A DNA stretch of 64,000 bases from Anoxybacter fermentans (GTDB lineage Bacteria; Bacillota; Halanaerobiia; DY22613). Location: positions 2,666,001 through 2,730,000 of the forward strand of contig NZ_CP016379.1 in the NCBI RefSeq assembly GCF_003991135.1, in the 5' to 3' direction. The notes beneath the pieces are model-generated. The model was not told the origin of the DNA. It made no database searches and saw only the letters and a program-made list of their open reading frames with translations. How positions within the stretch are numbered: the stretch's first letter is position 1; every line of letters begins with the position of its first letter. Positions 1 through 64,000 of the stretch are shown piece by piece. The translations under genes and the position numbers were made by a program.

Positions 1-529
1 CAACATCCCCCATCCAAACAACTTCATTAATTCCACTACCTGAATAACCAGCTTTGATCATCAGTGCTCTACCATAAGCCAGACCAATTCCCACTTTTAT
101 CTCTACAATATCAGATTTTCTATATTTATAGTTTAAAATTTTTATTAAAGAATTGATTTCTGCTGCTGCAAAGTACATATTTTCAATTTGATACTTATAT
201 TGTGCTTCAAATATACCAGATACACAATCACCAACAATATTAATTTCTTTACAATCATAATAACTATTTAGTATTGCAACTGTTTCTGATATATAACTTC
301 GATATAGCTTGGCAAGTTTAGGTCTCCGATGTTCACCAGTTAATTCAGAAGATTGTCTAATATCTACAAAAATTGCACCAACCTTCACATAAAATCCATT
401 AGTATATGTCAATTTACTTCTGTCTGGAATATAATCTAATTCCTCAAAACTATTATTACTTTCAGCTAAAATTTCATCTATTCTCTCCGCACTCTTATTT
501 ATATCATAGCTTTTATGATTTGTTTGCAT
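1..529 (-). CDS. PycC-like class III nucleotide cyclase (C-terminus beyond window edge)
   Basis: The minus strand is open from an ATG at 529 (GGGGGAGAG ribosome binding site just upstream) to the left edge, giving 176 residues. Class III cyclase signatures are visible: FVDIR around residues 54-58, whose Asp56 would be the first metal ligand, and VGDC around 99-102, whose Asp101 would be the second. Later come YGRALMIKAG (about 152-161), GSGIN and VWMGDV. As I recall the family, this LMIKAG/GSGIN/VWMG pattern is typical of the PycC cyclases of Pycsar defence, which make cCMP or cUMP after phage infection and activate a membrane or TIR effector. The effector would be the next gene downstream, left of the window. 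Alternative: another stand-alone adenylate/guanylate cyclase. I am confident of the cyclase fold and fairly confident of the Pycsar assignment. Confidence 0.72.
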   Translation of the reverse strand, partial: MQTNHKSYDINKSAERIDEILAESNNSFEELDYIPDRSKLTYTNGFYVKVGAIFVDIRQSSELTGEHRRPKLAKLYRSYISETVAILNSYYDCKEINIVGDCVSGIFEAQYKYQIENMYFAAAEINSLIKILNYKYRKSDIVEIKVGIGLAYGRALMIKAGYSGSGINEVVWMGDV

Positions 530-536
530 ATTCTCT

Positions 537-640
537 CCCCCTTTTTAATTTAGATATTGTCAATTTTTTTGCATTTTTAACCATAACTCCTTGATATAGC
601 TAATTTTTTATTTAAAACTTACTACCCCCCTTTTTTAAGA
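537..640 (-). repeat. Leader-like dispersed repeat, copy 1
   Basis: About 100 bp directly upstream of the cyclase gene is clearly similar to 3641-3741, sharing the TTTTTAACCATAA and TTATTTAAAACTT segments and a C-rich end. In both copies the minus strand ends in a G-rich ribosome binding site before an ATG. It may be a duplicated promoter and leader, or the end of an unknown mobile element. Confidence 0.5.
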
Positions 641-656
641 TATATTATAAATATAA

Positions 657-795
657 TTGATTAAAGTGCAAAAAGCTAATTTTGAACAACATAGAAATTT
701 TTCGTTAAACCATTTTAGTGAGATTTCAGTCGAACTTTAGATAGTTCGAAAAATTTTTTTGAAGCAAAAAATTAGCTTTTTGCAGTAAAATCATT
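657..795. repeat. Palindromic MITE-like element, short copy
   Basis: The terminal inverted repeat GCAAAAAGCTAATTTT opens the element and its complement AATTAGCTTTTTGC closes it. The conserved arm segments GAAATTTTTCGTTAAACCA and GTTCGAAAAATTT are present. The two internal hairpins of the ~220-bp copies are deleted. Confidence 0.75.
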
Positions 796-845
796 ATATC
801 ACTTAAACACTATTTCTCTAAATTCATTAGGGGGCTATATAGAAC
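796..845 (-). mobile_element. IS3-type left-end fragment
   Basis: This is the reverse complement of the IS3 left end at 1978-2030 (TTCATTAGGGGGCTATATAG). It directly abuts the palindromic element, the same arrangement as at 13031-13079. Confidence 0.55.
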
Positions 846-879
846 CCACTCCACCCAATCTCTTTCTTAAATATAGTTA

Positions 880-968
880 GGATAACAAATGTGCAGCTAT
901 ACTACAAAGTAGAAAAGCATGTCCCGAAAGCCAAAAATGTAGCCAACAAAATATCGCCCTTGTTATCT
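880..968 (-). other. attC-like integron recombination site
   Basis: An 89-bp site lies just downstream of the minus-strand gene ending at 1006. Its ends are perfect 8-bp inverted repeats (GATAACAA at 881-888 and TTGTTATC at 960-967), with further inner pairing CTACA/TGTAG. Length, placement and GTTAT-type end match an integron attC. Confidence 0.55.
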
Positions 969-1005
969 GTCGTACTTCTACAGCTAACTTTCAATAAGCC
1001 AAATA

Positions 1006-1887
1006 TTACCGGCTACTTTTTTTTAGATTTTCATCTGCCATAAAGAATTTATAGAACCTACTATTTTCAAATTTATTAATATTCTCTTTTATCTTGTCGA
1101 TTATCTTTTGTTTCTGTTGGTCTGATATTTGGGGCCAATTTTTTTGTTCTTTACAATATTCTAGAACATCATTAATCAAAGGACTACGTACATTTCGTGG
1201 AATTTTAATAATGCCACCAGACGGATCAACAATGGTATTGTTCCATACTTCGCCTTGAGCTTTTTTAATAATTGTAACCAAAAGTATTCCAGCTAAATTG
1301 GAATATACATAAAATGAATTAAAACCTGTATTTATCAAAATATATCCATAAGCACTGGTTCGAAAGAAGACATTTGGATTTTGTTTTGCTATTTCCGGAC
1401 TAGCAATGCTAATTTCAGGAAATAAGAACAGATGGTTTTCAATCGGAAGAACATTTTGGATATTTCCTAAAAGAAAATTACGCATACTTTCTTCTGCATC
1501 TGACAAAATCTTTAATGATGTTTCATTCAAACTTTGAGATTTACGAAATTCAGCTAAATCAAGATATAAAATGCGCCAATTTACCGAAACAATAAATGGA
1601 TATAGCCATTCACCATATTGGAAATCTTGATTCCCTAATGTATCATTTTGATAAGGGTAAAAAATATTTAATGCAAAAGCACGTTCAACTTTTGAAAAAG
1701 TTTCTTCACAATCTTTGCACAAAAGATCTAACTTGCGTCCGTCTTGTTATCTTGCATTCGGATTAATTTTGGGTAGACGTAAAAATCCCGTAGGCGAACC
1801 TTTCTTTATTGAATCAAAAACGAACTTAGGAATTACATGGCTTTTTAATAATCTTGCTTCTTTCCCACATAACGCACATTTAGCCAT
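1006..1887 (-). pseudogene. Cys4 (CxxC...CxxC) cassette protein interrupted by an in-frame stop
   Basis: Translation from the ATG at 1887 gives MAKCALCGKEARLLKSHVIP and continues in one frame for 293 codons to the stop at 1006. A single TAA at 1747-1749 (codon 47) interrupts it. The body after the stop is open for about 238 codons from a TTG at 1722. Cys4 and Cys7, then LLCKDCE, make a likely zinc-binding treble-clef-like pair, and SHVIPKF resembles a conserved motif of uncharacterised proteins. An attC-like site lies directly downstream (880-968) and a partial one upstream (1939-1978), so this is a complete integron-type cassette. The stop may be a true loss of function, a sequencing error, or lead to a separate C-terminal product. 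Function unknown. Confidence 0.65.
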
Positions 1888-1938
1888 TATTTTTACCTCT
1901 TCATTTAATTTTTAATTTGAAATATTTCTTAGCATAGC

Positions 1939-1978
1939 AGATAACGTTCCGAGTATTTCCGACACACCCGCCCCCGCC
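1939..1978 (-). other. Half attC-like site cut by an IS3 element
   Basis: AGATAACG followed by GAGTATTTCCGACAC matches the outer arm of the attC-like sites at 5220, 6111 and 14057. The other arm is missing because IS3 left-end sequence begins here. Confidence 0.45.
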
Positions 1979-2755
1979 TATATAGCCCCCTAATGAATTT
2001 GGAGGAACTGTGTTTAAGTGATATAATTAACTTAAAGGGGATTATCAATAATGAAACGTAAAAATATTCTGATGAATTTAAACAACAAATTCTTGATGAA
2101 TGTAGAGTAGATTAGTAGGTAATGTTGCTTTGGTTGCTCGGCACCATGAAATTTCTAAAAATACCACATATACCTGTATTAAAGCCAATCGTAAAAAAGG
2201 TTCAACTAAATCTTTTCCCAGAGATATATTGTACTGATCAATTTTTCAGTTATCACTGATAGATGTTTTTGGTCGTTCGGTAATCGATTATCATTTAGGA
2301 CTACCGTGTACTGCTAAAGATGTCTGTAGATTTCTTAAGAACTCTCTGAGAAAGAGACAGTTAGTTAAAAGGATGAAGATGCCAAAAATAAGAACAGATA
2401 ACGGTCCACAGTTTATTTCTAATGAATTTGAAAACATATGTAAGATATTAGGCATAGAACATCAAAGAATTCCTGTAAAAACACCAAATATGAATGCTCA
2501 TATAAAATCATTCCATTCAATACTTGAAGAAGAATGTTATAGTCGTAATGAGTTTAATAGTTTTACGGAAGTATATTACATTATAAGTAATTATATGAAG
2601 TATTATAATGAAAGAAGAAAACAGGGCAGTATAGAAAATATGCCTCCATCTAAATTTTATGAAGTATTAAAGAGTAATTCTGTGAAAGTTAAATCTTTCA
2701 TTACATTATCTCCAATATTAGGGGGTCAGCCCGGAAATCCCTCCCCCTGAAGTAG
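1978..2755 (+). mobile_element. IS3-family insertion sequence, decayed
   Basis: The left end TATATAGCCCCCTAATG begins at about 1978. A degenerate OrfA start, then a rve-type OrfB remnant, follow. The right end near 2720-2755 (CCAATATTAGGGGGTCAGCC) recurs next to the IS3 fragment at 27627-27715. Frameshifts make it non-autonomous. Confidence 0.7.
2051..2750 (+). pseudogene. IS3-family transposase OrfA/OrfB remnant
   Basis: From the ATG at 2051, preceded by an AAAGGGG ribosome binding site, a frameshifted OrfA is readable (MKRK, then a shift, then SDEFKQQILDEC). OrfB resumes with GRSVIDYHLG and an intact open stretch from 2373. That stretch holds RTDNGPQFIS (second catalytic Asp), FHSILEEECYS (catalytic Glu) and NYMKYYNERR, the C-terminal half of an rve-type DDE domain. 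The middle of the element, including the OrfA-OrfB junction and much of the OrfB N-terminus, is missing, so it cannot transpose by itself. A related copy lies at 28628-29640 on the minus strand. Confidence 0.75.
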
Positions 2756-2847
2756 TAGAGCAGTTGACCAAAACCATAACTCACTACACCCAGAATGGAG
2801 GAATTCATAAGTTATGATCTGCCAACCACTACTCAATATCCTCTTAA

Positions 2848-3074
2848 ATGATTAAACTGCAAAAAACTAACTTTGAGCACCATAGAAATTTTTCGGTTAA
2901 CCATTTAGTGAGATTAAAAAAGAAATAGACCCTATCACAAAAAGTTATATGCTAATCATGGAACAGGAAAACTTATTGATTAATGTGGCTTATTTCAACT
3001 AAAATCAAATTTTAGATGGTTTGAAAAATTTCTTCTAAAACGAAAAATTAACTTTTTTGTAGTAAAATTATTCA
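2848..3074. repeat. Palindromic MITE-like element, copy 2
   Basis: ATGATTAAACTGCAAAAAAC opens and TTTTTTGTAGTAAAATTATT closes the element, with arm segments GAAATTTTTCGGTTAACCA and GTTTGAAAAATTTC. The middle differs from other copies. The copy with its flanks (2755-3180) is similar to 14880-15170. Confidence 0.65.
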
Positions 3075-3299
3075 TAGGATAAATTCGACATAAATAAATA
3101 AATTTCCTTTATAAAAGATATATTTTTTATGTTGACTTAAGATTAATAACCACTTTCTTGAAATATATAATATCCACCTAAAGTTGCATCTTAAAGACTT
3201 AACATTCGATTATTTCATTATCCTTGCCCTCTACACTGACTTTCTAAAAGGCTTGTGAAAAAATTAATCTTTTGAGAATGATAATAATAAGGATGATAG

Positions 3300-3612
3300 T
3301 GGGCTTTCCCGGTTAAGCCTACCTGCCTGAACTTGAATCCATCCGTCCTAACTTCTAAGGTTATCCAACTTTCGGACTTTCCCACATTATGCAAAGTTAC
3401 CTACCTGAAAAGCCAACCCTGATTCGCTTTCGCTATGTTCCAGGTTCCCCCCTTCAGCTTCCTTCAGACCCCACTGTTATCAGTGACAGCCTTGCTTACG
3501 GGTTGTCTTCCCGCTGGTTAGGCGACAGGGCTTCTTTCTGCCCATCGGCTCAGCAAACATGCTGGGCAAACATAAAAAAGGCTGTTGACCCTCTAACTTT
3601 GTCAACAGCCTG
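3300..3612 (-). ncRNA. Fragment resembling domain I of a group II intron
   Basis: Read on the minus strand, the segment contains GAAGACAACCCGTAAGCAAG, GGGGTCTGAAGGAAGCTGAA, CTTTTCAGGTAGGTAACTTT and GGACGGATGGATTCAAG. I recognise these as typical of the 5' domain I region of bacterial group II introns. No reverse transcriptase follows. A hairpin GGCTGTTGAC/GTCAACAGCC sits at its 5' side (3580-3610). Related pieces occur near 15165, 38352, 43693 and 62312. The open frame antisense to it is not a gene. Confidence 0.5.
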
Positions 3613-3640
3613 AATACTTCTTACGTTTTATCATTAATAC

Positions 3641-3741
3641 CCCCCTTAATTTAATTACGTATTGTAAAAAGTTTTTTAAGTTTTTAACCATAATCCCATG
3701 ATATTACTATTTTTTTATTTAAAACTTGCCACCCCCCTTTT
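3641..3741 (-). repeat. Leader-like dispersed repeat, copy 2
   Basis: Similar to 537-640. On the minus strand it ends in GGGGGGTATTAATG followed by a short frame that stops within the intron-like fragment, so a gene that once followed this leader has been replaced. Confidence 0.45.
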
Positions 3742-3744
3742 GTT

Positions 3745-3843
3745 GTAATTCCTGAATTAAATGACTTACCTTATATGCCTGCTAGATGGTCTAAATTAAT
3801 TAAAATGGCTCAAGAATTTAATTTACAGCAACAGGTAACATAA
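3745..3843 (+). pseudogene. C-terminal fragment of an unrecognised protein
   Basis: A short open stretch ends in PARWSKLIKMAQEFNLQQQ and a TAA. It has no start codon or ribosome binding site and reads like the tail of a transposase, but I cannot place it in a family. From here to 4125 I see only short hairpins (for example 3997-4018, AAACACCATTTGGATGGTGT) and no gene. Confidence 0.25.
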
Positions 3844-4125
3844 CCCCTTTATATCTGTTTAGCAGAGCCTGAGGCAAAAAACACTAAAACCAGTTATCGG
3901 CGAAGCGTACCCTTGACAAACCAAACCAGCTAAATGGTAAACTAAAATTACGAGGGTGATCTGATTTGTCATGCCTTTTCGCCCTCGACAACTTCTAAAC
4001 ACCATTTGGATGGTGTTTGTCAAAAGCGATAGCGTCGATTAATCGCTTATCTTACCTTAAATTGACTCATTTTTATTTTTTCATAGATCTTTTGACACTA
4101 CCCCTACCCTGTTAGAAAGACTGTC

Positions 4126-4272
4126 GCATAACGCTGCAGGCATTTCTGGCATGCTCGGGCCGAAAGCCTGGCACAAGACTTGCGCCATTCATACTAACAT
4201 AACCTCTTAACAAGTTTTGTGACAGAGAACATATCCCGTAGGGTAGTCCATTACGGAAACAACCTGTTATAC
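4126..4272 (-). other. attC-like integron recombination site
   Basis: The outer boxes are GCATAAC (4126-4132) and GTTATAC (4266-4272). The next arm segments, GGCATTTCTGG and CGGAAACAACC, pair imperfectly, as do the inner GGCACAAGACTTG and CAAGTTTTGTGAC. It lies immediately 3' of the minus-strand gene ending at 4288. Confidence 0.6.
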
Positions 4273-4287
4273 GACGTAGGACAAAAC

Positions 4288-5190
4288 TCAGGCCTTTTCC
4301 TGCTCAAGAATGCTTAAATACTTTTTCATAAACTTTTCACTCGGTAATACTATCGCTTTTTGTACTTCCTCTATGCCATATTTCCTATTAATTGCATCAA
4401 ATATAGCAAAACCTAGTCGATGTGTAAGTCTTGATCTTCCAAATCCTCTTTCTAAAAACTCATAAATACTATGTACTTTATTATGTTTTAAATCATCAAC
4501 TAAAGATCTATATTCATTAAGTAACTTAAATGTCATATCCTTATTACTCAATAAAAGATAGTCTTCTTGTATTGGGGTACCACTATTGAGAAGTCTATTC
4601 TTTATCCTAAATTTTTTAGCAGCAAAAATTCCAGTTCCTTCATAATGTATGTAGTAATCTAAAAATTCCTTCATACTATGAAATGAGTCAATCTCGTTAA
4701 GCCCTCTTATTGGCCCGTGATATTTTTCATACATAACATGAGCTGTTTCATGAATAGTTGTAGAAATTAATTCTTTAAAGTTATTTAGGAATATTTCAGT
4801 ATTCACGTTAATACAAACAGCCTTGTTTATTCCAATCCCGATATCATAGCCAATCACAGGATAAATAGTTATATCTTTAAACTCTGTTTTGGGAAACAAA
4901 CATCTAATACTCTCTTGAACTTCTTTTAACCATTCCCCTTCTTTCTCTTTCATTAAATTAATAAGATTAAGTATCGCACCTCTGTTTTTGAAAAAATCCT
5001 TAAAACCAAATATTTCTTCACTCTTTTTATTGATTACTTTCTCTAACTTATGTAGACTAAAATCATTCTCGAACTTATTTGCATGAGCAGAAATTATCTT
5101 AAACGCAGTATTATGCTGAATGTCTTTAATAGCAGCTTGACCACTCAATATTTTAAAGAATTCTTCTATGTATGAATAATTAACTCTCAT
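4288..5190 (-). CDS. HExxH metallopeptidase-like cassette protein, copy 1
   Basis: A 300-residue soluble protein without signal peptide or membrane segment. TIHETAHVMYEKYHG around residues 146-159 is a HExxH zinc motif (His147, Glu148, His151). HYEGTG with Glu184 could supply the third ligand in gluzincin style. The ATG at 5190 follows a GGGGGTTATTAA leader. The gene is bracketed by attC-like sites (4126-4272 downstream, 5220-5373 upstream), the anatomy of one integron cassette. A copy differing at about 14 of 300 residues lies at 13125-14027. The substrate is unknown. A zinc peptidase is the best reading, but HExxH alone does not prove activity. Confidence 0.75.
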   Translation of the reverse strand: MRVNYSYIEEFFKILSGQAAIKDIQHNTAFKIISAHANKFENDFSLHKLEKVINKKSEEIFGFKDFFKNRGAILNLINLMKEKEGEWLKEVQESIRCLFPKTEFKDITIYPVIGYDIGIGINKAVCINVNTEIFLNNFKELISTTIHETAHVMYEKYHGPIRGLNEIDSFHSMKEFLDYYIHYEGTGIFAAKKFRIKNRLLNSGTPIQEDYLLLSNKDMTFKLLNEYRSLVDDLKHNKVHSIYEFLERGFGRSRLTHRLGFAIFDAINRKYGIEEVQKAIVLPSEKFMKKYLSILEQEKA

Positions 5191-5219
5191 TTAATAACCC
5201 CCATCAGGTATCATATGTC

Positions 5220-5373
5220 GTATAATGTTCTAGGTGTTTCCGACGTGTCCGTGCCATTAGACCTGGCGCAAAGATTGCCATCCGTCACACTTATATTTCT
5301 CATTACAAGCTTTGTGACAGAGGGCATATCCAAAGACAGGCCGTTAGGCCGTAGTGAAAGAACCCTGTTATAC
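5220..5373 (-). other. attC-like integron recombination site
   Basis: GTATAAT (5220-5226) and GTTATAC (5367-5373) are the outer boxes. GTTCT and AGAAC pair next, and inner GGCGCAAAGATTG pairs with CAAGCTTTGTGAC. The stop codon of the CPBP gene (5368-5370) lies inside the terminal box, a common cassette arrangement. Confidence 0.6.
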
Positions 5374-6057
5374 CCAATCCACATAACTATTTTGTTTTCT
5401 ATAATATAAAATACTCAAATTTATTCCATCTATTAAATTGTGTATTATAATAGGATAAATTAAACTCTTTGAAATTTGAAAACTATATCCTAATACTAAG
5501 GCAGCTATGAATCTTGTAGGAACCATACTTAAAAAAGCTTTCCATGTCTCATTTCCATATAAAACATTTAAGATATGAACAAATACAAATATAACACTAG
5601 CTATAATCGTAGCATAGCTAAAAATAAACAAATGGCCATTTACAATTGTATTTAATGCTCCTTGTACAAATCCTCTATAAAGTAGTTCTTCTACAGGTCC
5701 AACAAAAATCCAAACATAAATAAATTGCCATTTAATATCTCCCTCACCATATGTAATTTCTTTAAGATCGTCTGAAGGTATAGTAAATACTAAACCACCA
5801 CTTATTAAAGCTAAAGGAAGTCCAAATACAAATATTGATTTAAGTCCTTTGTAAACATTACCTAATATTAAACCTGCCTCAGTAAAAGATAAACCTATAA
5901 GTTTAATTAAAATAATTGTAATAAGTATATTTATTGGAACTAGTAAGACTTTTTTCTTGAAATCTTCAATATTTAACTTTGTGGAAATTAACATACTAAT
6001 TTTTTTAATTATAAACCACTGTAAAACTAATAGAATTATCAAAAATATTAATTTCAC
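5368..6057 (-). CDS. CPBP-family intramembrane metalloprotease
   Basis: Chosen start is the GTG at 6057 (VKLIFLIILLVLQWF), preceded by GAGAGGGTGAT. The frame is open further upstream, but that part is the attC-like site. About 229 residues with several hydrophobic segments. Motif 1 is EELLYRGFVQG (EExxxR), motif 2 is FVFVHILN and motif 3 is IIIHNLIDG. These Glu, Arg and His residues define CPBP (CAAX protease and bacteriocin-processing, ABI) enzymes, which cleave within the membrane. Family members process bacteriocins, confer bacteriocin self-immunity or prenyl-protein maturation; which applies here is unknown. The gene lies between two attC-like sites. Confidence 0.85.
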   Translation of the reverse strand: MKLIFLIILLVLQWFIIKKISMLISTKLNIEDFKKKVLLVPINILITIILIKLIGLSFTEAGLILGNVYKGLKSIFVFGLPLALISGGLVFTIPSDDLKEITYGEGDIKWQFIYVWIFVGPVEELLYRGFVQGALNTIVNGHLFIFSYATIIASVIFVFVHILNVLYGNETWKAFLSMVPTRFIAALVLGYSFQISKSLIYPIIIHNLIDGINLSILYYRKQNSYVDWV

Positions 6058-6110
6058 TTTATCACCCTCTCTAATATTATATGATTCATTAAAAATTAAA
6101 AAAGGATTGT

Positions 6111-6264
6111 GTATAACAGTGCAGGCATTTCCGACGTAACCCGTTCCCGATAGGAATTGGCGTACTGTTTGCCAGTAGCTGTCATTATTTTCCATATTAT
6201 TGCAAATAGCATGACAAAGGACTATGTGCCGTAAGGCCAATGGCTCAAAAATGCCTTGTTATAT
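6111..6264 (-). other. attC-like integron recombination site
   Basis: GTATAAC (6111-6117) and GTTATAT (6258-6264) are the outer boxes. GGCATTTCCGA and TCAAAAATGCC form the adjacent arm. It ends the cassette upstream of the CPBP gene. Confidence 0.6.
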
Positions 6265-6454
6265 GGCGGCCTGTATTAACTAATGTTGATGCTTCAAAAA
6301 AGGTTTTACAAATTTCCCAAAAAACCTTTTTAAAATTTTCATTTCCCTGTTTTTCACTTCTACTCACCTTTTCATTTATTTCTTTTATAAAACAAAAAAA
6401 CTTTATCCCTATCTTGTCGAATATATTAGCAGTCAATAAAAGGAGTAAAGCCAC
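6245..6454 (-). CDS. Possible small cassette ORF (69 aa)
   Basis: An open frame from a GTG at 6454 ends inside the attC-like site, just where a cassette gene should end. The product starts hydrophobic (ALLLLLTANIF) and is otherwise lysine-rich. There is no clear ribosome binding site and I recognise no family, so its coding status rests on position only. From 6470 to 6930 the sequence is very AT-rich and I see no gene. Confidence 0.25.
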   Translation of the reverse strand: MALLLLLTANIFDKIGIKFFCFIKEINEKVSRSEKQGNENFKKVFWEICKTFFEASTLVNTGRHITRHF

Positions 6455-6930
6455 ATTGAATTACTATTAGAGCTATATTCGACATAAATCATATTATCCT
6501 TTGAAAAACCTTTACCCAAGTTGATCTTACAAGAAAATTAAAAAGACAGCTTAACTTAAAAATACTTTACTCTTTCCCTTTAAGATAAAAACAAATAATG
6601 AGTTTTACCATTTTAATAAAAAATGTAAAAATTATAAATCACCTAGCAATTTGCCCTCATAACTATATTATTTAATCTTCAATAATCAAACAATACTGAT
6701 TTTATCTCTATATTAAAATTAGTATTATTCTAAAAATCAGAAAAAATTAATGTTAAATTTAAAAAATAAAAACATTCCTATACAACTTACTACACCATTT
6801 TTTAGGAGTAAAAAAGAGTCATAATATAGTCTCAGGACATGTTTACAATAATATTTTACACTATTAACCTTGTTTTGTCAATAATTTTTTTAAAAAATTT
6901 ATTTATCTTCTTTATTTTTCTAGAAATTAA

Positions 6931-7013
6931 TAATAGGGATGCTCCCCTCTGTGTATTTCGTCCACTAATTATTTACCAAAATAGAGGAGTCATCCCTTAT
7001 TGTTTTTTTATAA
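6931..7013. terminator. Hairpin with T-run downstream of the ABC permease
   Basis: AATAGGGATGCTCCCCTCT and AGAGGAGTCATCCCTTATT form a long stem with minor mismatches. On the plus strand it is followed by GTTTTTTTA. It may act in both directions and bounds the permease gene ending at 7018. Confidence 0.5.
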
Positions 7014-7017
7014 AAAA

Positions 7018-9603
7018 TTACTCATAACGCAAAGCTTCCACAACCGATAATTTTCCTGTATAGTACGTTGGAGCAGCACTTGCTCCAATCCCAACCAATA
7101 TAGCGCCGACAAAAGTAAAAGCAATTGCCAAATATGGCACGTAAATAAAATCTGTCTTTAAGGCCTTTAATATAACAACTCCAATGATCAACCCGGCTAT
7201 AACTCCGGCGAGACAGCTAACCAGAGACATATATATACTTTCAAAAATTACCATCCAGCGAATGCTTTTATCGTTCATACCAATAGATTTTAAAATACCT
7301 AATTCCTTTATACGTTCAAAAATATTTGTCACCATAGTTGTGGAAATACTCATAAGGCTAATCAAAATAACAACCCCTACAAATCCCATATAATACATAT
7401 AAAGTTGTTTTAGCTTCATCTTATTTTCCTTCCACTGACTATAGTAAGATTTCAATCTGGCATCCGGAATGGGCCTTATTTTTTTCTGTAAAGTATTTTC
7501 CAATTGCTCAATTGATTCTTCATTATCACTATTGATATATATGATATTTGGACCTTGTTGAGAAAATAATTCTTTAAAATGTTCTGCCTTCATATAAAAA
7601 TCATTAGAGCCCTGATCAATATCCCCAACTTGCATAATACCAACTATTTGCATTTCTACGATCCTTTCTCCAATTTGAATTTTCACTCTATCTCCCAAAG
7701 AAAGGCCCAAATTCTTAGCCGCTAAAGCTGAAGCATAAACCTGATCTTTTTTTAAATTAGCCAGCGGAATTAATTGAGTGGTTATCTCGGGTTTAATAAT
7801 ATCTTTAAACCTATCTGCTTCAATTCCGACAATTATAACCCTTTCCAGAACATTTTCTCGATTTCCAGCTAATCTGTTTAATCTCTGCAAAGGTTTAATC
7901 CAGTTAGTATCAGCTTTACTAAAATCAAAATCCTTCAAATAGACTCTTTTAATAAAAGCGGCAGTAGATTCTTTTATTCCTTCCAGACTCCGCAATTCAT
8001 TTGCAAATACAGGTTCAAAAGGCTCAGGGTCGCTGACAAGAATCATTGAGGTGGGAAATTTTTTTGCCAGATCCTGTTCCAATTTTTGTTGGCGGGATTC
8101 CATAATCATGACAAAACTTATTATTAAAGCAATTCCAATTACTAATGTCGCTGTAGTCAAAACCGTCCTTTGAATATTGTCTTTTACATTTTTAACGGCA
8201 ATTTTAGCAGCTGCATTTTTAAATTTCTGCGTAATTTTTTGAACTAAAGGAGTAATCCAGTCAAACAACTTAGGAGTCCACATTATTATTCCTCCAAGAA
8301 AAGCAATTAAACCCACTCCTCCCAGCAGATTCAACAAAGGCACATCTCCACCTTTTACAGCAAAAGGAATTAAAAACCCTATTCCCATTATACTTAAAAT
8401 CCATGCCCTTTTTTGAATTTTCTTTGCTTCTTTTGAATTGCCTGTTACAGGAATATTCCGCAACACCTCCATAACCCTGACAGACAAAGCCCGACGGATT
8501 GGAACAATTGTCACCAATACTGTAAATATTAACCCAATTAAAAAAGTAATTAGATAAAAATACCATGGTATAACTATCCTGGAAAAAACATCACCAAACC
8601 CTATTTTAATAAAACCACCCAACCAATTGACAAATATAACCCCCAAAAGAATTCCTATAATTGTTCCAGCCATTCCGGTATATAAACCTTCATACAGCAA
8701 AATTTTCTTCAATAATTTAGAATCTCCACCTAAACTTCGCAGTGTGGCCAACTGTTTTGAACGCTGATAAACAGAGATTAAGAAAATATTTGAAATAAAT
8801 AGTCCAGCTGCAAAAAGGAGAATAGCTCCCACAGCAAAAAAACCTGAAAAATCCGGCTTCTGTTTTTTCAAAACCTGCCATTTGATCTCATTATATCTTA
8901 CATCACCCTTTTGATTAAAAATATAACCAAGACGCCTTTTTAAGTAATCAATATTAAAATCTTTAGTAAACTCTATCGAAATAATGTTGACTTTATCATC
9001 TACACCATATATCTTCTGCAGCACATCTTTTTTTAAAACCGCCCAACCCCTTCCGCCAGTGGAACTTCGTCGAGTTTGCAGCAAACCAACCAGAGTAAAA
9101 GTTTTTGATTTGTCTTCAAATTTTAAGATATACTTATCACCTATCTTTAAACCCAGCATATGAGCAACCCAGTTTTCCAGGGCAAACTCTCCATCTGCTT
9201 GAGGATAACGGCCTCCTAAAAGGGGCATCAATCGCTGACTTAAGTTATTAGAAAAATCCATTCCACTATAGGCAACAAAAGTTTTTTTATTCAAATAAAA
9301 TCCACCTTCACAACCTTCAATTCCCATTGGTAAAAAGCCTGTGCTCACTGTTTTAATTCCTTCTGTCCTGTTAAGTTCAGCAAGAATAGGAACAGAATCA
9401 TAAAGGGAGTTTAAATTGACATCCGCATCAGAGGCACCATATTCCAACTCTATTTGTTCTGTCTGATAAAGATTATAACTATAACCTATTCCCAAAATCA
9501 TAAAAACAAAAAAACTGCTTAAAATGACGCCTATCAAAAAAAGAATACTGCGCATACGATAATATTTAATATTCCTGAGGGCCAACTTATTATAAAGTTT
9601 CAT
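7018..9603 (-). CDS. FtsX-family ABC transporter permease with two FtsX domains
   Basis: A permease of about 861 residues. The ATG at 9603 ([18 protein letters not shown]) is preferred because GAAGGGG lies about 9 bases upstream; the frame is open to 9633. Segments near residues 15-40, 265-395, 410-470, 490-515 and 730-850 are hydrophobic, with large extracytoplasmic domains between, the usual layout of long MacB/LolC-like permeases that carry two FtsX domains. The 5' end overlaps the ATPase gene by 14 bases, so the two are translationally coupled. No membrane-fusion or TolC partner is adjacent. With the two-component system upstream, a drug, peptide or lipoprotein stress pump is plausible; the substrate cannot be read from sequence. 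Confidence 0.85.
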   Translation of the reverse strand: MKLYNKLALRNIKYYRMRSILFLIGVILSSFFVFMILGIGYSYNLYQTEQIELEYGASDADVNLNSLYDSVPILAELNRTEGIKTVSTGFLPMGIEGCEGGFYLNKKTFVAYSGMDFSNNLSQRLMPLLGGRYPQADGEFALENWVAHMLGLKIGDKYILKFEDKSKTFTLVGLLQTRRSSTGGRGWAVLKKDVLQKIYGVDDKVNIISIEFTKDFNIDYLKRRLGYIFNQKGDVRYNEIKWQVLKKQKPDFSGFFAVGAILLFAAGLFISNIFLISVYQRSKQLATLRSLGGDSKLLKKILLYEGLYTGMAGTIIGILLGVIFVNWLGGFIKIGFGDVFSRIVIPWYFYLITFLIGLIFTVLVTIVPIRRALSVRVMEVLRNIPVTGNSKEAKKIQKRAWILSIMGIGFLIPFAVKGGDVPLLNLLGGVGLIAFLGGIIMWTPKLFDWITPLVQKITQKFKNAAAKIAVKNVKDNIQRTVLTTATLVIGIALIISFVMIMESRQQKLEQDLAKKFPTSMILVSDPEPFEPVFANELRSLEGIKESTAAFIKRVYLKDFDFSKADTNWIKPLQRLNRLAGNRENVLERVIIVGIEADRFKDIIKPEITTQLIPLANLKKDQVYASALAAKNLGLSLGDRVKIQIGERIVEMQIVGIMQVGDIDQGSNDFYMKAEHFKELFSQQGPNIIYINSDNEESIEQLENTLQKKIRPIPDARLKSYYSQWKENKMKLKQLYMYYMGFVGVVILISLMSISTTMVTNIFERIKELGILKSIGMNDKSIRWMVIFESIYMSLVSCLAGVIAGLIIGVVILKALKTDFIYVPYLAIAFTFVGAILVGIGASAAPTYYTGKLSVVEALRYE

Positions 9604-10276
9604 TTCCATCAACCCCTTCAAGAATTTTACCATCTTTTAAAGTAATGATACGATCTGCAAATTTCGCAACACTTAAGTCATGGGTAATCATTAAAATAGT
9701 TTGATTATGTTTTCTGGATGTTTCATAAAAAAGTTTTAAAATCTCTTTTGATGTTCTGGAATCAAGATTACCTGTAGGTTCATCAGCCAGAACAATATTT
9801 GGCTTTGTCACCAAAGCTCTGGCGATTGCTACCCGCTGCTTTTGCCCGCCGCTTAATTGATCAGGATAATGTTCCATACGATCCTCCAGACCTACTAATT
9901 TTAAAACTTCAACGACTCTTTCGTGAATATCCTTCTGTTGGTCTATTTCTAAAGGCAAAGCTACATTTTCATAAGCCGTCAGTTGTGGTAATAAGTTAAA
10001 AAATTGAAAAACAAAACCGATTTGTTTTCTCCGCAGCATCACTAATTCTTCATCAGAACAGCCGGTTATTTCTATTCCATTTAAATAGACTTCCCCTGAA
10101 GTAGCTGAATCTAAACCTCCAATAATATTAAGCAGTGTTGATTTGCCCGAACCACTGCTGCCAACTATAGCTACAAATTCACCTTCTTCAATTTCCAGAT
10201 CAACTCCCCTTAATGCAGCAACCTCATTAGCTCCCCTTCCATACACTTTATGCAAATCCCTGACTTCTAAAACCAT
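9590..10276 (-). CDS. ABC transporter ATP-binding protein (LolD/MacB type)
   Basis: 228 residues. Walker A is GSSGSGKST (about 39-47), the Q-loop is [10 protein letters not shown], the signature is LSGGQKQR (141-148), Walker B is [12 protein letters not shown] and the switch histidine is in MITHD. The sequence belongs to the small LolD/MacB/FtsE group that pairs with FtsX-type permeases, here the overlapping gene ending at 7018. The start ATG at 10276 follows GGAGGGAGAAGAG. It powers the pump from the cytoplasmic side. Confidence 0.92.
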
Positions 10277-10366
10277 CTCTTCTCCCTCCTCAATTTTATT
10301 TTAGTTTGATTATATCTCTCTAAAATTTCATCTAAAAAACATCAATATAACAATTTTGTAATATAA

Positions 10367-10392
10367 AAAAAGAGTATCTATTCAGATACCCT
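10367..10392 (-). terminator. Rho-independent terminator of the two-component operon
   Basis: On the minus strand GGGTATCTGAATAGATACTC is followed by TTTTTTT. It lies 24 bases past the histidine kinase stop and before the ABC genes. Confidence 0.75.
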
Positions 10393-10397
10393 CCCAA

Positions 10398-10433
10398 TAG
10401 TTATACTGCAAAAAGCTAATTTTTGCAATTTAA
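10398..10433. repeat. Solo end of the palindromic MITE-like element
   Basis: TATACTGCAAAAAGCTAATT is one terminal repeat without the rest of the element. It overlaps the last codons and stop of the histidine kinase gene (stop at 10416). Confidence 0.6.
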
Positions 10434-11798
10434 CTTAATCTGAACTACAGTTCCCCTTCCCTGGCAGCTTTGAATATCAATTTCACCATCGTGCAAATTA
10501 ATAATACTCTTAACAATGGCCAAACCCAAACCACTTCCGGAAGTACTATCAAATTTGTGATCACTGCAATAAAAACGGTCAAAAACATGTTGAAGCTCTT
10601 CTTCAGTCATTCCACAGCCATTATCTGCCACCTCAATTACAACCTGTTCCCCGTCTTTAAAAATTTTAACCTTAATCAAACCACCGGTCGGAGTGAATTT
10701 AAAACTGTTGTGAATAAGATTAGTTATAACCTGGATCATCCATTCCACATCATGCCAGACCAACAATTCTTCAAATTCAACTTCCAATTCTAGGCCAACA
10801 TCTTTTTTAAATTGCTCAACTTTTAAAGCATTAATACCTTTCTGAACAGTTTCAACTATATTCGCTCTTTTAAAATTCATTTGAATAAAACCAGCATCTA
10901 GTTTAGAAAGGTTTAATAAATTTTGAATCAGCCATTTCATCCGTTCAATTTGAAACTGGCTCTCCATTAATAACTCCCTGTGTTCTTCTGCTAATTTCTC
11001 AGAATCCATCAGCAACAACTCATTAAAAGACATTAAAGCAGTCAATGGGTTTTTTAATTCATGGGAAATATTTGCAATAAAATCTTTCAAATGATCCCGC
11101 TCGTTTTTAATTACTTCAAACAATTTCTGTAAATGTTCAGCCATCCGATTAAATTGATCAGCCAATTGGCCCAATTCATCTTTCCTTTTATTAGAAAGCC
11201 GAAAATTCAAATCCCCTTCTGCTATCTTTCTGGCTCCCACAACCATTTCACTAATCGAAGCCGTCAGGTATTTGCTTATATAAAGGCCCAGTAATATCCC
11301 CAGAAAGATAATGGGTACTGAAATTTTAACCAGCATTATAAAAATTTCCTTTCGGGCTTTAGCAAACAAATAATCAGCTCCAATTAAAATAGTACTTAGA
11401 GAATCTGGTTGAACATTTTTCAAAAGTTCTTTGGGAGCTATATTTTCAGTGGAATAGTTTTGCTCAAAATTTTGCAATTGTTGATATTCGGGATTAATGT
11501 TTTTACCCTTTTGAATATTGTCGATTTTTTCTATTTGAAACTGAATAATATCCAATTCATTGGCAATCTCCAGAATTTTCTCCGGCGGAATCTCAGGATG
11601 ATTTTTAATTGTCCTATTAATTCGGGCAATTTTACCGTTAATAGAATCACTTTCATAAATTACATTAACAAAAATATTATAAAGATAATTAGTCATAGGC
11701 AAGTAAATTGAAATACCTAAAACAACAAAAATCACTACTATTAAAATAATATAACTTAAACTCAATTTTGTTCGCAACTCCAAATAACTCTTTTTCAC
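10416..11798 (-). CDS. Membrane sensor histidine kinase (HAMP, HisKA, HATPase)
   Basis: 460 residues. Transmembrane helices lie at about 13-36 and 153-175, flanking an extracytoplasmic sensor of about 115 residues. A HAMP linker (about 175-228) follows, then the H-box ISHELKNPLTAL with phosphoacceptor His246, the N-box TNLIHNSFKF, and the ATP-lid glycine motifs DNGCG and GSGLGL. It phosphorylates the response regulator encoded 16 bases upstream. The last residues and the stop fall in a solo end of the palindromic element, so the natural C-terminus may have been slightly altered. The signal is unknown; the ABC genes that follow are likely targets, as in antibiotic- or envelope-stress modules. 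Confidence 0.93.
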   Translation of the reverse strand: MKKSYLELRTKLSLSYIILIVVIFVVLGISIYLPMTNYLYNIFVNVIYESDSINGKIARINRTIKNHPEIPPEKILEIANELDIIQFQIEKIDNIQKGKNINPEYQQLQNFEQNYSTENIAPKELLKNVQPDSLSTILIGADYLFAKARKEIFIMLVKISVPIIFLGILLGLYISKYLTASISEMVVGARKIAEGDLNFRLSNKRKDELGQLADQFNRMAEHLQKLFEVIKNERDHLKDFIANISHELKNPLTALMSFNELLLMDSEKLAEEHRELLMESQFQIERMKWLIQNLLNLSKLDAGFIQMNFKRANIVETVQKGINALKVEQFKKDVGLELEVEFEELLVWHDVEWMIQVITNLIHNSFKFTPTGGLIKVKIFKDGEQVVIEVADNGCGMTEEELQHVFDRFYCSDHKFDSTSGSGLGLAIVKSIINLHDGEIDIQSCQGRGTVVQIKLNCKN

Positions 11799-11814
11799 CC
11801 CTTTAGAATCTCCT

Positions 11815-12522
11815 TTATTTTATTTCATCATTGAACTTATAACCAACACCTCTAACAGTAATGATATACTGAGGATTGGAAGGATCCAACTCTATTTTTT
11901 CTCTTAAGCGGTAAATACTCACATTAAGAACTCTGTCATCTTCATAATTATTAAACCCCCAAACCCGATCAAGGAGCATTTCCCGTGTAAACACCCTCCC
12001 CGGCAATTTAGCCATAGTGACTAAAAGTTCAAATTCTTTGCCCGTCAATTTGATAGTCTGGTTCTTTCGTTTCACCGTTCGCTTTAACAAATCAATCTCT
12101 AAACCATTAAATTTCAATTTGTTGGATTTATCGGAAAAACCTATAAAATCACCATAAACCCTTCGTAATACTGCTTTCACTCTGGAACAAAGCTGTCTAA
12201 TACTTACAGGTTTAGTTACATAATCATCAGCTCCTAACTCTAAACCTAATATTGTATCAATTTCTTCATCTCTGGCTGTTAAAAAAATTATGGGAACATT
12301 TGATTCCATACAAATCTTACCACAAACCTCAAAACCTGATATATCAGGCAGCCCAATATCAAGAATAATTAAATCCGGCTCCACTTTTTTAAACTTTTCT
12401 AACCCTTCTTTGCCAGTATAAGCACAGGTTACTTGCCAGTTTTCACGCTCAAAACCTATTTTCAAACCAAGAGCCACCCCATGATCATCTTCAATTATTA
12501 AAATATGATACAATTTTATCAC
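11815..12522 (-). CDS. OmpR/PhoB-family response regulator
   Basis: About 235 residues. The receiver domain has the acidic pair in IIEDDHG, phosphoacceptor Asp55 in LIILDIGLPD and the conserved Lys in DDYVTKPVS. The C-terminal winged helix has LTGKEFELL and ends VRGVGYKF. The frame opens at a GTG at 12522, but the TTG at 12513 lies better behind AGTAGGTGAT, so the first three residues are uncertain. The kinase gene follows 16 bases later, and the pair ends at the terminator at 10367-10392. It probably controls itself and the ABC genes at 7018-10276. Confidence 0.93.
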   Translation of the reverse strand: MIKLYHILIIEDDHGVALGLKIGFERENWQVTCAYTGKEGLEKFKKVEPDLIILDIGLPDISGFEVCGKICMESNVPIIFLTARDEEIDTILGLELGADDYVTKPVSIRQLCSRVKAVLRRVYGDFIGFSDKSNKLKFNGLEIDLLKRTVKRKNQTIKLTGKEFELLVTMAKLPGRVFTREMLLDRVWGFNNYEDDRVLNVSIYRLREKIELDPSNPQYIITVRGVGYKFNDEIK

Positions 12523-12589
12523 CTACTTAATTGGTGTTTTAAAGAAAAATCTTAAATTCATATTTCGCTAATAAATTTTGTTATCCTTC

Positions 12590-12770
12590 CTGAACATCTT
12601 AAGTTATCAGCCTGTTTTTTGGTTTTCTTGAAATATTTTTATAATAAGTCGATGAGAATAAGACAAGTCTTACATCCCTATTAAATCCATCTTTAACCAT
12701 CGTAACTTCATCGCAATGAGGGTTTCACATTGATGCTTCGCATCACCAACAGACAATGAAAATTAAACTT
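12590..12770 (-). mobile_element. Degenerate IS3 OrfB fragment
   Basis: The segment resembles 29160-29290, part of the IS3 remnant there (shared TTTTGGTTTTCTTG-like and GACTAG/GACAAGTCTTA features). The part around 12720-12775 (GATGCTTCGCATCACCAAC) recurs inverted near 49670-49715. No open frame survives. Confidence 0.35.
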
Positions 12771-12805
12771 TGTTTTAGCTTGTTTTCCAGCATTTCGATA
12801 TTAGG

Positions 12806-13031
12806 CATTACTGCAAAAAGCTAATTTTGTGAGTAACATAGAAATTTTTCGCCAAATTATCTTAGCGAGATTTTCGAGGAAATAAGGCCTCATCACAGGA
12901 AGTGATGAGCTAGTTCTAAGGGCCAGGAGGGCCCTTTGATTAGGAAGCTTTATTTCGGCGGAAATCGAGCTTTAGATGATTCGAAAAATTTCTCAAGAAG
13001 CGAAAAATTAGCTTTTTGCAGTTTAACCATT
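12806..13031. repeat. Palindromic MITE-like element, full copy
   Basis: A ~225-bp near-palindrome with both terminal repeats, arms, and two internal hairpins: CTCATCAC...GTGATGAG and AGGGCCAGGAGGGCCCT. It lies upstream of the two-component operon. Confidence 0.8.
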
Positions 13032-13079
13032 ATATTACTTAAACACTATTTCTCCAAATTCATTAGGAAGCTATATAAG
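13031..13079 (-). mobile_element. IS3-type left-end fragment beside the palindromic element
   Basis: TACTTAAACACTATTTCTCC then AAATTCATTAGGAAGCTATA matches the IS3 left end, in the same junction with the palindromic element as at 795/796. Confidence 0.5.
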
Positions 13080-13082
13080 TTA

Positions 13083-13109
13083 GACCGTTACGGAAACAAC
13101 CTATTATAC
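13083..13109 (-). other. Half attC-like site
   Basis: GACCGTTACGGAAACAACCT then ATTATAC matches the 3' arm of the site at 4126-4272. The other arm was lost to the mobile DNA to its left. Confidence 0.5.
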
Positions 13110-13124
13110 AACGTAGGACAAAAC

Positions 13125-14027
13125 TCAGGCCCTTTCCAGCTCAAGAATGCTCAAATATTTTTTCATAAACTTTTCACTCGGTAATGCTATCGCTTTTTGT
13201 ATCTCCTCTATGCCATATTTCCTATTAATTGCATCAAATATAGCAAAACCTAGTCGATGTGTAAGTCTTGATCTTCCAAATCCTCTTTCTAAAAACTCAT
13301 AAATACTATGTACTTTATTATGTTTTAAATCATCAACTAAAGATCTATATTCATTAAGCAACTTAAATATCATATCCTTATTACTCGATAAAAGATAGTC
13401 TTCTTGTATTGGGGTGCCACTATTAGGAAGTCTATTCTTTATCCTAAATTCTTCAGCAGCAAAAACTCCAGTTCCTTCATAATGTATGTAGTAATCTAAA
13501 AATTCCTTCATACTATAAAATGAGCCAATCTCGTTAAGCCCTCTTATTGGCCCGTGATATTTTTCATACATAACATGAGCTGTTTCATGAATAGTAGTAG
13601 AAATTAATTCTTTAAAGTTATTTAGGAATATTTCAGTATTCACGTTAATACAAACAGCCTTGTTTATTCCAATCCCGATATCATAGCCAATCACAGGATA
13701 AATAGTTATATCTTTAAACTCTGTTTTGGGAAACAAACATCTAATACTCTCTTGAACTTCTTTTAACCATTTCCCTTCTTTCTTTTTCATTAAATTAATA
13801 AGATTAAGTATCGCACCTCTGTTTTTGAAAAAATCCTTAAAACCAAATATTTCTTCACTCTTTTTATTGATTACTTTCTCTAACTTATGTAGACTAAAAT
13901 CATTCTCGAACTTATTTGCATGAGCAGAAATTATCTTAAACGCAGTATTATGCTGAATGTCTTTAATAGCAGCTTGACCACTCAATATTTTAAAGAATTC
14001 TTCTATGTATGAATAATTAACTCTCAT
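13125..14027 (-). CDS. HExxH metallopeptidase-like cassette protein, copy 2
   Basis: A 300-residue protein about 95% identical to the product of 4288-5190, with the same TIHETAHVMYEKYHG zinc motif and HYEGTG. Differences are scattered and mostly conservative, with some clustering around residues 165-205 (for example Ile-Gly-Ser in place of Ile-Asp-Ser and Glu-Glu for Lys-Lys). Both copies are open, so both have probably been under selection or the duplication is recent. Its cassette has a complete attC-like site upstream (14057-14241) but only half a site downstream. It sits between the two-component operon and the efflux operon and is oriented with its neighbours. Confidence 0.75.
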   Translation of the reverse strand: MRVNYSYIEEFFKILSGQAAIKDIQHNTAFKIISAHANKFENDFSLHKLEKVINKKSEEIFGFKDFFKNRGAILNLINLMKKKEGKWLKEVQESIRCLFPKTEFKDITIYPVIGYDIGIGINKAVCINVNTEIFLNNFKELISTTIHETAHVMYEKYHGPIRGLNEIGSFYSMKEFLDYYIHYEGTGVFAAEEFRIKNRLPNSGTPIQEDYLLSSNKDMIFKLLNEYRSLVDDLKHNKVHSIYEFLERGFGRSRLTHRLGFAIFDAINRKYGIEEIQKAIALPSEKFMKKYLSILELERA

Positions 14028-14056
14028 TTAATAACCCCCATTAGGTGTCCTATGTT

Positions 14057-14241
14057 GTATAATGTTCTGGGTGTTTCCGACGTGCCCGTACCATTAGACC
14101 TAACACAAAACTTGTTTTTCACATACTTACATAACCTCCTATAAGTTTTGCACCAGAGGGCATGTCCCATAGAACAACAGACATTAATATTTATGGTCAT
14201 TTATTTTATTAGCCCAATAAAAGCGTAAACGCCCTATTACA
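14057..14241 (-). other. attC-like integron recombination site, partly decayed
   Basis: GTATAATGTTCTGGGTGTTT and CCGACGTGCCCGTACCATTA are nearly identical to the start of the site at 5220. The far box is ATTACAC (14235-14241). Inner ACACAAAACTTG and TAAGTTTTGCAC pair. The site is longer than the others, suggesting a small insertion in its 3' half. Confidence 0.5.
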
Positions 14242-14252
14242 CTGTTTTGAGA

Positions 14253-14783
14253 CTACTCATTAGAATTATTTTCAATACCAGAAAATGCTTTTTTCAAACT
14301 ACAAACAATGCCTTTTGAACCAATTAGCAACCAAATACCAAATACTGTTTTAATGAAAAAAACTATTATTTCAGGAATCAAATCTATATAAGCACCTCTA
14401 TATAATCCATGATGATATATAATTAACATTTTAATTCCATACTTAGCCATACCTGATATACCGATTATTAAGAAAACTACACCTACAATTGAAAATGATA
14501 TTTGTTGAAATTTGTCAAAATCAAAACTGGAATTAAAAGCAATTTCGTTATCTTCTTTTACGATAAATTTTGAAATTTGTTCTGAGTAAAACCATAAAAC
14601 AGATGAAAATAGTAAATAAATAACAACTGGCACCAAAGAAAATAAAATTTCCGGTATAGAATACATATCTGGTTGCTCTATTAAAGCTATAAATAATCCT
14701 GTCGACATATAAATATACATAATAACCCGAATAAAAAGATAAATTGAAAAAATTTTTAAAGCTATACATGAAAATTTCCTCAT
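14253..14783 (-). CDS. Multi-pass membrane protein, integron-cassette type
   Basis: 176 residues with four hydrophobic segments (about 8-33, 43-65, 95-117 and 140-160). The last, IIVFFIKTVFGIWLLIGSKG followed by IVCSLKKAF, resembles the conserved ending of small membrane proteins often found in integron cassettes (inference from recall). No catalytic motif is seen. The ATG at 14783 lacks a strong ribosome binding site, with only AAAGGTAGGTATTAGT upstream. It lies directly 5' of the attC-like site at 14057-14241, which makes it the cassette gene belonging to that site. Function unknown. Confidence 0.6.
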   Translation of the reverse strand: MRKFSCIALKIFSIYLFIRVIMYIYMSTGLFIALIEQPDMYSIPEILFSLVPVVIYLLFSSVLWFYSEQISKFIVKEDNEIAFNSSFDFDKFQQISFSIVGVVFLIIGISGMAKYGIKMLIIYHHGLYRGAYIDLIPEIIVFFIKTVFGIWLLIGSKGIVCSLKKAFSGIENNSNE

Positions 14784-14879
14784 AACTAATACCTACCTTT
14801 AATCTTAATTTTTCGTCAAATTTTCCCTTTTTTAGAGAGATAAAAGCTTGACTTTTCCTTGCAGGGTCGAGATTTTCCT

Positions 14880-15170
14880 TAAAAAAGAAATCCCTCCCTC
14901 TGGATTAATAGGCAATAGTTGACCACCCCTAAACTTACTACACCCAGAATGGAGAGATTTGCAAGTTATGAGTCCCAACCACTACCTAATATCCTCTTAA
15001 ATGATTAAACTGCAAAATTTCTTCTAAAACTAAAAATTGACCTTTTTATAGTAAAAATTATTCGAAAAATTAATTCGACATAAATAAATATATTTCCTTT
15101 GTAAAAGATATATTTTTTAAATTGATTTGGTTAATAACCACTTTCTTGAAATATATACACCTTAAGAAGT
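14880..15170. repeat. Segment duplicated from 2755-3180, with a deleted MITE copy
   Basis: TACACCCAGAATGGAG, CCTCTTAAATGATTAAACTG and ATTAATTCGACATAAATAAA-type blocks recur in the same order as at 2755-3180. The palindromic element inside (15000-15062) keeps only its ends. A short group II intron-like piece follows (15172-15210, AAGTTACCCATCTGAAAAAC). Confidence 0.55.
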
Positions 15171-15215
15171 TACCCATCTGAAAAACCAACTCTGGTTCGC
15201 TTTCGCTATGTTATT

Positions 15216-15393
15216 TGATTAAACTACAAAAAGCTAATTTTGAACACTATATAAATTTTTCGTTTAACCATCAAAAAATAGCCTCATCACAATATCTGAT
15301 AATAAATCAATCCATGGGGCGAAGACCCATGGATTACCCTGAAATCAAATCTAGATGGTTCGAAAAATTTTTAATGGAGCGAAAGTAAAATCA
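15216..15393. repeat. Palindromic MITE-like element, damaged copy
   Basis: GATTAAACTACAAAAAGCTA opens it, and GAAAAATTTTTAATGGAGCG then GTAAAATCAT closes it with the terminal AATTAGCTTTTTGCA deleted. It lies just downstream of the efflux operon, which ends at 15409. Confidence 0.6.
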
Positions 15394-15408
15394 TATTTTT
15401 ATCATTTC

Positions 15409-16623
15409 CTATTCATAACTAAGAGCTTCAACTGGATCCAGCTTTGCTGCTCTACTGGCAGGATAAATACCAAAAAAGAGTCCGATAAGGGTTGAAAAAG
15501 CCATGGAAATCAGAAGAAAACCTGGGGTAACCAAAAACGGCCAGCCACCTATCCGGGAAATAAAGATAGCACCTATGATACCCACTCCTATACCCAGCAA
15601 TCCACCAAAAACACTTATAGTACAGGATTCAATTAAAAATTGAAGCAAAATAACCCGCCTTTTAGCTCCCAAAGCTTTTCTGATACCAATTTCTCTGGTT
15701 CTTTCAGTAACAGAAACCAGTGTTATATTCATTATTCCTATTCCACCTACTAAAAGGGCGATACTTGCTATACCTCCCAATAGAATTTTGAATGTACGGG
15801 TATAGTCTGACGCCATGGATAACATTTCCGTCTGACTGGTCACTTTAAATTTTTCTAAATCTTTTAATTTCTGATAGAGAAGATATTCAATCTGGGCAAC
15901 AGCATTTGAAGCTTCTTCTCTGGAAATAGCCTGAGCAACAAACCCGTTTACAAATTTAACTCGCTGGAGTCTGTTCATCCATGTAGTAATTGGAATAAAA
16001 ATCATGGTGTCATAATTAGTAAACATAACCTGGCCCTTCTCTTCCAGCACGCCAATTACTACCAGACTAAAATTAAATTTACCACGATTGATTTCAATTC
16101 GTTGACCAATGGGGTTCTTATCAGCAAATAAATCTTCTGCAATTTTAGATCCCAGAATAGCTACCATCCGACTCTCCTTTAAATCTGAGTCTGAAAAAAA
16201 CCGTCCTCTGGTTAGCTTTAAATTAACCATATCAAAAAATGCATCAGTAGTAGCTCTTGTTCTGGCCCATAAGTTGATATTATTATAAATAATCAAACCT
16301 TGACCATCGATAAATGGAGCTGTATTCTTAACCGCTGGACATAAAAATTGAATCTGATCAGACATTTCAAAAGTAAAGACTTCGGTTACCTCTTGACTCA
16401 ATTTTCCTCCACTACCCTTAGAAACACCTGGAGTTATAACAATCAAGTTTGTTCCCAGTTTATTCAATCGATCGAGAATATTTTTCTCAGCTCCACTACT
16501 GATAGAAATTACTGCAATAACTGCTGCCACTCCTATAATAATCCCCAATATGGATAAAAAAGATCTGAGACGGTTATTCATCAAACTTTTTAAAGCCTCT
16601 CTGACAATCTCTAGAATTATCAC
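15409..16623 (-). CDS. MacB-like ABC permease (FtsX/MacB core domain)
   Basis: About 404 residues from the preferred GTG at 16623 (VIILEIVREALKSLMNNRLR), which follows AAGGAG by 8 bases; an upstream in-frame ATG at 16665 would overlap the ATPase gene. The N-terminal helix LRSFLSILGIIIGVAAVIAV, a periplasmic MacB_PCD-type domain (about 45-270) and three C-terminal helices with ERTREIGIRKALGAKRR are diagnostic. With the ATPase upstream and the MFP and TolC-like genes before it, it forms a tripartite efflux or secretion pump. Last gene of the operon. Confidence 0.92.
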   Translation of the reverse strand: MIILEIVREALKSLMNNRLRSFLSILGIIIGVAAVIAVISISSGAEKNILDRLNKLGTNLIVITPGVSKGSGGKLSQEVTEVFTFEMSDQIQFLCPAVKNTAPFIDGQGLIIYNNINLWARTRATTDAFFDMVNLKLTRGRFFSDSDLKESRMVAILGSKIAEDLFADKNPIGQRIEINRGKFNFSLVVIGVLEEKGQVMFTNYDTMIFIPITTWMNRLQRVKFVNGFVAQAISREEASNAVAQIEYLLYQKLKDLEKFKVTSQTEMLSMASDYTRTFKILLGGIASIALLVGGIGIMNITLVSVTERTREIGIRKALGAKRRVILLQFLIESCTISVFGGLLGIGVGIIGAIFISRIGGWPFLVTPGFLLISMAFSTLIGLFFGIYPASRAAKLDPVEALSYE

Positions 16624-16651
16624 CTCTATCACTCCTTGCCCATCCGCAAAT

Positions 16652-17326
16652 CTATTTTTTAACATCGCTGGTAATTAGTCCGTCACGGAGATGGATTATC
16701 CTTTCAGCATATTCAGCAACCTCAGGATCATGTGTGACAAGGACTATGGTATTCCCCATTTGATGCAATTGAACCAGTAAATCCATAATCATAGCCCCGG
16801 TTTTACTGTCTAAGTTTCCGGTAGGTTCATCAGCTAAGAGGAGAGAGGGGCGATTTACCAATGCTCTGGCAATAGCAGCCCTCTGCTTTTGCCCCCCAGA
16901 AATCTCATTAGGTCGATGATACATCCGATTCTCCAATCCTACCATTTTAAGAACCTCTTTTGCCCGCCTGCGCCGCTCTTTAAAACCAACTCCAGCATAG
17001 ATTAGAGGAAGTTCAACATTTTGCAAAAGATTATTTCTGGGCAAGAGGTGAAATTGTTGAAAGACAAATCCTATCTTTTTGTTTCTTAAATTAGCCAACT
17101 GGTTATCTGATAATTGAGCCACATTTATGCCATCCAGATGGTAGGTTCCTGTGGTAGGGCGATCAAGGCAGCCAATAATATTCATCATGGTAGATTTACC
17201 CGAGCCCGACGGACCCATAATGGCAACAAATTCACCTTTTTCGATGCTTAGAGTAACACCCCGCAAAGCTTCTACAGTTATCTGGCCCATGTTATAGATT
17301 TTTTTCACATCCCTAAGTTCAATCAT
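16652..17326 (-). CDS. MacB-type ABC ATPase
   Basis: 224 residues. Walker A GPSGSGKST (38-46), Q-loop FVFQQFHLLP, signature ISGGQKQR (142-149), Walker [13 protein letters not shown] and switch LVTHDPEVAEYA. It is encoded separately from its permease, as in many Firmicutes, rather than fused as in E. coli MacB. It abuts the MFP gene with a one-base overlap, showing operon coupling. Confidence 0.94.
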   Translation of the reverse strand: MIELRDVKKIYNMGQITVEALRGVTLSIEKGEFVAIMGPSGSGKSTMMNIIGCLDRPTTGTYHLDGINVAQLSDNQLANLRNKKIGFVFQQFHLLPRNNLLQNVELPLIYAGVGFKERRRRAKEVLKMVGLENRMYHRPNEISGGQKQRAAIARALVNRPSLLLADEPTGNLDSKTGAMIMDLLVQLHQMGNTIVLVTHDPEVAEYAERIIHLRDGLITSDVKK

Positions 17327-18372
17327 TATCTTCCACCTCTTATACCTCTAAAGACATTTGGAGGCCTGTTATTAAAAGGATTACGTATTGACATTTTTTC
17401 TCTAATTTCTTGAATTGCTTCATAATTGTTGATTATAATTTGATCCCCTTCTTTCAAACCATCAAGAACAGAAATCATAACATCATTGGAAATTCCAGTA
17501 ATAACTCTGGTTGGTTTAAATTTGTCACCAACTTTTTTTAACACATAAGCACCATCTTTTTTCTGAATAACGGAAGTAATGGGAATAATCAACTGATCTT
17601 TAGCCTGCCCCACTATAATCTCAGCCGAAACACTTAAACCGGGTTTAATTCTTTTATTTACCTCAGAGATCCGTACCTTAATGGGAACCACCACAACCCC
17701 ACCCTGATTAAGAGCAGTAAGGCCAATCTCAGTTACTTTACCTGTAAGTTTCATCTCTGGAAAAGCATCTAAAGTTATTAAAACCCGTTGACCTAATTCA
17801 ATTAAATCCAGATCTACTTCATCAATATTAAGTTCAACAATAAAACTCGAATCATCAATAATCTGAGCTACCGGTTTTGAAGCATTGACCTGATCATCAA
17901 TTTCTACTTCCACTTCTGTTATCAGCCCGGAAAAAGGAGCATATAAAAATGTATTTTGATAATTTCTTTCCGCGATTTTATATTCAAGAAGCTTTTCTTC
18001 TACTACTTTTGATGTTGAATTTATTTTTGCCTCTTCATACTTATTTTTAGCTCTGATAAGGGCCAGTTTTTCTGAAAGATTATCCAATACAGCCAAAAGC
18101 TGTCCCTTTTCTACCCGCTGGCCTTTGATCATATTTATCTCTTTTATCCGCCCTGAAGTAAAAAAACATAAATCTTTCTTTTGGACAGGTTCAATAAAGC
18201 CATTTGAAGTTATAGTTTTTATAAGTGAACCTTTTTTCACTGTATAAAGATTTTCAGGCAAAGTTTGAGTAGCTTTCACAGTATTCAACTTTGCAACTCT
18301 TTTGTGATAAAGATAATATCCTCCCCCAAATACCAGAATCAAAACCAAAAGAATAATAATAAACTTTTTCAT
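17326..18372 (-). CDS. Periplasmic adaptor (membrane fusion protein, MacA/HlyD-like)
   Basis: 348 residues. The N-terminal anchor IILLVLILVFGGGYYLYH (about 5-22) is followed by a barrel-sandwich/lipoyl half-motif (VKKGSLIKTITSNGFIEP, KGQRVEKGQLLAVLDN). Then come a short helical hairpin (about 108-140), the second lipoyl half (LYAPFSGLITEVEVEIDDQV) and beta-barrel and proximal domains. It bridges the ABC permease and the TolC-like channel. The short hairpin suggests a smaller bridge than in E. coli MacA. It overlaps the TolC-like gene upstream by four bases. Confidence 0.92.
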   Translation of the reverse strand: MKKFIIILLVLILVFGGGYYLYHKRVAKLNTVKATQTLPENLYTVKKGSLIKTITSNGFIEPVQKKDLCFFTSGRIKEINMIKGQRVEKGQLLAVLDNLSEKLALIRAKNKYEEAKINSTSKVVEEKLLEYKIAERNYQNTFLYAPFSGLITEVEVEIDDQVNASKPVAQIIDDSSFIVELNIDEVDLDLIELGQRVLITLDAFPEMKLTGKVTEIGLTALNQGGVVVVPIKVRISEVNKRIKPGLSVSAEIIVGQAKDQLIIPITSVIQKKDGAYVLKKVGDKFKPTRVITGISNDVMISVLDGLKEGDQIIINNYEAIQEIREKMSIRNPFNNRPPNVFRGIRGGR

Positions 18373-19796
18373 TCAACCACCCCATCCGGTTTAATTTCCA
18401 AATAGACAAATTTATTTAACTCCCAATAATTTACCTGATATTCAATCTTCTTTTGCAGATAATCCAATTCTTTGTTTTTAAGCAATCTCTCACCACTTAC
18501 AAGTTGACTTTCTGTAATCATCCCTTTGTTATATTGCTCCTTCTTTAAATTTTGGTCTAAAAGCGCTTTCTCATATTCCAATTGAGCCTTCTGATAATCC
18601 AGATAAGCAATTTTTATATTGGTCAATCTATTCTGCAATTCATCAATAATTACAAACTCAGCATCAGTAAGGGATGATTTCAAATCATCAATTAATCTTG
18701 TCTGCTTTTCTATCTCAAGGGCCAACTTCCCTCCATCTCCCAATTGATAGCTGAGATTTACAGTGAATGTCCACTGGGATTTACCAACATTCTGGCCCGA
18801 AACTAACTTATATTCAAACTGGGAATCAACTTTTGGACCTCTGGTATAGTATAAACGTTTAAGTTCTTCTTCAGCATCCAAAAGTTTTAACCTGGCCTCA
18901 TTATAAGAAACATTATTTTTAATAGCCTCTTCTTTCATTTCTTCTACTGACTTTAATTTGTCAAAAGGAACCAATTTAATCTCCCGAATCCTGTCTAAAG
19001 TCCCCTTAAGATTAATCTTTTCAAGTTCTTTATCTGTTAATCCATTCAATTCTATACCAACAAAATTCAAAAGGTCTTTCAAGCTACTCAAGTATTGCTG
19101 ATTGTTCTGTTCCCAACTGATCAAAGCAGATTTATACTCAATCTCCTTTGTAAGTAAGTCCCTCTGGGTTATATCCCCTCTTAAGTAAAGTCTCTTATAA
19201 AGATTTAAATCCTCAGTAACCTGTTCTAAAGTCTCTTTAGCCAATTGTAGTTTTTCTTTTGTAATCAAAGTCAGGTAAAACTTTTTCCATACCTGTATAT
19301 ATGCTTCCAATTCTTTTTCTTTGAGAGTCCATTGAGCCTTGCTTAAACTTTGTTTCTTACCCTCAATCTGAAGTAAAGTGGAATCAGTTTTCAACCCCGG
19401 ATAAATAGGATATTTAAGGGTTAAAGAATAATTATAATCCTGTTTTTCTTTAAAAATACCACTAACACTTCCATTGGTTAAAACTTCAAGACCAATGGGA
19501 AATTTAATTGAAGCACTTAAATTCCCATTATTGGAGTAATTCACCCCATCACTGCCTGGTTCAAGATTAAAAACCTGAGACTGACCATTTAAAAAGAATT
19601 TGGGGTTATAGTTACTTTTTAAGATTTCTAAATCAAGTTTTAAGTTATCAATCTCTTTAAGTATTGAACTTACAGGTGTTGATTCCTTTTGGGCTATCTC
19701 TAAAAGTTCTTCAAGAGTATATTCTACAGCATACGAAGGAGAGGCAGTTAATAATGTCATTAAAAAACAAATACTAATCAAAAGAAACTTCTTCAA
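18369..19796 (-). CDS. TolC-family outer membrane efflux protein, long form
   Basis: 475 residues. The signal peptide MKKFLLISICFLMTLLTASP with SYA cleavage is followed by YTLEELLEIAQKES, the usual first helix of OEP domains. Two helical repeats are seen, with typical KEQYNKGMITESQLVSGE near the C-terminus. It would be the trimeric outer-membrane duct for the adaptor and ABC pump encoded next. A TolC homologue shows that the cell has an outer membrane. It overlaps the preceding OEP gene by 23 bases. Confidence 0.9.
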   Translation of the reverse strand: MKKFLLISICFLMTLLTASPSYAVEYTLEELLEIAQKESTPVSSILKEIDNLKLDLEILKSNYNPKFFLNGQSQVFNLEPGSDGVNYSNNGNLSASIKFPIGLEVLTNGSVSGIFKEKQDYNYSLTLKYPIYPGLKTDSTLLQIEGKKQSLSKAQWTLKEKELEAYIQVWKKFYLTLITKEKLQLAKETLEQVTEDLNLYKRLYLRGDITQRDLLTKEIEYKSALISWEQNNQQYLSSLKDLLNFVGIELNGLTDKELEKINLKGTLDRIREIKLVPFDKLKSVEEMKEEAIKNNVSYNEARLKLLDAEEELKRLYYTRGPKVDSQFEYKLVSGQNVGKSQWTFTVNLSYQLGDGGKLALEIEKQTRLIDDLKSSLTDAEFVIIDELQNRLTNIKIAYLDYQKAQLEYEKALLDQNLKKEQYNKGMITESQLVSGERLLKNKELDYLQKKIEYQVNYWELNKFVYLEIKPDGVVE

Positions 19797-20853
19797 TTGG
19801 AGTCACCCCAATCAGTTTATCTTCGATCAGTTCATCTTCACCTATCATTTGATAAAATTGAATGGTCTTTAAAAAATAGTCTGCCTTAGCATTAAAAACG
19901 GCATTCTCTGAATTAAGAAGTGAAACTTTACTTTGTAAAAATTGACTTTCTGTATAAAATCCCTTTTCATATCCCCGTTTTGTCTGTTCGTAACTCTCTT
20001 TTGCAATGGCAAATTCATTCTCCTTAACTTCAATAGTTTTTAAAGCCTGACTTAATGCCTGAAATTGATCCTTAATTTTTTCCTTTAAATTATTCTTAGC
20101 CTTGACTAAGGAAAGACTGGCAATTTCTTTATTATTGTTAAGTTCTTTAATTTCCAATTCCGGTTTGTTTTCCAATTTAGCTTTTTCCAATTCAAGACAG
20201 GCCAATTGATAATTAATCTCTTTTTCTTTAATTTCAAAACTGGTATTTGTAGCTTTCTCCAGAGCCTCCTCAAACTCTATCTCTAATGGAAGAACTGTAG
20301 GAGTAAATTCTATAAACATTACCTCACCCTTAACTCCTGTTTTAAACTTTAAGTTATCAATAATTTCAGTCAAATCTTCTCTTTTTATATGTAAATTTAA
20401 TCTCTGTTCTTCCAGAGCAACCCGGGCATTCATCAATTCCAGACTGGTAGCACTTCCTTTCTCATATAACTCATTAATCCGTTCAAGTTCTAACTCTTTA
20501 ATCTTAAGTTGCAATTCATTAACTTCCACGGTCCTTAAAAGGCTGGTAAAACTGATAAAATCATTTAAAATACTATAAATAGTATCAAAACGCGCCTGTC
20601 GATAATTTTGTTTATTTTTTGCTAAATCTAAGGTTAACTTTAATTGCTGAAAACGGGTGTCAGCATTGGCCGATAATTTATTTTTCTCCCATGCAATCTG
20701 ACTATTGGTCAAATTTAGTTGAGCAATTTTTAAATCAATATTGTTTTGAAAAGCAAGTTTAAGGCCTTTTTGAAAATCCACTACCTGCTTATCATCAGCT
20801 AAACAGATGGCGCTTAGAGTAAAAATTAGGATTATAATAAAAATTTTTTTCAC
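19774..20853 (-). CDS. TolC-family outer membrane efflux protein, short form
   Basis: 359 residues starting at a GTG (20853) behind AAAGGAGGGTTATTT. A signal peptide (KKIFIIILIFTLSAICLA) is followed by long coiled-coil helices and YEQTKRGYEKGFYTESQFL, the hallmark of the second OEP repeat. It is shorter than typical TolC (about 450-490 residues) and its first half is compact. First gene of the operon. Two adjacent OEP genes could form a mixed trimer or act with different pumps; neither can be decided here. Confidence 0.88.
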   Translation of the reverse strand: MKKIFIIILIFTLSAICLADDKQVVDFQKGLKLAFQNNIDLKIAQLNLTNSQIAWEKNKLSANADTRFQQLKLTLDLAKNKQNYRQARFDTIYSILNDFISFTSLLRTVEVNELQLKIKELELERINELYEKGSATSLELMNARVALEEQRLNLHIKREDLTEIIDNLKFKTGVKGEVMFIEFTPTVLPLEIEFEEALEKATNTSFEIKEKEINYQLACLELEKAKLENKPELEIKELNNNKEIASLSLVKAKNNLKEKIKDQFQALSQALKTIEVKENEFAIAKESYEQTKRGYEKGFYTESQFLQSKVSLLNSENAVFNAKADYFLKTIQFYQMIGEDELIEDKLIGVTPIEEVSFD

Positions 20854-21112
20854 AAATAACCCTCCTTTTCAAATTGTAAACCCATTTGTTCTTAATTTAT
20901 CGAAAATTTGTTACAAAAGTTTTACAATTAAAATCACTAGTTTACAGCCTTTCAGATAGAATTTATCTGTAAATTAAATCCTAAATCCCTACCAAAATTT
21001 TTATGGCAAAAAGAAGCAAATTTATACCAGAAAAATAGAAATATTATTTTGTAGATTTCTCCGATCTTTCACCCTGGATAGGTCAGTTTATGAAAGGAGG
21101 TTTTAAAGGACT
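20854..21112. other. Intergenic region upstream of the efflux operon
   Basis: AT-rich. TTGTTACAAAAGTTTTACAA and an inverted pair GTTTACAGCC/TCTGTAAATTA near 20910-20975 suggest a promoter region for the minus-strand operon, but I cannot define -35 and -10 boxes with confidence. No gene is seen. Confidence 0.3.
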
Positions 21113-21408
21113 AATTACCAGAAAAATACTCTGCTAATGATTGAATACCTCCACCATGCTGATCATATTCTGCCAAAAGTCTATTACCATCATAAATATA
21201 CATCGTCTTCTCTCATCTTAATTGATTCGATGTATGCCAGTAACTCTCCTCTCTCTTTACTCTCCTCCCTAAAGCATCATAGTTATACTTAACCTCTGTT
21301 CCATCATCAAATAGTACCTGGCTCAATCTATTCTCATAATCATACTTATAGGTAACTGTTTCTTCAGGAGAAATCTTCTGTATCCGATTCCCTAACTTAT
21401 CAAACTAA
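21113..21408 (-). pseudogene. Rhs core fragment
   Basis: The minus strand encodes the conserved stretch from NRIQKISPE through LSQVLFDDGTEV and YDGNRLLAEYDQHGGGIQ to EYFSGN, with substitutions and frameshifts. It stops before the rest of the core. Its 5' side joins the TPR gene's tail and hairpin (21425-21458), the same joint as at 37440, 48918 and 57178. Confidence 0.75.
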
Positions 21409-21424
21409 ATATCTACACAAATTG

Positions 21425-21458
21425 GGTCTCTCCTTCAATATTAAATGAAAGAGAGACC
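21425..21458 (-). repeat. GGGTCTCTC hairpin joining TPR gene and Rhs fragment
   Basis: GGGTCTCTC and GAGAGACCC pair around a loop of about 16-18 bases. Copies follow TPR genes or fragments at 26869-26903, 37440-37473, 48918-48952 and 57178-57212; a damaged one is at 24195-24230. No T-run follows, so a strong terminator role is doubtful. Confidence 0.6.
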
Positions 21459-21467
21459 CCTCTATAA

Positions 21468-22538
21468 TTAATTCTTATCCTGTTCACTCAATTTTCTTTC
21501 TATTATTTTTCGGAGTTCAATTACTTCTTTATCACTTGAATCATATTGCTTCAACCAATTTAAAGCATTCTCATAATCACCTAGTTTATAATATGCCATA
21601 GCCATCAGATACCCATCAATCTCATCATAATATATACACTCTAGCAGAGTCTCTATTGTTTTCTCATACTCCCCTAAAATATAGTATAAATGTGCCAGAC
21701 CATTATAATTTTCAGCTCTATTATCATATCTAATTGCATTCTTATAACTAATTTCTGCTTTTTTATATAATCCCTTTCGCTTATAAATCTCTCCTAAATC
21801 TCGATACGACAGAGAAAGAGTATCATCTTTTTCTAAAGCCTTTTCATGAACAATCATTGCAGTATCAATATTTCCAGAAAATGCATAAAGTAAATTACCA
21901 ATACGCGATAAAACTTCACCAGTTGCATTTTCCAATGGAATTAATTTCTTAAGTTCTTCAAATGAAATGACTGATAAGTCATATTTATCAGAATAAAATA
22001 AGCAGAGTTGTATATAATTAGAAGCTTCATTGGGATCTGATTTAATTCCCTTTTTATAGATTTCCACCCTTCTTTCTCCTTCATAACAAAGAGCTAAACT
22101 GGCATATGCTTTACCATACGTGGGATCTATATCTATAACATTCTCAAAATATAATTTGGCTTGCTCTTTATTATTTTCCTTTAATGCCATTTTACCCAAA
22201 TAATAGTAAGCATTTGCTACACCAGGTAATTTTTCATTTCCATGATATTTGATCAATTGCTCAAAGTATTTCCTTGCCTCATCATATTTTCCCTTATACT
22301 CCAACCAAAAACCTAAGTCATGAAGAGCTTCATAACTATCCGGCTTATATTTAACAGCTTTTTTTAGATTACGTATTACACCAGAAATATTCATGGCCAT
22401 AAGTGACTTATGCGCTCTTTCAACGTACTTTTTATATTGTTCCTCTGGATTTAAAGTTAAACGATATCCGATATAAATTAATATTATTAACAACAGTATT
22501 ATTATTATTATTTTCTTATATTTCTTTATAACTTTCAT
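21468..22538 (-). CDS. Membrane-anchored TPR protein
   Basis: 356 residues. A single N-terminal helix (about 8-27, IIIIILLLIILIYIGYRL) is followed by seven or more tetratricopeptide repeats, such as YYYLGKMALKENNKEQAKLYF and LSYRDLGEIYKRKGLYKKAE. The family recurs at 22613, 24479, 26914 (broken), 49838, 57221 and more distantly 59213, and elsewhere directly follows Rhs genes with beta-rich CTs. That suggests a partner or immunity role, acting on the outer face of the inner membrane. Here the Rhs CT is missing and another TPR gene lies upstream. TPRs mediate protein binding; no enzyme motif is seen. Confidence 0.8.
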   Translation of the reverse strand: MKVIKKYKKIIIIILLLIILIYIGYRLTLNPEEQYKKYVERAHKSLMAMNISGVIRNLKKAVKYKPDSYEALHDLGFWLEYKGKYDEARKYFEQLIKYHGNEKLPGVANAYYYLGKMALKENNKEQAKLYFENVIDIDPTYGKAYASLALCYEGERRVEIYKKGIKSDPNEASNYIQLCLFYSDKYDLSVISFEELKKLIPLENATGEVLSRIGNLLYAFSGNIDTAMIVHEKALEKDDTLSLSYRDLGEIYKRKGLYKKAEISYKNAIRYDNRAENYNGLAHLYYILGEYEKTIETLLECIYYDEIDGYLMAMAYYKLGDYENALNWLKQYDSSDKEVIELRKIIERKLSEQDKN

Positions 22539-22612
22539 CTCTCAGCTCCCCAAAATTTGAAATATTTTGTTCAAATCAGGAACTCTTACTCGCTCTGTTT
22601 ACAGTTAAATGG

Positions 22613-23704
22613 TCATTCTTCTTGTTCTTTTATCTTTTGTTGTAATCTTTTGCGAAACTCAACTATATCATCATTATCTGCATCACACCGTTTTAACCAA
22701 TATAAAGCATTTTCATAATCCCCCAATTTATAGTAAGCCCTGGCTAATAAATAAATTCCCTCATTATTTGAGTCAAAATCTTCATAATAAATACACTCAC
22801 GAAGTGTTTCCACTGTTTCCTTATATTTCCCAAGTTTATAATATAATCTGGCAAGATTAATAAAGTTTAAAACTTCCTGGTCATACTCAATAGCTTGCTT
22901 ATAACTTTTTTCGGCCTTTTCATATAACCCTTTTTCTTCATAAATACTTCCCAATTCTCGATGTGACATCTCAAGAGTTTCATTTTTTTCTAATGCTTTT
23001 TCATGGATAATCATCGCAACATCCTTATTCGAGTACTCATAAAAAATATGACCAATTTTTGATAAAACCAGACTATTTGCCCCTTCCAGTGGAATTAAAT
23101 CCTGAAGCTCTTCAAAGGAAATCGTTGATAAATCATATCCATTATCTTTATAATAAGTTAGCAAACCTATATAATTCTCAACATCCCATGAGGCATTTTC
23201 AATTCCTTTTCTATATATCTCAATTTTCGTCTCACCTTCATGACATAAAGCCAAACCAGCATATGCTTCCCCATATTCTGGTTCAATCTCTATAGCTTTC
23301 TCAAAATATTTAATTGCTTTAGTTTTATTGTTTTCTTTTACTGCTATCATACCTAAATAATAATAGGTTTCCGCTATACCCCGTGTCTTTAAATGACCAT
23401 GATATTGAAGTATTTGTTGAAAATATTTCCTGGCGCCCTCATAATCTCCGTACTGATATAATAAATGTGCTAATGCTGAAGTACTGTTGTAATCATCTGG
23501 TTTAGAGGAAACAGTCTTTTTTAATGCACTGATAAAAGCTGAATAATCACGTCTTTGCAAAGAATAATAAGCTTCTTCCACATGCTCTTGATACTCTTCT
23601 TTTGGTATTTCTGATTTAAAAGTCAATCGATAGCTTATAAAAATAATGTAAAATATTATAAATAATATCAAGAATATTATTTTATATTCTCTTATAAATC
23701 TCAT
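22613..23704 (-). CDS. Membrane-anchored TPR protein, divergent paralogue
   Basis: About 363 residues from the ATG at 23704 (MRFIREYKIIFLILFIIF), which follows AGGAGGGGTAAG; the frame is open to 23731. N-terminal helix about 8-27, then TPR units with the family signature SFEELQDLIPLEGANS. It is more diverged from the 21468 gene than the other array paralogues are, so it probably pairs with a different CT that is not preserved. A palindromic element lies 60 bases upstream and Rhs-like debris beyond that. Confidence 0.8.
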   Translation of the reverse strand: MRFIREYKIIFLILFIIFYIIFISYRLTFKSEIPKEEYQEHVEEAYYSLQRRDYSAFISALKKTVSSKPDDYNSTSALAHLLYQYGDYEGARKYFQQILQYHGHLKTRGIAETYYYLGMIAVKENNKTKAIKYFEKAIEIEPEYGEAYAGLALCHEGETKIEIYRKGIENASWDVENYIGLLTYYKDNGYDLSTISFEELQDLIPLEGANSLVLSKIGHIFYEYSNKDVAMIIHEKALEKNETLEMSHRELGSIYEEKGLYEKAEKSYKQAIEYDQEVLNFINLARLYYKLGKYKETVETLRECIYYEDFDSNNEGIYLLARAYYKLGDYENALYWLKRCDADNDDIVEFRKRLQQKIKEQEE

Positions 23705-23760
23705 CTTACCCCTCCTATTATTTCCAGTCATTAATTCCTCTCCTCAAATTTTCAATACAT

Positions 23761-23941
23761 GGTTAAACTGCAAAAAGCTAATTTTAAGCGACATAGAAAT
23801 TTTTCGTTAAATCATCTTAGTGAGATTTTAGTAGAAATAAGGTCTCATCACAGACTGTGATGAGCTGGGCCCTTTGGGTCAGGGAGTGTTATTTCGAATA
23901 AAATCGAGCTTTAGAAAAATAGCTTTTTGCAGTAAAATCAT
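23761..23941. repeat. Palindromic MITE-like element, copy with one hairpin deleted
   Basis: GGTTAAACTGCAAAAAGCTA opens it and TAGCTTTTTGCAGTAAAATC closes it. The CATCACAGACTGTGATGAG hairpin is kept and the AGGGCC hairpin is reduced. Confidence 0.75.
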
Positions 23942-24195
23942 ATTATTTTTTCTTGAACACTACCAATTGCTTGTAAAACATAATCTTGCTTATCTTTTGG
24001 TTCAATTCCTTGAAAATCGCTAATCACCAATGCAAGCAGCCCATTCATCAGGAATCGGTGTTCTCGAATATATTGTATCTACTGTAAAATGTGAAGCATC
24101 TATTTCTTTACCAGTTACAGACCAATTTTAGCTAATCATAGATAACCTGTATATGCAGACGATTGAGCTTATCATATAATTCTTCCTATAAATGG
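23942..24195 (-). pseudogene. Debris of an Rhs repeat and an unknown CT
   Basis: One frame reads VTGKEIDASHFTVDTIYSRT then PIPDEWAACIGD before a stop, and upstream of it YDKLNRLHIQ resembles an Rhs YD repeat. Several stops follow. It may be the remains of the CT once paired with the divergent TPR gene at 22613. I do not recognise the domain. Confidence 0.35.
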
Positions 24196-24235
24196 ATCTC
24201 TCCTTCAATATCAAATGAAAGAGAGATGTCTCTGG

Positions 24236-24450
24236 CAAAGTAAAAATGGAGCATTTGGCCAAGTAATTATACAAAAAATATTCAAATTACAGCTTTACAT
24301 GGAGAAAAGGGTATGATAGGCTAAATAGCCTGGCAAATTAACTTCTGCCCGCATTTGTCTTAAATCATACCCTTAGAGGCTCCATGTCAAGCTGTAATTT
24401 GAATCACATTTGATGAATAAAAATACGGCCAAATGCAGGATTTTTATATT
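24236..24450. repeat. Nested palindrome (~215 bp), unrelated to the main MITE family
   Basis: Outer arms AAAAATGGAGCATTTGGCC and GGCCAAATGCAGGATTTTT pair at 16 of 19. Middle arms at 24280-24304 and 24380-24404 pair at 24 of 25. Inner arms AAGGGTATGAT and ATCATACCCTT are perfect. There is no ORF. It sits inside a damaged copy of the GGGTCTCTC hairpin. Confidence 0.7.
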
Positions 24451-24478
24451 ACCAAAAACAAGAGAGACCCATCTATAA

Positions 24479-25543
24479 TTAATTCTTATTTTGTTCACTC
24501 AATTTTCCTTCTATTATTTTTCGGAGTTCAATTACTTCTTCATCACTTGAATCATATTGCTTCAGCCAATATAAAGCATTCTCATAATCACCTAGTTTAT
24601 AATATGCCATAGTCATCAGATACCTATCAATCTTATCATAATATATACACTCTAGCAAAGTCTCTATTGTTTTCTCATACTCCCCTAAAATATAGTATAA
24701 ATGTGCCAGACCATTATAATTTTCAGCTCTATTATCATATCTAATTGCATTCTTATAACTAATTTCTGCCTTTTTATATAATCCCTTTCGCTTATAAATA
24801 CCTCCTAAATCTCCATACGATAAAGAAAGAGTATCATCTTTTTCTAAAGCCTTTTCATGAACAATCATTGCAGTATCAATATTTCCAGAAAATGCATAAA
24901 GTAAATTACCAATACGCGATAAAACTTCACCAGTTGCATTTTCCAATGGAATTAATTTCTTAAGTTCTTCAAATGAAATGACTGATAAGTCATATTTATC
25001 AGAATAAAATAAGCAGAGTTGTATATAATTAGAAGCTTCATTGGGATCTGATTTGATTCCCTTTTTATAGATTTCCACCCTTTTTTCTCCTTCATAACAA
25101 AGAGCTAAACTGGCATATGCTTTACCATACGTAGGATCTATATCTATAACCTTCTCAAAATATAATTTGGCTCGTTCTTTATTATCTTCCTTTAATGCCA
25201 TTTTACCCAAATAATAGTAAGCATTTGCTACACCAGGTAATTTTTCATTTCCATGATATTTGATCAATTGCTCAAAGTATTTCCTTGCCTCATCATATTT
25301 TCCCTTATACTCCAACCAAAAACCTAAGTCATGAAGAGCTTCATAACTATCCGGCTTATATTTAACAGCTTCTTTTAGATTACGTATTACACCAGAAATA
25401 TTCATGGCCATAAGTGACTTATGAGCTTTTTCAACATACCTTTCATATCGTTCCTCTGGATTTAAAGTTAAACGATACCCAATATAAATTAATATTATTA
25501 ACAACAGTATTATCATTTTCTTATACTTCCATATAAATTTCAT
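24479..25543 (-). CDS. Membrane-anchored TPR protein paired with a beta-rich Rhs CT
   Basis: 354 residues, very similar to the 21468 product. N-terminal helix MIILLLIILIYIGYRL, then TPR repeats. The ATG at 25543 follows AAAGGAGGAGATAAAAG and lies 15 bases after the Rhs CT stop (25559), so the two are expressed together. The same order, CT then TPR, is seen at 50924/49838 and 58304/57221. I infer a CT-specific partner, most likely immunity, anchored in the membrane with its TPR superhelix outside the cytoplasm. Confidence 0.82.
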   Translation of the reverse strand: MKFIWKYKKMIILLLIILIYIGYRLTLNPEERYERYVEKAHKSLMAMNISGVIRNLKEAVKYKPDSYEALHDLGFWLEYKGKYDEARKYFEQLIKYHGNEKLPGVANAYYYLGKMALKEDNKERAKLYFEKVIDIDPTYGKAYASLALCYEGEKRVEIYKKGIKSDPNEASNYIQLCLFYSDKYDLSVISFEELKKLIPLENATGEVLSRIGNLLYAFSGNIDTAMIVHEKALEKDDTLSLSYGDLGGIYKRKGLYKKAEISYKNAIRYDNRAENYNGLAHLYYILGEYEKTIETLLECIYYDKIDRYLMTMAYYKLGDYENALYWLKQYDSSDEEVIELRKIIEGKLSEQNKN

Positions 25544-25558
25544 CTTTTATCTCCTCCT

Positions 25559-26716
25559 TTAATACGTACCATATACAGGTTCTAATCTCCCACTAACAGG
25601 TCCTCTTATTCCAGGAACCACGGCTCCTTGAGGTACCGTTTGACTATTAACTCCTTGTAATAGTGGTTGACCAAAAAATTCACTTCCTTCTTGTAATGGA
25701 TACCCAATGACTTCACCTTGCGATGATCCTACTGGAATAAAACCACTATCTACTTGACTTGCCATGGCGTTTACTGAAATTTCTTGAATATATTTTAATT
25801 TATCTGCTGCATCTCTTCTCAAATAAACTTTTGCAGTTTTATTAGCTTTAACACCACCTATTTCTATTGTTATACTCGACTCTCCAAATAAAACCCATTC
25901 ATCCTCAGGGCTTAGAACTGGTACATATGCTGTATTTTCTACAATTACTCCAACATCCCCAACTTTCTTTTTTGCTTGTTGCTTAACACCGATTACTTTT
26001 TCTTTATTTTTAAATACAATAGTTTGAGAAATAGCACTAGTATTTTTTAATCCTGGTATATTAAGTTCTATATTTCCATCATTATCTAATTTTATATATT
26101 TATTTTGATATGCAATTGTAACACTTTCATCAACATTTTTTTGTATTTCTACATTAGGATTTTTTCCAGAAGAATATGAATAAGATGATTCATACTCAAC
26201 TTTGGCCCAAGAAAATATGGTTTCTTTTTCATATTTACTTACTTTATACGATTGGCTATCGTAATCGTGAATTCTTGAATCAATAACTTGTTCATCTTTT
26301 AATCCTACATTAATTTCTGGAATTAAATCTAACTCTGAATTATTTACATATTTCACTTTATTCTGATCTTCTTTTGACTCTAGATTCAACTTCATCCTCA
26401 TTGCTTCTAAAGTCTCCTGGCCAACAATACCATCTACTGTAACTCCTAATTCAGCCTGGACTTCCTCTACTGCCATCTTAGTCTCCTGACCATATATGCC
26501 ATCTACTTTGACATCCTTTCCAAACCCCTCATTAAGTATCGTCTGAATTTCTTTTACCTCTTCTCCCTGAGATCCAAAGCCATATATCTTTCCACTTTCA
26601 TTAATCAGTTCATCTAAATCATCCAACATATCCCGTATTCCTGCTTCTGGATCTTCAGGAATTCCTACTACTGGCTCTATCGGATCTGTAACAGAAACGT
26701 CGATATCATACCCCAA
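25559..26716 (-). CDS. Orphan Rhs C-terminal module: peptidoglycan-binding domain plus beta-rich CT
   Basis: About 385 codons are open, but no proper start exists: the first usable codon is the TTG of the core-end motif DPLG, and a TAG precedes QNPLRFEDPLG. Residues 1-35 are the Rhs-to-CT linker (VTDPIEPVVGIPEDPEAG). Residues 45-110 form a PG_binding_1 domain (FGSQGEEVKEIQTILNEGFG, KVDGIYGQET). The rest is a beta-rich domain (about 130-310) with a Pro/Gly/Gln-rich tail. The same CT occurs at 50924-54043 and 58304-58760. The domain is unrecognised. Degenerate core sequence continues to about 26860. It probably serves only as a recombination donor for a full-length Rhs. Confidence 0.75.
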   Translation of the reverse strand: MGYDIDVSVTDPIEPVVGIPEDPEAGIRDMLDDLDELINESGKIYGFGSQGEEVKEIQTILNEGFGKDVKVDGIYGQETKMAVEEVQAELGVTVDGIVGQETLEAMRMKLNLESKEDQNKVKYVNNSELDLIPEINVGLKDEQVIDSRIHDYDSQSYKVSKYEKETIFSWAKVEYESSYSYSSGKNPNVEIQKNVDESVTIAYQNKYIKLDNDGNIELNIPGLKNTSAISQTIVFKNKEKVIGVKQQAKKKVGDVGVIVENTAYVPVLSPEDEWVLFGESSITIEIGGVKANKTAKVYLRRDAADKLKYIQEISVNAMASQVDSGFIPVGSSQGEVIGYPLQEGSEFFGQPLLQGVNSQTVPQGAVVPGIRGPVSGRLEPVYGTY

Positions 26717-26868
26717 TGGATCTTCAAATCTTAATGGATTTTGCTATCCCATTTTAATTGATTCGATATATCTCGGTAACTCTCTTCTCTTTTTATTCCC
26801 TTTTCTAATGCATCATATCTATACCTTTCTATACCTTATCTCTGTTCCATCAGCAAATAGTATATAAA

Positions 26869-26903
26869 TGAGTCTCTCCTTCAACATCAAATGAAAGAGA
26901 GAC
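26869..26903 (-). repeat. GGGTCTCTC-type hairpin, copy
   Basis: GAGTCTCTCCTTCAACATCA then AATGAAAGAGAGACCC lies just past the broken TPR gene and before degenerate Rhs core, the recurrent joint. Confidence 0.55.
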
Positions 26904-26913
26904 CCCTCTATAA

Positions 26914-27600
26914 TTAATTCTTATCCTGTTCACTCAATTTTCTTTCTATTATTTTTCGGAGTTCATTTGCTTCTTCATCACTTGAATCATATTGCTTCAA
27001 CCAATTTAAAGCATTCTCATAATCACCTAGTTTATAATATGCCATAGCCATCAGATACCCATCAATCTCATCATAATATATACACTCTAGCAGAGTCTCT
27101 ATTGTTTTCTCATACTCCCCTAAAATATAGTATAAATGTGCCAGACCATTATAATTTTCAGCTCTATTATCATATCTAATTGCATTCTTATAACTAATTT
27201 CTGCCTTTTTATATAATCCCTTTCGCTTATAAATCTCTCCTAAATCTCGATACGACAGAGAAAGAGTATCATCTTTTTCTAAAGCCTTTTCATGAACAAT
27301 CATTGCAGTATCTTCATTATTAACAAATGCATACAAAAAATTACCAATCCGAGCTAATACTTCTCCGGTTGCATTTTCTAAAGGGATTAATTTCTGAAGC
27401 TCTTCATAAGAAATAGTTGATAAATCATAATTATTTTGTTCATACCAATGTAGAAGATCTAGATAATTCTCGACCTCCCCTGGATCATTTTTAATTCCTT
27501 TTTTATAAATTTCAACCACTTTTTCCCCTTCATAACCGATAGCTAAACCTGAATATGCTTTACCGTATGTTGGATCTACCTCAAAAAATTGAATCATGAA
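26914..27600 (-). pseudogene. TPR protein truncated by IS3 sequence
   Basis: The last ~225 residues of a TPR protein are open, from VDPTYGKAYSGLAIGYEGEK to the common C-terminus KIIERKLSEQDKN. The N-terminal helix and first repeats (about 135 residues) are missing and replaced by IS3 right-end sequence at 27620-27715. The preserved part matches the 57221 paralogue in its first half (YEQNNYDLSTISYEELQKLI) and the 21468 paralogue in its second half, so it is also a mosaic. Confidence 0.75.
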
Positions 27601-27619
27601 AGAGCTCGAGTATAGGAAA

Positions 27620-27715
27620 TATGTCTCCTTCATCTAAATTTTATGAAGCATTAATGAGTAATTCTGTGAAAGTTAAATCTTTCATTGCATAATCCCCAAT
27701 ATTAGGAACCAGCCC
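27620..27715 (+). mobile_element. IS3 right-end fragment
   Basis: TCATCTAAATTTTATGAAGC then GTGAAAGTTAAATCTTTCAT matches 2645-2723, the OrfB C-terminus and IS end. It truncates the TPR gene on its left. Confidence 0.65.
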
Positions 27716-27746
27716 ACTCAAAAACACAGTGTTCAAATAAAATTTA

Positions 27747-28367
27747 TTAGCGAAGATCAATAATTGCTCGCAATGAATAACTTTTACCTGTCCTTTCAAA
27801 AACTGCCCATGAACCAATTGGTAAACCACTTATAATTTCAGATTCTGTTAAAACTAGTTCTTTATCTCCCAAAAGATAAATTCTTGGACTAGAATCATTT
27901 TCATTCTCACCAGAACGAATTTTTCGACAAATATCAATAATCTGAGAAGTTGTAAGATCATCATTCTGAAAATTAAACTGAATGTTTTTTAAAGTTATTA
28001 TAGGAATTTTATTGTTTTTATTTTCAATAGTACCTTGAAAAAGTTTACTAAGATCAACGGGAACTTCTCCTTCTATTGGAAATTTTAGATTTGATGGAAT
28101 CGAATCAATGGAGTAGTAACGCCAAATATTTCTGCCTCGTGTTCCAAAACCCCCACTCACAAAATTTCGAATTATATCTATTCCAGAAGTACTTACTAAC
28201 TGTTTAAAAGTTTTAGAATCAGAATTTTTTAGAGACTCCGAAAAGAGATAAATAATATTGCTTATTTCATCCGTTACATTTCCTATTACTATACATGAAG
28301 AAAGTATCAGTACAAAAACAATAGAAACAATAATTAACAACTCTTTCTTCACTCTCTTTAACTTCAT
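27747..28367 (-). CDS. Putative lipoprotein (candidate immunity protein)
   Basis: 206 residues. The lipoprotein signal MKLKRVKKELLIIVSIVFVL then ILSSC has a lipobox with Cys25. The ATG at 28367 follows GAGGAGGTATTTTAA. The signal is nearly identical to that of the 29805 lipoprotein, but the mature parts are unrelated. The mature domain (SNIIYLFSESLKNSDSKTF ... GSWAVFERTGKSYSLRAIID) has an alpha then beta character resembling small exported stress or immunity proteins, with no family recognised. A remnant that may be the tail of its CT partner lies upstream at 28504-28625. IS3 pieces flank both sides. Confidence 0.65.
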   Translation of the reverse strand: MKLKRVKKELLIIVSIVFVLILSSCIVIGNVTDEISNIIYLFSESLKNSDSKTFKQLVSTSGIDIIRNFVSGGFGTRGRNIWRYYSIDSIPSNLKFPIEGEVPVDLSKLFQGTIENKNNKIPIITLKNIQFNFQNDDLTTSQIIDICRKIRSGENENDSSPRIYLLGDKELVLTESEIISGLPIGSWAVFERTGKSYSLRAIIDLR

Positions 28368-28503
28368 TTAAAATACCTCCTCATTAGTAGAATGGTCTTA
28401 AACTACTACCTACTTCCATTTTCTAGGAAACTTCATGTCTTATTTGACGTGACCATATATTTAATTAAGTTAAATTTTGCTAAAAGTTATTAAAATTATT
28501 GTT

Positions 28504-28625
28504 TTAAAAGTATAAATCTTTACTTCCTTTATCTTCTACTTCCAATATAATCTTGACTTTTCCACCTTTTTTTAATATATTCTTATATCATCTAATATTT
28601 TCTGATTAATTCTTACACCTAAAAC
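28504..28625 (-). pseudogene. Possible C-terminal remnant of a lost CT toxin
   Basis: The minus strand reads YKNILKKGGKVKIILEVEDK then GSKDLYF and a stop, with a frameshifted lead-in (INQKILDDIRIY). Its look is that of a short nuclease-type CT end, and it lies 137 bases upstream of the lipoprotein. Very short, low confidence. Confidence 0.25.
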
Positions 28626-28627
28626 TG

Positions 28628-29640
28628 AGCTAGCCCTTTAATATTGGAGATTATGCTATAAAAGATTCCATTTTCATAGAATTACTTTTAAATACTTCAT
28701 AAAATTTTGCCGGAGGCATATTTCGGACACTTCAATGCCTTTTTCTCCCAGTATAATACAGGAATTCTTTCATGTTCTATACCTAATTCCTTACATAAGC
28801 TATTAAATTCATGCGAAATAAACTGAGGACCGTTATCTGTCCTTACTTTTGGCATGTCCATTCCTTTTACTATACACCTTTTTTCTTAACGCATTTTTTA
28901 AAACTCTACATGCATCTTTTGCTTTACAATGATAATCTATTATTGAACGGTCGAAAACTTCCATTAGTAATAGTTGAAGGAAAAATTGATCAGTTCCATA
29001 AATATATCCATTTCCCATAGTTGATTTGGTGTTTGCTAACCGACGAGGATGCCTCTGTTTAATTTTCTCTCAAGATATTCAACTCTTTACATAGCCTATA
29101 AACCTTTTTGTGATTAATTTGAAGATCATAGTCTTCCTGAAGGTTTTCTAATACCAGCCTGTTCTTTTGATTTTCTTGCTATGTTCTCATAAATATGTAG
29201 ATGAAGATAAGCCGACAAAGCCTAAAACTAGGCTAGTCTTATATCCAGGTTCTATCCATTTCTTTGCTATGGCGACTTTGTCGGCTATTGAGGGTTTACT
29301 TTATCTCTAAGGTCCCTAAGAATTGCCAGTTCTAATTCTTTCTCAGCAAGAAGTTTTTTAAAATCTTTTTTAAAACTTCTAGATAATGTTTTTTTGTCCT
29401 TTGGAAGAGATTTTATAGAACCTTTTTGAGGACGGGATTTAATCCAGCTATATACAGTTTGCTTTGAAATTTAATGGCGACGTACAACCAATGCAATATT
29501 ACCAACCAATCGACATTCTTTAATTATTTGCTGTTTGAATTCATCAGAATATTTTTTACATTTCATGAATAATACCCCTTCTATCAATATTATATCATTT
29601 TCATACTTTATCTCTAAATCTATTAAGGAGCTATATAGCT
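28628..29640 (-). mobile_element. IS3-family insertion sequence, decayed (minus orientation)
   Basis: OrfA starts at 29568 (MKCKKYSDEFKQQIIKECRL) and is soon stopped. OrfB pieces include QLWEMDIFM-like sequence, FDRSIIDYHCKAKDACRVLK and NGHAKSKDR/NGPQFIS in shifted frames. The left end GAGCTATATAGCT lies at about 29640. Many stops and shifts show it is inactive. Same family as 1978-2755. Confidence 0.7.
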
Positions 29641-29804
29641 GGAATCATGGTAAACACTATTATTTATATTATTTATATTATATTAATAAATATAAGCAAC
29701 AATATTCCAATCTTTAATTTCTTTTATTCATTTTATCATTTCACCTCTTTTCTAAAACATTTTAAACAATATAAATGTCCTCTTTTATTTAATACTCTCC
29801 AAAT
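29641..29804. other. AT-rich gap after the small lipoprotein
   Basis: Only AT-rich sequence with short TATTTATATTATT runs lies between the IS3 left end and the lipoprotein stop. I see no gene or clear terminator. Confidence 0.3.
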
Positions 29805-30098
29805 TTATTTTTTTATTTTATTTAAAAATGAATTTTTAACCATAGTTCTATCTTCTTTAGATAAAATATTTCCTTCTAAAAATTGAAGCATTATTTTACC
29901 TTCAATACCATTTATTATTTCGTCTACTTTTTCTTTAAATCCTTTCCAACCACTATAATGCTCAATAAATTTTATATAACGCTTACCCACACCTCCATCT
30001 CTATAATATTTTTCTATTACTATACATGAAGAAAGTATCAGCACAAAAACGATAGATATAATAACCAACAACTCTTTTTTCACTCTCTTCAACTTCAT
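29805..30098 (-). CDS. Small lipoprotein paired with the GH73 Rhs CT
   Basis: 97 residues. The signal MKLKRVKKELLVIISIVFVL then ILSSC has a lipobox with Cys25. The mature domain is short and charged (GGVGKRYIKFIEHYSGWKGF ... KNSFLNKIKK) and predicted helical. The ATG at 30098 is only 13 bases after the stop of the GH73 Rhs gene (30112), with AAGAAGGTATTTTAA between. Position, size and surface location fit an immunity protein that blocks a wall hydrolase outside the inner membrane. No known inhibitor family is recognised. The signal is shared with 27747-28367. Confidence 0.7.
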   Translation of the reverse strand: MKLKRVKKELLVIISIVFVLILSSCIVIEKYYRDGGVGKRYIKFIEHYSGWKGFKEKVDEIINGIEGKIMLQFLEGNILSKEDRTMVKNSFLNKIKK

Positions 30099-30111
30099 TT
30101 AAAATACCTTC

Positions 30112-33105
30112 TTATTTTAATCCCCATGATTTTATAACACTAATTAATTTATCAGCATAATCTGAATCTGTAGCATATCCAGCTTCCTGTAAACCTTTTG
30201 CCCATTCTTTAGGGTCATTACTTTCAAAAAGTGATTCATATCTGGAATTTCTCACCAAAAACATACTATGATCATTAATTGATTCTCCAAAATTATTGTA
30301 AGCTCTAAATTTGTCTTTGACTTTAACTTTAATACCCCTTTCTTCTTCATGTGTCCAAATTATAACAGAACCAGCGGTTCCCTCTCCTTTTATCCCAAAT
30401 AAATTATAACTATATTGATCATTATCCATATCTATTGGTACAGCTCGCCCATAATTAGATTCCAAAATAGCTTGGGCAGTAGTAACTGCAGCAGGAACAC
30501 CAGTATTTTCTTCATCCAATATAGCATAATAATATACAGCATTTACAAAATCAGCTTTACTTGATTTAGATGAAATTTCAAATTCAACCCCTTTCTGATA
30601 AGCATCTTTAGCCAGATCACGAATCGTCAAATTCGAACCTACTGTTCGCTTCATCGCTGATATAGTAGTATCATTAAATTCTCCACTTGGTTCAATCCCT
30701 ATCATTTTTTGAAATGCTTTGATAGCTCCTTTACTCTTAGGTCCAACTTTTCCATCGACACCATTCCGATTAGGACCAGAAGTTCCTATTGGAAATCCCA
30801 TTAGTGAAAGATAAGCCTGAGCTTCAATAACTCTTGGATCTCCTTGAACTCCTTTTATGACATCTGTTATATTCACTCCTGTATTCCTTTTTGGCTCTAA
30901 ACCTAATTTTTCTTTTATCGCTCCCAATGTTTCAGACCCAAAAATACCATCCACAGTTACTGCCAATTCAGTCTGCACTTCCTTTACAGCAGCCTCTGTC
31001 TTTTGACCATATATACCATCTACAGAAAGGGTGTATCCAAATCCTTGATTTAGAACAGTTTGAAGATCTTTAACATCCTCTCCTCTATCTCCTTTACGAA
31101 GAATTTTACCTTCTAAATTATTCAACATCTTATCAAACTCTTCGTCTAAATATGAAGGCTCTGGATTTTGTGGAATCGGTGCTTGGGGATCTAGAAAGTT
31201 TTCATTGGCCAATGGCACATCATACCCCAATGGATCTTCAAATCTTACTGGATTCTGATATGCATACATATATCCATGTAGGGTTCGGGGATCACTTAAA
31301 CGACCCCTGTAACGATCTCTCTGAATCCATTGACCTGTCACTGGATCATAATCTCTTGCTTTGAAGTGATACAATTTTACCTTCGTATCATAAAACTTCT
31401 CTGTTAATCCATGATGATTGTATGGCTCCATCACTCCTGCATAAACTTCTCCAAAAGCACCATACCTGTACTTAAATAGACTGTTACCTGATCTATCAGT
31501 TATATCCATCACATTCCTGTTTACATCATGATGGTAGAAAAACAGAAATCCTCTTGTATTGGGCTGATAACCCTTAAGTTTCCTATCATGATAACCATAC
31601 ATCTTCCTGGCAATAATATTGCCATTACCGGAAAAATATTCTGCTAATGGTTGAATGCCTCCACCATGCTGATCATATTCTGCCAAAAGTCTATTACCAT
31701 CATATACATACACCGTCTTCTCCCATCTCAATTGATTCGATGTATGCCAGTAACTCTCCTCTCTTTTTACTCTCCTCCCTAAAGCATCATAGCCATACCT
31801 GACCTCTGTTCCATCATCAAACAATACCTGACTCAATCTATTTGCATAATCATACTTGTAAGTAACTGTTCCTTCAGGAGAAATCTTCTGTATCCGATTC
31901 CCTAACCTGTCATAAATATATCTCACATCCCCTGCCTGAATCAACTGATTTGCTGCATTATATTGATACAATGTCTCTACCCCATCCTGATTCTTTCTTA
32001 TCATATTTCCTACTGCATCATATTCATAAGTCACTACATTAAATGGCAATGCCAGATAATCAAAATTTTCTGCCGGGTCTGGTTGATTATCATTATCCTT
32101 CTGATTTTTACCCTTACCTTTTTCTTTCTCATTTCCACCTATAGGTTGAGTTATCAACTGAACGTCCCTGATCGCTGTAATCTTCTCTACAGGATAAATT
32201 ACTTTTGTTAATCGATAATTTGCATCATATCTGTATAAAGTCACTGCCCCATCCTCTTCTGTACATTTTAAGATATTCCCTACTAAATCCCTTTCATAAG
32301 TAAAACTTGAAAGAACTCCATATGGGCCATGGGTAACTATGCTTTTTATCTGGTTCATTTCATCATAACTGTACTCTGTCACTACTCCATTGGAATATTT
32401 CATACGTGTCAAATTGTTGTTTGCATCATACTCATATTCTGCATAATGATTCGTCGGTAGATTGGCCTTGACTAATCTGTTCAAAGCATCATACTCATAG
32501 GAAATTACTGAACCTTTTGGTGTTGTCAATGTCTTTAAATTCCCTACAGCATCATAACTGTACTGAATCTCTGTTCCCAACGTCTCATTTCTGGCCTTTA
32601 CCTTCCGCCCTAACTTATCATAACTGAATGTCTGTACAAATTCTGGACTTTCAGCTCGAATTATACGACCCAATGGATCATATTCAAATTTCTCTTTCTC
32701 TCCTGTCTGATATTCAATTTGAATTAGCCTATCCAGCGGGTCATAAGTGTAACTCGTCCTTCTACCCTCTGCATCAATCTTAAAAGCCAAATTACCTACC
32801 GGGTCATAGCCATATCTTGTCTCATTCCCCAATAGGTCTATCTCCAGAATCAATCGATCAAGAGCATCATATTGATACTCTTTTGTATAACCATTGGCAT
32901 CTACAATCCTGGTCAGCATTCCCTCTGGATCATATTGATATACCGTAGTATATCCCATTGCATCGATTACTTCTATGAGTTTATTTAGAGAGTTATAGCT
33001 CATCATTCTCACATTCTCCATTGGGTCAATGATTTTTACCAGATTTCCTATCTTATCATACTCATATTCATACTCCCCACCATTGGCCTCAATTATCTTT
33101 GTCAA
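30112..33105 (-). CDS. Rhs protein, 3' part: YD repeats, core, two peptidoglycan-binding domains, GH73 glucosaminidase CT
   Basis: 997 residues are open, and the frame extends on to about 33236. YD repeats (about 1-600) include a charged insert (GNEKEKGKGKNQKDNDNQ). The core follows (YDGNRLLAEYDQHGGG, DPVTGQWIQRDRYRG, YQNPVRFEDPLGYD), then one PG_binding_1 domain (about 670-730) and a second (about 750-815). The C-terminal ~150 residues match GH73 (TTAQAILESNYGRAVPID with the catalytic Glu, NLFGIKGEG, FRAYNNFGESINDHSMFL, LQEAGYATDSDYADKLI). It would cleave peptidoglycan glycan strands. A 37-bp deletion at about 33252 separates it from the next segment (33237-34301), so the gene is broken. The partner lipoprotein follows at 30098. 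Confidence 0.85.
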   Translation of the reverse strand: MTKIIEANGGEYEYEYDKIGNLVKIIDPMENVRMMSYNSLNKLIEVIDAMGYTTVYQYDPEGMLTRIVDANGYTKEYQYDALDRLILEIDLLGNETRYGYDPVGNLAFKIDAEGRRTSYTYDPLDRLIQIEYQTGEKEKFEYDPLGRIIRAESPEFVQTFSYDKLGRKVKARNETLGTEIQYSYDAVGNLKTLTTPKGSVISYEYDALNRLVKANLPTNHYAEYEYDANNNLTRMKYSNGVVTEYSYDEMNQIKSIVTHGPYGVLSSFTYERDLVGNILKCTEEDGAVTLYRYDANYRLTKVIYPVEKITAIRDVQLITQPIGGNEKEKGKGKNQKDNDNQPDPAENFDYLALPFNVVTYEYDAVGNMIRKNQDGVETLYQYNAANQLIQAGDVRYIYDRLGNRIQKISPEGTVTYKYDYANRLSQVLFDDGTEVRYGYDALGRRVKREESYWHTSNQLRWEKTVYVYDGNRLLAEYDQHGGGIQPLAEYFSGNGNIIARKMYGYHDRKLKGYQPNTRGFLFFYHHDVNRNVMDITDRSGNSLFKYRYGAFGEVYAGVMEPYNHHGLTEKFYDTKVKLYHFKARDYDPVTGQWIQRDRYRGRLSDPRTLHGYMYAYQNPVRFEDPLGYDVPLANENFLDPQAPIPQNPEPSYLDEEFDKMLNNLEGKILRKGDRGEDVKDLQTVLNQGFGYTLSVDGIYGQKTEAAVKEVQTELAVTVDGIFGSETLGAIKEKLGLEPKRNTGVNITDVIKGVQGDPRVIEAQAYLSLMGFPIGTSGPNRNGVDGKVGPKSKGAIKAFQKMIGIEPSGEFNDTTISAMKRTVGSNLTIRDLAKDAYQKGVEFEISSKSSKADFVNAVYYYAILDEENTGVPAAVTTAQAILESNYGRAVPIDMDNDQYSYNLFGIKGEGTAGSVIIWTHEEERGIKVKVKDKFRAYNNFGESINDHSMFLVRNSRYESLFESNDPKEWAKGLQEAGYATDSDYADKLISVIKSWGLK

Positions 33106-33236
33106 ACGATCAAGCTCATCATATTGATAGATTGTTATATTCCCCTTCGGATCTTTGACCTGAATCAGGTTTCCTACAGCATTATACTGATAATCTGTTA
33201 CATAACCAAGAGCATTTATCTCTGCTATTTTACGAT

Positions 33237-34301
33237 TTAAACTGTCATATTCATCAGGTTTCCGTTTGGATCATACTCATATCTTGTCTTATATCCCATT
33301 GCATCTGTTTTAGCTACCAAAAGTTGCCGGGCATCATATTCGTATTCTGTTACATTACCCAATGGGTCGATAACTTTTGCTAAATCACCCAATGGTGTAT
33401 ATTGATACTCTGTCCTATAATCCATTGGATCTGTGATACTTATCAACTCCCCTGCAAGGTTATATTCATACCTATAGGCATAACCCCTTGCATTGATCTT
33501 TTTAACCGGTAGTCCCAGAGCATTATATTCCCAGCAGGTCTCATTACCCAATGGATCAATCTTTTTAATCAATTCTCCTACCCTGTTATAGCTATAACTG
33601 GTCTTTTCACCGCCGAAGTCAACCATTTCTATAATTCGATCCAATTGATCATAAGCATAGCTCTTGGTATAACCTGCTGGATTGATGATCTGTACCAGGC
33701 GATTGAGCTTATCATATTGATATTTTGTCTTTTGACCATTATAATCAATTACTTCTGTTACTTTACCGGCCCAGTTGTAAGAAAATTTCTTCTCATCTCC
33801 CAATGGATTTATAATCTTTGTAACCCTATCTAGTGGATCATATTCATATCTGGTTATCCGCTGTAGTGGATCAATAACTTCAATAATGTTTCCTACAGCA
33901 TCATATTTATACCGGGTTTCATTTCCTTTCGGGTCAACCTTTTTTACCAACCTGTTAAGTGGGTCATATTGATATTCATACTTAAAGCTTCTCGGATCTA
34001 CTTTAGCAATCAGATTTCCTGCCGGGTCATATTCAAAAACGGTCTTATAACCGGCCCTATCTACTTTCTCTACTAACCGTCCCAATGGGTCATATTTGTA
34101 TGTTACTGCATTCCCTAAATGATCTTTGACTTCTATAAGTTCTCCCCGCAAATTATATCTATAGTGAGTCTCTCTACCCAATGGATCTATCTCTTTTACA
34201 ATCTGATCCATTGAATTGTATGCATATTTATACTTCCCTCCTGAAGGATTTATCTTTTCAATCAATAAAACATTAAAAAACAGCATCTGAAAACCTGACA
34301 T
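33237..34301 (-). pseudogene. Rhs protein, upstream YD-repeat segment (frameshifted off)
   Basis: About 340 residues of regular YD repeats (period about 21, for example YKYDPLGRLVEKVDRAGYKT). The Rhs-like part ends at about 34262. The first ~15 codons are read from a terminator palindrome (34275-34329), so the true N-terminus with signal peptide is absent. The downstream junction lacks 37 bases found in the intact stretch at about 53890-53926, which throws the frame and ends this ORF. Together with 30112-33105 it was once one longer gene. Confidence 0.8.
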
Positions 34302-34329
34302 TTATGCAGGTCTTCAAACGCTGTTTTTT
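34275..34329 (-). terminator. Long palindromic terminator, copy 1
   Basis: AAAAAACAGC...GCTGTTTTTT with inner CCTG/CAGG forms a stem of about 22 bp. It follows the FG-GAP gene ending at 34387 and a T-run follows on the minus strand. A close relative is at 49728-49779. Confidence 0.65.
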
Positions 34330-34386
34330 ATCAATCTAACCTAATCTGCCCATTTTAACAAGGTAGTTCTTCATAGGCCTTAATTC

Positions 34387-35523
34387 CTAATATTTTACTA
34401 TATAAAGCTTAACCTTCGATGGTTCATCACTCAAATTCTCTTTCCCACGTAAAAATATATATTCATCCCGTCCATCATTATCAAGATCCTCATTAACAAG
34501 ATTCCAAATTTCATAATCACTACTATTATCAAATTCTTCTATCCATGGTTTATAAACAAATTGCCCATTCTCCCAGAATATAGAGTATCCATTACTTAAG
34601 ATTATTTTTGGAAAAGAATTTGATTGCACAAATACCCCTCTCAAAATTCCATTATCATCAGGAAGTTTAATACGGAATTTCTCCTTACCCGAATCTACAC
34701 CATAAACTATGTAGGTATGCACAAAATCATCCCAAATTTCTTTTATAGTCTCTAATTCATTATCATCATTTAAATTTAATGTTCCAATAGACTCTGTATC
34801 AAGATATTTTAGTACCTCCTCAGGTGGTATTAAAAAAACAATTTCATCATTAACAATCTGTAATTCTTTCCACTTATCTTCACCAACTCTTACATAAATA
34901 TTTGAATTATCTACAACAACAAATTGTGATTCAAGAAACTCTCCATACGAACTTTTCATTTCCCACTTCTTAATTATCTGCCCATTTTTATATCCAAGTA
35001 TAAATAAATAATCTTCCATTATATTACCAACCTGTATAAGCAAATTATGTTCATCTAATTTAATTGTATCACAAACAACACCCGAAACTTCTTCACTCCA
35101 TATTTTTTCTATCCTCTTTTTCTCTAAAAATATTTTATAAACATAAATTTCACTATTCTCTACATCTTCTGTTCTTATAACAAATATTTCATCTTTTCCA
35201 TCTCCATCAAAATCACAAAATACTGAAGAACATCCAGGATATTCTCCCTTCCACTCCGGCATATCTATCCAGTCAATTTCTATTGGCTCTATACCTCCAA
35301 AAGTTATTTTGTGGAGTTTTAAATTAAAACTGTCTGGCAATAAATCGTCAGGAGATTTAGAAATATTTACTGTCAATAAAAGTTTAATATCTCCATAAGT
35401 ACCTACTGCAAAACCATTAACCGGACTTGCCCAGAATGGTTCTGAATATAATTGCATTGCATATATAGACGGTGTAGATAAGAAAACTATCATAATCAAG
35501 ATAATACTCACTTTCACATTCAC
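34387..35523 (-). CDS. Exported FG-GAP/VCBS-like protein (partner of GH23 Rhs CT)
   Basis: 378 residues from the GTG at 35523 (VNVKVSIILIMIVFLSTPSI), which follows AAGAGGAGG; the frame is open to 35601 but overlaps the Rhs gene. A signal peptide ends at IYA. CDFDGDGKDEIFVI (about 103-116) and EDLDNDGRDEYIFL (near the C-terminus) are calcium-binding FG-GAP/VCBS-type loops, suggesting a beta-propeller-like fold. The gene starts 16 bases after the Rhs stop. Close paralogues follow the other GH23-bearing Rhs genes (40310, 54169, and the 43900/62514 subfamily), so a dedicated partner or periplasmic immunity role is inferred. Confidence 0.8.
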   Translation of the reverse strand: MNVKVSIILIMIVFLSTPSIYAMQLYSEPFWASPVNGFAVGTYGDIKLLLTVNISKSPDDLLPDSFNLKLHKITFGGIEPIEIDWIDMPEWKGEYPGCSSVFCDFDGDGKDEIFVIRTEDVENSEIYVYKIFLEKKRIEKIWSEEVSGVVCDTIKLDEHNLLIQVGNIMEDYLFILGYKNGQIIKKWEMKSSYGEFLESQFVVVDNSNIYVRVGEDKWKELQIVNDEIVFLIPPEEVLKYLDTESIGTLNLNDDNELETIKEIWDDFVHTYIVYGVDSGKEKFRIKLPDDNGILRGVFVQSNSFPKIILSNGYSIFWENGQFVYKPWIEEFDNSSDYEIWNLVNEDLDNDGRDEYIFLRGKENLSDEPSKVKLYIVKY

Positions 35524-35539
35524 CTTTCCAAACCTCCTC

Positions 35540-37213
35540 TTAAAATAATTTATTCTTTTCATAAGGCGGTTGTGGATCAGTACCATATTTATATGCCTCA
35601 AAAACTCTTTCTACATAATCCCAGGCTCTTTCCCCTGTTCCATTATATGCTAATACCGGTCCAAACCACTCTGTTCCATATTTCTTAACGCCCTCTTTAA
35701 TTTTCTTTTCATTTCTTTTATACCATTTATACCCTGGACTCTTTTTTTTCTTTTTTCTAAACACATCTTTGCACCAACCAACATGTTCAACCTTCTTATA
35801 TAACCATCTAATTCCACCAGCTATATTTTGATTTACATCTGACCAGTCTTTAACGTTTACTAGTAATATTTTTAGATTCCGTAATTCATCTATAGACCTG
35901 CCTTCTTCTAATTGCATCAAACCTCTTCCTGGCCCACCATCCTCCTTAAGATTCGGGACAAAATTACGATTTTCACGTGCAATCAATGCCTTAACCAAAC
36001 TTGGATCCAATGGTTCAATTTCATAGCTAGACTTCTCATTCCATCTATCATTAAAGTAATTTGTCCAGGCAACTATTTCACGGTCAAACCTATTAAGTTC
36101 TTCATCCTTATATTTTTGAATATTAGTATTCTCACCATATATACTGACATAACTAATCGCCATCTGTAAATCCTGGTCAGAAACACTATCTGGATCTTCT
36201 ATATATTTATCCATTGTCTTATAGTGGTATTCAATGTCAAAATATTTTTCAAATTCTTGCATATTTTCTTCCTGCTTCTGTCTATCAATTTTTATCACAG
36301 GTATGTCTAATCCATCTTTAATACCTGCAGCTGTATTAAATCCAATATCATTATTTATTCCCCTTATTTGCAATTCCGGATTCAACATGCTATCCACTTC
36401 TTCTACTGCTTTTTTCATCGCTTCTAAAGTCTCCTGGCCAACAATACCAACTACTGTAACTCCTAACTCAGCCTGGACTTCCTCTACTGCCATTTTAGTC
36501 TCCTGACCATATATGCCATCTACTTTGACATCCTTTCCAAACCCCTCATTAAGTATCGTCTGAATTTCTTTTACCTCTTCTCCCTGAGATCCAAATCCAT
36601 ATATCTTTCCACTTTCATTAATCAGTTCACCTAAATCATCCAACATATCCCGTATTCCTGCTTCTGGATCTTCAGGAATTCCTACTACTGGCTCTATCGG
36701 ATCTGTAACAGAAACGTCGATATCATACCCCAATGGATCTTCAAATCTTACCGGATTCTGATATGCATACATATATCCATGTAGGGTTCGTGGATCGCTT
36801 AAACGACCTCTGTAACGATCTCTCTGAATCCACTGACCTATCACTGGATCATAATCTCTTGCTTTGAAGTGATACAATTTTACCTTTGTATCATAAAACT
36901 TCTCTGTCAATCCATGATGATTGTATGGCTCCATCACTCCTGCATAAACTTCTCCAAAAGCATCATACCTGTACTTAAATAGACTGTTACCTGATCTATC
37001 AGTTATATCCATCACATTCCTGTTTACATCATGATGGTAAAAGAATAAAAACCCTCTTGTATTGGGCTGATAACCCTTAAGTTTCCTATCATGATAACCA
37101 TACATCTTCCTGGCAATAATATTGCCATTACCGGTAAAATATTCTGCTAATGGTTGAATACCTCCACCATGCTGATCATATTCTGCCAAAAAGTCTATTA
37201 CCATCATATACAT
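35540..37213 (-). CDS. Rhs C-terminal module: core end, peptidoglycan-binding domain, GH23 transglycosylase-like CT
   Basis: 557 residues. Core-end motifs (LAEYDQHGGG to FEDPLGYD) occupy about 1-165 and PG_binding_1 about 205-275. After a helical linker, the CT has DPSLVKALIARENRNF with a catalytic-type Glu, GPGRGLMQLE, NIAGGIRWL and VLAYNGTGERAWDY, a GH23/SLT-like pattern. It should cleave peptidoglycan glycan strands. Upstream, an extra A (five As near 37190 instead of four) shifts the frame against the remaining core, which runs to about 37395, so no start is preserved. The same shift occurs at 43174. The FG-GAP partner follows 16 bases on. Confidence 0.8.
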   Translation of the reverse strand: MYMMVIDFLAEYDQHGGGIQPLAEYFTGNGNIIARKMYGYHDRKLKGYQPNTRGFLFFYHHDVNRNVMDITDRSGNSLFKYRYDAFGEVYAGVMEPYNHHGLTEKFYDTKVKLYHFKARDYDPVIGQWIQRDRYRGRLSDPRTLHGYMYAYQNPVRFEDPLGYDIDVSVTDPIEPVVGIPEDPEAGIRDMLDDLGELINESGKIYGFGSQGEEVKEIQTILNEGFGKDVKVDGIYGQETKMAVEEVQAELGVTVVGIVGQETLEAMKKAVEEVDSMLNPELQIRGINNDIGFNTAAGIKDGLDIPVIKIDRQKQEENMQEFEKYFDIEYHYKTMDKYIEDPDSVSDQDLQMAISYVSIYGENTNIQKYKDEELNRFDREIVAWTNYFNDRWNEKSSYEIEPLDPSLVKALIARENRNFVPNLKEDGGPGRGLMQLEEGRSIDELRNLKILLVNVKDWSDVNQNIAGGIRWLYKKVEHVGWCKDVFRKKKKKSPGYKWYKRNEKKIKEGVKKYGTEWFGPVLAYNGTGERAWDYVERVFEAYKYGTDPQPPYEKNKLF

Positions 37214-37439
37214 ACACCGTCTTCTCCCATCTTAATTGATTCGATGTATGCCAGTAACTCTCCTCTCTTTTTACTCTCCTCCCTAAAGCATCATAGCTAT
37301 ACTTAACCTCTGTTCCATCATCAAATAGTACCTGGCTCAATCTATTTGCATAGTCATACTTGTAGGTAACTGTTCCTTCAGGAGAAATCTTCTATATTAG
37401 CGATTCCCTAACTTATCAAACTAAATATCTACACAAATT

Positions 37440-37580
37440 GGGTCTCTCCTTCAATATCAAATGAAAGAGAGACCCACTGATAATTAATTCTTATCCTGTT
37501 CACTCAATTTTCTCTCTATTACTCTTTGGAGTTCAATTAATTCTTCATTACTTGAATCATATTGCTTCAACTAATATAAA
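37440..37580 (-). pseudogene. Hairpin and last codons of a lost TPR gene
   Basis: The GGGTCTCTC hairpin (37440-37473) follows a 28-residue tail, QYDSSNEELIELQRVIERKL then SEQDKN and a stop at 37484. The rest of the TPR gene is gone and replaced by a palindromic element at 37581. Confidence 0.7.
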
Positions 37581-37803
37581 GGCTAAACTGCAAAAAGCTA
37601 ATTTTTCGCTCCTTGAGAAATTTTTCGAACCATCTAAAGCTCGATTTCCGCCGAAATAAGGCTTCCTAATCAAAGGGCCCTCCTGGCCCTTGATTAGCTC
37701 ATCACTTCCTGTGATGAGGCTTTATTTCGACTGAAATCTCACTAAGATGGTTTAACGAAAAATTTCTATGGCGCTCAAAATTAGCTTTTTGCAGTTTAAT
37801 CAT
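37581..37803. repeat. Palindromic MITE-like element, full copy
   Basis: Both terminal repeats, both hairpins (GGGCCCTCCTGGCCC and CATCACTTCCTGTGATG) and full arms are present. Opposite orientation to 12806-13031. Confidence 0.82.
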
Positions 37804-37829
37804 AGATATATAAATTCTGACTCTGAGGA

Positions 37830-38345
37830 ATTATCAATTCTCCCTTATAAATGTCTTCTGTAATATGCCTCTGCCCTATAAACTTATATTTAGCTTCTAT
37901 AGCAAAATCTACTCACTTGTTCCTGGCTTATACAAGTCTTCACCAAACAGCATATAATCCTGTTTCTAATCCTGTTTCCAGACTACCTGACCTTTACCAT
38001 CTGTCATGAATCAAGTTGAACCAGGATTATCATGGCGATAATATACAATTTCTGCATCACTTCCAACTATTCCTCCTATTCTCGCAATCTGTCTATCATG
38101 AACATAAATGAAACTTGCTTTCTTCCCTTTTGAAATGCTAGCACCTGCATAATTGAATTCATAATTGATATTACCTTCCTCTTCTGTTTCAGAGCAAATC
38201 CTGTTTCCATCTGCATCATAGATAAACTTAGCCTGTAGTTTACTATTCCGATATACCGCCTTTAACCTGTTTCTTACCGTGTATCCTTGATAAATTCTAC
38301 ACTCTCATCTACTTTTACCGTAAACTGATTACCTTTCTCAATTAA
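37830..38345 (-). pseudogene. Rhs core remnant of a different lineage
   Basis: The minus strand reads KLQAKFIYDADGNRICSETE, NYEFNYAGASISKGKKASFI, YVHDRQIARIGGIVGSDAEI and VYYRHDNPGS, then YMLFGEDLYKPGTSE, with several stops. It belongs to the RHS-repeat core region but is unlike the array's own core. It is therefore an older or imported Rhs gene, now decayed. Confidence 0.6.
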
Positions 38346-38351
38346 GTTACC

Positions 38352-38517
38352 ATAGAATTAACTCCGGTTCACTTTCATTATGTTCCAACTTCCCCTTTCA
38401 GCTTCTTTCAGATCCCACCGTTACCAGTGACGCCCTTGTTTACGGGTTGTCTTCCCACTGGTTAGATAACAGGACTTCTTCCAGTCCATCAGCTCAGCAA
38501 ACATGCCGGAAAAACCA
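38352..38517 (-). ncRNA. Group II intron-like domain I fragment
   Basis: CTTTCAGATCCCACCGTTAC and ACGGGTTGTCTTCCCACTGG (plus strand) match 3430-3520. It abuts the IS1182 left end at 38522. Confidence 0.45.
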
Positions 38518-38635
38518 AAAAGGGGCTGTCCCAAAAGTAATTGATTACTTTTGGGCATGGCCCCTTTTTTCATTGTTCATTTCAAATTCATTGAAAATTT
38601 TTCTGTTAAGAAAATAAAAACCCATACCTGACATT

Positions 38636-40192
38636 CTATACTGTTGCCAGTTTAGCCAGGTTATGGGCTATACACAGTAAACCCCATTCAATTTTTACTT
38701 TCTCAAGGCCACGAAGCAGAAATCTCCTGAATGACCAATTGCCTTTGATCCTTCCAAAGACAGATTCCGCTTCAATTGCTCTTTGAGAACGGAGTTTCAT
38801 ACCTTTATCGGAACAAAGGTTTTCCTTTACCTTTTGCTTATATTCACGTAATTTAAAATTTATTCTTATTACTCGATCACCTTTGGCCCTGGTACAATTT
38901 TCTTTTAACTCACACCCATCACAATTTTCGCATTTGTAATATCTAATTTGTTTAGTATATCCATTTTCAGTCTTAATTTCTTTTGTCTTACAGTAAATGA
39001 GTCTTCTTTGAACAGGACAAATAAACTCGTCGTTTTCTTTATCATACGGCCAGTTTTCTACTTTAAATATATCATTTTTAAACTTCTTCTTTTGTTCTTT
39101 ATGAAAAGTATTATACTTAACATAAATATTAGTATTAGCTTTCTCTAAGTAATCATAATTTTCCTCACTACCATAACCTGAATCAGCTATCACATTCTCC
39201 GGAATCTTACCTGTAATTTCTTTTACTTTTTCTAAATGAGGTATTAAGCATCTTGAATCTGCCGGCCTTTGATGAATACTATAACCAACTACAAACTGAT
39301 TCTCTGTACCTATCTGAACATTATATGCGGGCTTCAATTGCCCATTTTTCATGTGGTCTTCTTTCATTCTCATAAAAGTTGCATCAGTATCTGTTTTAGA
39401 ATAACTGTTTCGTCCATTTAAAATCTCTTCCTGTTGCTCATATTTTTTCATTCTGGGAAGATATTTGCTCTTAAGTTCTTTAATTGTTTTTTTCAACTTT
39501 CTATTTTTGGAGTTCTTTTCTAGACGTTCTTCAAGTTCCTTAATTTTTTCTTCGAGTTTCTTTGAATCTATTTCTTTTCCTTCACCCATCTCCTCCAGAT
39601 CATTATCCCCATACAATCTATTCTCTTCTTCGTTGGTTTTCTCAATCTCTTTTAAAAGTTCATTAATTTTTGCCCTGAGCCTTGCTTTGTACTTCTTTGT
39701 CGCTTTTCCCCAGACAAAGCTATATTTGTTTGCATTAGCTTCTATTTTTGTACCATCTAAAAAGTAATTCTCTAACTTTACATATCCTTCTTCTATAAGA
39801 AGTTCCAATACTGATGTAAATACCTCATCAATAACATCTTTCATGATCTCTGATCTGAATCGGTTTATCGTCCGAAAATCAGGTTTATTGTTACCACTAA
39901 GCCACATAAAATAAATATTTTCCCGAAGTGCCTTGGCAATCCGTCTTGATGAATATATTCTCTGAGTATAGGCATATACTATAACCTTAAGCATCATTTT
40001 CGGATGGTAGCTGCTTCTACCCCCACCTTTATATTTTTCAAGCAGGGGTTCAATATTCATCCTTTCTATAGCTGAATTTACCACCCTTACTAAATGATTC
40101 TCAGGAATAAACACATCAAAACTCAAAGGCAACATTGTCTGATTCATATTATATTCAATAAATGTCTTTTTATTATGGTTTTTCCTCTTCAT
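38636..40192 (-). CDS. IS1182-family transposase
   Basis: 518 residues, full length for the family. The N-terminal part has IPENHLVRVVNSAIERM and GGRSSYHPKMMLKVIVYAYT, the usual IS1182 N-domain. The DDE core includes YFLDGTKIEANANKYSFVWG (first Asp), DSGYGSEENYDYL (second Asp) and the late Glu in AIEAESVFGRIKGNW. A zinc-cluster-like segment, CENCDGCELKENC, lies between. A long coiled-coil (about 170-255) is inserted. The frame is intact, so the element may still move. It lies just past the FG-GAP gene at 40310, in the place occupied by a short hairpin at 54116-54160. Confidence 0.93.
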   Translation of the reverse strand: MKRKNHNKKTFIEYNMNQTMLPLSFDVFIPENHLVRVVNSAIERMNIEPLLEKYKGGGRSSYHPKMMLKVIVYAYTQRIYSSRRIAKALRENIYFMWLSGNNKPDFRTINRFRSEIMKDVIDEVFTSVLELLIEEGYVKLENYFLDGTKIEANANKYSFVWGKATKKYKARLRAKINELLKEIEKTNEEENRLYGDNDLEEMGEGKEIDSKKLEEKIKELEERLEKNSKNRKLKKTIKELKSKYLPRMKKYEQQEEILNGRNSYSKTDTDATFMRMKEDHMKNGQLKPAYNVQIGTENQFVVGYSIHQRPADSRCLIPHLEKVKEITGKIPENVIADSGYGSEENYDYLEKANTNIYVKYNTFHKEQKKKFKNDIFKVENWPYDKENDEFICPVQRRLIYCKTKEIKTENGYTKQIRYYKCENCDGCELKENCTRAKGDRVIRINFKLREYKQKVKENLCSDKGMKLRSQRAIEAESVFGRIKGNWSFRRFLLRGLEKVKIEWGLLCIAHNLAKLATV

Positions 40193-40208
40193 ATTTATAT
40201 TTTACCAT

Positions 40209-40256
40209 AAAAGAAAGGTGTTGTCTTTATAAAAATTCGGACAACACCTTTCTTTT
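40209..40256 (-). terminator. Perfect 17-bp hairpin upstream of the transposase
   Basis: AAAAGAAAGGTGTTGTC (40209-40225) and GACAACACCTTTCTTTT (40240-40256) form a perfect stem with a 14-base loop, followed on the minus strand by TTTCTTTTATGG, then TAAAATAT. It would stop outside transcription from entering the transposase gene. Confidence 0.7.
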
Positions 40257-40309
40257 AATATTTACTTTTGGGGGTTATAAAGGGACTTTTGGGACAGCCC
40301 CTTCAATTT

Positions 40310-41446
40310 CTAATATTTTACCATCCAAATCTTAATGTTATATGGTTCATTACTCTGATTCTTTCTTCTACGTAAAAATATATATTCATCCCTTCCATCA
40401 TCATCAAGATCAGCATTTACAAGATTCCAAATCTTAAAATCACCACTATTATCAAATTCTTCTATCCATGGTTTATAAACAAATTGTCCATTCTCCCAGA
40501 ATATAGAGTATCCATTACTTAAGATTATTTTTGGAAAAGAATCTGATTGCACAAATACTCCTCTCAAAATTCCATTATCATCAGGAAGTTTAATACGGAA
40601 TTTCTCTCTACCAGAATCTATACCATAAATTATATAGGTACGTACCCGTCTATCCCATATTTGTTTTATAGTCTCTAATTCATTATCACCATTTAAATTT
40701 AATGTTCCAATAGACTTTGTATCAAGATATTTTAGTACCTCCTCAGGTGGTGTTAAAAAAACAATTTCATCATTGATAATCTGTAGTTTTTTCCACTTAT
40801 TTTCACCAACTCTTACATAAATATTTGAATTATCTACAACAACAAATTGTGATTCAAGATACTCTCCATACGAACTTTTCATTTCCCACTTCTTAATTAT
40901 CTGTCCATCTTTATATCCAAGTATAAATAAATAATCTTCCATTATATTACCAACCTGTATAAGCAAATTATGTTCATCTAATTTAATTTTACCACAAACA
41001 TCACCCGGAACTTCTTCACTCCATATTTTTTCTATCCTTTTTTCCTCTAAAAATATTTTATAAACATAAATTTCACTATTCTCTACATCTTCTGTTCTTA
41101 TAACAAATATTTCATCTTTTTCATCTCCATCAAAATCACAAAATACTGAAGAACATCCAGAATATTCTCCCTTCCACTTCGGCATATCTATCCAATCAAT
41201 TTCTATTGGTTCTATACCTCCAAAAGTTATTTTGTAGAGCTTTAAATTAAAACTATCTGGCAATAAATCGTCAGAAGATTTAGAAATATTTACTGTCAAT
41301 AAAAGTTTAATGTCTCCATAAGTACCTATTGCAAAACCATGAACCGAATTTGCCCAGAATGGTTCCGAATATAATTGCATTGCATATATTGACGGGACAA
41401 ATATAAAAACCATCACAATCAAGATAATACTTACTTTTACATTCAC
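40310..41446 (-). CDS. Exported FG-GAP/VCBS-like protein (partner of GH23 Rhs CT)
   Basis: 378 residues, about 90% like the 34387 product. The GTG start at 41446 follows GGGGAGGTATTGAAAA. The signal peptide ends at SIYA. FG-GAP-type loops are CDFDGDEKDEIFVI (about 103-116) and ADLDDDGRDEYIFL. The gene starts 16 bases after the Rhs stop at 41463. An IS1182 element lies immediately downstream (to 40301) and has replaced the terminator. I infer that it binds or neutralises the GH23 CT in the periplasm. Confidence 0.8.
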   Translation of the reverse strand: MNVKVSIILIVMVFIFVPSIYAMQLYSEPFWANSVHGFAIGTYGDIKLLLTVNISKSSDDLLPDSFNLKLYKITFGGIEPIEIDWIDMPKWKGEYSGCSSVFCDFDGDEKDEIFVIRTEDVENSEIYVYKIFLEEKRIEKIWSEEVPGDVCGKIKLDEHNLLIQVGNIMEDYLFILGYKDGQIIKKWEMKSSYGEYLESQFVVVDNSNIYVRVGENKWKKLQIINDEIVFLTPPEEVLKYLDTKSIGTLNLNGDNELETIKQIWDRRVRTYIIYGIDSGREKFRIKLPDDNGILRGVFVQSDSFPKIILSNGYSIFWENGQFVYKPWIEEFDNSGDFKIWNLVNADLDDDGRDEYIFLRRRKNQSNEPYNIKIWMVKY

Positions 41447-41462
41447 TTTTCAATACCTCCCC

Positions 41463-43199
41463 TTAAAACAATTTATTCTTTTCATAAGGCGGTTGTGGGT
41501 CAGTACCATATTTATATGCTTCAAAAACTCTTTCTGCATAATCCCAGGCTCTTTCCCCTGTTCCATTATATGCTAATACCGGTCCAAACCACTCTGTTCC
41601 ATATTTTTTAATCCCCTCTTCAATTTTTTCTACATTATTTTTATACCATTCATATCCTGGATTACCTTCTAGCTCTTGATCATATTTACTTTTACACCAA
41701 CTAACATGACCAACCTTCTCATATAACCATCTAATTCCACCAGCTATATTCTGATTTACATCTGACCAGTCTTTAACGTTTACTAGTAATATTTTTAGAT
41801 TCCGTAATTCATCTATAGACCTACCTTTTCCTACTTCTAATTGCATCAAACCTCTTCCTGGCCCATTATACTCCTCAAGATTCGGAACAAAATTACGATT
41901 TTCACGTGCAATTAATGCCTTAACCAGACTTGGATCTAATGGTTCTATTTTATATTTAGATTTCTTATTCCATCTATCATTAAAATAATTTGTCCAGGCA
42001 ATTATTTCACGGTCAAATCTATTAAGTTCTTCATCCTTATATTTTTGAATATTGGTATTCTCACCATATATACTGACATAAATAATCGCCATCTGTAAAT
42101 CTTGGTCAGAAACACTATCTGGATCTTCTATATATTTATCCATTGTCTTATAGTGGTATTCAATGTCAAAATATTTTTCAAATTCTTGCATATTTTCTTC
42201 CTGCTTCTGTCTATCAATTTTTATCACAGGTATGTCTAATCCATCTTTAATACCTGCAGCTGTAGTAAATCCAATATCATTATTTATTCTCTTTATTTGT
42301 AATTCCGGATTCAACATGCTATCCACTTCTTCTACTGCTTTTTCAACTTCTTTATCGATAATTTCTAAAGTTTCCTCTTGTTTTGAATTCAACTTTATCC
42401 TCATTGTTTCTAAAGTCTCCTGGCCAACAATACCAACTACTGTAACTCCTAACTCAGCCTGGACTTCCTCTACTGCCATCTTAGTCTCCTGACCATATAT
42501 GCCATCTACTTTGACATCCTTTCCAAACCCTTCATTAAGTATCGTCTGAATTTCTTTTACCTCTTCTCCCTGAGATCCAAAGCCATATATCTTTCCACTT
42601 TCATTAATCAGTTCATCTAAATCATCCAACATATCCCGTATTCCTGCTTCTGGATCTTCAGGAATTCCTACTACTGGCTCTATCGGATCTGTAACAGAAA
42701 CGTCGATATCATACCCCAATGGATCTTCAAATCTCACAGGATTCTGATATACATACATATATCCATGTAGGGTTCGGGGGTCACTTAAACGACCCCTGTA
42801 ACGATCTCTCTGAATCCATTGACCTGTCACTGGATCATAGTCTCTTGCTTTGAAATGATACAATTTTACCTTTGTATCATAAAACTTCTCTGTCAATCCA
42901 TGATGATTGTATGGCTCCATCACCCCTGCATAAACTTCCCCAAAAGCATCATACCTGTACTTAAATAGACTGTTGCCTGATCTATCAGTTATATCCATCA
43001 CATTCCTGTTTACATCATGATGGAAGAAGAATAAAAACCCTCTTGTATTAGGCTGATAACCATTAAGTTTCCTATCATGATAACCATACATCTTCCTGGC
43101 AATAATATTGCCATTACCGGAAAAATATTCTGCTAATGGCTGAATACCTCCACCATGCTGATCATATTCTGCCAAAAAGTCTATTACCATCATATACAT
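41463..43199 (-). CDS. Rhs C-terminal module: core end, peptidoglycan-binding domain, GH23 transglycosylase-like CT
   Basis: 578 residues. Core end about 1-165, PG_binding_1 about 205-275, a helical region with SVSDQDLQMAIIYVSIYG, then GH23-like residues about 420-565 (IARENRNF with Glu433, GPGRGLMQLE, NQNIAGGIRWL, AYNGTGERAWDYAER). It ends in YEKNKLF. The upstream core to 43318 is in another frame because of an extra A near 43174, identical to the shift near 37190. At 43318 the core is cut and followed by a terminator hairpin and palindromic element. A silent donor module is the likeliest status. Confidence 0.8.
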   Translation of the reverse strand: MYMMVIDFLAEYDQHGGGIQPLAEYFSGNGNIIARKMYGYHDRKLNGYQPNTRGFLFFFHHDVNRNVMDITDRSGNSLFKYRYDAFGEVYAGVMEPYNHHGLTEKFYDTKVKLYHFKARDYDPVTGQWIQRDRYRGRLSDPRTLHGYMYVYQNPVRFEDPLGYDIDVSVTDPIEPVVGIPEDPEAGIRDMLDDLDELINESGKIYGFGSQGEEVKEIQTILNEGFGKDVKVDGIYGQETKMAVEEVQAELGVTVVGIVGQETLETMRIKLNSKQEETLEIIDKEVEKAVEEVDSMLNPELQIKRINNDIGFTTAAGIKDGLDIPVIKIDRQKQEENMQEFEKYFDIEYHYKTMDKYIEDPDSVSDQDLQMAIIYVSIYGENTNIQKYKDEELNRFDREIIAWTNYFNDRWNKKSKYKIEPLDPSLVKALIARENRNFVPNLEEYNGPGRGLMQLEVGKGRSIDELRNLKILLVNVKDWSDVNQNIAGGIRWLYEKVGHVSWCKSKYDQELEGNPGYEWYKNNVEKIEEGIKKYGTEWFGPVLAYNGTGERAWDYAERVFEAYKYGTDPQPPYEKNKLF

Positions 43200-43357
43200 A
43201 CACCGTCTTTTCCCATCTTAATTGATTCGATGTATGCCAATAACTCTCCTCTCTTTTTATTCTCCTTCCTAAAGCATCATAGCTATACTTAACCTCTGTT
43301 CCATCATCAAATAGTACCTAAACCATAACATCAAAAACCTCCAAAAACAAAAAATAT

Positions 43358-43402
43358 GCCCGCAGGGTTATACTCCCTGACAGGCATAGTCTTTTTATAT
43401 TA
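43358..43402. terminator. Bidirectional terminator hairpin at an Rhs break
   Basis: ATGCCCGCAGGG and CCCTGACAGGCAT pair, flanked by A-run and CTTTTTAT. The identical hairpin stands at the same joint at 61967-62011. Confidence 0.65.
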
Positions 43403-43412
43403 ACATACTTAA

Positions 43413-43634
43413 GATTTTACTGCAAAAAGCTAATTTTTCGCTCCAAAAGAAATTTTTCGAACCATCTAAAGTTCGATTTCAGTCGAAATAAGGCACACTA
43501 ATCAACGGGCCCTCCTGGCCCTTGATTAGCTCATCACCTCCTGTGATGAGGCTTTATTTCGACTGAAATCTCACTAAGATGGTTTAACGAAAAATTTCTA
43601 TGGCACTCAAAATTAGCTTTTTGCAGTTTAATCA
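43413..43634. repeat. Palindromic MITE-like element, full copy
   Basis: Complete, with both hairpins; nearly identical to 62026-62249 as part of a larger duplication. Confidence 0.82.
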
Positions 43635-43692
43635 TAGATATATAAATTCTGACTCTGAGGAGTTATCAATTCTCCCCTATATCAAACCGTAT

Positions 43693-43890
43693 AAAACTAC
43701 CCCCGGTTCACTTTCATTGTGTTCCAGATTCCCCCTTCAGCTTCCTTCAGACCCCACCGTTACCAATAATGCCCTTGCTTACAGGTTGTCTTCCCGCTGG
43801 TTAGGCGACAGGGTTTTTTCAGCCCATCAGCTCAGCAAACATGATAGACTAACAAAAATAGCTGTTGACCTTTTAAACTTGTCAACAGCC
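43693..43890 (-). ncRNA. Group II intron-like fragment plus terminator hairpin
   Basis: The minus strand has GCGGGAAGACAACCTGTAAG and GGGGTCTGAAGGAAGCTGAA. At 43853-43890 GGCTGTTGAC/GTCAACAGC with TATTTTTGTT on the minus strand makes a terminator for the FG-GAP gene ending at 43900. Confidence 0.5.
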
Positions 43891-43899
43891 TATCTGTAC

Positions 43900-45063
43900 T
43901 CAATATTTAATCATCCAAAATTCAACCTTATAAACTTCATCACTTAAATTCGTATTTTCGCGTAAAAACATTGTTTCTAACAATCCATCATTATCAATAT
44001 CTTCATTTACAAAATCATGTATAAAAACATCATCAGTATAACTCAAACTCAATTCTTCTATCCATGGTTTATAAACATATCTCCCTTCTTCCCAAAATAT
44101 TGCATAACCATTGGTCAATAGGATTCTTGGCTCAACTCCGCATTTAGAGGAAATATATCCACCAATTTCATTCCAAAAAGAAAGTTTTATACGGAATTTC
44201 TCACGCCCTGATTTAATGCCATATATTAAATAAATATGCTCCAAACCATCTTCCACTTTTTTTACCGTCTCCAGTTCTTCATCATCATCTAGATTTACTA
44301 ATCCGATAAATTCATACCTATTTAATTCTTCAAATATTTCCGGATCAATTAATAATTCCTTTGAAGATTCTGGAAAAGCAATCTCATTATTGACTATTTG
44401 CATGTGCTTCCATTCACCATATTTTGTTTCTACATAAATTTTTCTTTCATCAACTATCATAAATCTTTTGTGTAAAAAATCTCTAATATCATCTTCATAC
44501 ATTAACTCCCATTTCTTTTTTATACCACCTTCATCATATCCAAAAACATACATATACGAATCACTTACATTTTCTACCTGAACCAGCAAATTATGATTGT
44601 CTAATTTAATCGCATCCAACACACGACCTGGAATGTCTTCATTCCATATCAAATTTGCTTTTCCTTTCTCCAACTGAATTTTATAAATATATATTTCTCC
44701 TAAAAATAAATCTTCAAAATTCCTTACAATAAATAATTCATCACTTCCATCTTGATCGAAATCACAAAACCTAGCTAAAATATAACCGTCAAACTCTGGT
44801 ATAGAACTCCAATCAATCTCTATTTTTTTTATATTTTGAAAACTTAATTCATAAAGATTAAAAGTATATCCATCAGGTGATAAATCATCAGGAAATTTAG
44901 AAAGTCCTACCGTAAACAATAGTTTTCTATCCTCGTAATTTCCAACTGCAAAACTACTGTCTGAATTTGTCCAAAATAATTCATAATATGATTGTAAAGC
45001 ATTCACCGGTACTGTAACTATAACCAACAGTGCAAGAAAAAAGATAATTACTTTAAATTTCAT
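43900..45063 (-). CDS. Exported FG-GAP/VCBS-like protein, second subfamily
   Basis: 387 residues from the ATG at 45063 (MKFKVIIFFLALLVIVTVPV then NALQ), behind GAGGAGGTTTTACAA; the frame is open to 45114. A signal peptide is clear. FG-GAP-type loops are CDFDQDGSDELFIV and EDIDNDGLLETMFL. It is near-identical to 62514-63677 but only distantly related to the 34387/40310/54169 set. It follows the ISL3-disrupted Rhs gene, whose CT end (SGEKAFNYAKR, YSENALF) also differs from the other GH23 CTs, so CT and partner have diverged together. Rhs stop and start are 520 bases apart, unlike the 16 elsewhere. Confidence 0.8.
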   Translation of the reverse strand: MKFKVIIFFLALLVIVTVPVNALQSYYELFWTNSDSSFAVGNYEDRKLLFTVGLSKFPDDLSPDGYTFNLYELSFQNIKKIEIDWSSIPEFDGYILARFCDFDQDGSDELFIVRNFEDLFLGEIYIYKIQLEKGKANLIWNEDIPGRVLDAIKLDNHNLLVQVENVSDSYMYVFGYDEGGIKKKWELMYEDDIRDFLHKRFMIVDERKIYVETKYGEWKHMQIVNNEIAFPESSKELLIDPEIFEELNRYEFIGLVNLDDDEELETVKKVEDGLEHIYLIYGIKSGREKFRIKLSFWNEIGGYISSKCGVEPRILLTNGYAIFWEEGRYVYKPWIEELSLSYTDDVFIHDFVNEDIDNDGLLETMFLRENTNLSDEVYKVEFWMIKY

Positions 45064-45584
45064 TTGTAAAACCTCCTCGCATATAATTAAGCAAAGTTTT
45101 ATAACTGAAAACATTGTAAATTAAAAATTTCTTCCTTCTAAAGTTTTTTAAATTGTTGTCAAGGTAGTTTTAAAACCAATTCTTTCTAAAATCGGATTTA
45201 TCTTACAGAATCCTTTATAGAAATTAGTCATAATTCTTTTTCTCCTTATTCTTCTTTTTCAGATATCTTCCAACTAAAAATATATTTTCTTTCATAACAG
45301 ATAATTCTAATCTCTGTTTATTTCTGTGAACCTAATTCTAACAAAACTGTTAAATATATTAAATTTTCTTAATAAATTCCTTTCTGAATAAAGCTAAATT
45401 TATTACTTTAAAACATCCTATCAATAGAAACATTGGTAGTGATTGACATGAATTTCTCTATATCCTGGCTAAAACCAACATCCTGTCAATCACTACCAAT
45501 TTAATTTTTTATTATTAATTAAATCAATTCACCCCCTTCATTAATCTTTCTATATAATCCATAAATTACTTATTGCTTACATCA
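45064..45584. other. Intergenic region with a perfect 17-bp inverted repeat
   Basis: ATTGGTAGTGATTGACA (45432-45448) and TGTCAATCACTACCAAT (45484-45500) are exact complements, followed on the plus strand by TTAATTTTTTATT. It may be a terminator facing right or the end of a mobile element. The part 45064-45390 is duplicated at 63678-64000. No convincing gene is seen. Confidence 0.6.
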
Positions 45585-45745
45585 TTAAAATAATGCATTC
45601 TCAGAATAAGGAGGTTGTGGGTCAGTACCATATTTATATGCTTCAAAAACTCTTTTTGCATAATTGAAGGCTTTTTCACCTGATCCATTATATGCCAATA
45701 CTGGCCCAAACCACTCTGTCTTATAATAATCGGTACCTTTTTTTA
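45585..45745 (-). pseudogene. C-terminal end of the ISL3-interrupted GH23 Rhs gene
   Basis: The minus strand reads KTEWFGPVLAYNGSGEKAFN then YAKRVFEAYKYGTDPQPPYS and ENALF with a stop at 45585. Removing the ISL3 element (45754-47148) and one GATATTTC repeat joins it in frame to the gene at 47149-48979, giving KKNKKYLKKGTDYYKTEWFG across the joint. Confidence 0.88.
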
Positions 45746-45753
45746 GATATTTC

Positions 45754-47148
45754 GGGTCTATAATTAATGTTGTGAAGAAAAAATTATAAAAAATAAAAAG
45801 GCATTTGCTGGCTCCGTTGAATTAATTAGTTGCGAACTAAAAACCAAAGAAAGGAGTCCAGCAAATGCAATATAATAATATCATAAAATTTCTTGATTTG
45901 CCAGACATTATTGCAACTGAAATTATTTCAACGGAGGACAGATATATTTTTATCGCTGAAGCAAAGAAAAATCACATTGTGTGTCCTCAGTGTGGTAATA
46001 TCACTAATAAAATCCATGATACAAAATGGCAAAATATTAGAGACATCCCCATAAGAGGTAAACTAGTAATCATTAGACTTCTAAAGAAAAGATATCGTTG
46101 TCCTTATTGTCATAAGAGGGGTATCCCTGAAAAATATGAAAGTATTGATAAATATGCCCGTAATACCAAACGCTTTGATAAATATCTTGCTAAAGAAACT
46201 GTCAGCAAGGATTATTCTAAAGTTGCTAGAGAAAACGGGTTAAGTTATACAGCTGTTAATAATGCAGTTAAAAAAGTAGTTGACCCTCTCATTAAACAAC
46301 AAGTTTCAAAACTTAGTCAATTAAAAGCCATCAGTATCGATGAATTTGCAGTTTTAAAACGCCATAAATATGGAGTTAGCATTACAGATCCAATTAATCG
46401 GGAGTTAATTGACATTTTACCTACTCGCAAAAAGGATGATTTAATTGACTACTTTAATTGTTGGGAAGATGAACAAAGACGACAGATTCAATCGATCTCT
46501 ATGGATATGTGGCGGCCGTTCAAAGCAGTAGCAGATGCAGCATTTACTCATGCAAAAATTGTTATAGATAAATTTCATCTTGTAACTTTAATGAACAGAG
46601 CCCTTGATGAAGTTAGAAAACAAGTTCAACAAACAGTAAATAATCATCAGAGAAGAAAGTTTTTTCAAAGTCGTTTATTACTCCAAAAACGAGCTGAAGA
46701 ATTGACAGATGAAGAACATGAAAAGCTCATCAAATTATTTGAACTCAGTCCAGCTCTAGAAAAGGCCTGGGAATTAAAAGAGGAATTCAGAGACCTATTG
46801 CAGCTAGATAATGTGAAAGAAGCCACCAGAGCTCTAAAAAGGTGGTATAAAGAAGTAATAAAAAGCAAGCTGATGCCTTTTTACCAGGTAAAAAAGATAA
46901 TACAAAGATGGGAAGAAAAAATACTAAATTATTTTAAGACTAAGATAACCAATGGCTTTGCTGAGGGTATCAATAACAAGATTAAATTGATCAAAAGGAT
47001 TGGATATGGTGTTCCAAATGTTATGAATCTAAGGAGAAGAGTATTTAATGCAATGTTAAGTTATTAAATTTAAATGTTTATTTCAAAATCAATTTACCAA
47101 TCAATTCAACGGAGCCAACTTATCTTTCACAACATTTGACGGAGAGCC
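45754..47148 (+). mobile_element. ISL3-family insertion sequence with 8-bp target duplication
   Basis: 1395 bp. The right end, read inward, is GGCTCTCCGTCAAATGTTGT; the left end GGGTCTATAATTAATGTTGT matches with several changes in the outer bases. GATATTTC flanks both sides (45746-45753 and 47149-47156). An inner repeat GGCTCCGTTGAATT occurs near both ends. One intact transposase gene. Confidence 0.93.
45865..47067 (+). CDS. ISL3-family transposase
   Basis: 400 residues on the plus strand, against nearly all neighbours. The ATG at 45865 follows GAAAGGAGTCCAGCAA. The N-terminal zinc-binding part has CPQCGNITNKIHD and CPYCHKRGIPEKY. A helix-turn-helix region (VARENGLSYTAVNNAVKK) precedes the DDE core: AISIDEFAVLKRHKYG (first Asp), SMDMWRPFKAVADAAF (second Asp) and ITNGFAEGINNKIKLIKRIG (Glu). 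Intact and recently inserted, to judge from the perfect target duplication. It inactivated the GH23 CT of the Rhs gene on the minus strand. Confidence 0.95.
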   Translation: MQYNNIIKFLDLPDIIATEIISTEDRYIFIAEAKKNHIVCPQCGNITNKIHDTKWQNIRDIPIRGKLVIIRLLKKRYRCPYCHKRGIPEKYESIDKYARNTKRFDKYLAKETVSKDYSKVARENGLSYTAVNNAVKKVVDPLIKQQVSKLSQLKAISIDEFAVLKRHKYGVSITDPINRELIDILPTRKKDDLIDYFNCWEDEQRRQIQSISMDMWRPFKAVADAAFTHAKIVIDKFHLVTLMNRALDEVRKQVQQTVNNHQRRKFFQSRLLLQKRAEELTDEEHEKLIKLFELSPALEKAWELKEEFRDLLQLDNVKEATRALKRWYKEVIKSKLMPFYQVKKIIQRWEEKILNYFKTKITNGFAEGINNKIKLIKRIGYGVPNVMNLRRRVFNAMLSY

Positions 47149-48979
47149 GATATTTCTTATTCTTTTTATACCATTTTGTATTATATTCACTATTCCATTT
47201 TACATGAGCAACCTTGCCAAATAGCCATCTAATTCCGCCAGCTATATTTTGATTTACATCTGACCAATCTTTAACGTTTACTGGTAATGGCTTTAAAGTC
47301 CGTAATTCATCTATAGACCTACCTTCTTCCAATTGCATCAAACCTCTTCCTGGCCCACCATACTCCTCAAGATCCGGAACAAAATTACGATTTTCACGTG
47401 CAATTAACGCCTTAACCAGACTTGGATCCAATGGTTCAATTTCATATTTAGACTTCTCATTCCATCTATCATTAAAATAATTTGTCCAGGCAATTATTTC
47501 ACGGTCAAATCTATTAAGTTCTTCATCCTTATATTTTTGAATATTGGTATTCTCACCATATATACTGACATAACTAATCGCCATCTGTAAATCCTGGTCA
47601 GAAACACTATCTGGATCTTCTCTATATTTATCCATTGTCTTATAGTGGTATTCAATGTCAAAATATTTTTCAAATTCTTGCATATATTCTTCCTGCTTCT
47701 GTCTATCAATTCTTATCACAGGTATGTCTAATCCATCTTTAATACCTGCAGCTGTAGTAAATCCAATATCATTATTTATTCTCTTTATTTGTAATTCCGG
47801 ATTCAACATGCTATCCACTTCTTCTACTGCTTTTTCAACTTCTTTATCGATAATTTCTAAAGTTTCCTCTTGTTTTGAATTCAACTTCATCCTCATTGTT
47901 TCTAAAGTCTCCTGGCCAACAATACCAACTACTGTAACTCCTAACTCAGCCTGGACTTCCTCTACTGCCATCTTAGTCTCCTGACCATATATGCCATCTA
48001 CTTTGACATCCTTTCCAAACCCTTCATTAAGTATCGTCTGAATTTCTTTTACCTCTTCTCCCTGAGATCCAAATCCATATATCTTTCCACTTTCATTAAT
48101 CAGTTCATCTAAATCATCCAACATATCCCGTATTCCTGCTTCTGGATCTTCAGGAATTCCTACTACTGGCTCTATCGGATCTGTAACAGAAACGTCGATA
48201 TCATACCCCAATGGATCTTCAAACCTTACAGGATTCTGATATGCATACATATATCCATGTAGGGTTCGTGGATCACTTAAACGACCCCTATAACGATCTC
48301 TCTGAATCCATTGACCTGTCACTGGATCATAGTCTCTTGCTTTGAAATGATACAATTTTACCTTTGTATCATAAAACTTCTCTGTCAATCCATGACGATT
48401 GTATGGCTCCATCACCCCTGCATAAACTTCCCCAAAAGCATCATACCTGTACTTAAACAGACTGTTACCTGATCTATCAGTTATATCCATCACATTCCTG
48501 TTTACATCATGATGGTAGAAGAATAAAAACCCTCTTGTATTAGGCTGATAACCCTTAAGTTTCCTATCATGATAACCATACATCTTCCTGGCAATAATAT
48601 TGCCATTACCGGTAAAATATTCTGCTAATGGTTGAATACCTCCACCATGCTGATCATATTCTGCCAAAAGTCTATTACCATCATATACATACACCGTCTT
48701 CTCCCATCTTAATTGATTCGATGTATGCCAGTAACTCTCCTCTCTTTTTATTCTCCTCCCTAAAGCATCATAGCCATACCTGACCTCTGTTCCATCATCA
48801 AATAGTACCTGGCTCAATCTATTTGCATAGTCATACTTGTAGGTAACTGTTCCTTCAGGAGAAATCTTCTGTATTCGATTCCCTAACTTGTCATAACTAA
48901 ATATCTGCACAAATTGGGTCTCTCCTTCAATATCAAATGAAAGAGAGACCCACTTATAATTAATTCTTATCCTGTTCAC
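47120..48979 (-). CDS. Rhs C-terminal module with GH23-like CT, truncated by ISL3
   Basis: 619 codons are open, the first ~25 being TPR-gene tail and hairpin read in another frame. Rhs homology begins at FVQIFSYDKLG, which is joined directly to NRIQKISPEGTVTYKYDY; the intact genes have some 240 residues between these two YDKLG/YDRLG sites, so a deletion between repeats occurred. Core, PG_binding_1 and the first part of the GH23 CT follow (IARENRNF, GPGRGLMQLE, NIAGGIRWLFGK). At 47156 the ISL3 element cuts the CT and the frame ends in foreign residues (RLSVKCCER). The rest lies at 45585-45745. Confidence 0.85.
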   Translation of the reverse strand: MNRIRINYKWVSLSFDIEGETQFVQIFSYDKLGNRIQKISPEGTVTYKYDYANRLSQVLFDDGTEVRYGYDALGRRIKREESYWHTSNQLRWEKTVYVYDGNRLLAEYDQHGGGIQPLAEYFTGNGNIIARKMYGYHDRKLKGYQPNTRGFLFFYHHDVNRNVMDITDRSGNSLFKYRYDAFGEVYAGVMEPYNRHGLTEKFYDTKVKLYHFKARDYDPVTGQWIQRDRYRGRLSDPRTLHGYMYAYQNPVRFEDPLGYDIDVSVTDPIEPVVGIPEDPEAGIRDMLDDLDELINESGKIYGFGSQGEEVKEIQTILNEGFGKDVKVDGIYGQETKMAVEEVQAELGVTVVGIVGQETLETMRMKLNSKQEETLEIIDKEVEKAVEEVDSMLNPELQIKRINNDIGFTTAAGIKDGLDIPVIRIDRQKQEEYMQEFEKYFDIEYHYKTMDKYREDPDSVSDQDLQMAISYVSIYGENTNIQKYKDEELNRFDREIIAWTNYFNDRWNEKSKYEIEPLDPSLVKALIARENRNFVPDLEEYGGPGRGLMQLEEGRSIDELRTLKPLPVNVKDWSDVNQNIAGGIRWLFGKVAHVKWNSEYNTKWYKKNKKYRLSVKCCER

Positions 48980-49140
48980 TCAGTTTTCTTCTTATTACTC
49001 TTTGAAGTTCAATGATTTCTTCATCACTTGAATCATATAGCCTCAACCAATATAAAGCATTCTCATAATCACCTAGTTTATAGTAAGACATAACCATTAT
49101 ATATTCAGTATTTAACCAATCAATATCATCTGAAAACTAT
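48918..49140 (-). pseudogene. Hairpin and C-terminal fragment of a TPR gene
   Basis: The GGGTCTCTC hairpin (48918-48952) lies after a TPR tail of about 58 codons (EYIMVMSYYKLGDYENALYW ... RRKLSEQDKN, stop at 48960). The N-terminal part is absent. The tail is joined to Rhs core as at 21425, 37440 and 57178. Confidence 0.7.
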
Positions 49141-49428
49141 GCTAGTTAAGTTCCAAAATTAGTAATCTGATTACATTTTCTACTACTCAGAGAATAAACT
49201 TAAATTTGAACACACATAGAAAAGGCAATTAAATTATCTTTTTCCTGTTTCAGTATCTCCATTTATCACCACAAAACATACGATTATTGCTATTTTTTAA
49301 AGCTACAACTTATTTTTTCTAATTTATAGAATTCAAGCATACATGAAGTTATATTTTACTTTGAAATAAAGATTAGACCTGCCCAGTCTAAATCTCTATA
49401 ACAACATTAATAAAATCATCTATGATTT
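49141..49428. other. AT-rich gap without recognisable gene
   Basis: I see no ORF with a ribosome binding site and no strong structure between the TPR fragment and the small remnant at 49429. Confidence 0.3.
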
Positions 49429-49600
49429 CTATAATTTATTGAAAGCCCTATTTTCCCATACATATATTTCCTTTTTACCCTCTTCTCTAATTATAGTTAT
49501 CTCGTTTTCATCCTCATTTTTTCTAAATTTATAGTAGTAATAAATATCATTTCCATCATATCTATTCTGAAAATAAACTTTGGCGAGCTGAAAGGTAAAT
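49429..49600 (-). pseudogene. C-terminal remnant of an unrecognised protein
   Basis: An open stretch reads QLAKVYFQNRYDGNDIYYYY then KFRKNEDENEITIIREEGKK and EIYVWENRAFNKL before a stop at 49429. It has beta-strand-like spacing and no start. It could be a lost partner or immunity gene. Family unknown. A short repeat (GTTGGTGATGCGAAAGCATC, 49694-49713) also found inverted near 12735 lies below it. Confidence 0.4.
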
Positions 49601-49727
49601 TAATCAAAAAATAGTTAGTTTACCTAATTATTGAAACAGACTATCAAAATATTGAAAAAATAAGCAAAAACAAAGTTTAATTTTCATTCTCAGTTGGTGA
49701 TGCGAAAGCATCATGAGGGTCTATATA

Positions 49728-49779
49728 GAAAACAGCGTCTAAAAGTCTAGCATTTATGCAGACTTTCAGACGCTGTTTC
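49728..49779 (-). terminator. Long palindromic terminator, copy 2
   Basis: AAACAGCGTCT...AGACGCTGTTT with inner AAAGTCT/AGACTTT and GCAT/ATGC pairing is followed by TTTTCTATATA on the minus strand. It ends the TPR gene at 49838 and is related to 34275-34329. Confidence 0.65.
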
Positions 49780-49837
49780 TCGTCAACAGATACTTTGTCA
49801 TCAAACTAAAGACAAGTTTGATTTTTACCTTATCCTA

Positions 49838-50905
49838 TTATTGATTCAATTTCCTTTGCAAATATTTTTGAAATTTAATTATATCTTCATCTCTTGAGTC
49901 ATATTGTTCTAACCAATACAAGGCATTTTTATAATCACCCAATTTATAATAAGCCATTGCCATTATATATTCTGTATTTCCACTATCAATATCATCATAT
50001 TTTAAACATTCTAAAAGTGTTTCGACTGTTTTTTTATATTCTCCAAGTATATAATATAAATGAGCAAGACCGCTAAAGTTCTCAATATCCTTTTCATATT
50101 GAATTGCAGCTTTATAATACTCTTCAGATTTTTCATATAAACCTTTTAACTTGTAAATCCCTCCTAAATCTCGATATGATCGAGCAATAGTATCATCTTT
50201 TTCCAATGCTTTTTTGTGAACCACTATCGCAGTCTCAATATTATTTGCCATTCCATAAAGAAGATTACCAATACGAGATAATATTTCTCCTGTTGCATTT
50301 TCTAAAGGAATTAAATTCCTAAGTTCTTCAAAAGAAATTGTTGAAAGATCATACTTTTCTTCATTATAATAAGATAAAAATAGTTTTATATAATTTTCTA
50401 CTTCATCTGGAGCATTTTTTATCCCCTTTTTATAAATTTCAATTTCCTTTTCTCCCTCAAAAAATATAGCTAAACTAGCATATGTTTTTCCATATGTTGG
50501 ATCTGCCTCTATTGCTTTTTTAAAATATGAAATAGCTTGCTCCTTATCATCTTCCTCAAATGCTATCTTACCTAAATAATAATATGCTTCCGCAACTCCT
50601 CGAATCTTTTTATCTCCATGATATTTAATTAACTGTTGAAAGTATTTTTTCGCTTTCTTGTAATCTATATCGTATAGAAAATTGGCTAAGCTTCTAAGAG
50701 TTTCATAATCATCTGGCTTATATTTAATAGCCTTTTGCCAATAACGGATAGCGTTGGAAAAATTGTGCGCCATAATAGAATTACGAGCTTTTTCAGTGTA
50801 CTTTTTAAATTGTTCCTCTGAATCTAAAGTTAAACAATAACTAACATAAATAAATATTATAACCGATAATATGAATATTTTTTTATGTTTTCGTATAAAT
50901 TTCAC
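49838..50905 (-). CDS. Membrane-anchored TPR protein paired with a beta-rich Rhs CT
   Basis: 355 residues. The N-terminal helix (IFILSVIIFIYVSYCLTL) is followed by TPR repeats (AEAYYYLGKIAFEEDDKEQA, SYRDLGGIYKLKGLYEKSEE). It begins 18 bases after the end of the CT reading frame at 50924, with AAGGAGGAGATTGTGAG between. It has diverged from the 21468/24479/57221 paralogues, as has the CT it follows, which fits co-evolving pairs. A palindromic terminator follows at 49728-49779. Inferred role: partner or immunity protein. Confidence 0.8.
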   Translation of the reverse strand: MKFIRKHKKIFILSVIIFIYVSYCLTLDSEEQFKKYTEKARNSIMAHNFSNAIRYWQKAIKYKPDDYETLRSLANFLYDIDYKKAKKYFQQLIKYHGDKKIRGVAEAYYYLGKIAFEEDDKEQAISYFKKAIEADPTYGKTYASLAIFFEGEKEIEIYKKGIKNAPDEVENYIKLFLSYYNEEKYDLSTISFEELRNLIPLENATGEILSRIGNLLYGMANNIETAIVVHKKALEKDDTIARSYRDLGGIYKLKGLYEKSEEYYKAAIQYEKDIENFSGLAHLYYILGEYKKTVETLLECLKYDDIDSGNTEYIMAMAYYKLGDYKNALYWLEQYDSRDEDIIKFQKYLQRKLNQ

Positions 50906-50923
50906 TCACAATCTCCTCCTTAA

Positions 50924-51145
50924 TTAAACCATTCCTGGATTTAGTTCAATTCCATCATTTACAGGGACTCCTATACCTGGAGTTCCAGATCGTTCAGGTA
51001 TTGGTAATGGGAATATTAAAGGTTCAGAAATTCTTTCTTCTGCTGGAACATCAGATGAACTAGTTTTCTCTTCTTCATACTCAAATTTTCCCTGAAGTGC
51101 TTTTGAATGTACTAAAATTTCCTGTATCTGTTTAAGTTTTTGCAT
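50924..51145 (-). pseudogene. C-terminal tail of the beta-rich CT, after an in-frame amber codon
   Basis: 73 codons in the same frame as the Rhs gene ending at 51149. A TAG at 51149-51151 separates KIYVRS from EMQKLKQIQEILV, which aligns with RRDAADKLKYIQEISV in the 25559 CT. The tail ends in a Pro-rich stretch (PLPIPERSGTPGIGVPVND). An ATG at 51145 behind TTAGGAG might allow separate translation. Confidence 0.7.
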
Positions 51146-51148
51146 CTC

Positions 51149-54043
51149 CTAACTTCGCACATAAATTTTTGTCTTCCCTGAAGCTTCAACTCCTCCCATT
51201 TTTACTTTAACACTTGTCTCTTCAAATACAACCCATCCTTCTACATCTGGAGTTGATGGCAAATATAAAATATTCTCTATCATCATTTCTATATCTCCTA
51301 CCTTTTTGGTAGCCGTTTGCTTAACACCAATAGCAACATCCTCTTTATTATAAATATACCTGTAAGGAGAATAAGAGGGGATAGCTGTATTTAACCCAGG
51401 AATAGTAAATTCCATATTTCCTGATGTATCTAATTTAATGTTTGAATTTTGATACGAAATTGTAACATTTTTATTCTTATCTACCTTTACTTCAACATTT
51501 GTATTCTTTCCAGATATTATTTTATAAGAAGTCTCATACACTACCTTAACATATTCATTTTTGAATTTCATATTAGTTCCTACATCAATTGTTATTTCTT
51601 CATTTTCTTTATAATTTTTCATTGCTTCTAAAGTCTCCTGACCATATATGCCATCTACTTTGACATTCTTTCCAAACCCTTCATTAAGTATCGTCTGGAT
51701 TTCTTTTATCTCTTCTCCCTGAGATCCAAAGCCATATATCTTTCCACTTTCATTAATCTGTTCACCTAAATCATCCAACATATCCCTTATTCCTGCTTCT
51801 GGATCTTCAGGAATTCCTACTACTGGCTCTATCGGATCTGTAACAGGAACGTCGATATCATACCCTAATGGATCTTCAAATCTTACTGGATTCTGATATG
51901 CATACATATATCCATGTAGGGTCCGAGGATCACTTAAACGACCTCTGTAGCGATCTCTCTGAATCCATTGACCTGTCACTGGATCATAGTCTCTTGCTTT
52001 GAAATGATACAATTTTACCTTTGTATCATAAAACTTCTCTGTCAATCCATGATGATTGTATGGCTCCATCACCCCTGCATAAACTTCTCCAAAAGCATCA
52101 TACCTGTACTTAAATAGACTGTTACCTGATCTATCAGTTATATCCATCACATTCCTGTTTACATCATGATGGTAGAAGAATAAAAACCCTCTTGTATTAG
52201 GCTGATAACCCTTAAGTTTCCTATCATGATAACCATACATCTTCCTGGCAATAATATTGCCATTACCGGTAAAATATTCTGCTAATGGTTGAATACCTCC
52301 ACCATGCTGATCATATTCTGCCAAAAGTCTATTACCATCATATACATACACCGTCTTCTCCCATCTTAATTGATTCGATGTATGCCAGTAACTCTCCTCT
52401 CTCTTTACTCTCCTCCCTAAAGCATCATAGCTATACTTAACCTCTGTTCCATCATCAAACAATACCTGACTCAATCTATTTGCATAATCATACTTGTAGG
52501 TAACTGTTCCTTCAGGAGAAATCTTCTGTATCCGATTCCCTAACCTGTCATAAATATATCTCACATCCCCTGCCTGAATCAACTGGTTTGCTGCATTATA
52601 TTGATACAATGTCTCTACCCCATCCTGACTCTTTCTTATCATATTTCCTACTGCATCATATTCATAAGTCACTACATTAAATGGCAATGCCAGATAATCA
52701 AAGTTTTCTGCCGGGTCTGGTTGATTATCATTATCTTTCTGATTTTTACCCTTACCTTTTTCTTTCTCATTTCCACCTATAGGTTGAGTTATCAACTGAA
52801 CGTCCCTGATCGCTGTAATCTTCTCTACTGGATAAATTACTTTTGTTAATCGATAATTTGCATCATATCTGTATAAAGTCACTGTCCCATCCTCTTCTGT
52901 ACATTTTAAGATATTCCCTACTAAATCCCTTTCATAAGTAAAACTTGAAAGAACTCCATATGGGCCATGGGTAACTATGCTTTTTATCCGGTTCATTTCA
53001 TCATAACTATACTCTGTCACTACTCCATTGGAATATTTCATACGTGTCAAATTGTTGTTTGCATCATACTCATATTCTGCATAATGATTCGTCGGTAGAT
53101 TGGCCTTGACTAATCTGTTCAAAGCATCATACTCATAGGAAATTACTGAGCCTTTTGGTGTTGTCAATGTCTTTAAGTTCCCTACAGCATCATAACTGTA
53201 CTGAATCTCTGTTCCCAACGTCTCATTTCTGGCCTTTATCTTCCGCCCTAACTTATCATAACTGAATGTCTGTACAAATTCTGGACTTTCAGCTCGAATT
53301 ATACGACCCAATGGATCATATTCAAATTTCTCTTTCTCTCCTGTCTGATATTCAATTTGAATTAGCCTATCCAGCGGGTCATAAGTGTAACTCGTCCTTC
53401 TACCCTCTGCATCAATCTTAAAGGCCAGGTTACCTACCGGGTCATAGTCATATCTTGTCTCATTTCCCAATGGGTCTATCTCCAGAATCAATCGATCAAG
53501 GGCATCATATTGATACTCTTTTGTATGACCATTGGCATCTACAATCCTGGTCAGCATTCCCTCTGGATCATATTGATATACCGTAGTATATCCCATTGCA
53601 TCGGTTACTTCTATGAGTTTATTTAGAGAGTTATAGCTCATCTTTTTCACATTCTCCATTGGGTCAATGATTTTTACCAGATTTCCTATCTTATCATACT
53701 CATATTCATACTCCCCACCATTGGCCTCAATTATCTTTGTCAAACGATCAAGCCCATCATATTGATAGACTGTTATATTCCCTTTCGGATCTTTAACCTG
53801 AATCAGGTTTCCTACAGCATTATACTGATAATCTGTTACATAACCAAGAGCATTTATCTCTGCAATTCTACGATTTAAACTGTCATATTCATATTCCGTC
53901 TTCCTGCCCAATGGATCAATCCTGGCTATCAGGTTTCCGTTTGGATCATACTCATATCTTGTCTTATATCCCATTGCATCTGTTTTAGCTACCAAAAGCT
54001 GCCGGGCATCATATTCGTATTCTGTTACATTACTCACCATCAT
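51149..54043 (-). CDS. Rhs protein: YD repeats, core, peptidoglycan-binding domain, beta-rich CT
   Basis: 964 residues, the longest uninterrupted Rhs reading frame here. YD repeats fill about 1-600 with the charged insert GNEKEKGKGKNQKDNDNQ. Core motifs (YDGNRLLAEYDQHGGG, DPVTGQWIQRDRYRG, FEDPLGYD) follow, then a shortened PG_binding_1 domain lacking one repeat, then the beta-rich CT (TSYKIISGKNTNVEVKVDKN, NILYLPSTPDVEGWVVFEET). Homology starts abruptly at NVTEYEYDARQ (about 54031), so signal peptide and N-terminal domain are missing. It ends at an amber codon, with the remaining CT at 50924-51145. Partner TPR gene 49838 follows. Confidence 0.82.
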   Translation of the reverse strand: MMVSNVTEYEYDARQLLVAKTDAMGYKTRYEYDPNGNLIARIDPLGRKTEYEYDSLNRRIAEINALGYVTDYQYNAVGNLIQVKDPKGNITVYQYDGLDRLTKIIEANGGEYEYEYDKIGNLVKIIDPMENVKKMSYNSLNKLIEVTDAMGYTTVYQYDPEGMLTRIVDANGHTKEYQYDALDRLILEIDPLGNETRYDYDPVGNLAFKIDAEGRRTSYTYDPLDRLIQIEYQTGEKEKFEYDPLGRIIRAESPEFVQTFSYDKLGRKIKARNETLGTEIQYSYDAVGNLKTLTTPKGSVISYEYDALNRLVKANLPTNHYAEYEYDANNNLTRMKYSNGVVTEYSYDEMNRIKSIVTHGPYGVLSSFTYERDLVGNILKCTEEDGTVTLYRYDANYRLTKVIYPVEKITAIRDVQLITQPIGGNEKEKGKGKNQKDNDNQPDPAENFDYLALPFNVVTYEYDAVGNMIRKSQDGVETLYQYNAANQLIQAGDVRYIYDRLGNRIQKISPEGTVTYKYDYANRLSQVLFDDGTEVKYSYDALGRRVKREESYWHTSNQLRWEKTVYVYDGNRLLAEYDQHGGGIQPLAEYFTGNGNIIARKMYGYHDRKLKGYQPNTRGFLFFYHHDVNRNVMDITDRSGNSLFKYRYDAFGEVYAGVMEPYNHHGLTEKFYDTKVKLYHFKARDYDPVTGQWIQRDRYRGRLSDPRTLHGYMYAYQNPVRFEDPLGYDIDVPVTDPIEPVVGIPEDPEAGIRDMLDDLGEQINESGKIYGFGSQGEEIKEIQTILNEGFGKNVKVDGIYGQETLEAMKNYKENEEITIDVGTNMKFKNEYVKVVYETSYKIISGKNTNVEVKVDKNKNVTISYQNSNIKLDTSGNMEFTIPGLNTAIPSYSPYRYIYNKEDVAIGVKQTATKKVGDIEMMIENILYLPSTPDVEGWVVFEETSVKVKMGGVEASGKTKIYVRS

Positions 54044-54102
54044 CTGAAAAGATTATTTTTCTACTGATTAAACGATAGGCTTCTTCCATCCTACCATACA
54101 GA

Positions 54103-54162
54103 AAAAAACCAAAAAAGGGGCTATATCTCAAAAGTAATTAAATACTTTTAAGACAGCCCCTC
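54103..54162 (-). terminator. Terminator hairpin derived from an IS1182 end
   Basis: AGGGGCT...AGCCCCT with inner CAAAAGTAATT/AATACTTTTAAG pairing is followed on the minus strand by CTTTTTTGGTTTTTTT. It resembles the palindromic left end of the IS1182 element at 38522 and stands at the same spot relative to the FG-GAP gene. Confidence 0.65.
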
Positions 54163-54168
54163 CAATTT

Positions 54169-55152
54169 CTAATATTTTACCATAAAAATTTCGACTTCAT
54201 ATGGCTTTTCATCTACATCTTCTCTCCCATATAAAAATATATCCTCATCCAGTCCATCATTATCAAGATCAGCACTTATAAGATTCCAAATTTCATAGTC
54301 ACTATTATTATCAAATTCTTCTAGCCATGATTTATTATCTGAATCTACACCACCAACTATATCGTTATCATTCGATATTTGTTCTATATTCTCTAATTCA
54401 TTATCATCATCTAAATTCAGTGTTTCCATAGACTCTTTTGATACATCTTCAAGTGGTGTTGAAAAAACAATTTCATCATTAACAATCTGTACTTTTTTCC
54501 ACGTATTTTCACCAACTCTTATATAAATCTTTGAATTATCTACAACTTCAAATTGTGATTCAAGATACTCTCCATACGAACTTCTCATTTCCCATTTTTT
54601 AATTATCTGTCCATTTTTATACCCAAGTATAAATAAATAATCTCCCACTAAATTAGAAACCTGTACCAGTATATTATGTTCATCTAATTTAATTTCATCC
54701 CAAACAACACCTGGAAATTTCTCACTCCATATTTTTTCTATCTTTTTTTCCTCTAAAAATATTTTATAAACATAAACTTCACAAGCATCTGAAGATTCTG
54801 TTCTTACGATAAATATTTCATCTTTTCCATCTTTATTAAAATCACAAAATACTGAAAGTAAGCCCGGATATTCTCCCAGCATCTCCGGCATGTCTATCCA
54901 GTCAATTTCTATTGGCTCAATACTTCCAAAAGATATTTTGTGTAATTTTAAATTAAAACTGTCTGGTATTAACTCTTCTGGAGATTTTGAAATACCCACC
55001 GTCAATAAAAGTTTAATATCTCCATAATTACCTATTTCAAAACCATTAATTGAATTTGCCCAAAATGGCTTTGAATATAATTGCACTGCATATATAGACG
55101 GAGCAAATATAAAAACTATCACAATTAAGATAATACTTACTTTTACATTCAC
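54169..55152 (-). CDS. Exported FG-GAP/VCBS-like protein, internally deleted
   Basis: 327 residues. The signal peptide ends at PSIYA. Loops CDFNKDGKDEIFIV and ADLDNDGLDEDIFL are kept. Compared with the 378-residue paralogues (34387, 40310) about 50 residues are missing between ISNDNDIVGGVDSD and WLEEFDNNSDYEIW, which removes one predicted strand set. The preceding GH23 CT is frameshifted as well, so this pair is probably decaying together. The GTG start at 55152 follows GAGGAGGTTTTGAAAA and lies 16 bases after the Rhs stop. Confidence 0.75.
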   Translation of the reverse strand: MNVKVSIILIVIVFIFAPSIYAVQLYSKPFWANSINGFEIGNYGDIKLLLTVGISKSPEELIPDSFNLKLHKISFGSIEPIEIDWIDMPEMLGEYPGLLSVFCDFNKDGKDEIFIVRTESSDACEVYVYKIFLEEKKIEKIWSEKFPGVVWDEIKLDEHNILVQVSNLVGDYLFILGYKNGQIIKKWEMRSSYGEYLESQFEVVDNSKIYIRVGENTWKKVQIVNDEIVFSTPLEDVSKESMETLNLDDDNELENIEQISNDNDIVGGVDSDNKSWLEEFDNNSDYEIWNLISADLDNDGLDEDIFLYGREDVDEKPYEVEIFMVKY

Positions 55153-55168
55153 TTTTCAAAACCTCCTC

Positions 55169-55600
55169 TTAAAATAATTTATTCTTTTCATAAGGCGGTT
55201 GTGGATCAGTACCATATTTATATGCCTCAAAAACTCTTTCTGCATAATCCCAGGCTCTTTCCCCTGTTCCATTATATGCTAATACCGGTCCAAACCACTC
55301 TGTTCCATATTTTTTAATTCCCTCTTCAATTTTTTCTTTATTTGTGTTATACCATTCATACCCGCTATTTATTTTCTTCTTTTTATAATCTTCATTTTTA
55401 TCTTCTTCCTTTTCATTATCTTCAATTTTATCAAACTCACTTTTAGCCCATCTAACATGACCAACTTTCCCATATAACCATCTAATTCCACCAGCTATAT
55501 TCTGATTTACATCTGACCAGTCTTTAACATTTACCGACAATGGACATGCAGTCCGTAATTTTTCTATAGACCTGCCACTTCCTACTTCCAATTGCATCAA
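55169..55600 (-). pseudogene. GH23-like CT, 3' part beyond a frameshift
   Basis: 143 codons: MQLEVGSGRSIEKL, NQNIAGGIRWLYGK, an extra Lys/Glu-rich insert (DKIEDNEKEEDKNEDYKKKK) and FGPVLAYNGTGERAWDYAER to YEKNKLF. The catalytic-Glu segment IARENRNF lies upstream, in the same frame but before this first start codon (about 55640-55665), and is separated from the main Rhs ORF by one extra base near 55690. Confidence 0.8.
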
Positions 55601-55670
55601 ACCTCTTCCTGGCCCATTATACTCCTCAAGATTCGGAACAAAATTACGATTTTCACGTGCAATTAATGCC

Positions 55671-57077
55671 TTAACCAGACTTGGATCTAGATGGTTCTAT
55701 TTTATATTTAGATTTCTTATTCCATCTATCATTAAAATAATTTGTCCAGGCAATTATTTCACGGTCAAATCTATTAAGTTCTTCATCCTTATATTTTTGA
55801 ATATTGGTATTCTCACCATATATACTGACATAAATAATCGCCATCTGTAAATCCTGGTCAGAAACACTATCTGGATCTTCTCTATATTTATCCATTGTCT
55901 TATAGTGGTATTCAATGTCAAAATATTTTTCAAATTCTTGCATATTTTCTTCCTGCTTCTGTCTATCAATTTTTATCACAGGTATGTCTAATCCATCTTT
56001 AATACCTGCAGCTGTAGTAAATCCAATATCATTATTTATTCTCTTTATTTGTAATTCCGGATTCAACATGCTATCCACTTCTTCTACTGCTTTTTCAACT
56101 TCTTTATCGATAATTTCTAAAGTTTCCTCTTGTTTTGAATTCAACTTTATCCTCATTGTTTCTAAAGTCTCCTGGCCAACAATACCAACTACTGTAACTC
56201 CTAACTCAGCCTGGACTTCCTCTACTGCCATCTTAGTCTCCTGACCATATATGCCATCTACTTTGACATCCTTTCCAAACCCTTCATTAAGTATCGTCTG
56301 AATTTCTTTTACCTCTTCTCCCTGAGATCCAAAGCCATATATCTTTCCACTTTCATTAATCAGTTCATCTAAATCATCCAACATATCCCGTATTCCTGCT
56401 TCTGGATCTTCAGGAATTCCTACTACTGGCTCTATCGGATCTGTAACAGAAACGTCGATATCATACCCCAATGGATCTTCAAATCTCACAGGATTCTGAT
56501 ATACATACATATATCCATGTAGGGTTCGGGGGTCACTTAAACGACCCCTGTAACGATCTCTCTGAATCCATTGACCTGTCAATGGATCATAGTCTCTTGC
56601 TTTGAAATGATACAATTTTACCTTTGTATCATAAAACTTCTCTGTCAATCCATGATGATTGTATGGCTCCATCACTCCTGCATAAACTTCTCCAAAAGCA
56701 TCATACCTGTACTTAAATAGACTGTTACCTGATCTATCAGTTATATCCATCACATTCCTGTTTACATCATGATGGTAAAAGAACAGAAATCCTCTTGTAT
56801 TGGGCTGATAACCCTTAAGTTTCCTATCATGATAACCATACATCTTCCTGGCAATAATATTGCCATTACCGGTAAAATATTCTGCTAATGGTTGAATACC
56901 TCCACCATGCTGATCATATTCTGCCAAAAGTCTATTACCATCATATACATACACCGTCTTCTCCCATCTTAATTGATTCGATGTATGCCAGTAACTCTCC
57001 TCTCTCTTTACTCTCCTCCCTAAAGCATCATAGCTATACTTAACCTCTGTTCCATCATCAAATAGTACCTGGCTCAA
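55671..57077 (-). CDS. Rhs C-terminal module: core and peptidoglycan-binding domain, frameshifted in the GH23 CT
   Basis: 468 codons. Core motifs about 1-210, PG_binding_1 about 245-315, then the helical region before the GH23 domain. Near 55690 the sequence has TCTAGATGG where the 41463 copy has TCTAATGG; the extra base ends the frame in EPSRSKSG. Core homology continues upstream to about 57130 and then meets a broken joint, TTCTATATTAGCGATTCCCT, identical to that at 37390, and the GGGTCTCTC hairpin. This copy has four As at the site where 35540 and 41463 carry five. Non-functional as it stands. Confidence 0.8.
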   Translation of the reverse strand: MSQVLFDDGTEVKYSYDALGRRVKREESYWHTSNQLRWEKTVYVYDGNRLLAEYDQHGGGIQPLAEYFTGNGNIIARKMYGYHDRKLKGYQPNTRGFLFFYHHDVNRNVMDITDRSGNSLFKYRYDAFGEVYAGVMEPYNHHGLTEKFYDTKVKLYHFKARDYDPLTGQWIQRDRYRGRLSDPRTLHGYMYVYQNPVRFEDPLGYDIDVSVTDPIEPVVGIPEDPEAGIRDMLDDLDELINESGKIYGFGSQGEEVKEIQTILNEGFGKDVKVDGIYGQETKMAVEEVQAELGVTVVGIVGQETLETMRIKLNSKQEETLEIIDKEVEKAVEEVDSMLNPELQIKRINNDIGFTTAAGIKDGLDIPVIKIDRQKQEENMQEFEKYFDIEYHYKTMDKYREDPDSVSDQDLQMAIIYVSIYGENTNIQKYKDEELNRFDREIIAWTNYFNDRWNKKSKYKIEPSRSKSG

Positions 57078-57177
57078 TCTATTTGCATAGTCATACTTGT
57101 AGGTAACTGTTCCTTCAGGAGAAATCTTCTATATTAGCGATTCCCTAACTTATCAAACTAAATATCTACACAAATTG

Positions 57178-57212
57178 GGTCTCTCCTTCAATATCAAATG
57201 AAAGAGAGACCC
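57178..57212 (-). repeat. GGGTCTCTC hairpin, copy
   Basis: GGGTCTCTCCTTCAATATCA then AATGAAAGAGAGACCC, between the TPR gene stop at 57221 and the Rhs joint. Confidence 0.6.
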
Positions 57213-57220
57213 ACTGATAA

Positions 57221-58288
57221 TTAATTCTTATCCTGTTCACTCAATTTTCTTTCTATTACTCTTTGGAGTTCAATTACTTCTTCATCACTTGAATCATATT
57301 GCTTCAACCAATTTAAAGCATTCTCATAATCACCTAGTTTATAATATGCCATAGCCATCAGATACCTATCAATCTTATCATAATATATACACTCTAGCAG
57401 AGTCTCTATTGTTTTCTCATACTCCCCTAAAATATAATATAAATGTGCCAGACCATTATAATTTTCAGCTCTTTTATCATATCTAATTGCATTCTTATAA
57501 CTAATTTCTGCTTTTTTATATAATCTCTTTCGCTTATAAATTTCTCCTAAATCTCTATACGATAAAGAAATAGTATCATCTTTTTCTAAAGCCTTTTCAT
57601 GAACAATCATTGCAGTATCTTCATTATTAACAAATGCATACAAAAAATTACCAATCCGAGCTAATACTTCTCCGGTTGCATTTTCTAAAGGGATTAATTT
57701 CTGAAGCTCTTCATAAGAAATAGTTGATAAATCATAATTATTTTGTTCATACCAATGTAGAAGATCTAGATAATTCTCGACCTCCCCTGGATCATTTTTA
57801 ATTCCTTTTTTATAAATTTCAACCACTTTTTCCCCTTCATAACCGATAGCTAAACCTGAATATGCTTTACCGTATGTTGGATCTACCTCTATAGCCTTTT
57901 TAAAATATGAAACAGCTAATACTCTATTACCTTCTTTAAGTCTTACAAGCCCCAAATAATAATAAGCTTCCGCTATACCTCTTATTTTTTCCTCGCCATG
58001 ATATTCAATCAATTGTTCAAAATATTTTTTTGCTTCTTTGTAATCTCCATTGTGCCACAGAAAAAAAGCTAAACTCCGAAGAGCTTCATAATCATCTGGC
58101 TTATACTTAACAGCTTTTTTTAGATTACGTATCACACCAGAAAAATTCATGACTATAAGAGATTCACGAGCTCTTTCAACATACTTTTTATATTGTTCCT
58201 CTGGATTTAAAGTTAAACGATACCCAATATAAATTAATATTATTAACAACAGTATTATCATTTTCTTATACTTCCATATAAATTTCAT
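57221..58288 (-). CDS. Membrane-anchored TPR protein paired with a beta-rich CT fragment
   Basis: 355 residues. N-terminal helix (MIILLLIILIYIGYRL), then TPR units (AEAYYYLGLVRLKEGNRVLA, EQNNYDLSTISYEELQKLI). The first 70 and last 180 residues are close to the 24479 paralogue while the middle matches the broken 26914 gene, so it is a mosaic. It begins 15 bases after the CT stop at 58304, behind AAAGGAGGAAATAAAAG. Its C-terminal end adjoins a hairpin and the next Rhs module. Confidence 0.82.
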   Translation of the reverse strand: MKFIWKYKKMIILLLIILIYIGYRLTLNPEEQYKKYVERARESLIVMNFSGVIRNLKKAVKYKPDDYEALRSLAFFLWHNGDYKEAKKYFEQLIEYHGEEKIRGIAEAYYYLGLVRLKEGNRVLAVSYFKKAIEVDPTYGKAYSGLAIGYEGEKVVEIYKKGIKNDPGEVENYLDLLHWYEQNNYDLSTISYEELQKLIPLENATGEVLARIGNFLYAFVNNEDTAMIVHEKALEKDDTISLSYRDLGEIYKRKRLYKKAEISYKNAIRYDKRAENYNGLAHLYYILGEYEKTIETLLECIYYDKIDRYLMAMAYYKLGDYENALNWLKQYDSSDEEVIELQRVIERKLSEQDKN

Positions 58289-58303
58289 CTTTTATTTCCT
58301 CCT

Positions 58304-58760
58304 TTAATACGTACCATATACAGGTTCTAATCTTCCACTAACAGGTCCTCTTATTCCAGGAACCACGGCTCCTTGAGGTACCGTTTGACTATTAACTCCT
58401 TGTAATAGTGGTTGACCAAAAAATTCACTTCCTTCTTGTAATGGATACCCAATGATTTCACCCTGCGATGATCCTACTGGAACAAAACCACTATCTACTT
58501 GACTTGCCCTAGCGTTTACTAAAATTTCTTGAATATGTTTTAATTTATCTGCTTCATCTCTTCTCAAATAAACTTTTGCAGTTTTTTTAGCTTTAACACC
58601 ACCCATTTCTATTGTTATACTCGACTCTTCAAATAAAACCCATTCATCCTTAGAGCTTATAATTGGTACATATGCTGTATTTTCCACAGTTACCCCAATA
58701 TCTCCAATTTCCTTTGTTGCTTGTTGCTTAATACCGATTACTTTTTCTTTATCCCTGAAT
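58304..58760 (-). pseudogene. Beta-rich Rhs CT fragment
   Basis: The open part from 58687 encodes 127 residues of the CT seen at 25559 (SITIEMGGVKAKKTAKVYLR, SGFVPVGSSQGEIIGYPLQE, ending LEPVYGTY). Homology continues in frame to about 58757 (DKEKVIGIKQQATKEIGDIG) and then stops abruptly in unrelated sequence. Core and peptidoglycan-binding domain are lost. Confidence 0.78.
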
Positions 58761-58998
58761 CCGTGACACTTTTTTAAATTTAGTGATCTCTGAACATTTT
58801 TCTAGACATTTATGAGACAAAATATAGCAATAAAGTAATTTGATTATTAATAAACATATATTACTATTTTATTAGCCTCAAAAAAGACAATAAAATACTA
58901 CCTCTTTCCGAAATCTATAAAAGATCCAGAAAAAGTTAATTTCTAACTTTATTCACTTGTTATAGTATTATATATCACCAATAAGATATATTTACATG
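58761..58998. other. Unassigned AT-rich sequence between a CT fragment and a MITE copy
   Basis: About 240 bases replace the missing 5' part of the CT gene. GTGACACTTTTTTAAATTTA at the junction could be an element end, but I found no partner repeat and no gene. Confidence 0.3.
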
Positions 58999-59218
58999 TT
59001 TTTACTGCAAAAAGCTAATTTTTCGCTTCAAAAGAAATTTTTCGAACCATCTAAAGTTCGATTTCAGTCAAAATAAGGCACACTAATCAATGGGCCCTCC
59101 TGGTCCTTGATTAGCTCATCACATCCCGTAATGAGGCCTTATTTCAACTGAAATCTCACTAAGATAGTTAAACGAAAAATTTCTATGGCGCTAAAAATTA
59201 GCTTTTTGCAGTTTAATC
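58999..59218. repeat. Palindromic MITE-like element overlapping a gene end
   Basis: A full copy with both hairpins, some decayed pairs (CATCACATCCCGTAATG). Its right terminal repeat supplies the stop codon of the TPR gene (59213-59215). Confidence 0.8.
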
Positions 59219-60280
59219 TTTAATTAGATTTTTTAATTTTTCAAAAATCTCTTGTGCTTTTTGATCTTCTGGACTTATAGAAAGATATTTTTCCAGAACT
59301 TCAATCGCTTTATTTCTATAATCAAAAGTATAATATAATATTCCTAAATTATAAAGTATCAAAGGATGATCTGGACTTATTTCCAATCCTTTTAAATAAG
59401 CCTTTTCCGCTTTCTTAAAATCAGACATCCTTTTATAAGTTAAACCCAACATTATATACGCTTCTACTAAATCAGTTTGATATTTTATCGCATTTTCAAA
59501 GTACATCCTAGCTTTATCATAATCTTCGGCTTTAAAATAAATATGACCCAAACTATATAAAGCACGACTATAATTAGGTTTTTTTTCTAAAATTTCCTCA
59601 AAAATATACCTGGCCTTATCTTTTTGGCCTTTTTTATACCAAAACAACCCCTCACGATACTTCACCGCAAAAGTAACTTTACCAGAATTATAGAAAAACA
59701 TTAAATACTGCCATGCTTTATCCAAATTAGTATCTAAGTAATAATCTAGCATATTAAGATTAGCAGAATAATTTTCTGGATCTAAAGTTAAAGCTTTTTC
59801 CAATTGTTTTAAAGCCAATTCTTCATTATTTATGGCAAAATATTCAGTTGCAAGATCAGAATAAAGATCTGCTTGATTCGGAAATTCTTTTATTCCATTT
59901 AATAAAACTTTAATTGCTCTATCGTAATTTTTTTTCTTATGATAAATAGAAGATAAAGTTAAATAAATATCAACTTTTTCAGACTCATAAGTAGTTTCAA
60001 TATGAATAGCCTGTTCTAATATTGGTAATGCCTTCAAATATTCTCCAGAGTAATAATAGGCTTTTCCAAGAAGAGATATCACTTTTATATTATTTGGATA
60101 ATCATCTAACAAATTTTCAAGAATGGAAATTGCCTTAGCATATTCTTTTTTGTCCATATATATTTGAGCCTCTTCTAGTAAATTTGAATCTAGTGCTAAA
60201 ATATCAAAATTTTTTAACATAATCTGTAAAACAGCAATAATAACAAACAAAAATATCAAATAATGATAATACTTTTTCAT
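59213..60280 (-). CDS. Membrane-anchored TPR protein, divergent, paired with the hydrophobic-tail CT
   Basis: 355 residues from the ATG at 60280 (MKKYYHYLIFLFVIIAVLQI), which follows AGGAGGGTTAGTA; the frame is open to 60364 inside the Rhs gene. After the N-terminal helix come about eight canonical TPRs (YDRAIKVLLNGIKEFPNQAD, EALYSLGHIYF-like RALYSLGHIYFKAEDYDKAR). It is only distantly like the other TPR genes, matching its distinct CT. The stop lies in the end of a palindromic element, so a few native residues may have been lost. Confidence 0.8.
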   Translation of the reverse strand: MKKYYHYLIFLFVIIAVLQIMLKNFDILALDSNLLEEAQIYMDKKEYAKAISILENLLDDYPNNIKVISLLGKAYYYSGEYLKALPILEQAIHIETTYESEKVDIYLTLSSIYHKKKNYDRAIKVLLNGIKEFPNQADLYSDLATEYFAINNEELALKQLEKALTLDPENYSANLNMLDYYLDTNLDKAWQYLMFFYNSGKVTFAVKYREGLFWYKKGQKDKARYIFEEILEKKPNYSRALYSLGHIYFKAEDYDKARMYFENAIKYQTDLVEAYIMLGLTYKRMSDFKKAEKAYLKGLEISPDHPLILYNLGILYYTFDYRNKAIEVLEKYLSISPEDQKAQEIFEKLKNLIKD

Positions 60281-60305
60281 TACTAACCCTCCTAAAATCA
60301 ATTTT

Positions 60306-61817
60306 TTAAAATCCCGCCTGAAGTAATTCATAAACCAAAATAGCTGCTTTAACATCATCTGCAACTCCTATGCCTCCTGTAACAATATCATTTCCCACTG
60401 CATATGCAGTTATTGCAACAGCTGCCCCGAGAGCAGCAGCACCTTTATTAATTTTTATTGTAGTAGTATTGGAGACATTTATAACCTTATTAGGATCAAA
60501 TATCGTAGTCTTACTTTCATAAACTGAAATATAACCCTCTTTATCAACTTCAAACTTATTCACAATTCCTGATTCTATTTTAATGTTCAGTAAATCGGTC
60601 TTTGCCATTATTTGAGTAGTCATAGTTAATTTATTTATACCAAACGTTGTTCGAACATTTCCTTTTTTTATTGATAAATCATTTTTAATTGTATCTAGTG
60701 TAACTTCTTCATCTCCATTTTTTATTGTAATTTTACCATTATTAGAAATTTGATAATTAGCATTCGGCTTAGAAGTAATATTTACTGTTAAATTAATTTC
60801 TTGTTCAACTTTAATTGTTCCATAAACATAGTAATACTCATAAGTTCTTGAATCCATCACTTGCTCAAATTTAAATCCTATATCTGGAATTTTATCTAAC
60901 TCCTTAGGATATTTCCCAACCATATTTGTAGTTGTAGTAGGTTCAATATCTTTATTTATTCTCTTTATTTGCAATTCCGGATTCAACATGCTATCCACTT
61001 CTTCTACTGCTTTTTTCATCGCTTCTAAAGTCTCCTGGCCAACAATACCATCTACTGTAACTCCTAACTCAGCCTGGACTTCCTCTACTGCCATTTTAGT
61101 CTCCTGACCATATATGCCATCTACTTTGACATCCTTTCCAAACCCCTCATTAAGTATCGTCTGAATTTCTTTTACCTCTTCTCCCTGAGATCCAAAGCCA
61201 TATATCTTTCCACTTTCATTAATCTGTTCACCTAAATCATCCAACATATCCCGTATTCCTGCTTCTGGATCTTCAGGAATTCCTACTACTGGCTCTATCG
61301 GATCTGTAACAGAAACGTCGATATCATACCCCAATGGATCTTCAAACCTTACAGGATTCTGATATGCATACATATATCCATGTAGGGTTCGTGGATCACT
61401 TAAACGACCCCTATAACGATCTCTCTGAATCCATTGACCTGTCACTGGATCATAATCTCTTGCTTTGAAGTGATACAATTTTACCTTTGTATCATAAAAC
61501 TTCTCTGTCAATCCATGATGATTGTATGGCTCCATCACTCCTGCATAAACTTCTCCAAAAGCATCATACCTGTACTTAAATAAACTGTTACCTGATCTAT
61601 CAGTTATATCCATCACATTCCTGTTTACATCATGATGGTAAAAGAACAGAAATCCTCTTGTATTGGGCTGATAACCCTTAAGTTTCCTATCATGATAACC
61701 ATACATCTTCCTGGCAATAATATTGCCATTACCGGTAAAATATTCTGCTAATGGTTGAATGCCTCCACCATGCTGATCATATTCTGCCAAAAGTCTATTA
61801 CCATCATATACATACAC
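60306..61817 (-). CDS. Rhs C-terminal module: core, peptidoglycan-binding domain, CT with hydrophobic tail
   Basis: 503 codons; core homology extends in frame to about 61932. Core end about 1-160, PG_binding_1 about 205-270. The CT (about 290-503) has beta-like segments (KFEQVMDSRTYEYYYVYGTI, TTFGINKLTMTTQIMAKTDL) and ends in a glycine/alanine-rich hydrophobic stretch, INKGAAALGAAVAITAYAVG then NDIVTGGIGVADDVKAAILV, which could insert in a membrane. The family is unrecognised. No start is present: upstream of 61932 the sequence is the same joint (TACCTAAACCATAACATC) as at 43317. The divergent TPR partner follows. Confidence 0.78.
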   Translation of the reverse strand: MYVYDGNRLLAEYDQHGGGIQPLAEYFTGNGNIIARKMYGYHDRKLKGYQPNTRGFLFFYHHDVNRNVMDITDRSGNSLFKYRYDAFGEVYAGVMEPYNHHGLTEKFYDTKVKLYHFKARDYDPVTGQWIQRDRYRGRLSDPRTLHGYMYAYQNPVRFEDPLGYDIDVSVTDPIEPVVGIPEDPEAGIRDMLDDLGEQINESGKIYGFGSQGEEVKEIQTILNEGFGKDVKVDGIYGQETKMAVEEVQAELGVTVDGIVGQETLEAMKKAVEEVDSMLNPELQIKRINKDIEPTTTTNMVGKYPKELDKIPDIGFKFEQVMDSRTYEYYYVYGTIKVEQEINLTVNITSKPNANYQISNNGKITIKNGDEEVTLDTIKNDLSIKKGNVRTTFGINKLTMTTQIMAKTDLLNIKIESGIVNKFEVDKEGYISVYESKTTIFDPNKVINVSNTTTIKINKGAAALGAAVAITAYAVGNDIVTGGIGVADDVKAAILVYELLQAGF

Positions 61818-61966
61818 CGTCTTCTCCCATCTTAATTGATTCGATGTATGCCAGTAACTCTCCTCTCTCTTTACTCTCCTCCCTAAAGCATCATAGCCAT
61901 ACCTGACCTCTGTTCCATCATCAAATAGTACCTAAACCATAACATCAAAAACCTCCAAAAACAAAA

Positions 61967-62011
61967 AATATGCCCGCAGGGTTATACTCCCTGACAGGCA
62001 TAGTCTTCTTA
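61967..62011. terminator. Bidirectional terminator hairpin at an Rhs break, second copy
   Basis: ATGCCCGCAGGG and CCCTGACAGGCAT, as at 43358-43402. Confidence 0.65.
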
Positions 62012-62025
62012 TATTAACATACTTA

Positions 62026-62249
62026 AGATTTTACTGCAAAAAGCTAATTTTTCGCTCCAAAAGAAATTTTTCGAACCATCTAAAGCTCGATTTCCGCCGA
62101 AATAAGGCTTCCTAATCAAAGGGCCCTCCTGGCCCTTGATTAGCTCATCACCTCCTGTGATGAGGCTTTATTTCGACTGAAATCTCACTAAGATGGCTTA
62201 ACGAAAAATTTCTATGGCACTCAAAATTAGCTTTTTGCAGTTTAATCAT
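62026..62249. repeat. Palindromic MITE-like element, full copy
   Basis: Complete element with both hairpins, in a duplicated context with 43413-43634. Confidence 0.82.
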
Positions 62250-62311
62250 AGATATATAAATTCTGACTCTGAGGAGTTATCAATTCTCCCCTATATCAAA
62301 CCGTATAAAAT

Positions 62312-62504
62312 TACCACCGGTTCACTTTCATTGTGTTCCAGATTCCCCCTTCAGCTTCCTTCAGACCCCACCGTTACCAATAATGCCCTTGCTTACAGGT
62401 TGTCTTCCCGCTGGTTAGGCGACAGGGTTTTTTCAGCCCATCGGCTCAGCAAACATGATAGACTAACAAAAATAGCTGTTGACATTTTAAACTTGTCAAC
62501 AGCC
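62312..62504 (-). ncRNA. Group II intron-like fragment plus terminator hairpin
   Basis: As at 43693-43890. The hairpin GGCTGTTGAC/GTCAACAGC at 62467-62504 follows the FG-GAP gene on the minus strand and has TATTTTTGTT after it. Confidence 0.5.
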
Positions 62505-62513
62505 TATCTGTAC

Positions 62514-63677
62514 TCAATATTTAATCATCCAAAATTCTACTTTATAAACTTCATCACTTAAATTCGTATTTTCGCGTAAAAACATTGTTTCTAACAATCC
62601 ATCATTATCAATATCTTCATTTACAAAATCATGTATAAAAACATCATCAGTATAACTCAAACTCAATTCTTCTATCCATGGTTTATAAACATATCTCCCT
62701 TCTTCCCAAAATATTGCATAACCATTGGTCAATAGAATTCTTGGCCCAACCCCGGATTGAGAAGGAATATATCCTTCAATTCCAATCCTGGAAGAAAGTT
62801 TAATACGGAATTTCTCACGCCCTGATTCAATACCATATATTAAATAAATATGTTCCACATAATTATCTACTTTTTTTATCGTCTCCAGCTCTTCATCATC
62901 ATCCAAATCTACTAACCCAATATACTCATATTTATTTAATCTTTTGAATAATTCTGGATTTATTAACATTTTCGTTGAAGATTCTGGAAAAGCAATCTCA
63001 TTATTGACTATTTGCATGTGCTTCCATTCACCATATTTTGTTTCTACATAAATTTTTCTTTCATCAACTATCATAAATCTTTTGTGTAAAAAATCTCTAA
63101 TATCATCTTCATACATTAACTCCCATTTCTTTTTTATACCACCTTCATCATATCCAAAAACATACATATACGATTCACCTACATTTTCTACTTGAACAAG
63201 CAAATTATAGTTGTCTAATTTAATCGCATCAAACACACGACCTGGAATGTCTTCATTCCATATCAAATTTGCTTTTCCTTTCTCCAACTGAATTTTATAA
63301 ATATATATTTCTCCTAAGAATATATTTTCAAAATTCCTTACAACAAATAATTCATCATTTCCATCTTGATCAAAATCACAAAACCTAGCTAAAATATAAC
63401 CGTTAAACTCTGGTATAGAACTCCACTCAATCTCTATTTTTTTTACATTTTGAAAACTTAATTCATAAAGATTAAAAATATACCCATTAGGTGATAAATC
63501 ATCAGGAAATTTAGAAAGTCCTACCGTAAACAATAGTTTTCTATCCCCATAATTTCCAACTGCAAAACTACTGTCTGAATTTGTCCAAAATAATTCATAA
63601 TATGATTGTAAAGCATTCACCGGTACTGCAACTATAACCAACAGTGCAAGAAAAGCGATAATTACTTTAAATTTCAT
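62514..63677 (-). CDS. Exported FG-GAP/VCBS-like protein, second subfamily, copy 2
   Basis: 387 residues, near-identical to 43900-45063. The ATG at 63677 (MKFKVIIAFLALLVIVAVPV then NALQ) follows GAGGAGGTTTTACAA. The signal peptide is followed by loops CDFDQDGNDELFVV and EDIDNDGLLETMFL. Differences from copy 1 concentrate around residues 235-300. Its Rhs partner must lie beyond the right edge. By analogy with 45585/45063 its stop would fall roughly 500 bases upstream of this start, past 64000. Confidence 0.8.
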   Translation of the reverse strand: MKFKVIIAFLALLVIVAVPVNALQSYYELFWTNSDSSFAVGNYGDRKLLFTVGLSKFPDDLSPNGYIFNLYELSFQNVKKIEIEWSSIPEFNGYILARFCDFDQDGNDELFVVRNFENIFLGEIYIYKIQLEKGKANLIWNEDIPGRVFDAIKLDNYNLLVQVENVGESYMYVFGYDEGGIKKKWELMYEDDIRDFLHKRFMIVDERKIYVETKYGEWKHMQIVNNEIAFPESSTKMLINPELFKRLNKYEYIGLVDLDDDEELETIKKVDNYVEHIYLIYGIESGREKFRIKLSSRIGIEGYIPSQSGVGPRILLTNGYAIFWEEGRYVYKPWIEELSLSYTDDVFIHDFVNEDIDNDGLLETMFLRENTNLSDEVYKVEFWMIKY

Positions 63678-64000
63678 TTGTAAAACCTCCTCGCATATAA
63701 TTAATTAAGCAAAGTTTTATAACTGAAAACATTGTAACTTAAAAGTTTCTTCTTTCTAATTTTTCAAATTGTTGTCCAGGTAATTTTAAAGCCATGTTTT
63801 TCCAAAAACCTGAATTTATCTTACACACTCCTTTATAGCCCTTATAGGAATCAGTGATAATTCTTTTTCTCATTATTCCCTTTATTCAAATATCTTCTAA
63901 CTAAAGGTGTATCTCTTTTCATAACAGATAATTCTACCTCTATTTATTTTTTTTGAGTCTAATTCCAAATAAATTATTAAACCTATTAAATTTTCTTGAT
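63678..64000. repeat. Upstream region duplicated from 45064-45390
   Basis: The sequence follows 45064-45390 with many small differences. In each copy a 23-codon minus-strand frame (MKENIFLVGRYL... and MKRDTPLVRRYL...) is present, but coding is unproven. The window ends here. Confidence 0.5.

Follow-up and report, generated by a model that had tools for sequence, protein, structure and literature searches.

An array of displaced RHS modules

The stretch of DNA analyzed here (the window) comprises 64,000 nt of the single-contig, 3.56-Mb genome of Anoxybacter fermentans. Its right-hand end adjoins a full-length RHS gene lying outside the window (L005:7135-16191), which encodes 3018 aa with 59 RHS repeats. 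Downstream of this gene, displaced C-terminal modules are lined up in tandem on the minus strand. Each comprises a stretch of RHS core, in most cases the PG_binding_1 linker, then a variable tip with its partner gene. The core blocks share 94-98% DNA identity with the main RHS gene, the longest spanning 3086 nt. The tips comprise five SLT-like modules (four inside the window and one just outside), one glucosaminidase, three copies of a beta-rich C-terminal (CT) domain, a further tip termed CT D, and the main gene's own. Past rearrangements are marked by transposase genes and partner-gene remnants, such as the 3' ends of TPR genes found at 48963-49103 and 37487-37582. The window holds, in array form, the swappable tips that a giant bacterial surface protein of the RHS type has discarded. 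Its glucosaminidase and SLT-like modules are:

30112-33105, minus strand: RHS core, two PG_binding_1 domains and a Glucosaminidase tip (E 1.2e-31)
30015-30098 (remnant) and 27747-28367 (full copy): lipoprotein-like partner of the glucosaminidase, downstream of it
35540-37213, minus strand: SLT-like module; FG-GAP-like partner at 34387-35601
41463-43199, minus strand: SLT-like module (SLT 19.8 bits, slightly below the cut-off); FG-GAP-like partner at 40310-41446
47120-48979, minus strand: SLT-like module interrupted by a transposase gene (45865-47067); FG-GAP-like partner at 43900-45114
55169-57077, minus strand: SLT-like module whose frame is broken, giving two ORFs; FG-GAP-like partner at 54169-55152

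The current tip of the full-length RHS gene (L005:7138-7839, 234 aa) has no Pfam match, and its partner (L005:6639-7118), a membrane-anchored protein of 159 aa, belongs to no known family. A secretin gene is located directly upstream of the RHS locus (L005:17184-18515) and represents a possible export route. Two near-identical 300-aa ORFs with a HETAH metallopeptidase-like motif lie about 8.8 kb apart in the window (4288-5190 and 13125-14027).

The beta-rich CT domain and its copies

The three copies of the beta-rich CT domain, together with their adjoining sequences and CT D, are located as follows:

25559-26377, minus strand: copy A, complete including the Gly/Pro/Gln tail; C-terminal part of ORF 25559-26716, which has no RHS core
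26381-26716, minus strand: conserved linker with PG_binding_1 (Pfam stretch about 26399-26569), which shares about 97% DNA identity with its counterparts in other modules
51149-51616, minus strand: copy B, stopped by an in-frame TAG; C-terminal part of ORF 51149-54043, which starts inside RHS core
50924-51148, minus strand: frame of copy B beyond the TAG, a Pro-rich tail finishing just before the TPR gene
58304-58759, minus strand: copy C, C-terminal half only, without PG_binding_1, core or SGKN block
60306-60974, minus strand: CT D, sharing about 84 N-terminal aa with copy A and then differing; ORF 60306-61817

An earlier, sequence-only reading had placed one domain, behind PG_binding_1, at the three positions. 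Homologous stretches are indeed present at all of them: copies A and B are about 44% identical and copies A and C 87% identical over the length of C, the local alignment of A and B scores 303 as opposed to 42 +/- 7 for shuffled sequences, and a genome search recovers both other stretches (E 1e-36 and 2e-84), both inside the window. However, only copy A is complete, B being truncated and C reduced to a half. The minus-strand ORF of copy A (385 aa) contains PG_binding_1 at residues 50-106 (Pfam E 1.9e-13) followed by about 270 aa, whereas copy B is preceded by a truncated PG_binding_1 that fails the Pfam cut-off (E 0.0083) and copy C by none. The RHS core ahead of the domain amounts to 2.2 kb at 98% identity in copy B and to the linker plus a short, diverged core remnant in copy A, and is absent from copy C. 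In copy B, the TAG at 51149-51151 ends the ORF ahead of the tail. The CT domain is real, though intact in one of three copies; all three copies are broken or detached, and none now belongs to a deliverable protein.

With regard to its internal features, the SGKN.NVE block is confined to copies A and B, since C lacks it, and the Gly/Pro/Gln-rich tail is near-identical in A and C, whereas the sequence of B past the TAG is Pro-rich but different. The proposed strand-like segments are weakly echoed by the AlphaFold2 models (three sequences), both of which are all-beta meanders with mean pLDDT values of only 33.8 and 49.5. The C-terminal half of copy B is modeled as a four-strand meander at a block pLDDT of 61-71. 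A fold search with the better model returned no match, a result which is uninformative at such model confidence.

The supposition that the domain carries no known motif was borne out, as the approximately 270 aa produced no match standing out from noise in Pfam, NCBIfam, PHROG, PADLOC or PDB sequences, and thus none to a toxin domain catalogued in these collections. No hydrolase domain was matched in copies A or B, whereas the neighboring tips do match. A clear match to a known structural, non-toxic domain, set beforehand as the outcome speaking against an effector, was looked for and not found. Furthermore, relatives were absent from protein and profile searches across 398 genomes of the phylum and 59-61 relatives, and none was recovered by tblastn on plasmids and phages. 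Motif scans of genome contigs with two motif sets, and of viral contigs, also gave none, although these scans require a short-peptide match that distant relatives could escape. An HMM of the domain found nothing in the sister genus or in a second RHS array of the same genome. A weak match in genome G006 (E 0.045) was put down to chance. Among 61 genomes, both the beta-rich CT domain and the TPR family described below are limited to this locus.

CT D was ruled out as a full-length homologue of copy A past the N-terminal 84 aa or so, and weak matches to CT D in four genomes were treated as chance. It ends in a Gly/Ala-rich hydrophobic stretch (GAAALGAAVAITAYAVGNDIV...), a composition with which CT D is a possible pore-former.

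TPR partner genes, tip-partner matching and export

Each beta-rich CT copy is followed directly downstream by its own TPR gene (3/3), and further TPR genes are present in the window:

24479-25543, minus strand: TPR partner of copy A, probable immunity gene (TPR_12, E 8.9e-19; several TPR models above the Pfam cut-off; hydrophobic segment from residue 10)
49838-50905, minus strand: TPR partner of copy B, 62% identical to the gene at 24479
57221-58288, minus strand: TPR partner of copy C, 78% identical to the gene at 24479
21468-22538, minus strand: same-family TPR gene lacking a CT, 94% identical to the gene at 24479
22613-23731, minus strand: same-family TPR gene lacking a CT, 54% identical
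26914-27633, minus strand: 5'-truncated TPR gene upstream of copy A
59213-60364, minus strand: TPR partner of CT D, with Pfam TPR and a membrane anchor; the gene overlaps CT D

The gap between CT and TPR gene measures 15 nt for copies A and C and carries a ribosome-binding site, AAAGGAGG. The constant pairing that had been noted is therefore one-directional: every CT copy has its TPR gene, but the TPR genes at 21468 and 22613 and the truncated gene at 26914 occur without the domain. Five copies of the TPR family are intact, and five TPR genes encode an N-terminal anchor, as judged by hydropathy (maxima of 2.1-2.7 near the N-terminus). Pairwise Ka/Ks values of the TPR genes range from 0.25 to 0.45, except for one pair at 0.55, the closest pair after 24479/21468. 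In comparison, Ka/Ks is 0.98 between copies A and C of the CT domain (147 codons, few changes) and 0.58 between A and B. The TPR genes are under purifying selection and the closest beta-rich CT pair is not. This pattern suggests that the tip was formerly constrained and that recent copies are free to decay, while the partner is kept even without a tip (21468 and 22613). A decaying tip next to a kept partner is what is predicted for a toxin-immunity pair after displacement.

Across the array, tip type matches partner type in all 11 modules. SLT-like tips are accompanied by one FG-GAP-like family and the beta-rich CT domain by one TPR family. CT D has a TPR gene of its own, the glucosaminidase has the lipoprotein-like gene and the main tip the anchored 159-aa protein. 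Random assignment would yield such a match with P = 1.8e-5, a figure that assumes independent modules and, because tandem duplication makes the 11 modules non-independent, serves only as a guide. Stronger support than this figure comes from the diverged second RHS array near 1.95 Mb of the same genome, where a tip related to the SLT-like one (52% identity over 133 aa) again has an FG-GAP partner, just 24% identical to one in the window. This second-array partner (L030:5942-7156) also matches PliI, which inhibits lysozyme in the periplasm, at a sub-threshold level (E 0.0008), and the weak match would fit an immunity role of the FG-GAP partner. The second array as a whole (L030, L031 and L032; G000:C1:1940000-1994000) has a main gene of 3265 aa, and its tips are mostly hydrophobic-looking, with small partner proteins containing several hydrophobic segments, which suggests a mostly membrane-directed arsenal.

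An N-terminal hydrophobic segment, either an anchor or a signal, is present in each of the five partner types. In the sister genus, on the other hand, seven of nine RHS partners lack an anchor or signal segment; the remaining two, which are anchored, come after a lysozyme-like tip and after one with, by eye, an L,D-transpeptidase-like motif. In the latter tip (L035:2975-4189), this motif reads HGT...SxGC, and the gene behind it (L035:1863-2990) encodes a repeat protein with a signal. The genome also contains LpxC, so the cell should possess an outer membrane and a periplasm; PMC5007114 describes the outer membrane of Halanaerobiales. The LpxC gene (G000:C1:2530119-2530926) is divided between two frames, as overlapping pieces of 205 and 98 aa, which may reflect a frameshift or an error in sequencing. 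Taken together, the anchored partners, the contrast with the sister genus and LpxC point to the envelope as the site where the beta-rich CT domain would act. The linker alone is no proof of such action: a general rule that a PG_binding linker means an exported partner was ruled out by a sister-genus PG_binding module with an unanchored partner (L029:4708).

The CT-TPR pair as a probable orphan toxin and immunity gene

We consider it roughly two-thirds probable that the beta-rich CT domain is a displaced (orphan), envelope-acting antibacterial tip and that the TPR proteins are exported immunity proteins. This reading is favored because the domain occupies the variable C-terminal RHS slot shared with glucosaminidase and SLT-like lysins, and because tip and partner types correspond one to one, the partner being exported and selectively preserved. 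As a tip the domain had gone unrecognized; it probably acts against bacteria, with the TPR gene most likely serving as the antidote. The analysis shows the sequence, the layout of the array, the tip-partner matching, the export signals of the partners, the selection pattern and that all three copies are broken; we infer toxicity, neutralization by the TPR protein, the periplasmic site, delivery and mechanism from this context. The candidate effector domain of the sequence-only reading thus gains from the locus context and from the lack of a structural-domain match, but the models are too weak to assign a fold; together with its TPR partner it forms a plausible, not a demonstrated, new toxin family.

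Mechanistically, should a module be joined to the full-length RHS gene through recombination in the shared core, the joined tip would be delivered to a neighboring diderm cell. There, the PG_binding_1 linker may hold the tip at the peptidoglycan while the beta domain would damage the envelope. The TPR immunity protein would sit in the inner membrane and face the periplasm. A peptidoglycan-cleaving or -modifying enzyme of unrecognized fold, blocked by the TPR protein in the periplasm, would fit the PG_binding_1 linker ahead of the domain, the slot shared with the SLT-like and glucosaminidase lysin tips, the exported partner and the invariant acidic residues E147, D141 and E166 (alignment A4). 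We nevertheless regard an enzyme as unlikely, given that no hydrolase family was matched, that the alignment of the copies contains no invariant Cys or His and that the low-confidence models show a beta meander with no evident site. The missing Cys and His and the lack of a known hydrolase signature make a non-enzymatic action, either membrane damage or the blocking of an envelope target, slightly more likely than peptidoglycan cleavage by a new fold. As a tentative proposal, at odds well short of even, the domain would represent a new RHS toxin family, non-enzymatic and beta-structured, that attacks the envelope and is neutralized in the periplasm by membrane-anchored TPR scaffolds.

Two further explanations locate the toxic activity elsewhere or dispense with it. 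The beta region could be a carrier or pre-toxin segment whose toxic part is the variable tail (Gly/Pro/Gln-rich in A and C, Pro-rich in B, hydrophobic in D), in keeping with copy A and CT D sharing about 84 N-terminal aa and no more, and with the differing tails of A and B. Yet copies A, B and C have the entire beta region in common, which is their most conserved part, and the A and B tails, being low in complexity and, for A, modeled as disordered, are poor toxin candidates, so that this explanation seems quite improbable. TPR proteins are common and frequently serve as scaffolds or chaperones, which counts against the immunity reading. The domain might then be a non-toxic structural or adhesive end of the RHS protein with a TPR accessory aiding export or assembly, an alternative that also agrees with the tail being unlike a toxin. 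A general export helper would not vary with the tip, however, and the partner type does; in addition, the TPR family is retained where the tip is gone and known toxin-type tips fill the same slot, leaving this alternative quite doubtful as well.

The orphan-tip reading has precedents, and by analogy the layout of the array is that of orphan Rhs-CT/immunity modules. In enterobacterial rhs loci, a 95%-identical core permits recombination with the main gene, and in Salmonella a displaced rhs-CT/rhsI fragment without start and export signals becomes active after such recombination (Koskiniemi et al., 2014; PMC3967940). As in these systems, a main full-length rhs gene is followed here by core fragments with a variable CT and a linked immunity gene. 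In contrast, the present array belongs to a diderm that is not a proteobacterium and holds about 10 modules, most of which have a PG_binding_1 linker and partners of the envelope type, and its beta-rich CT domain and TPR protein were matched to no known CT/immunity family. The TPR genes at 21468 and 22613 resemble immunity genes retained without a toxin downstream of a Serratia rhs locus, for which protection was demonstrated (PMC10539506), whereas here it is deduced from the sequence. The portions of the toxin catalogue of Zhang et al. (2012; PMC3482391) considered here describe RHS carriers, Tox-Glucosaminidase tips, PG-binding domains in toxin proteins and TPR repeats in some multi-domain immunity proteins, and these portions hold neither a similar beta-rich CT domain nor a membrane-anchored TPR-only immunity family. 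Closer by, the sister genus (G001, e.g., L020/L027) has RHS core, PG_binding and a lysozyme-like tip followed by an anchored 267-aa partner, but with other tips and partners and no beta-rich CT domain. By this comparison, the CT-TPR pair would be a new addition to the known orphan rhs-CT/immunity modules.

The locus extends the RHS polymorphic toxins by a tip domain that has no known relatives and by a probable family of TPR immunity proteins, and it does so in a diderm that is not one of the usual proteobacterial models. A single array records module displacement many times over, and its decaying tips next to conserved partners make the idea that immunity genes outlive their toxins directly testable. 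If the proposed role of the TPR proteins is true, they would, together with the FG-GAP-like partners of the lysins, make exported repeat proteins a general immunity class in this lineage.
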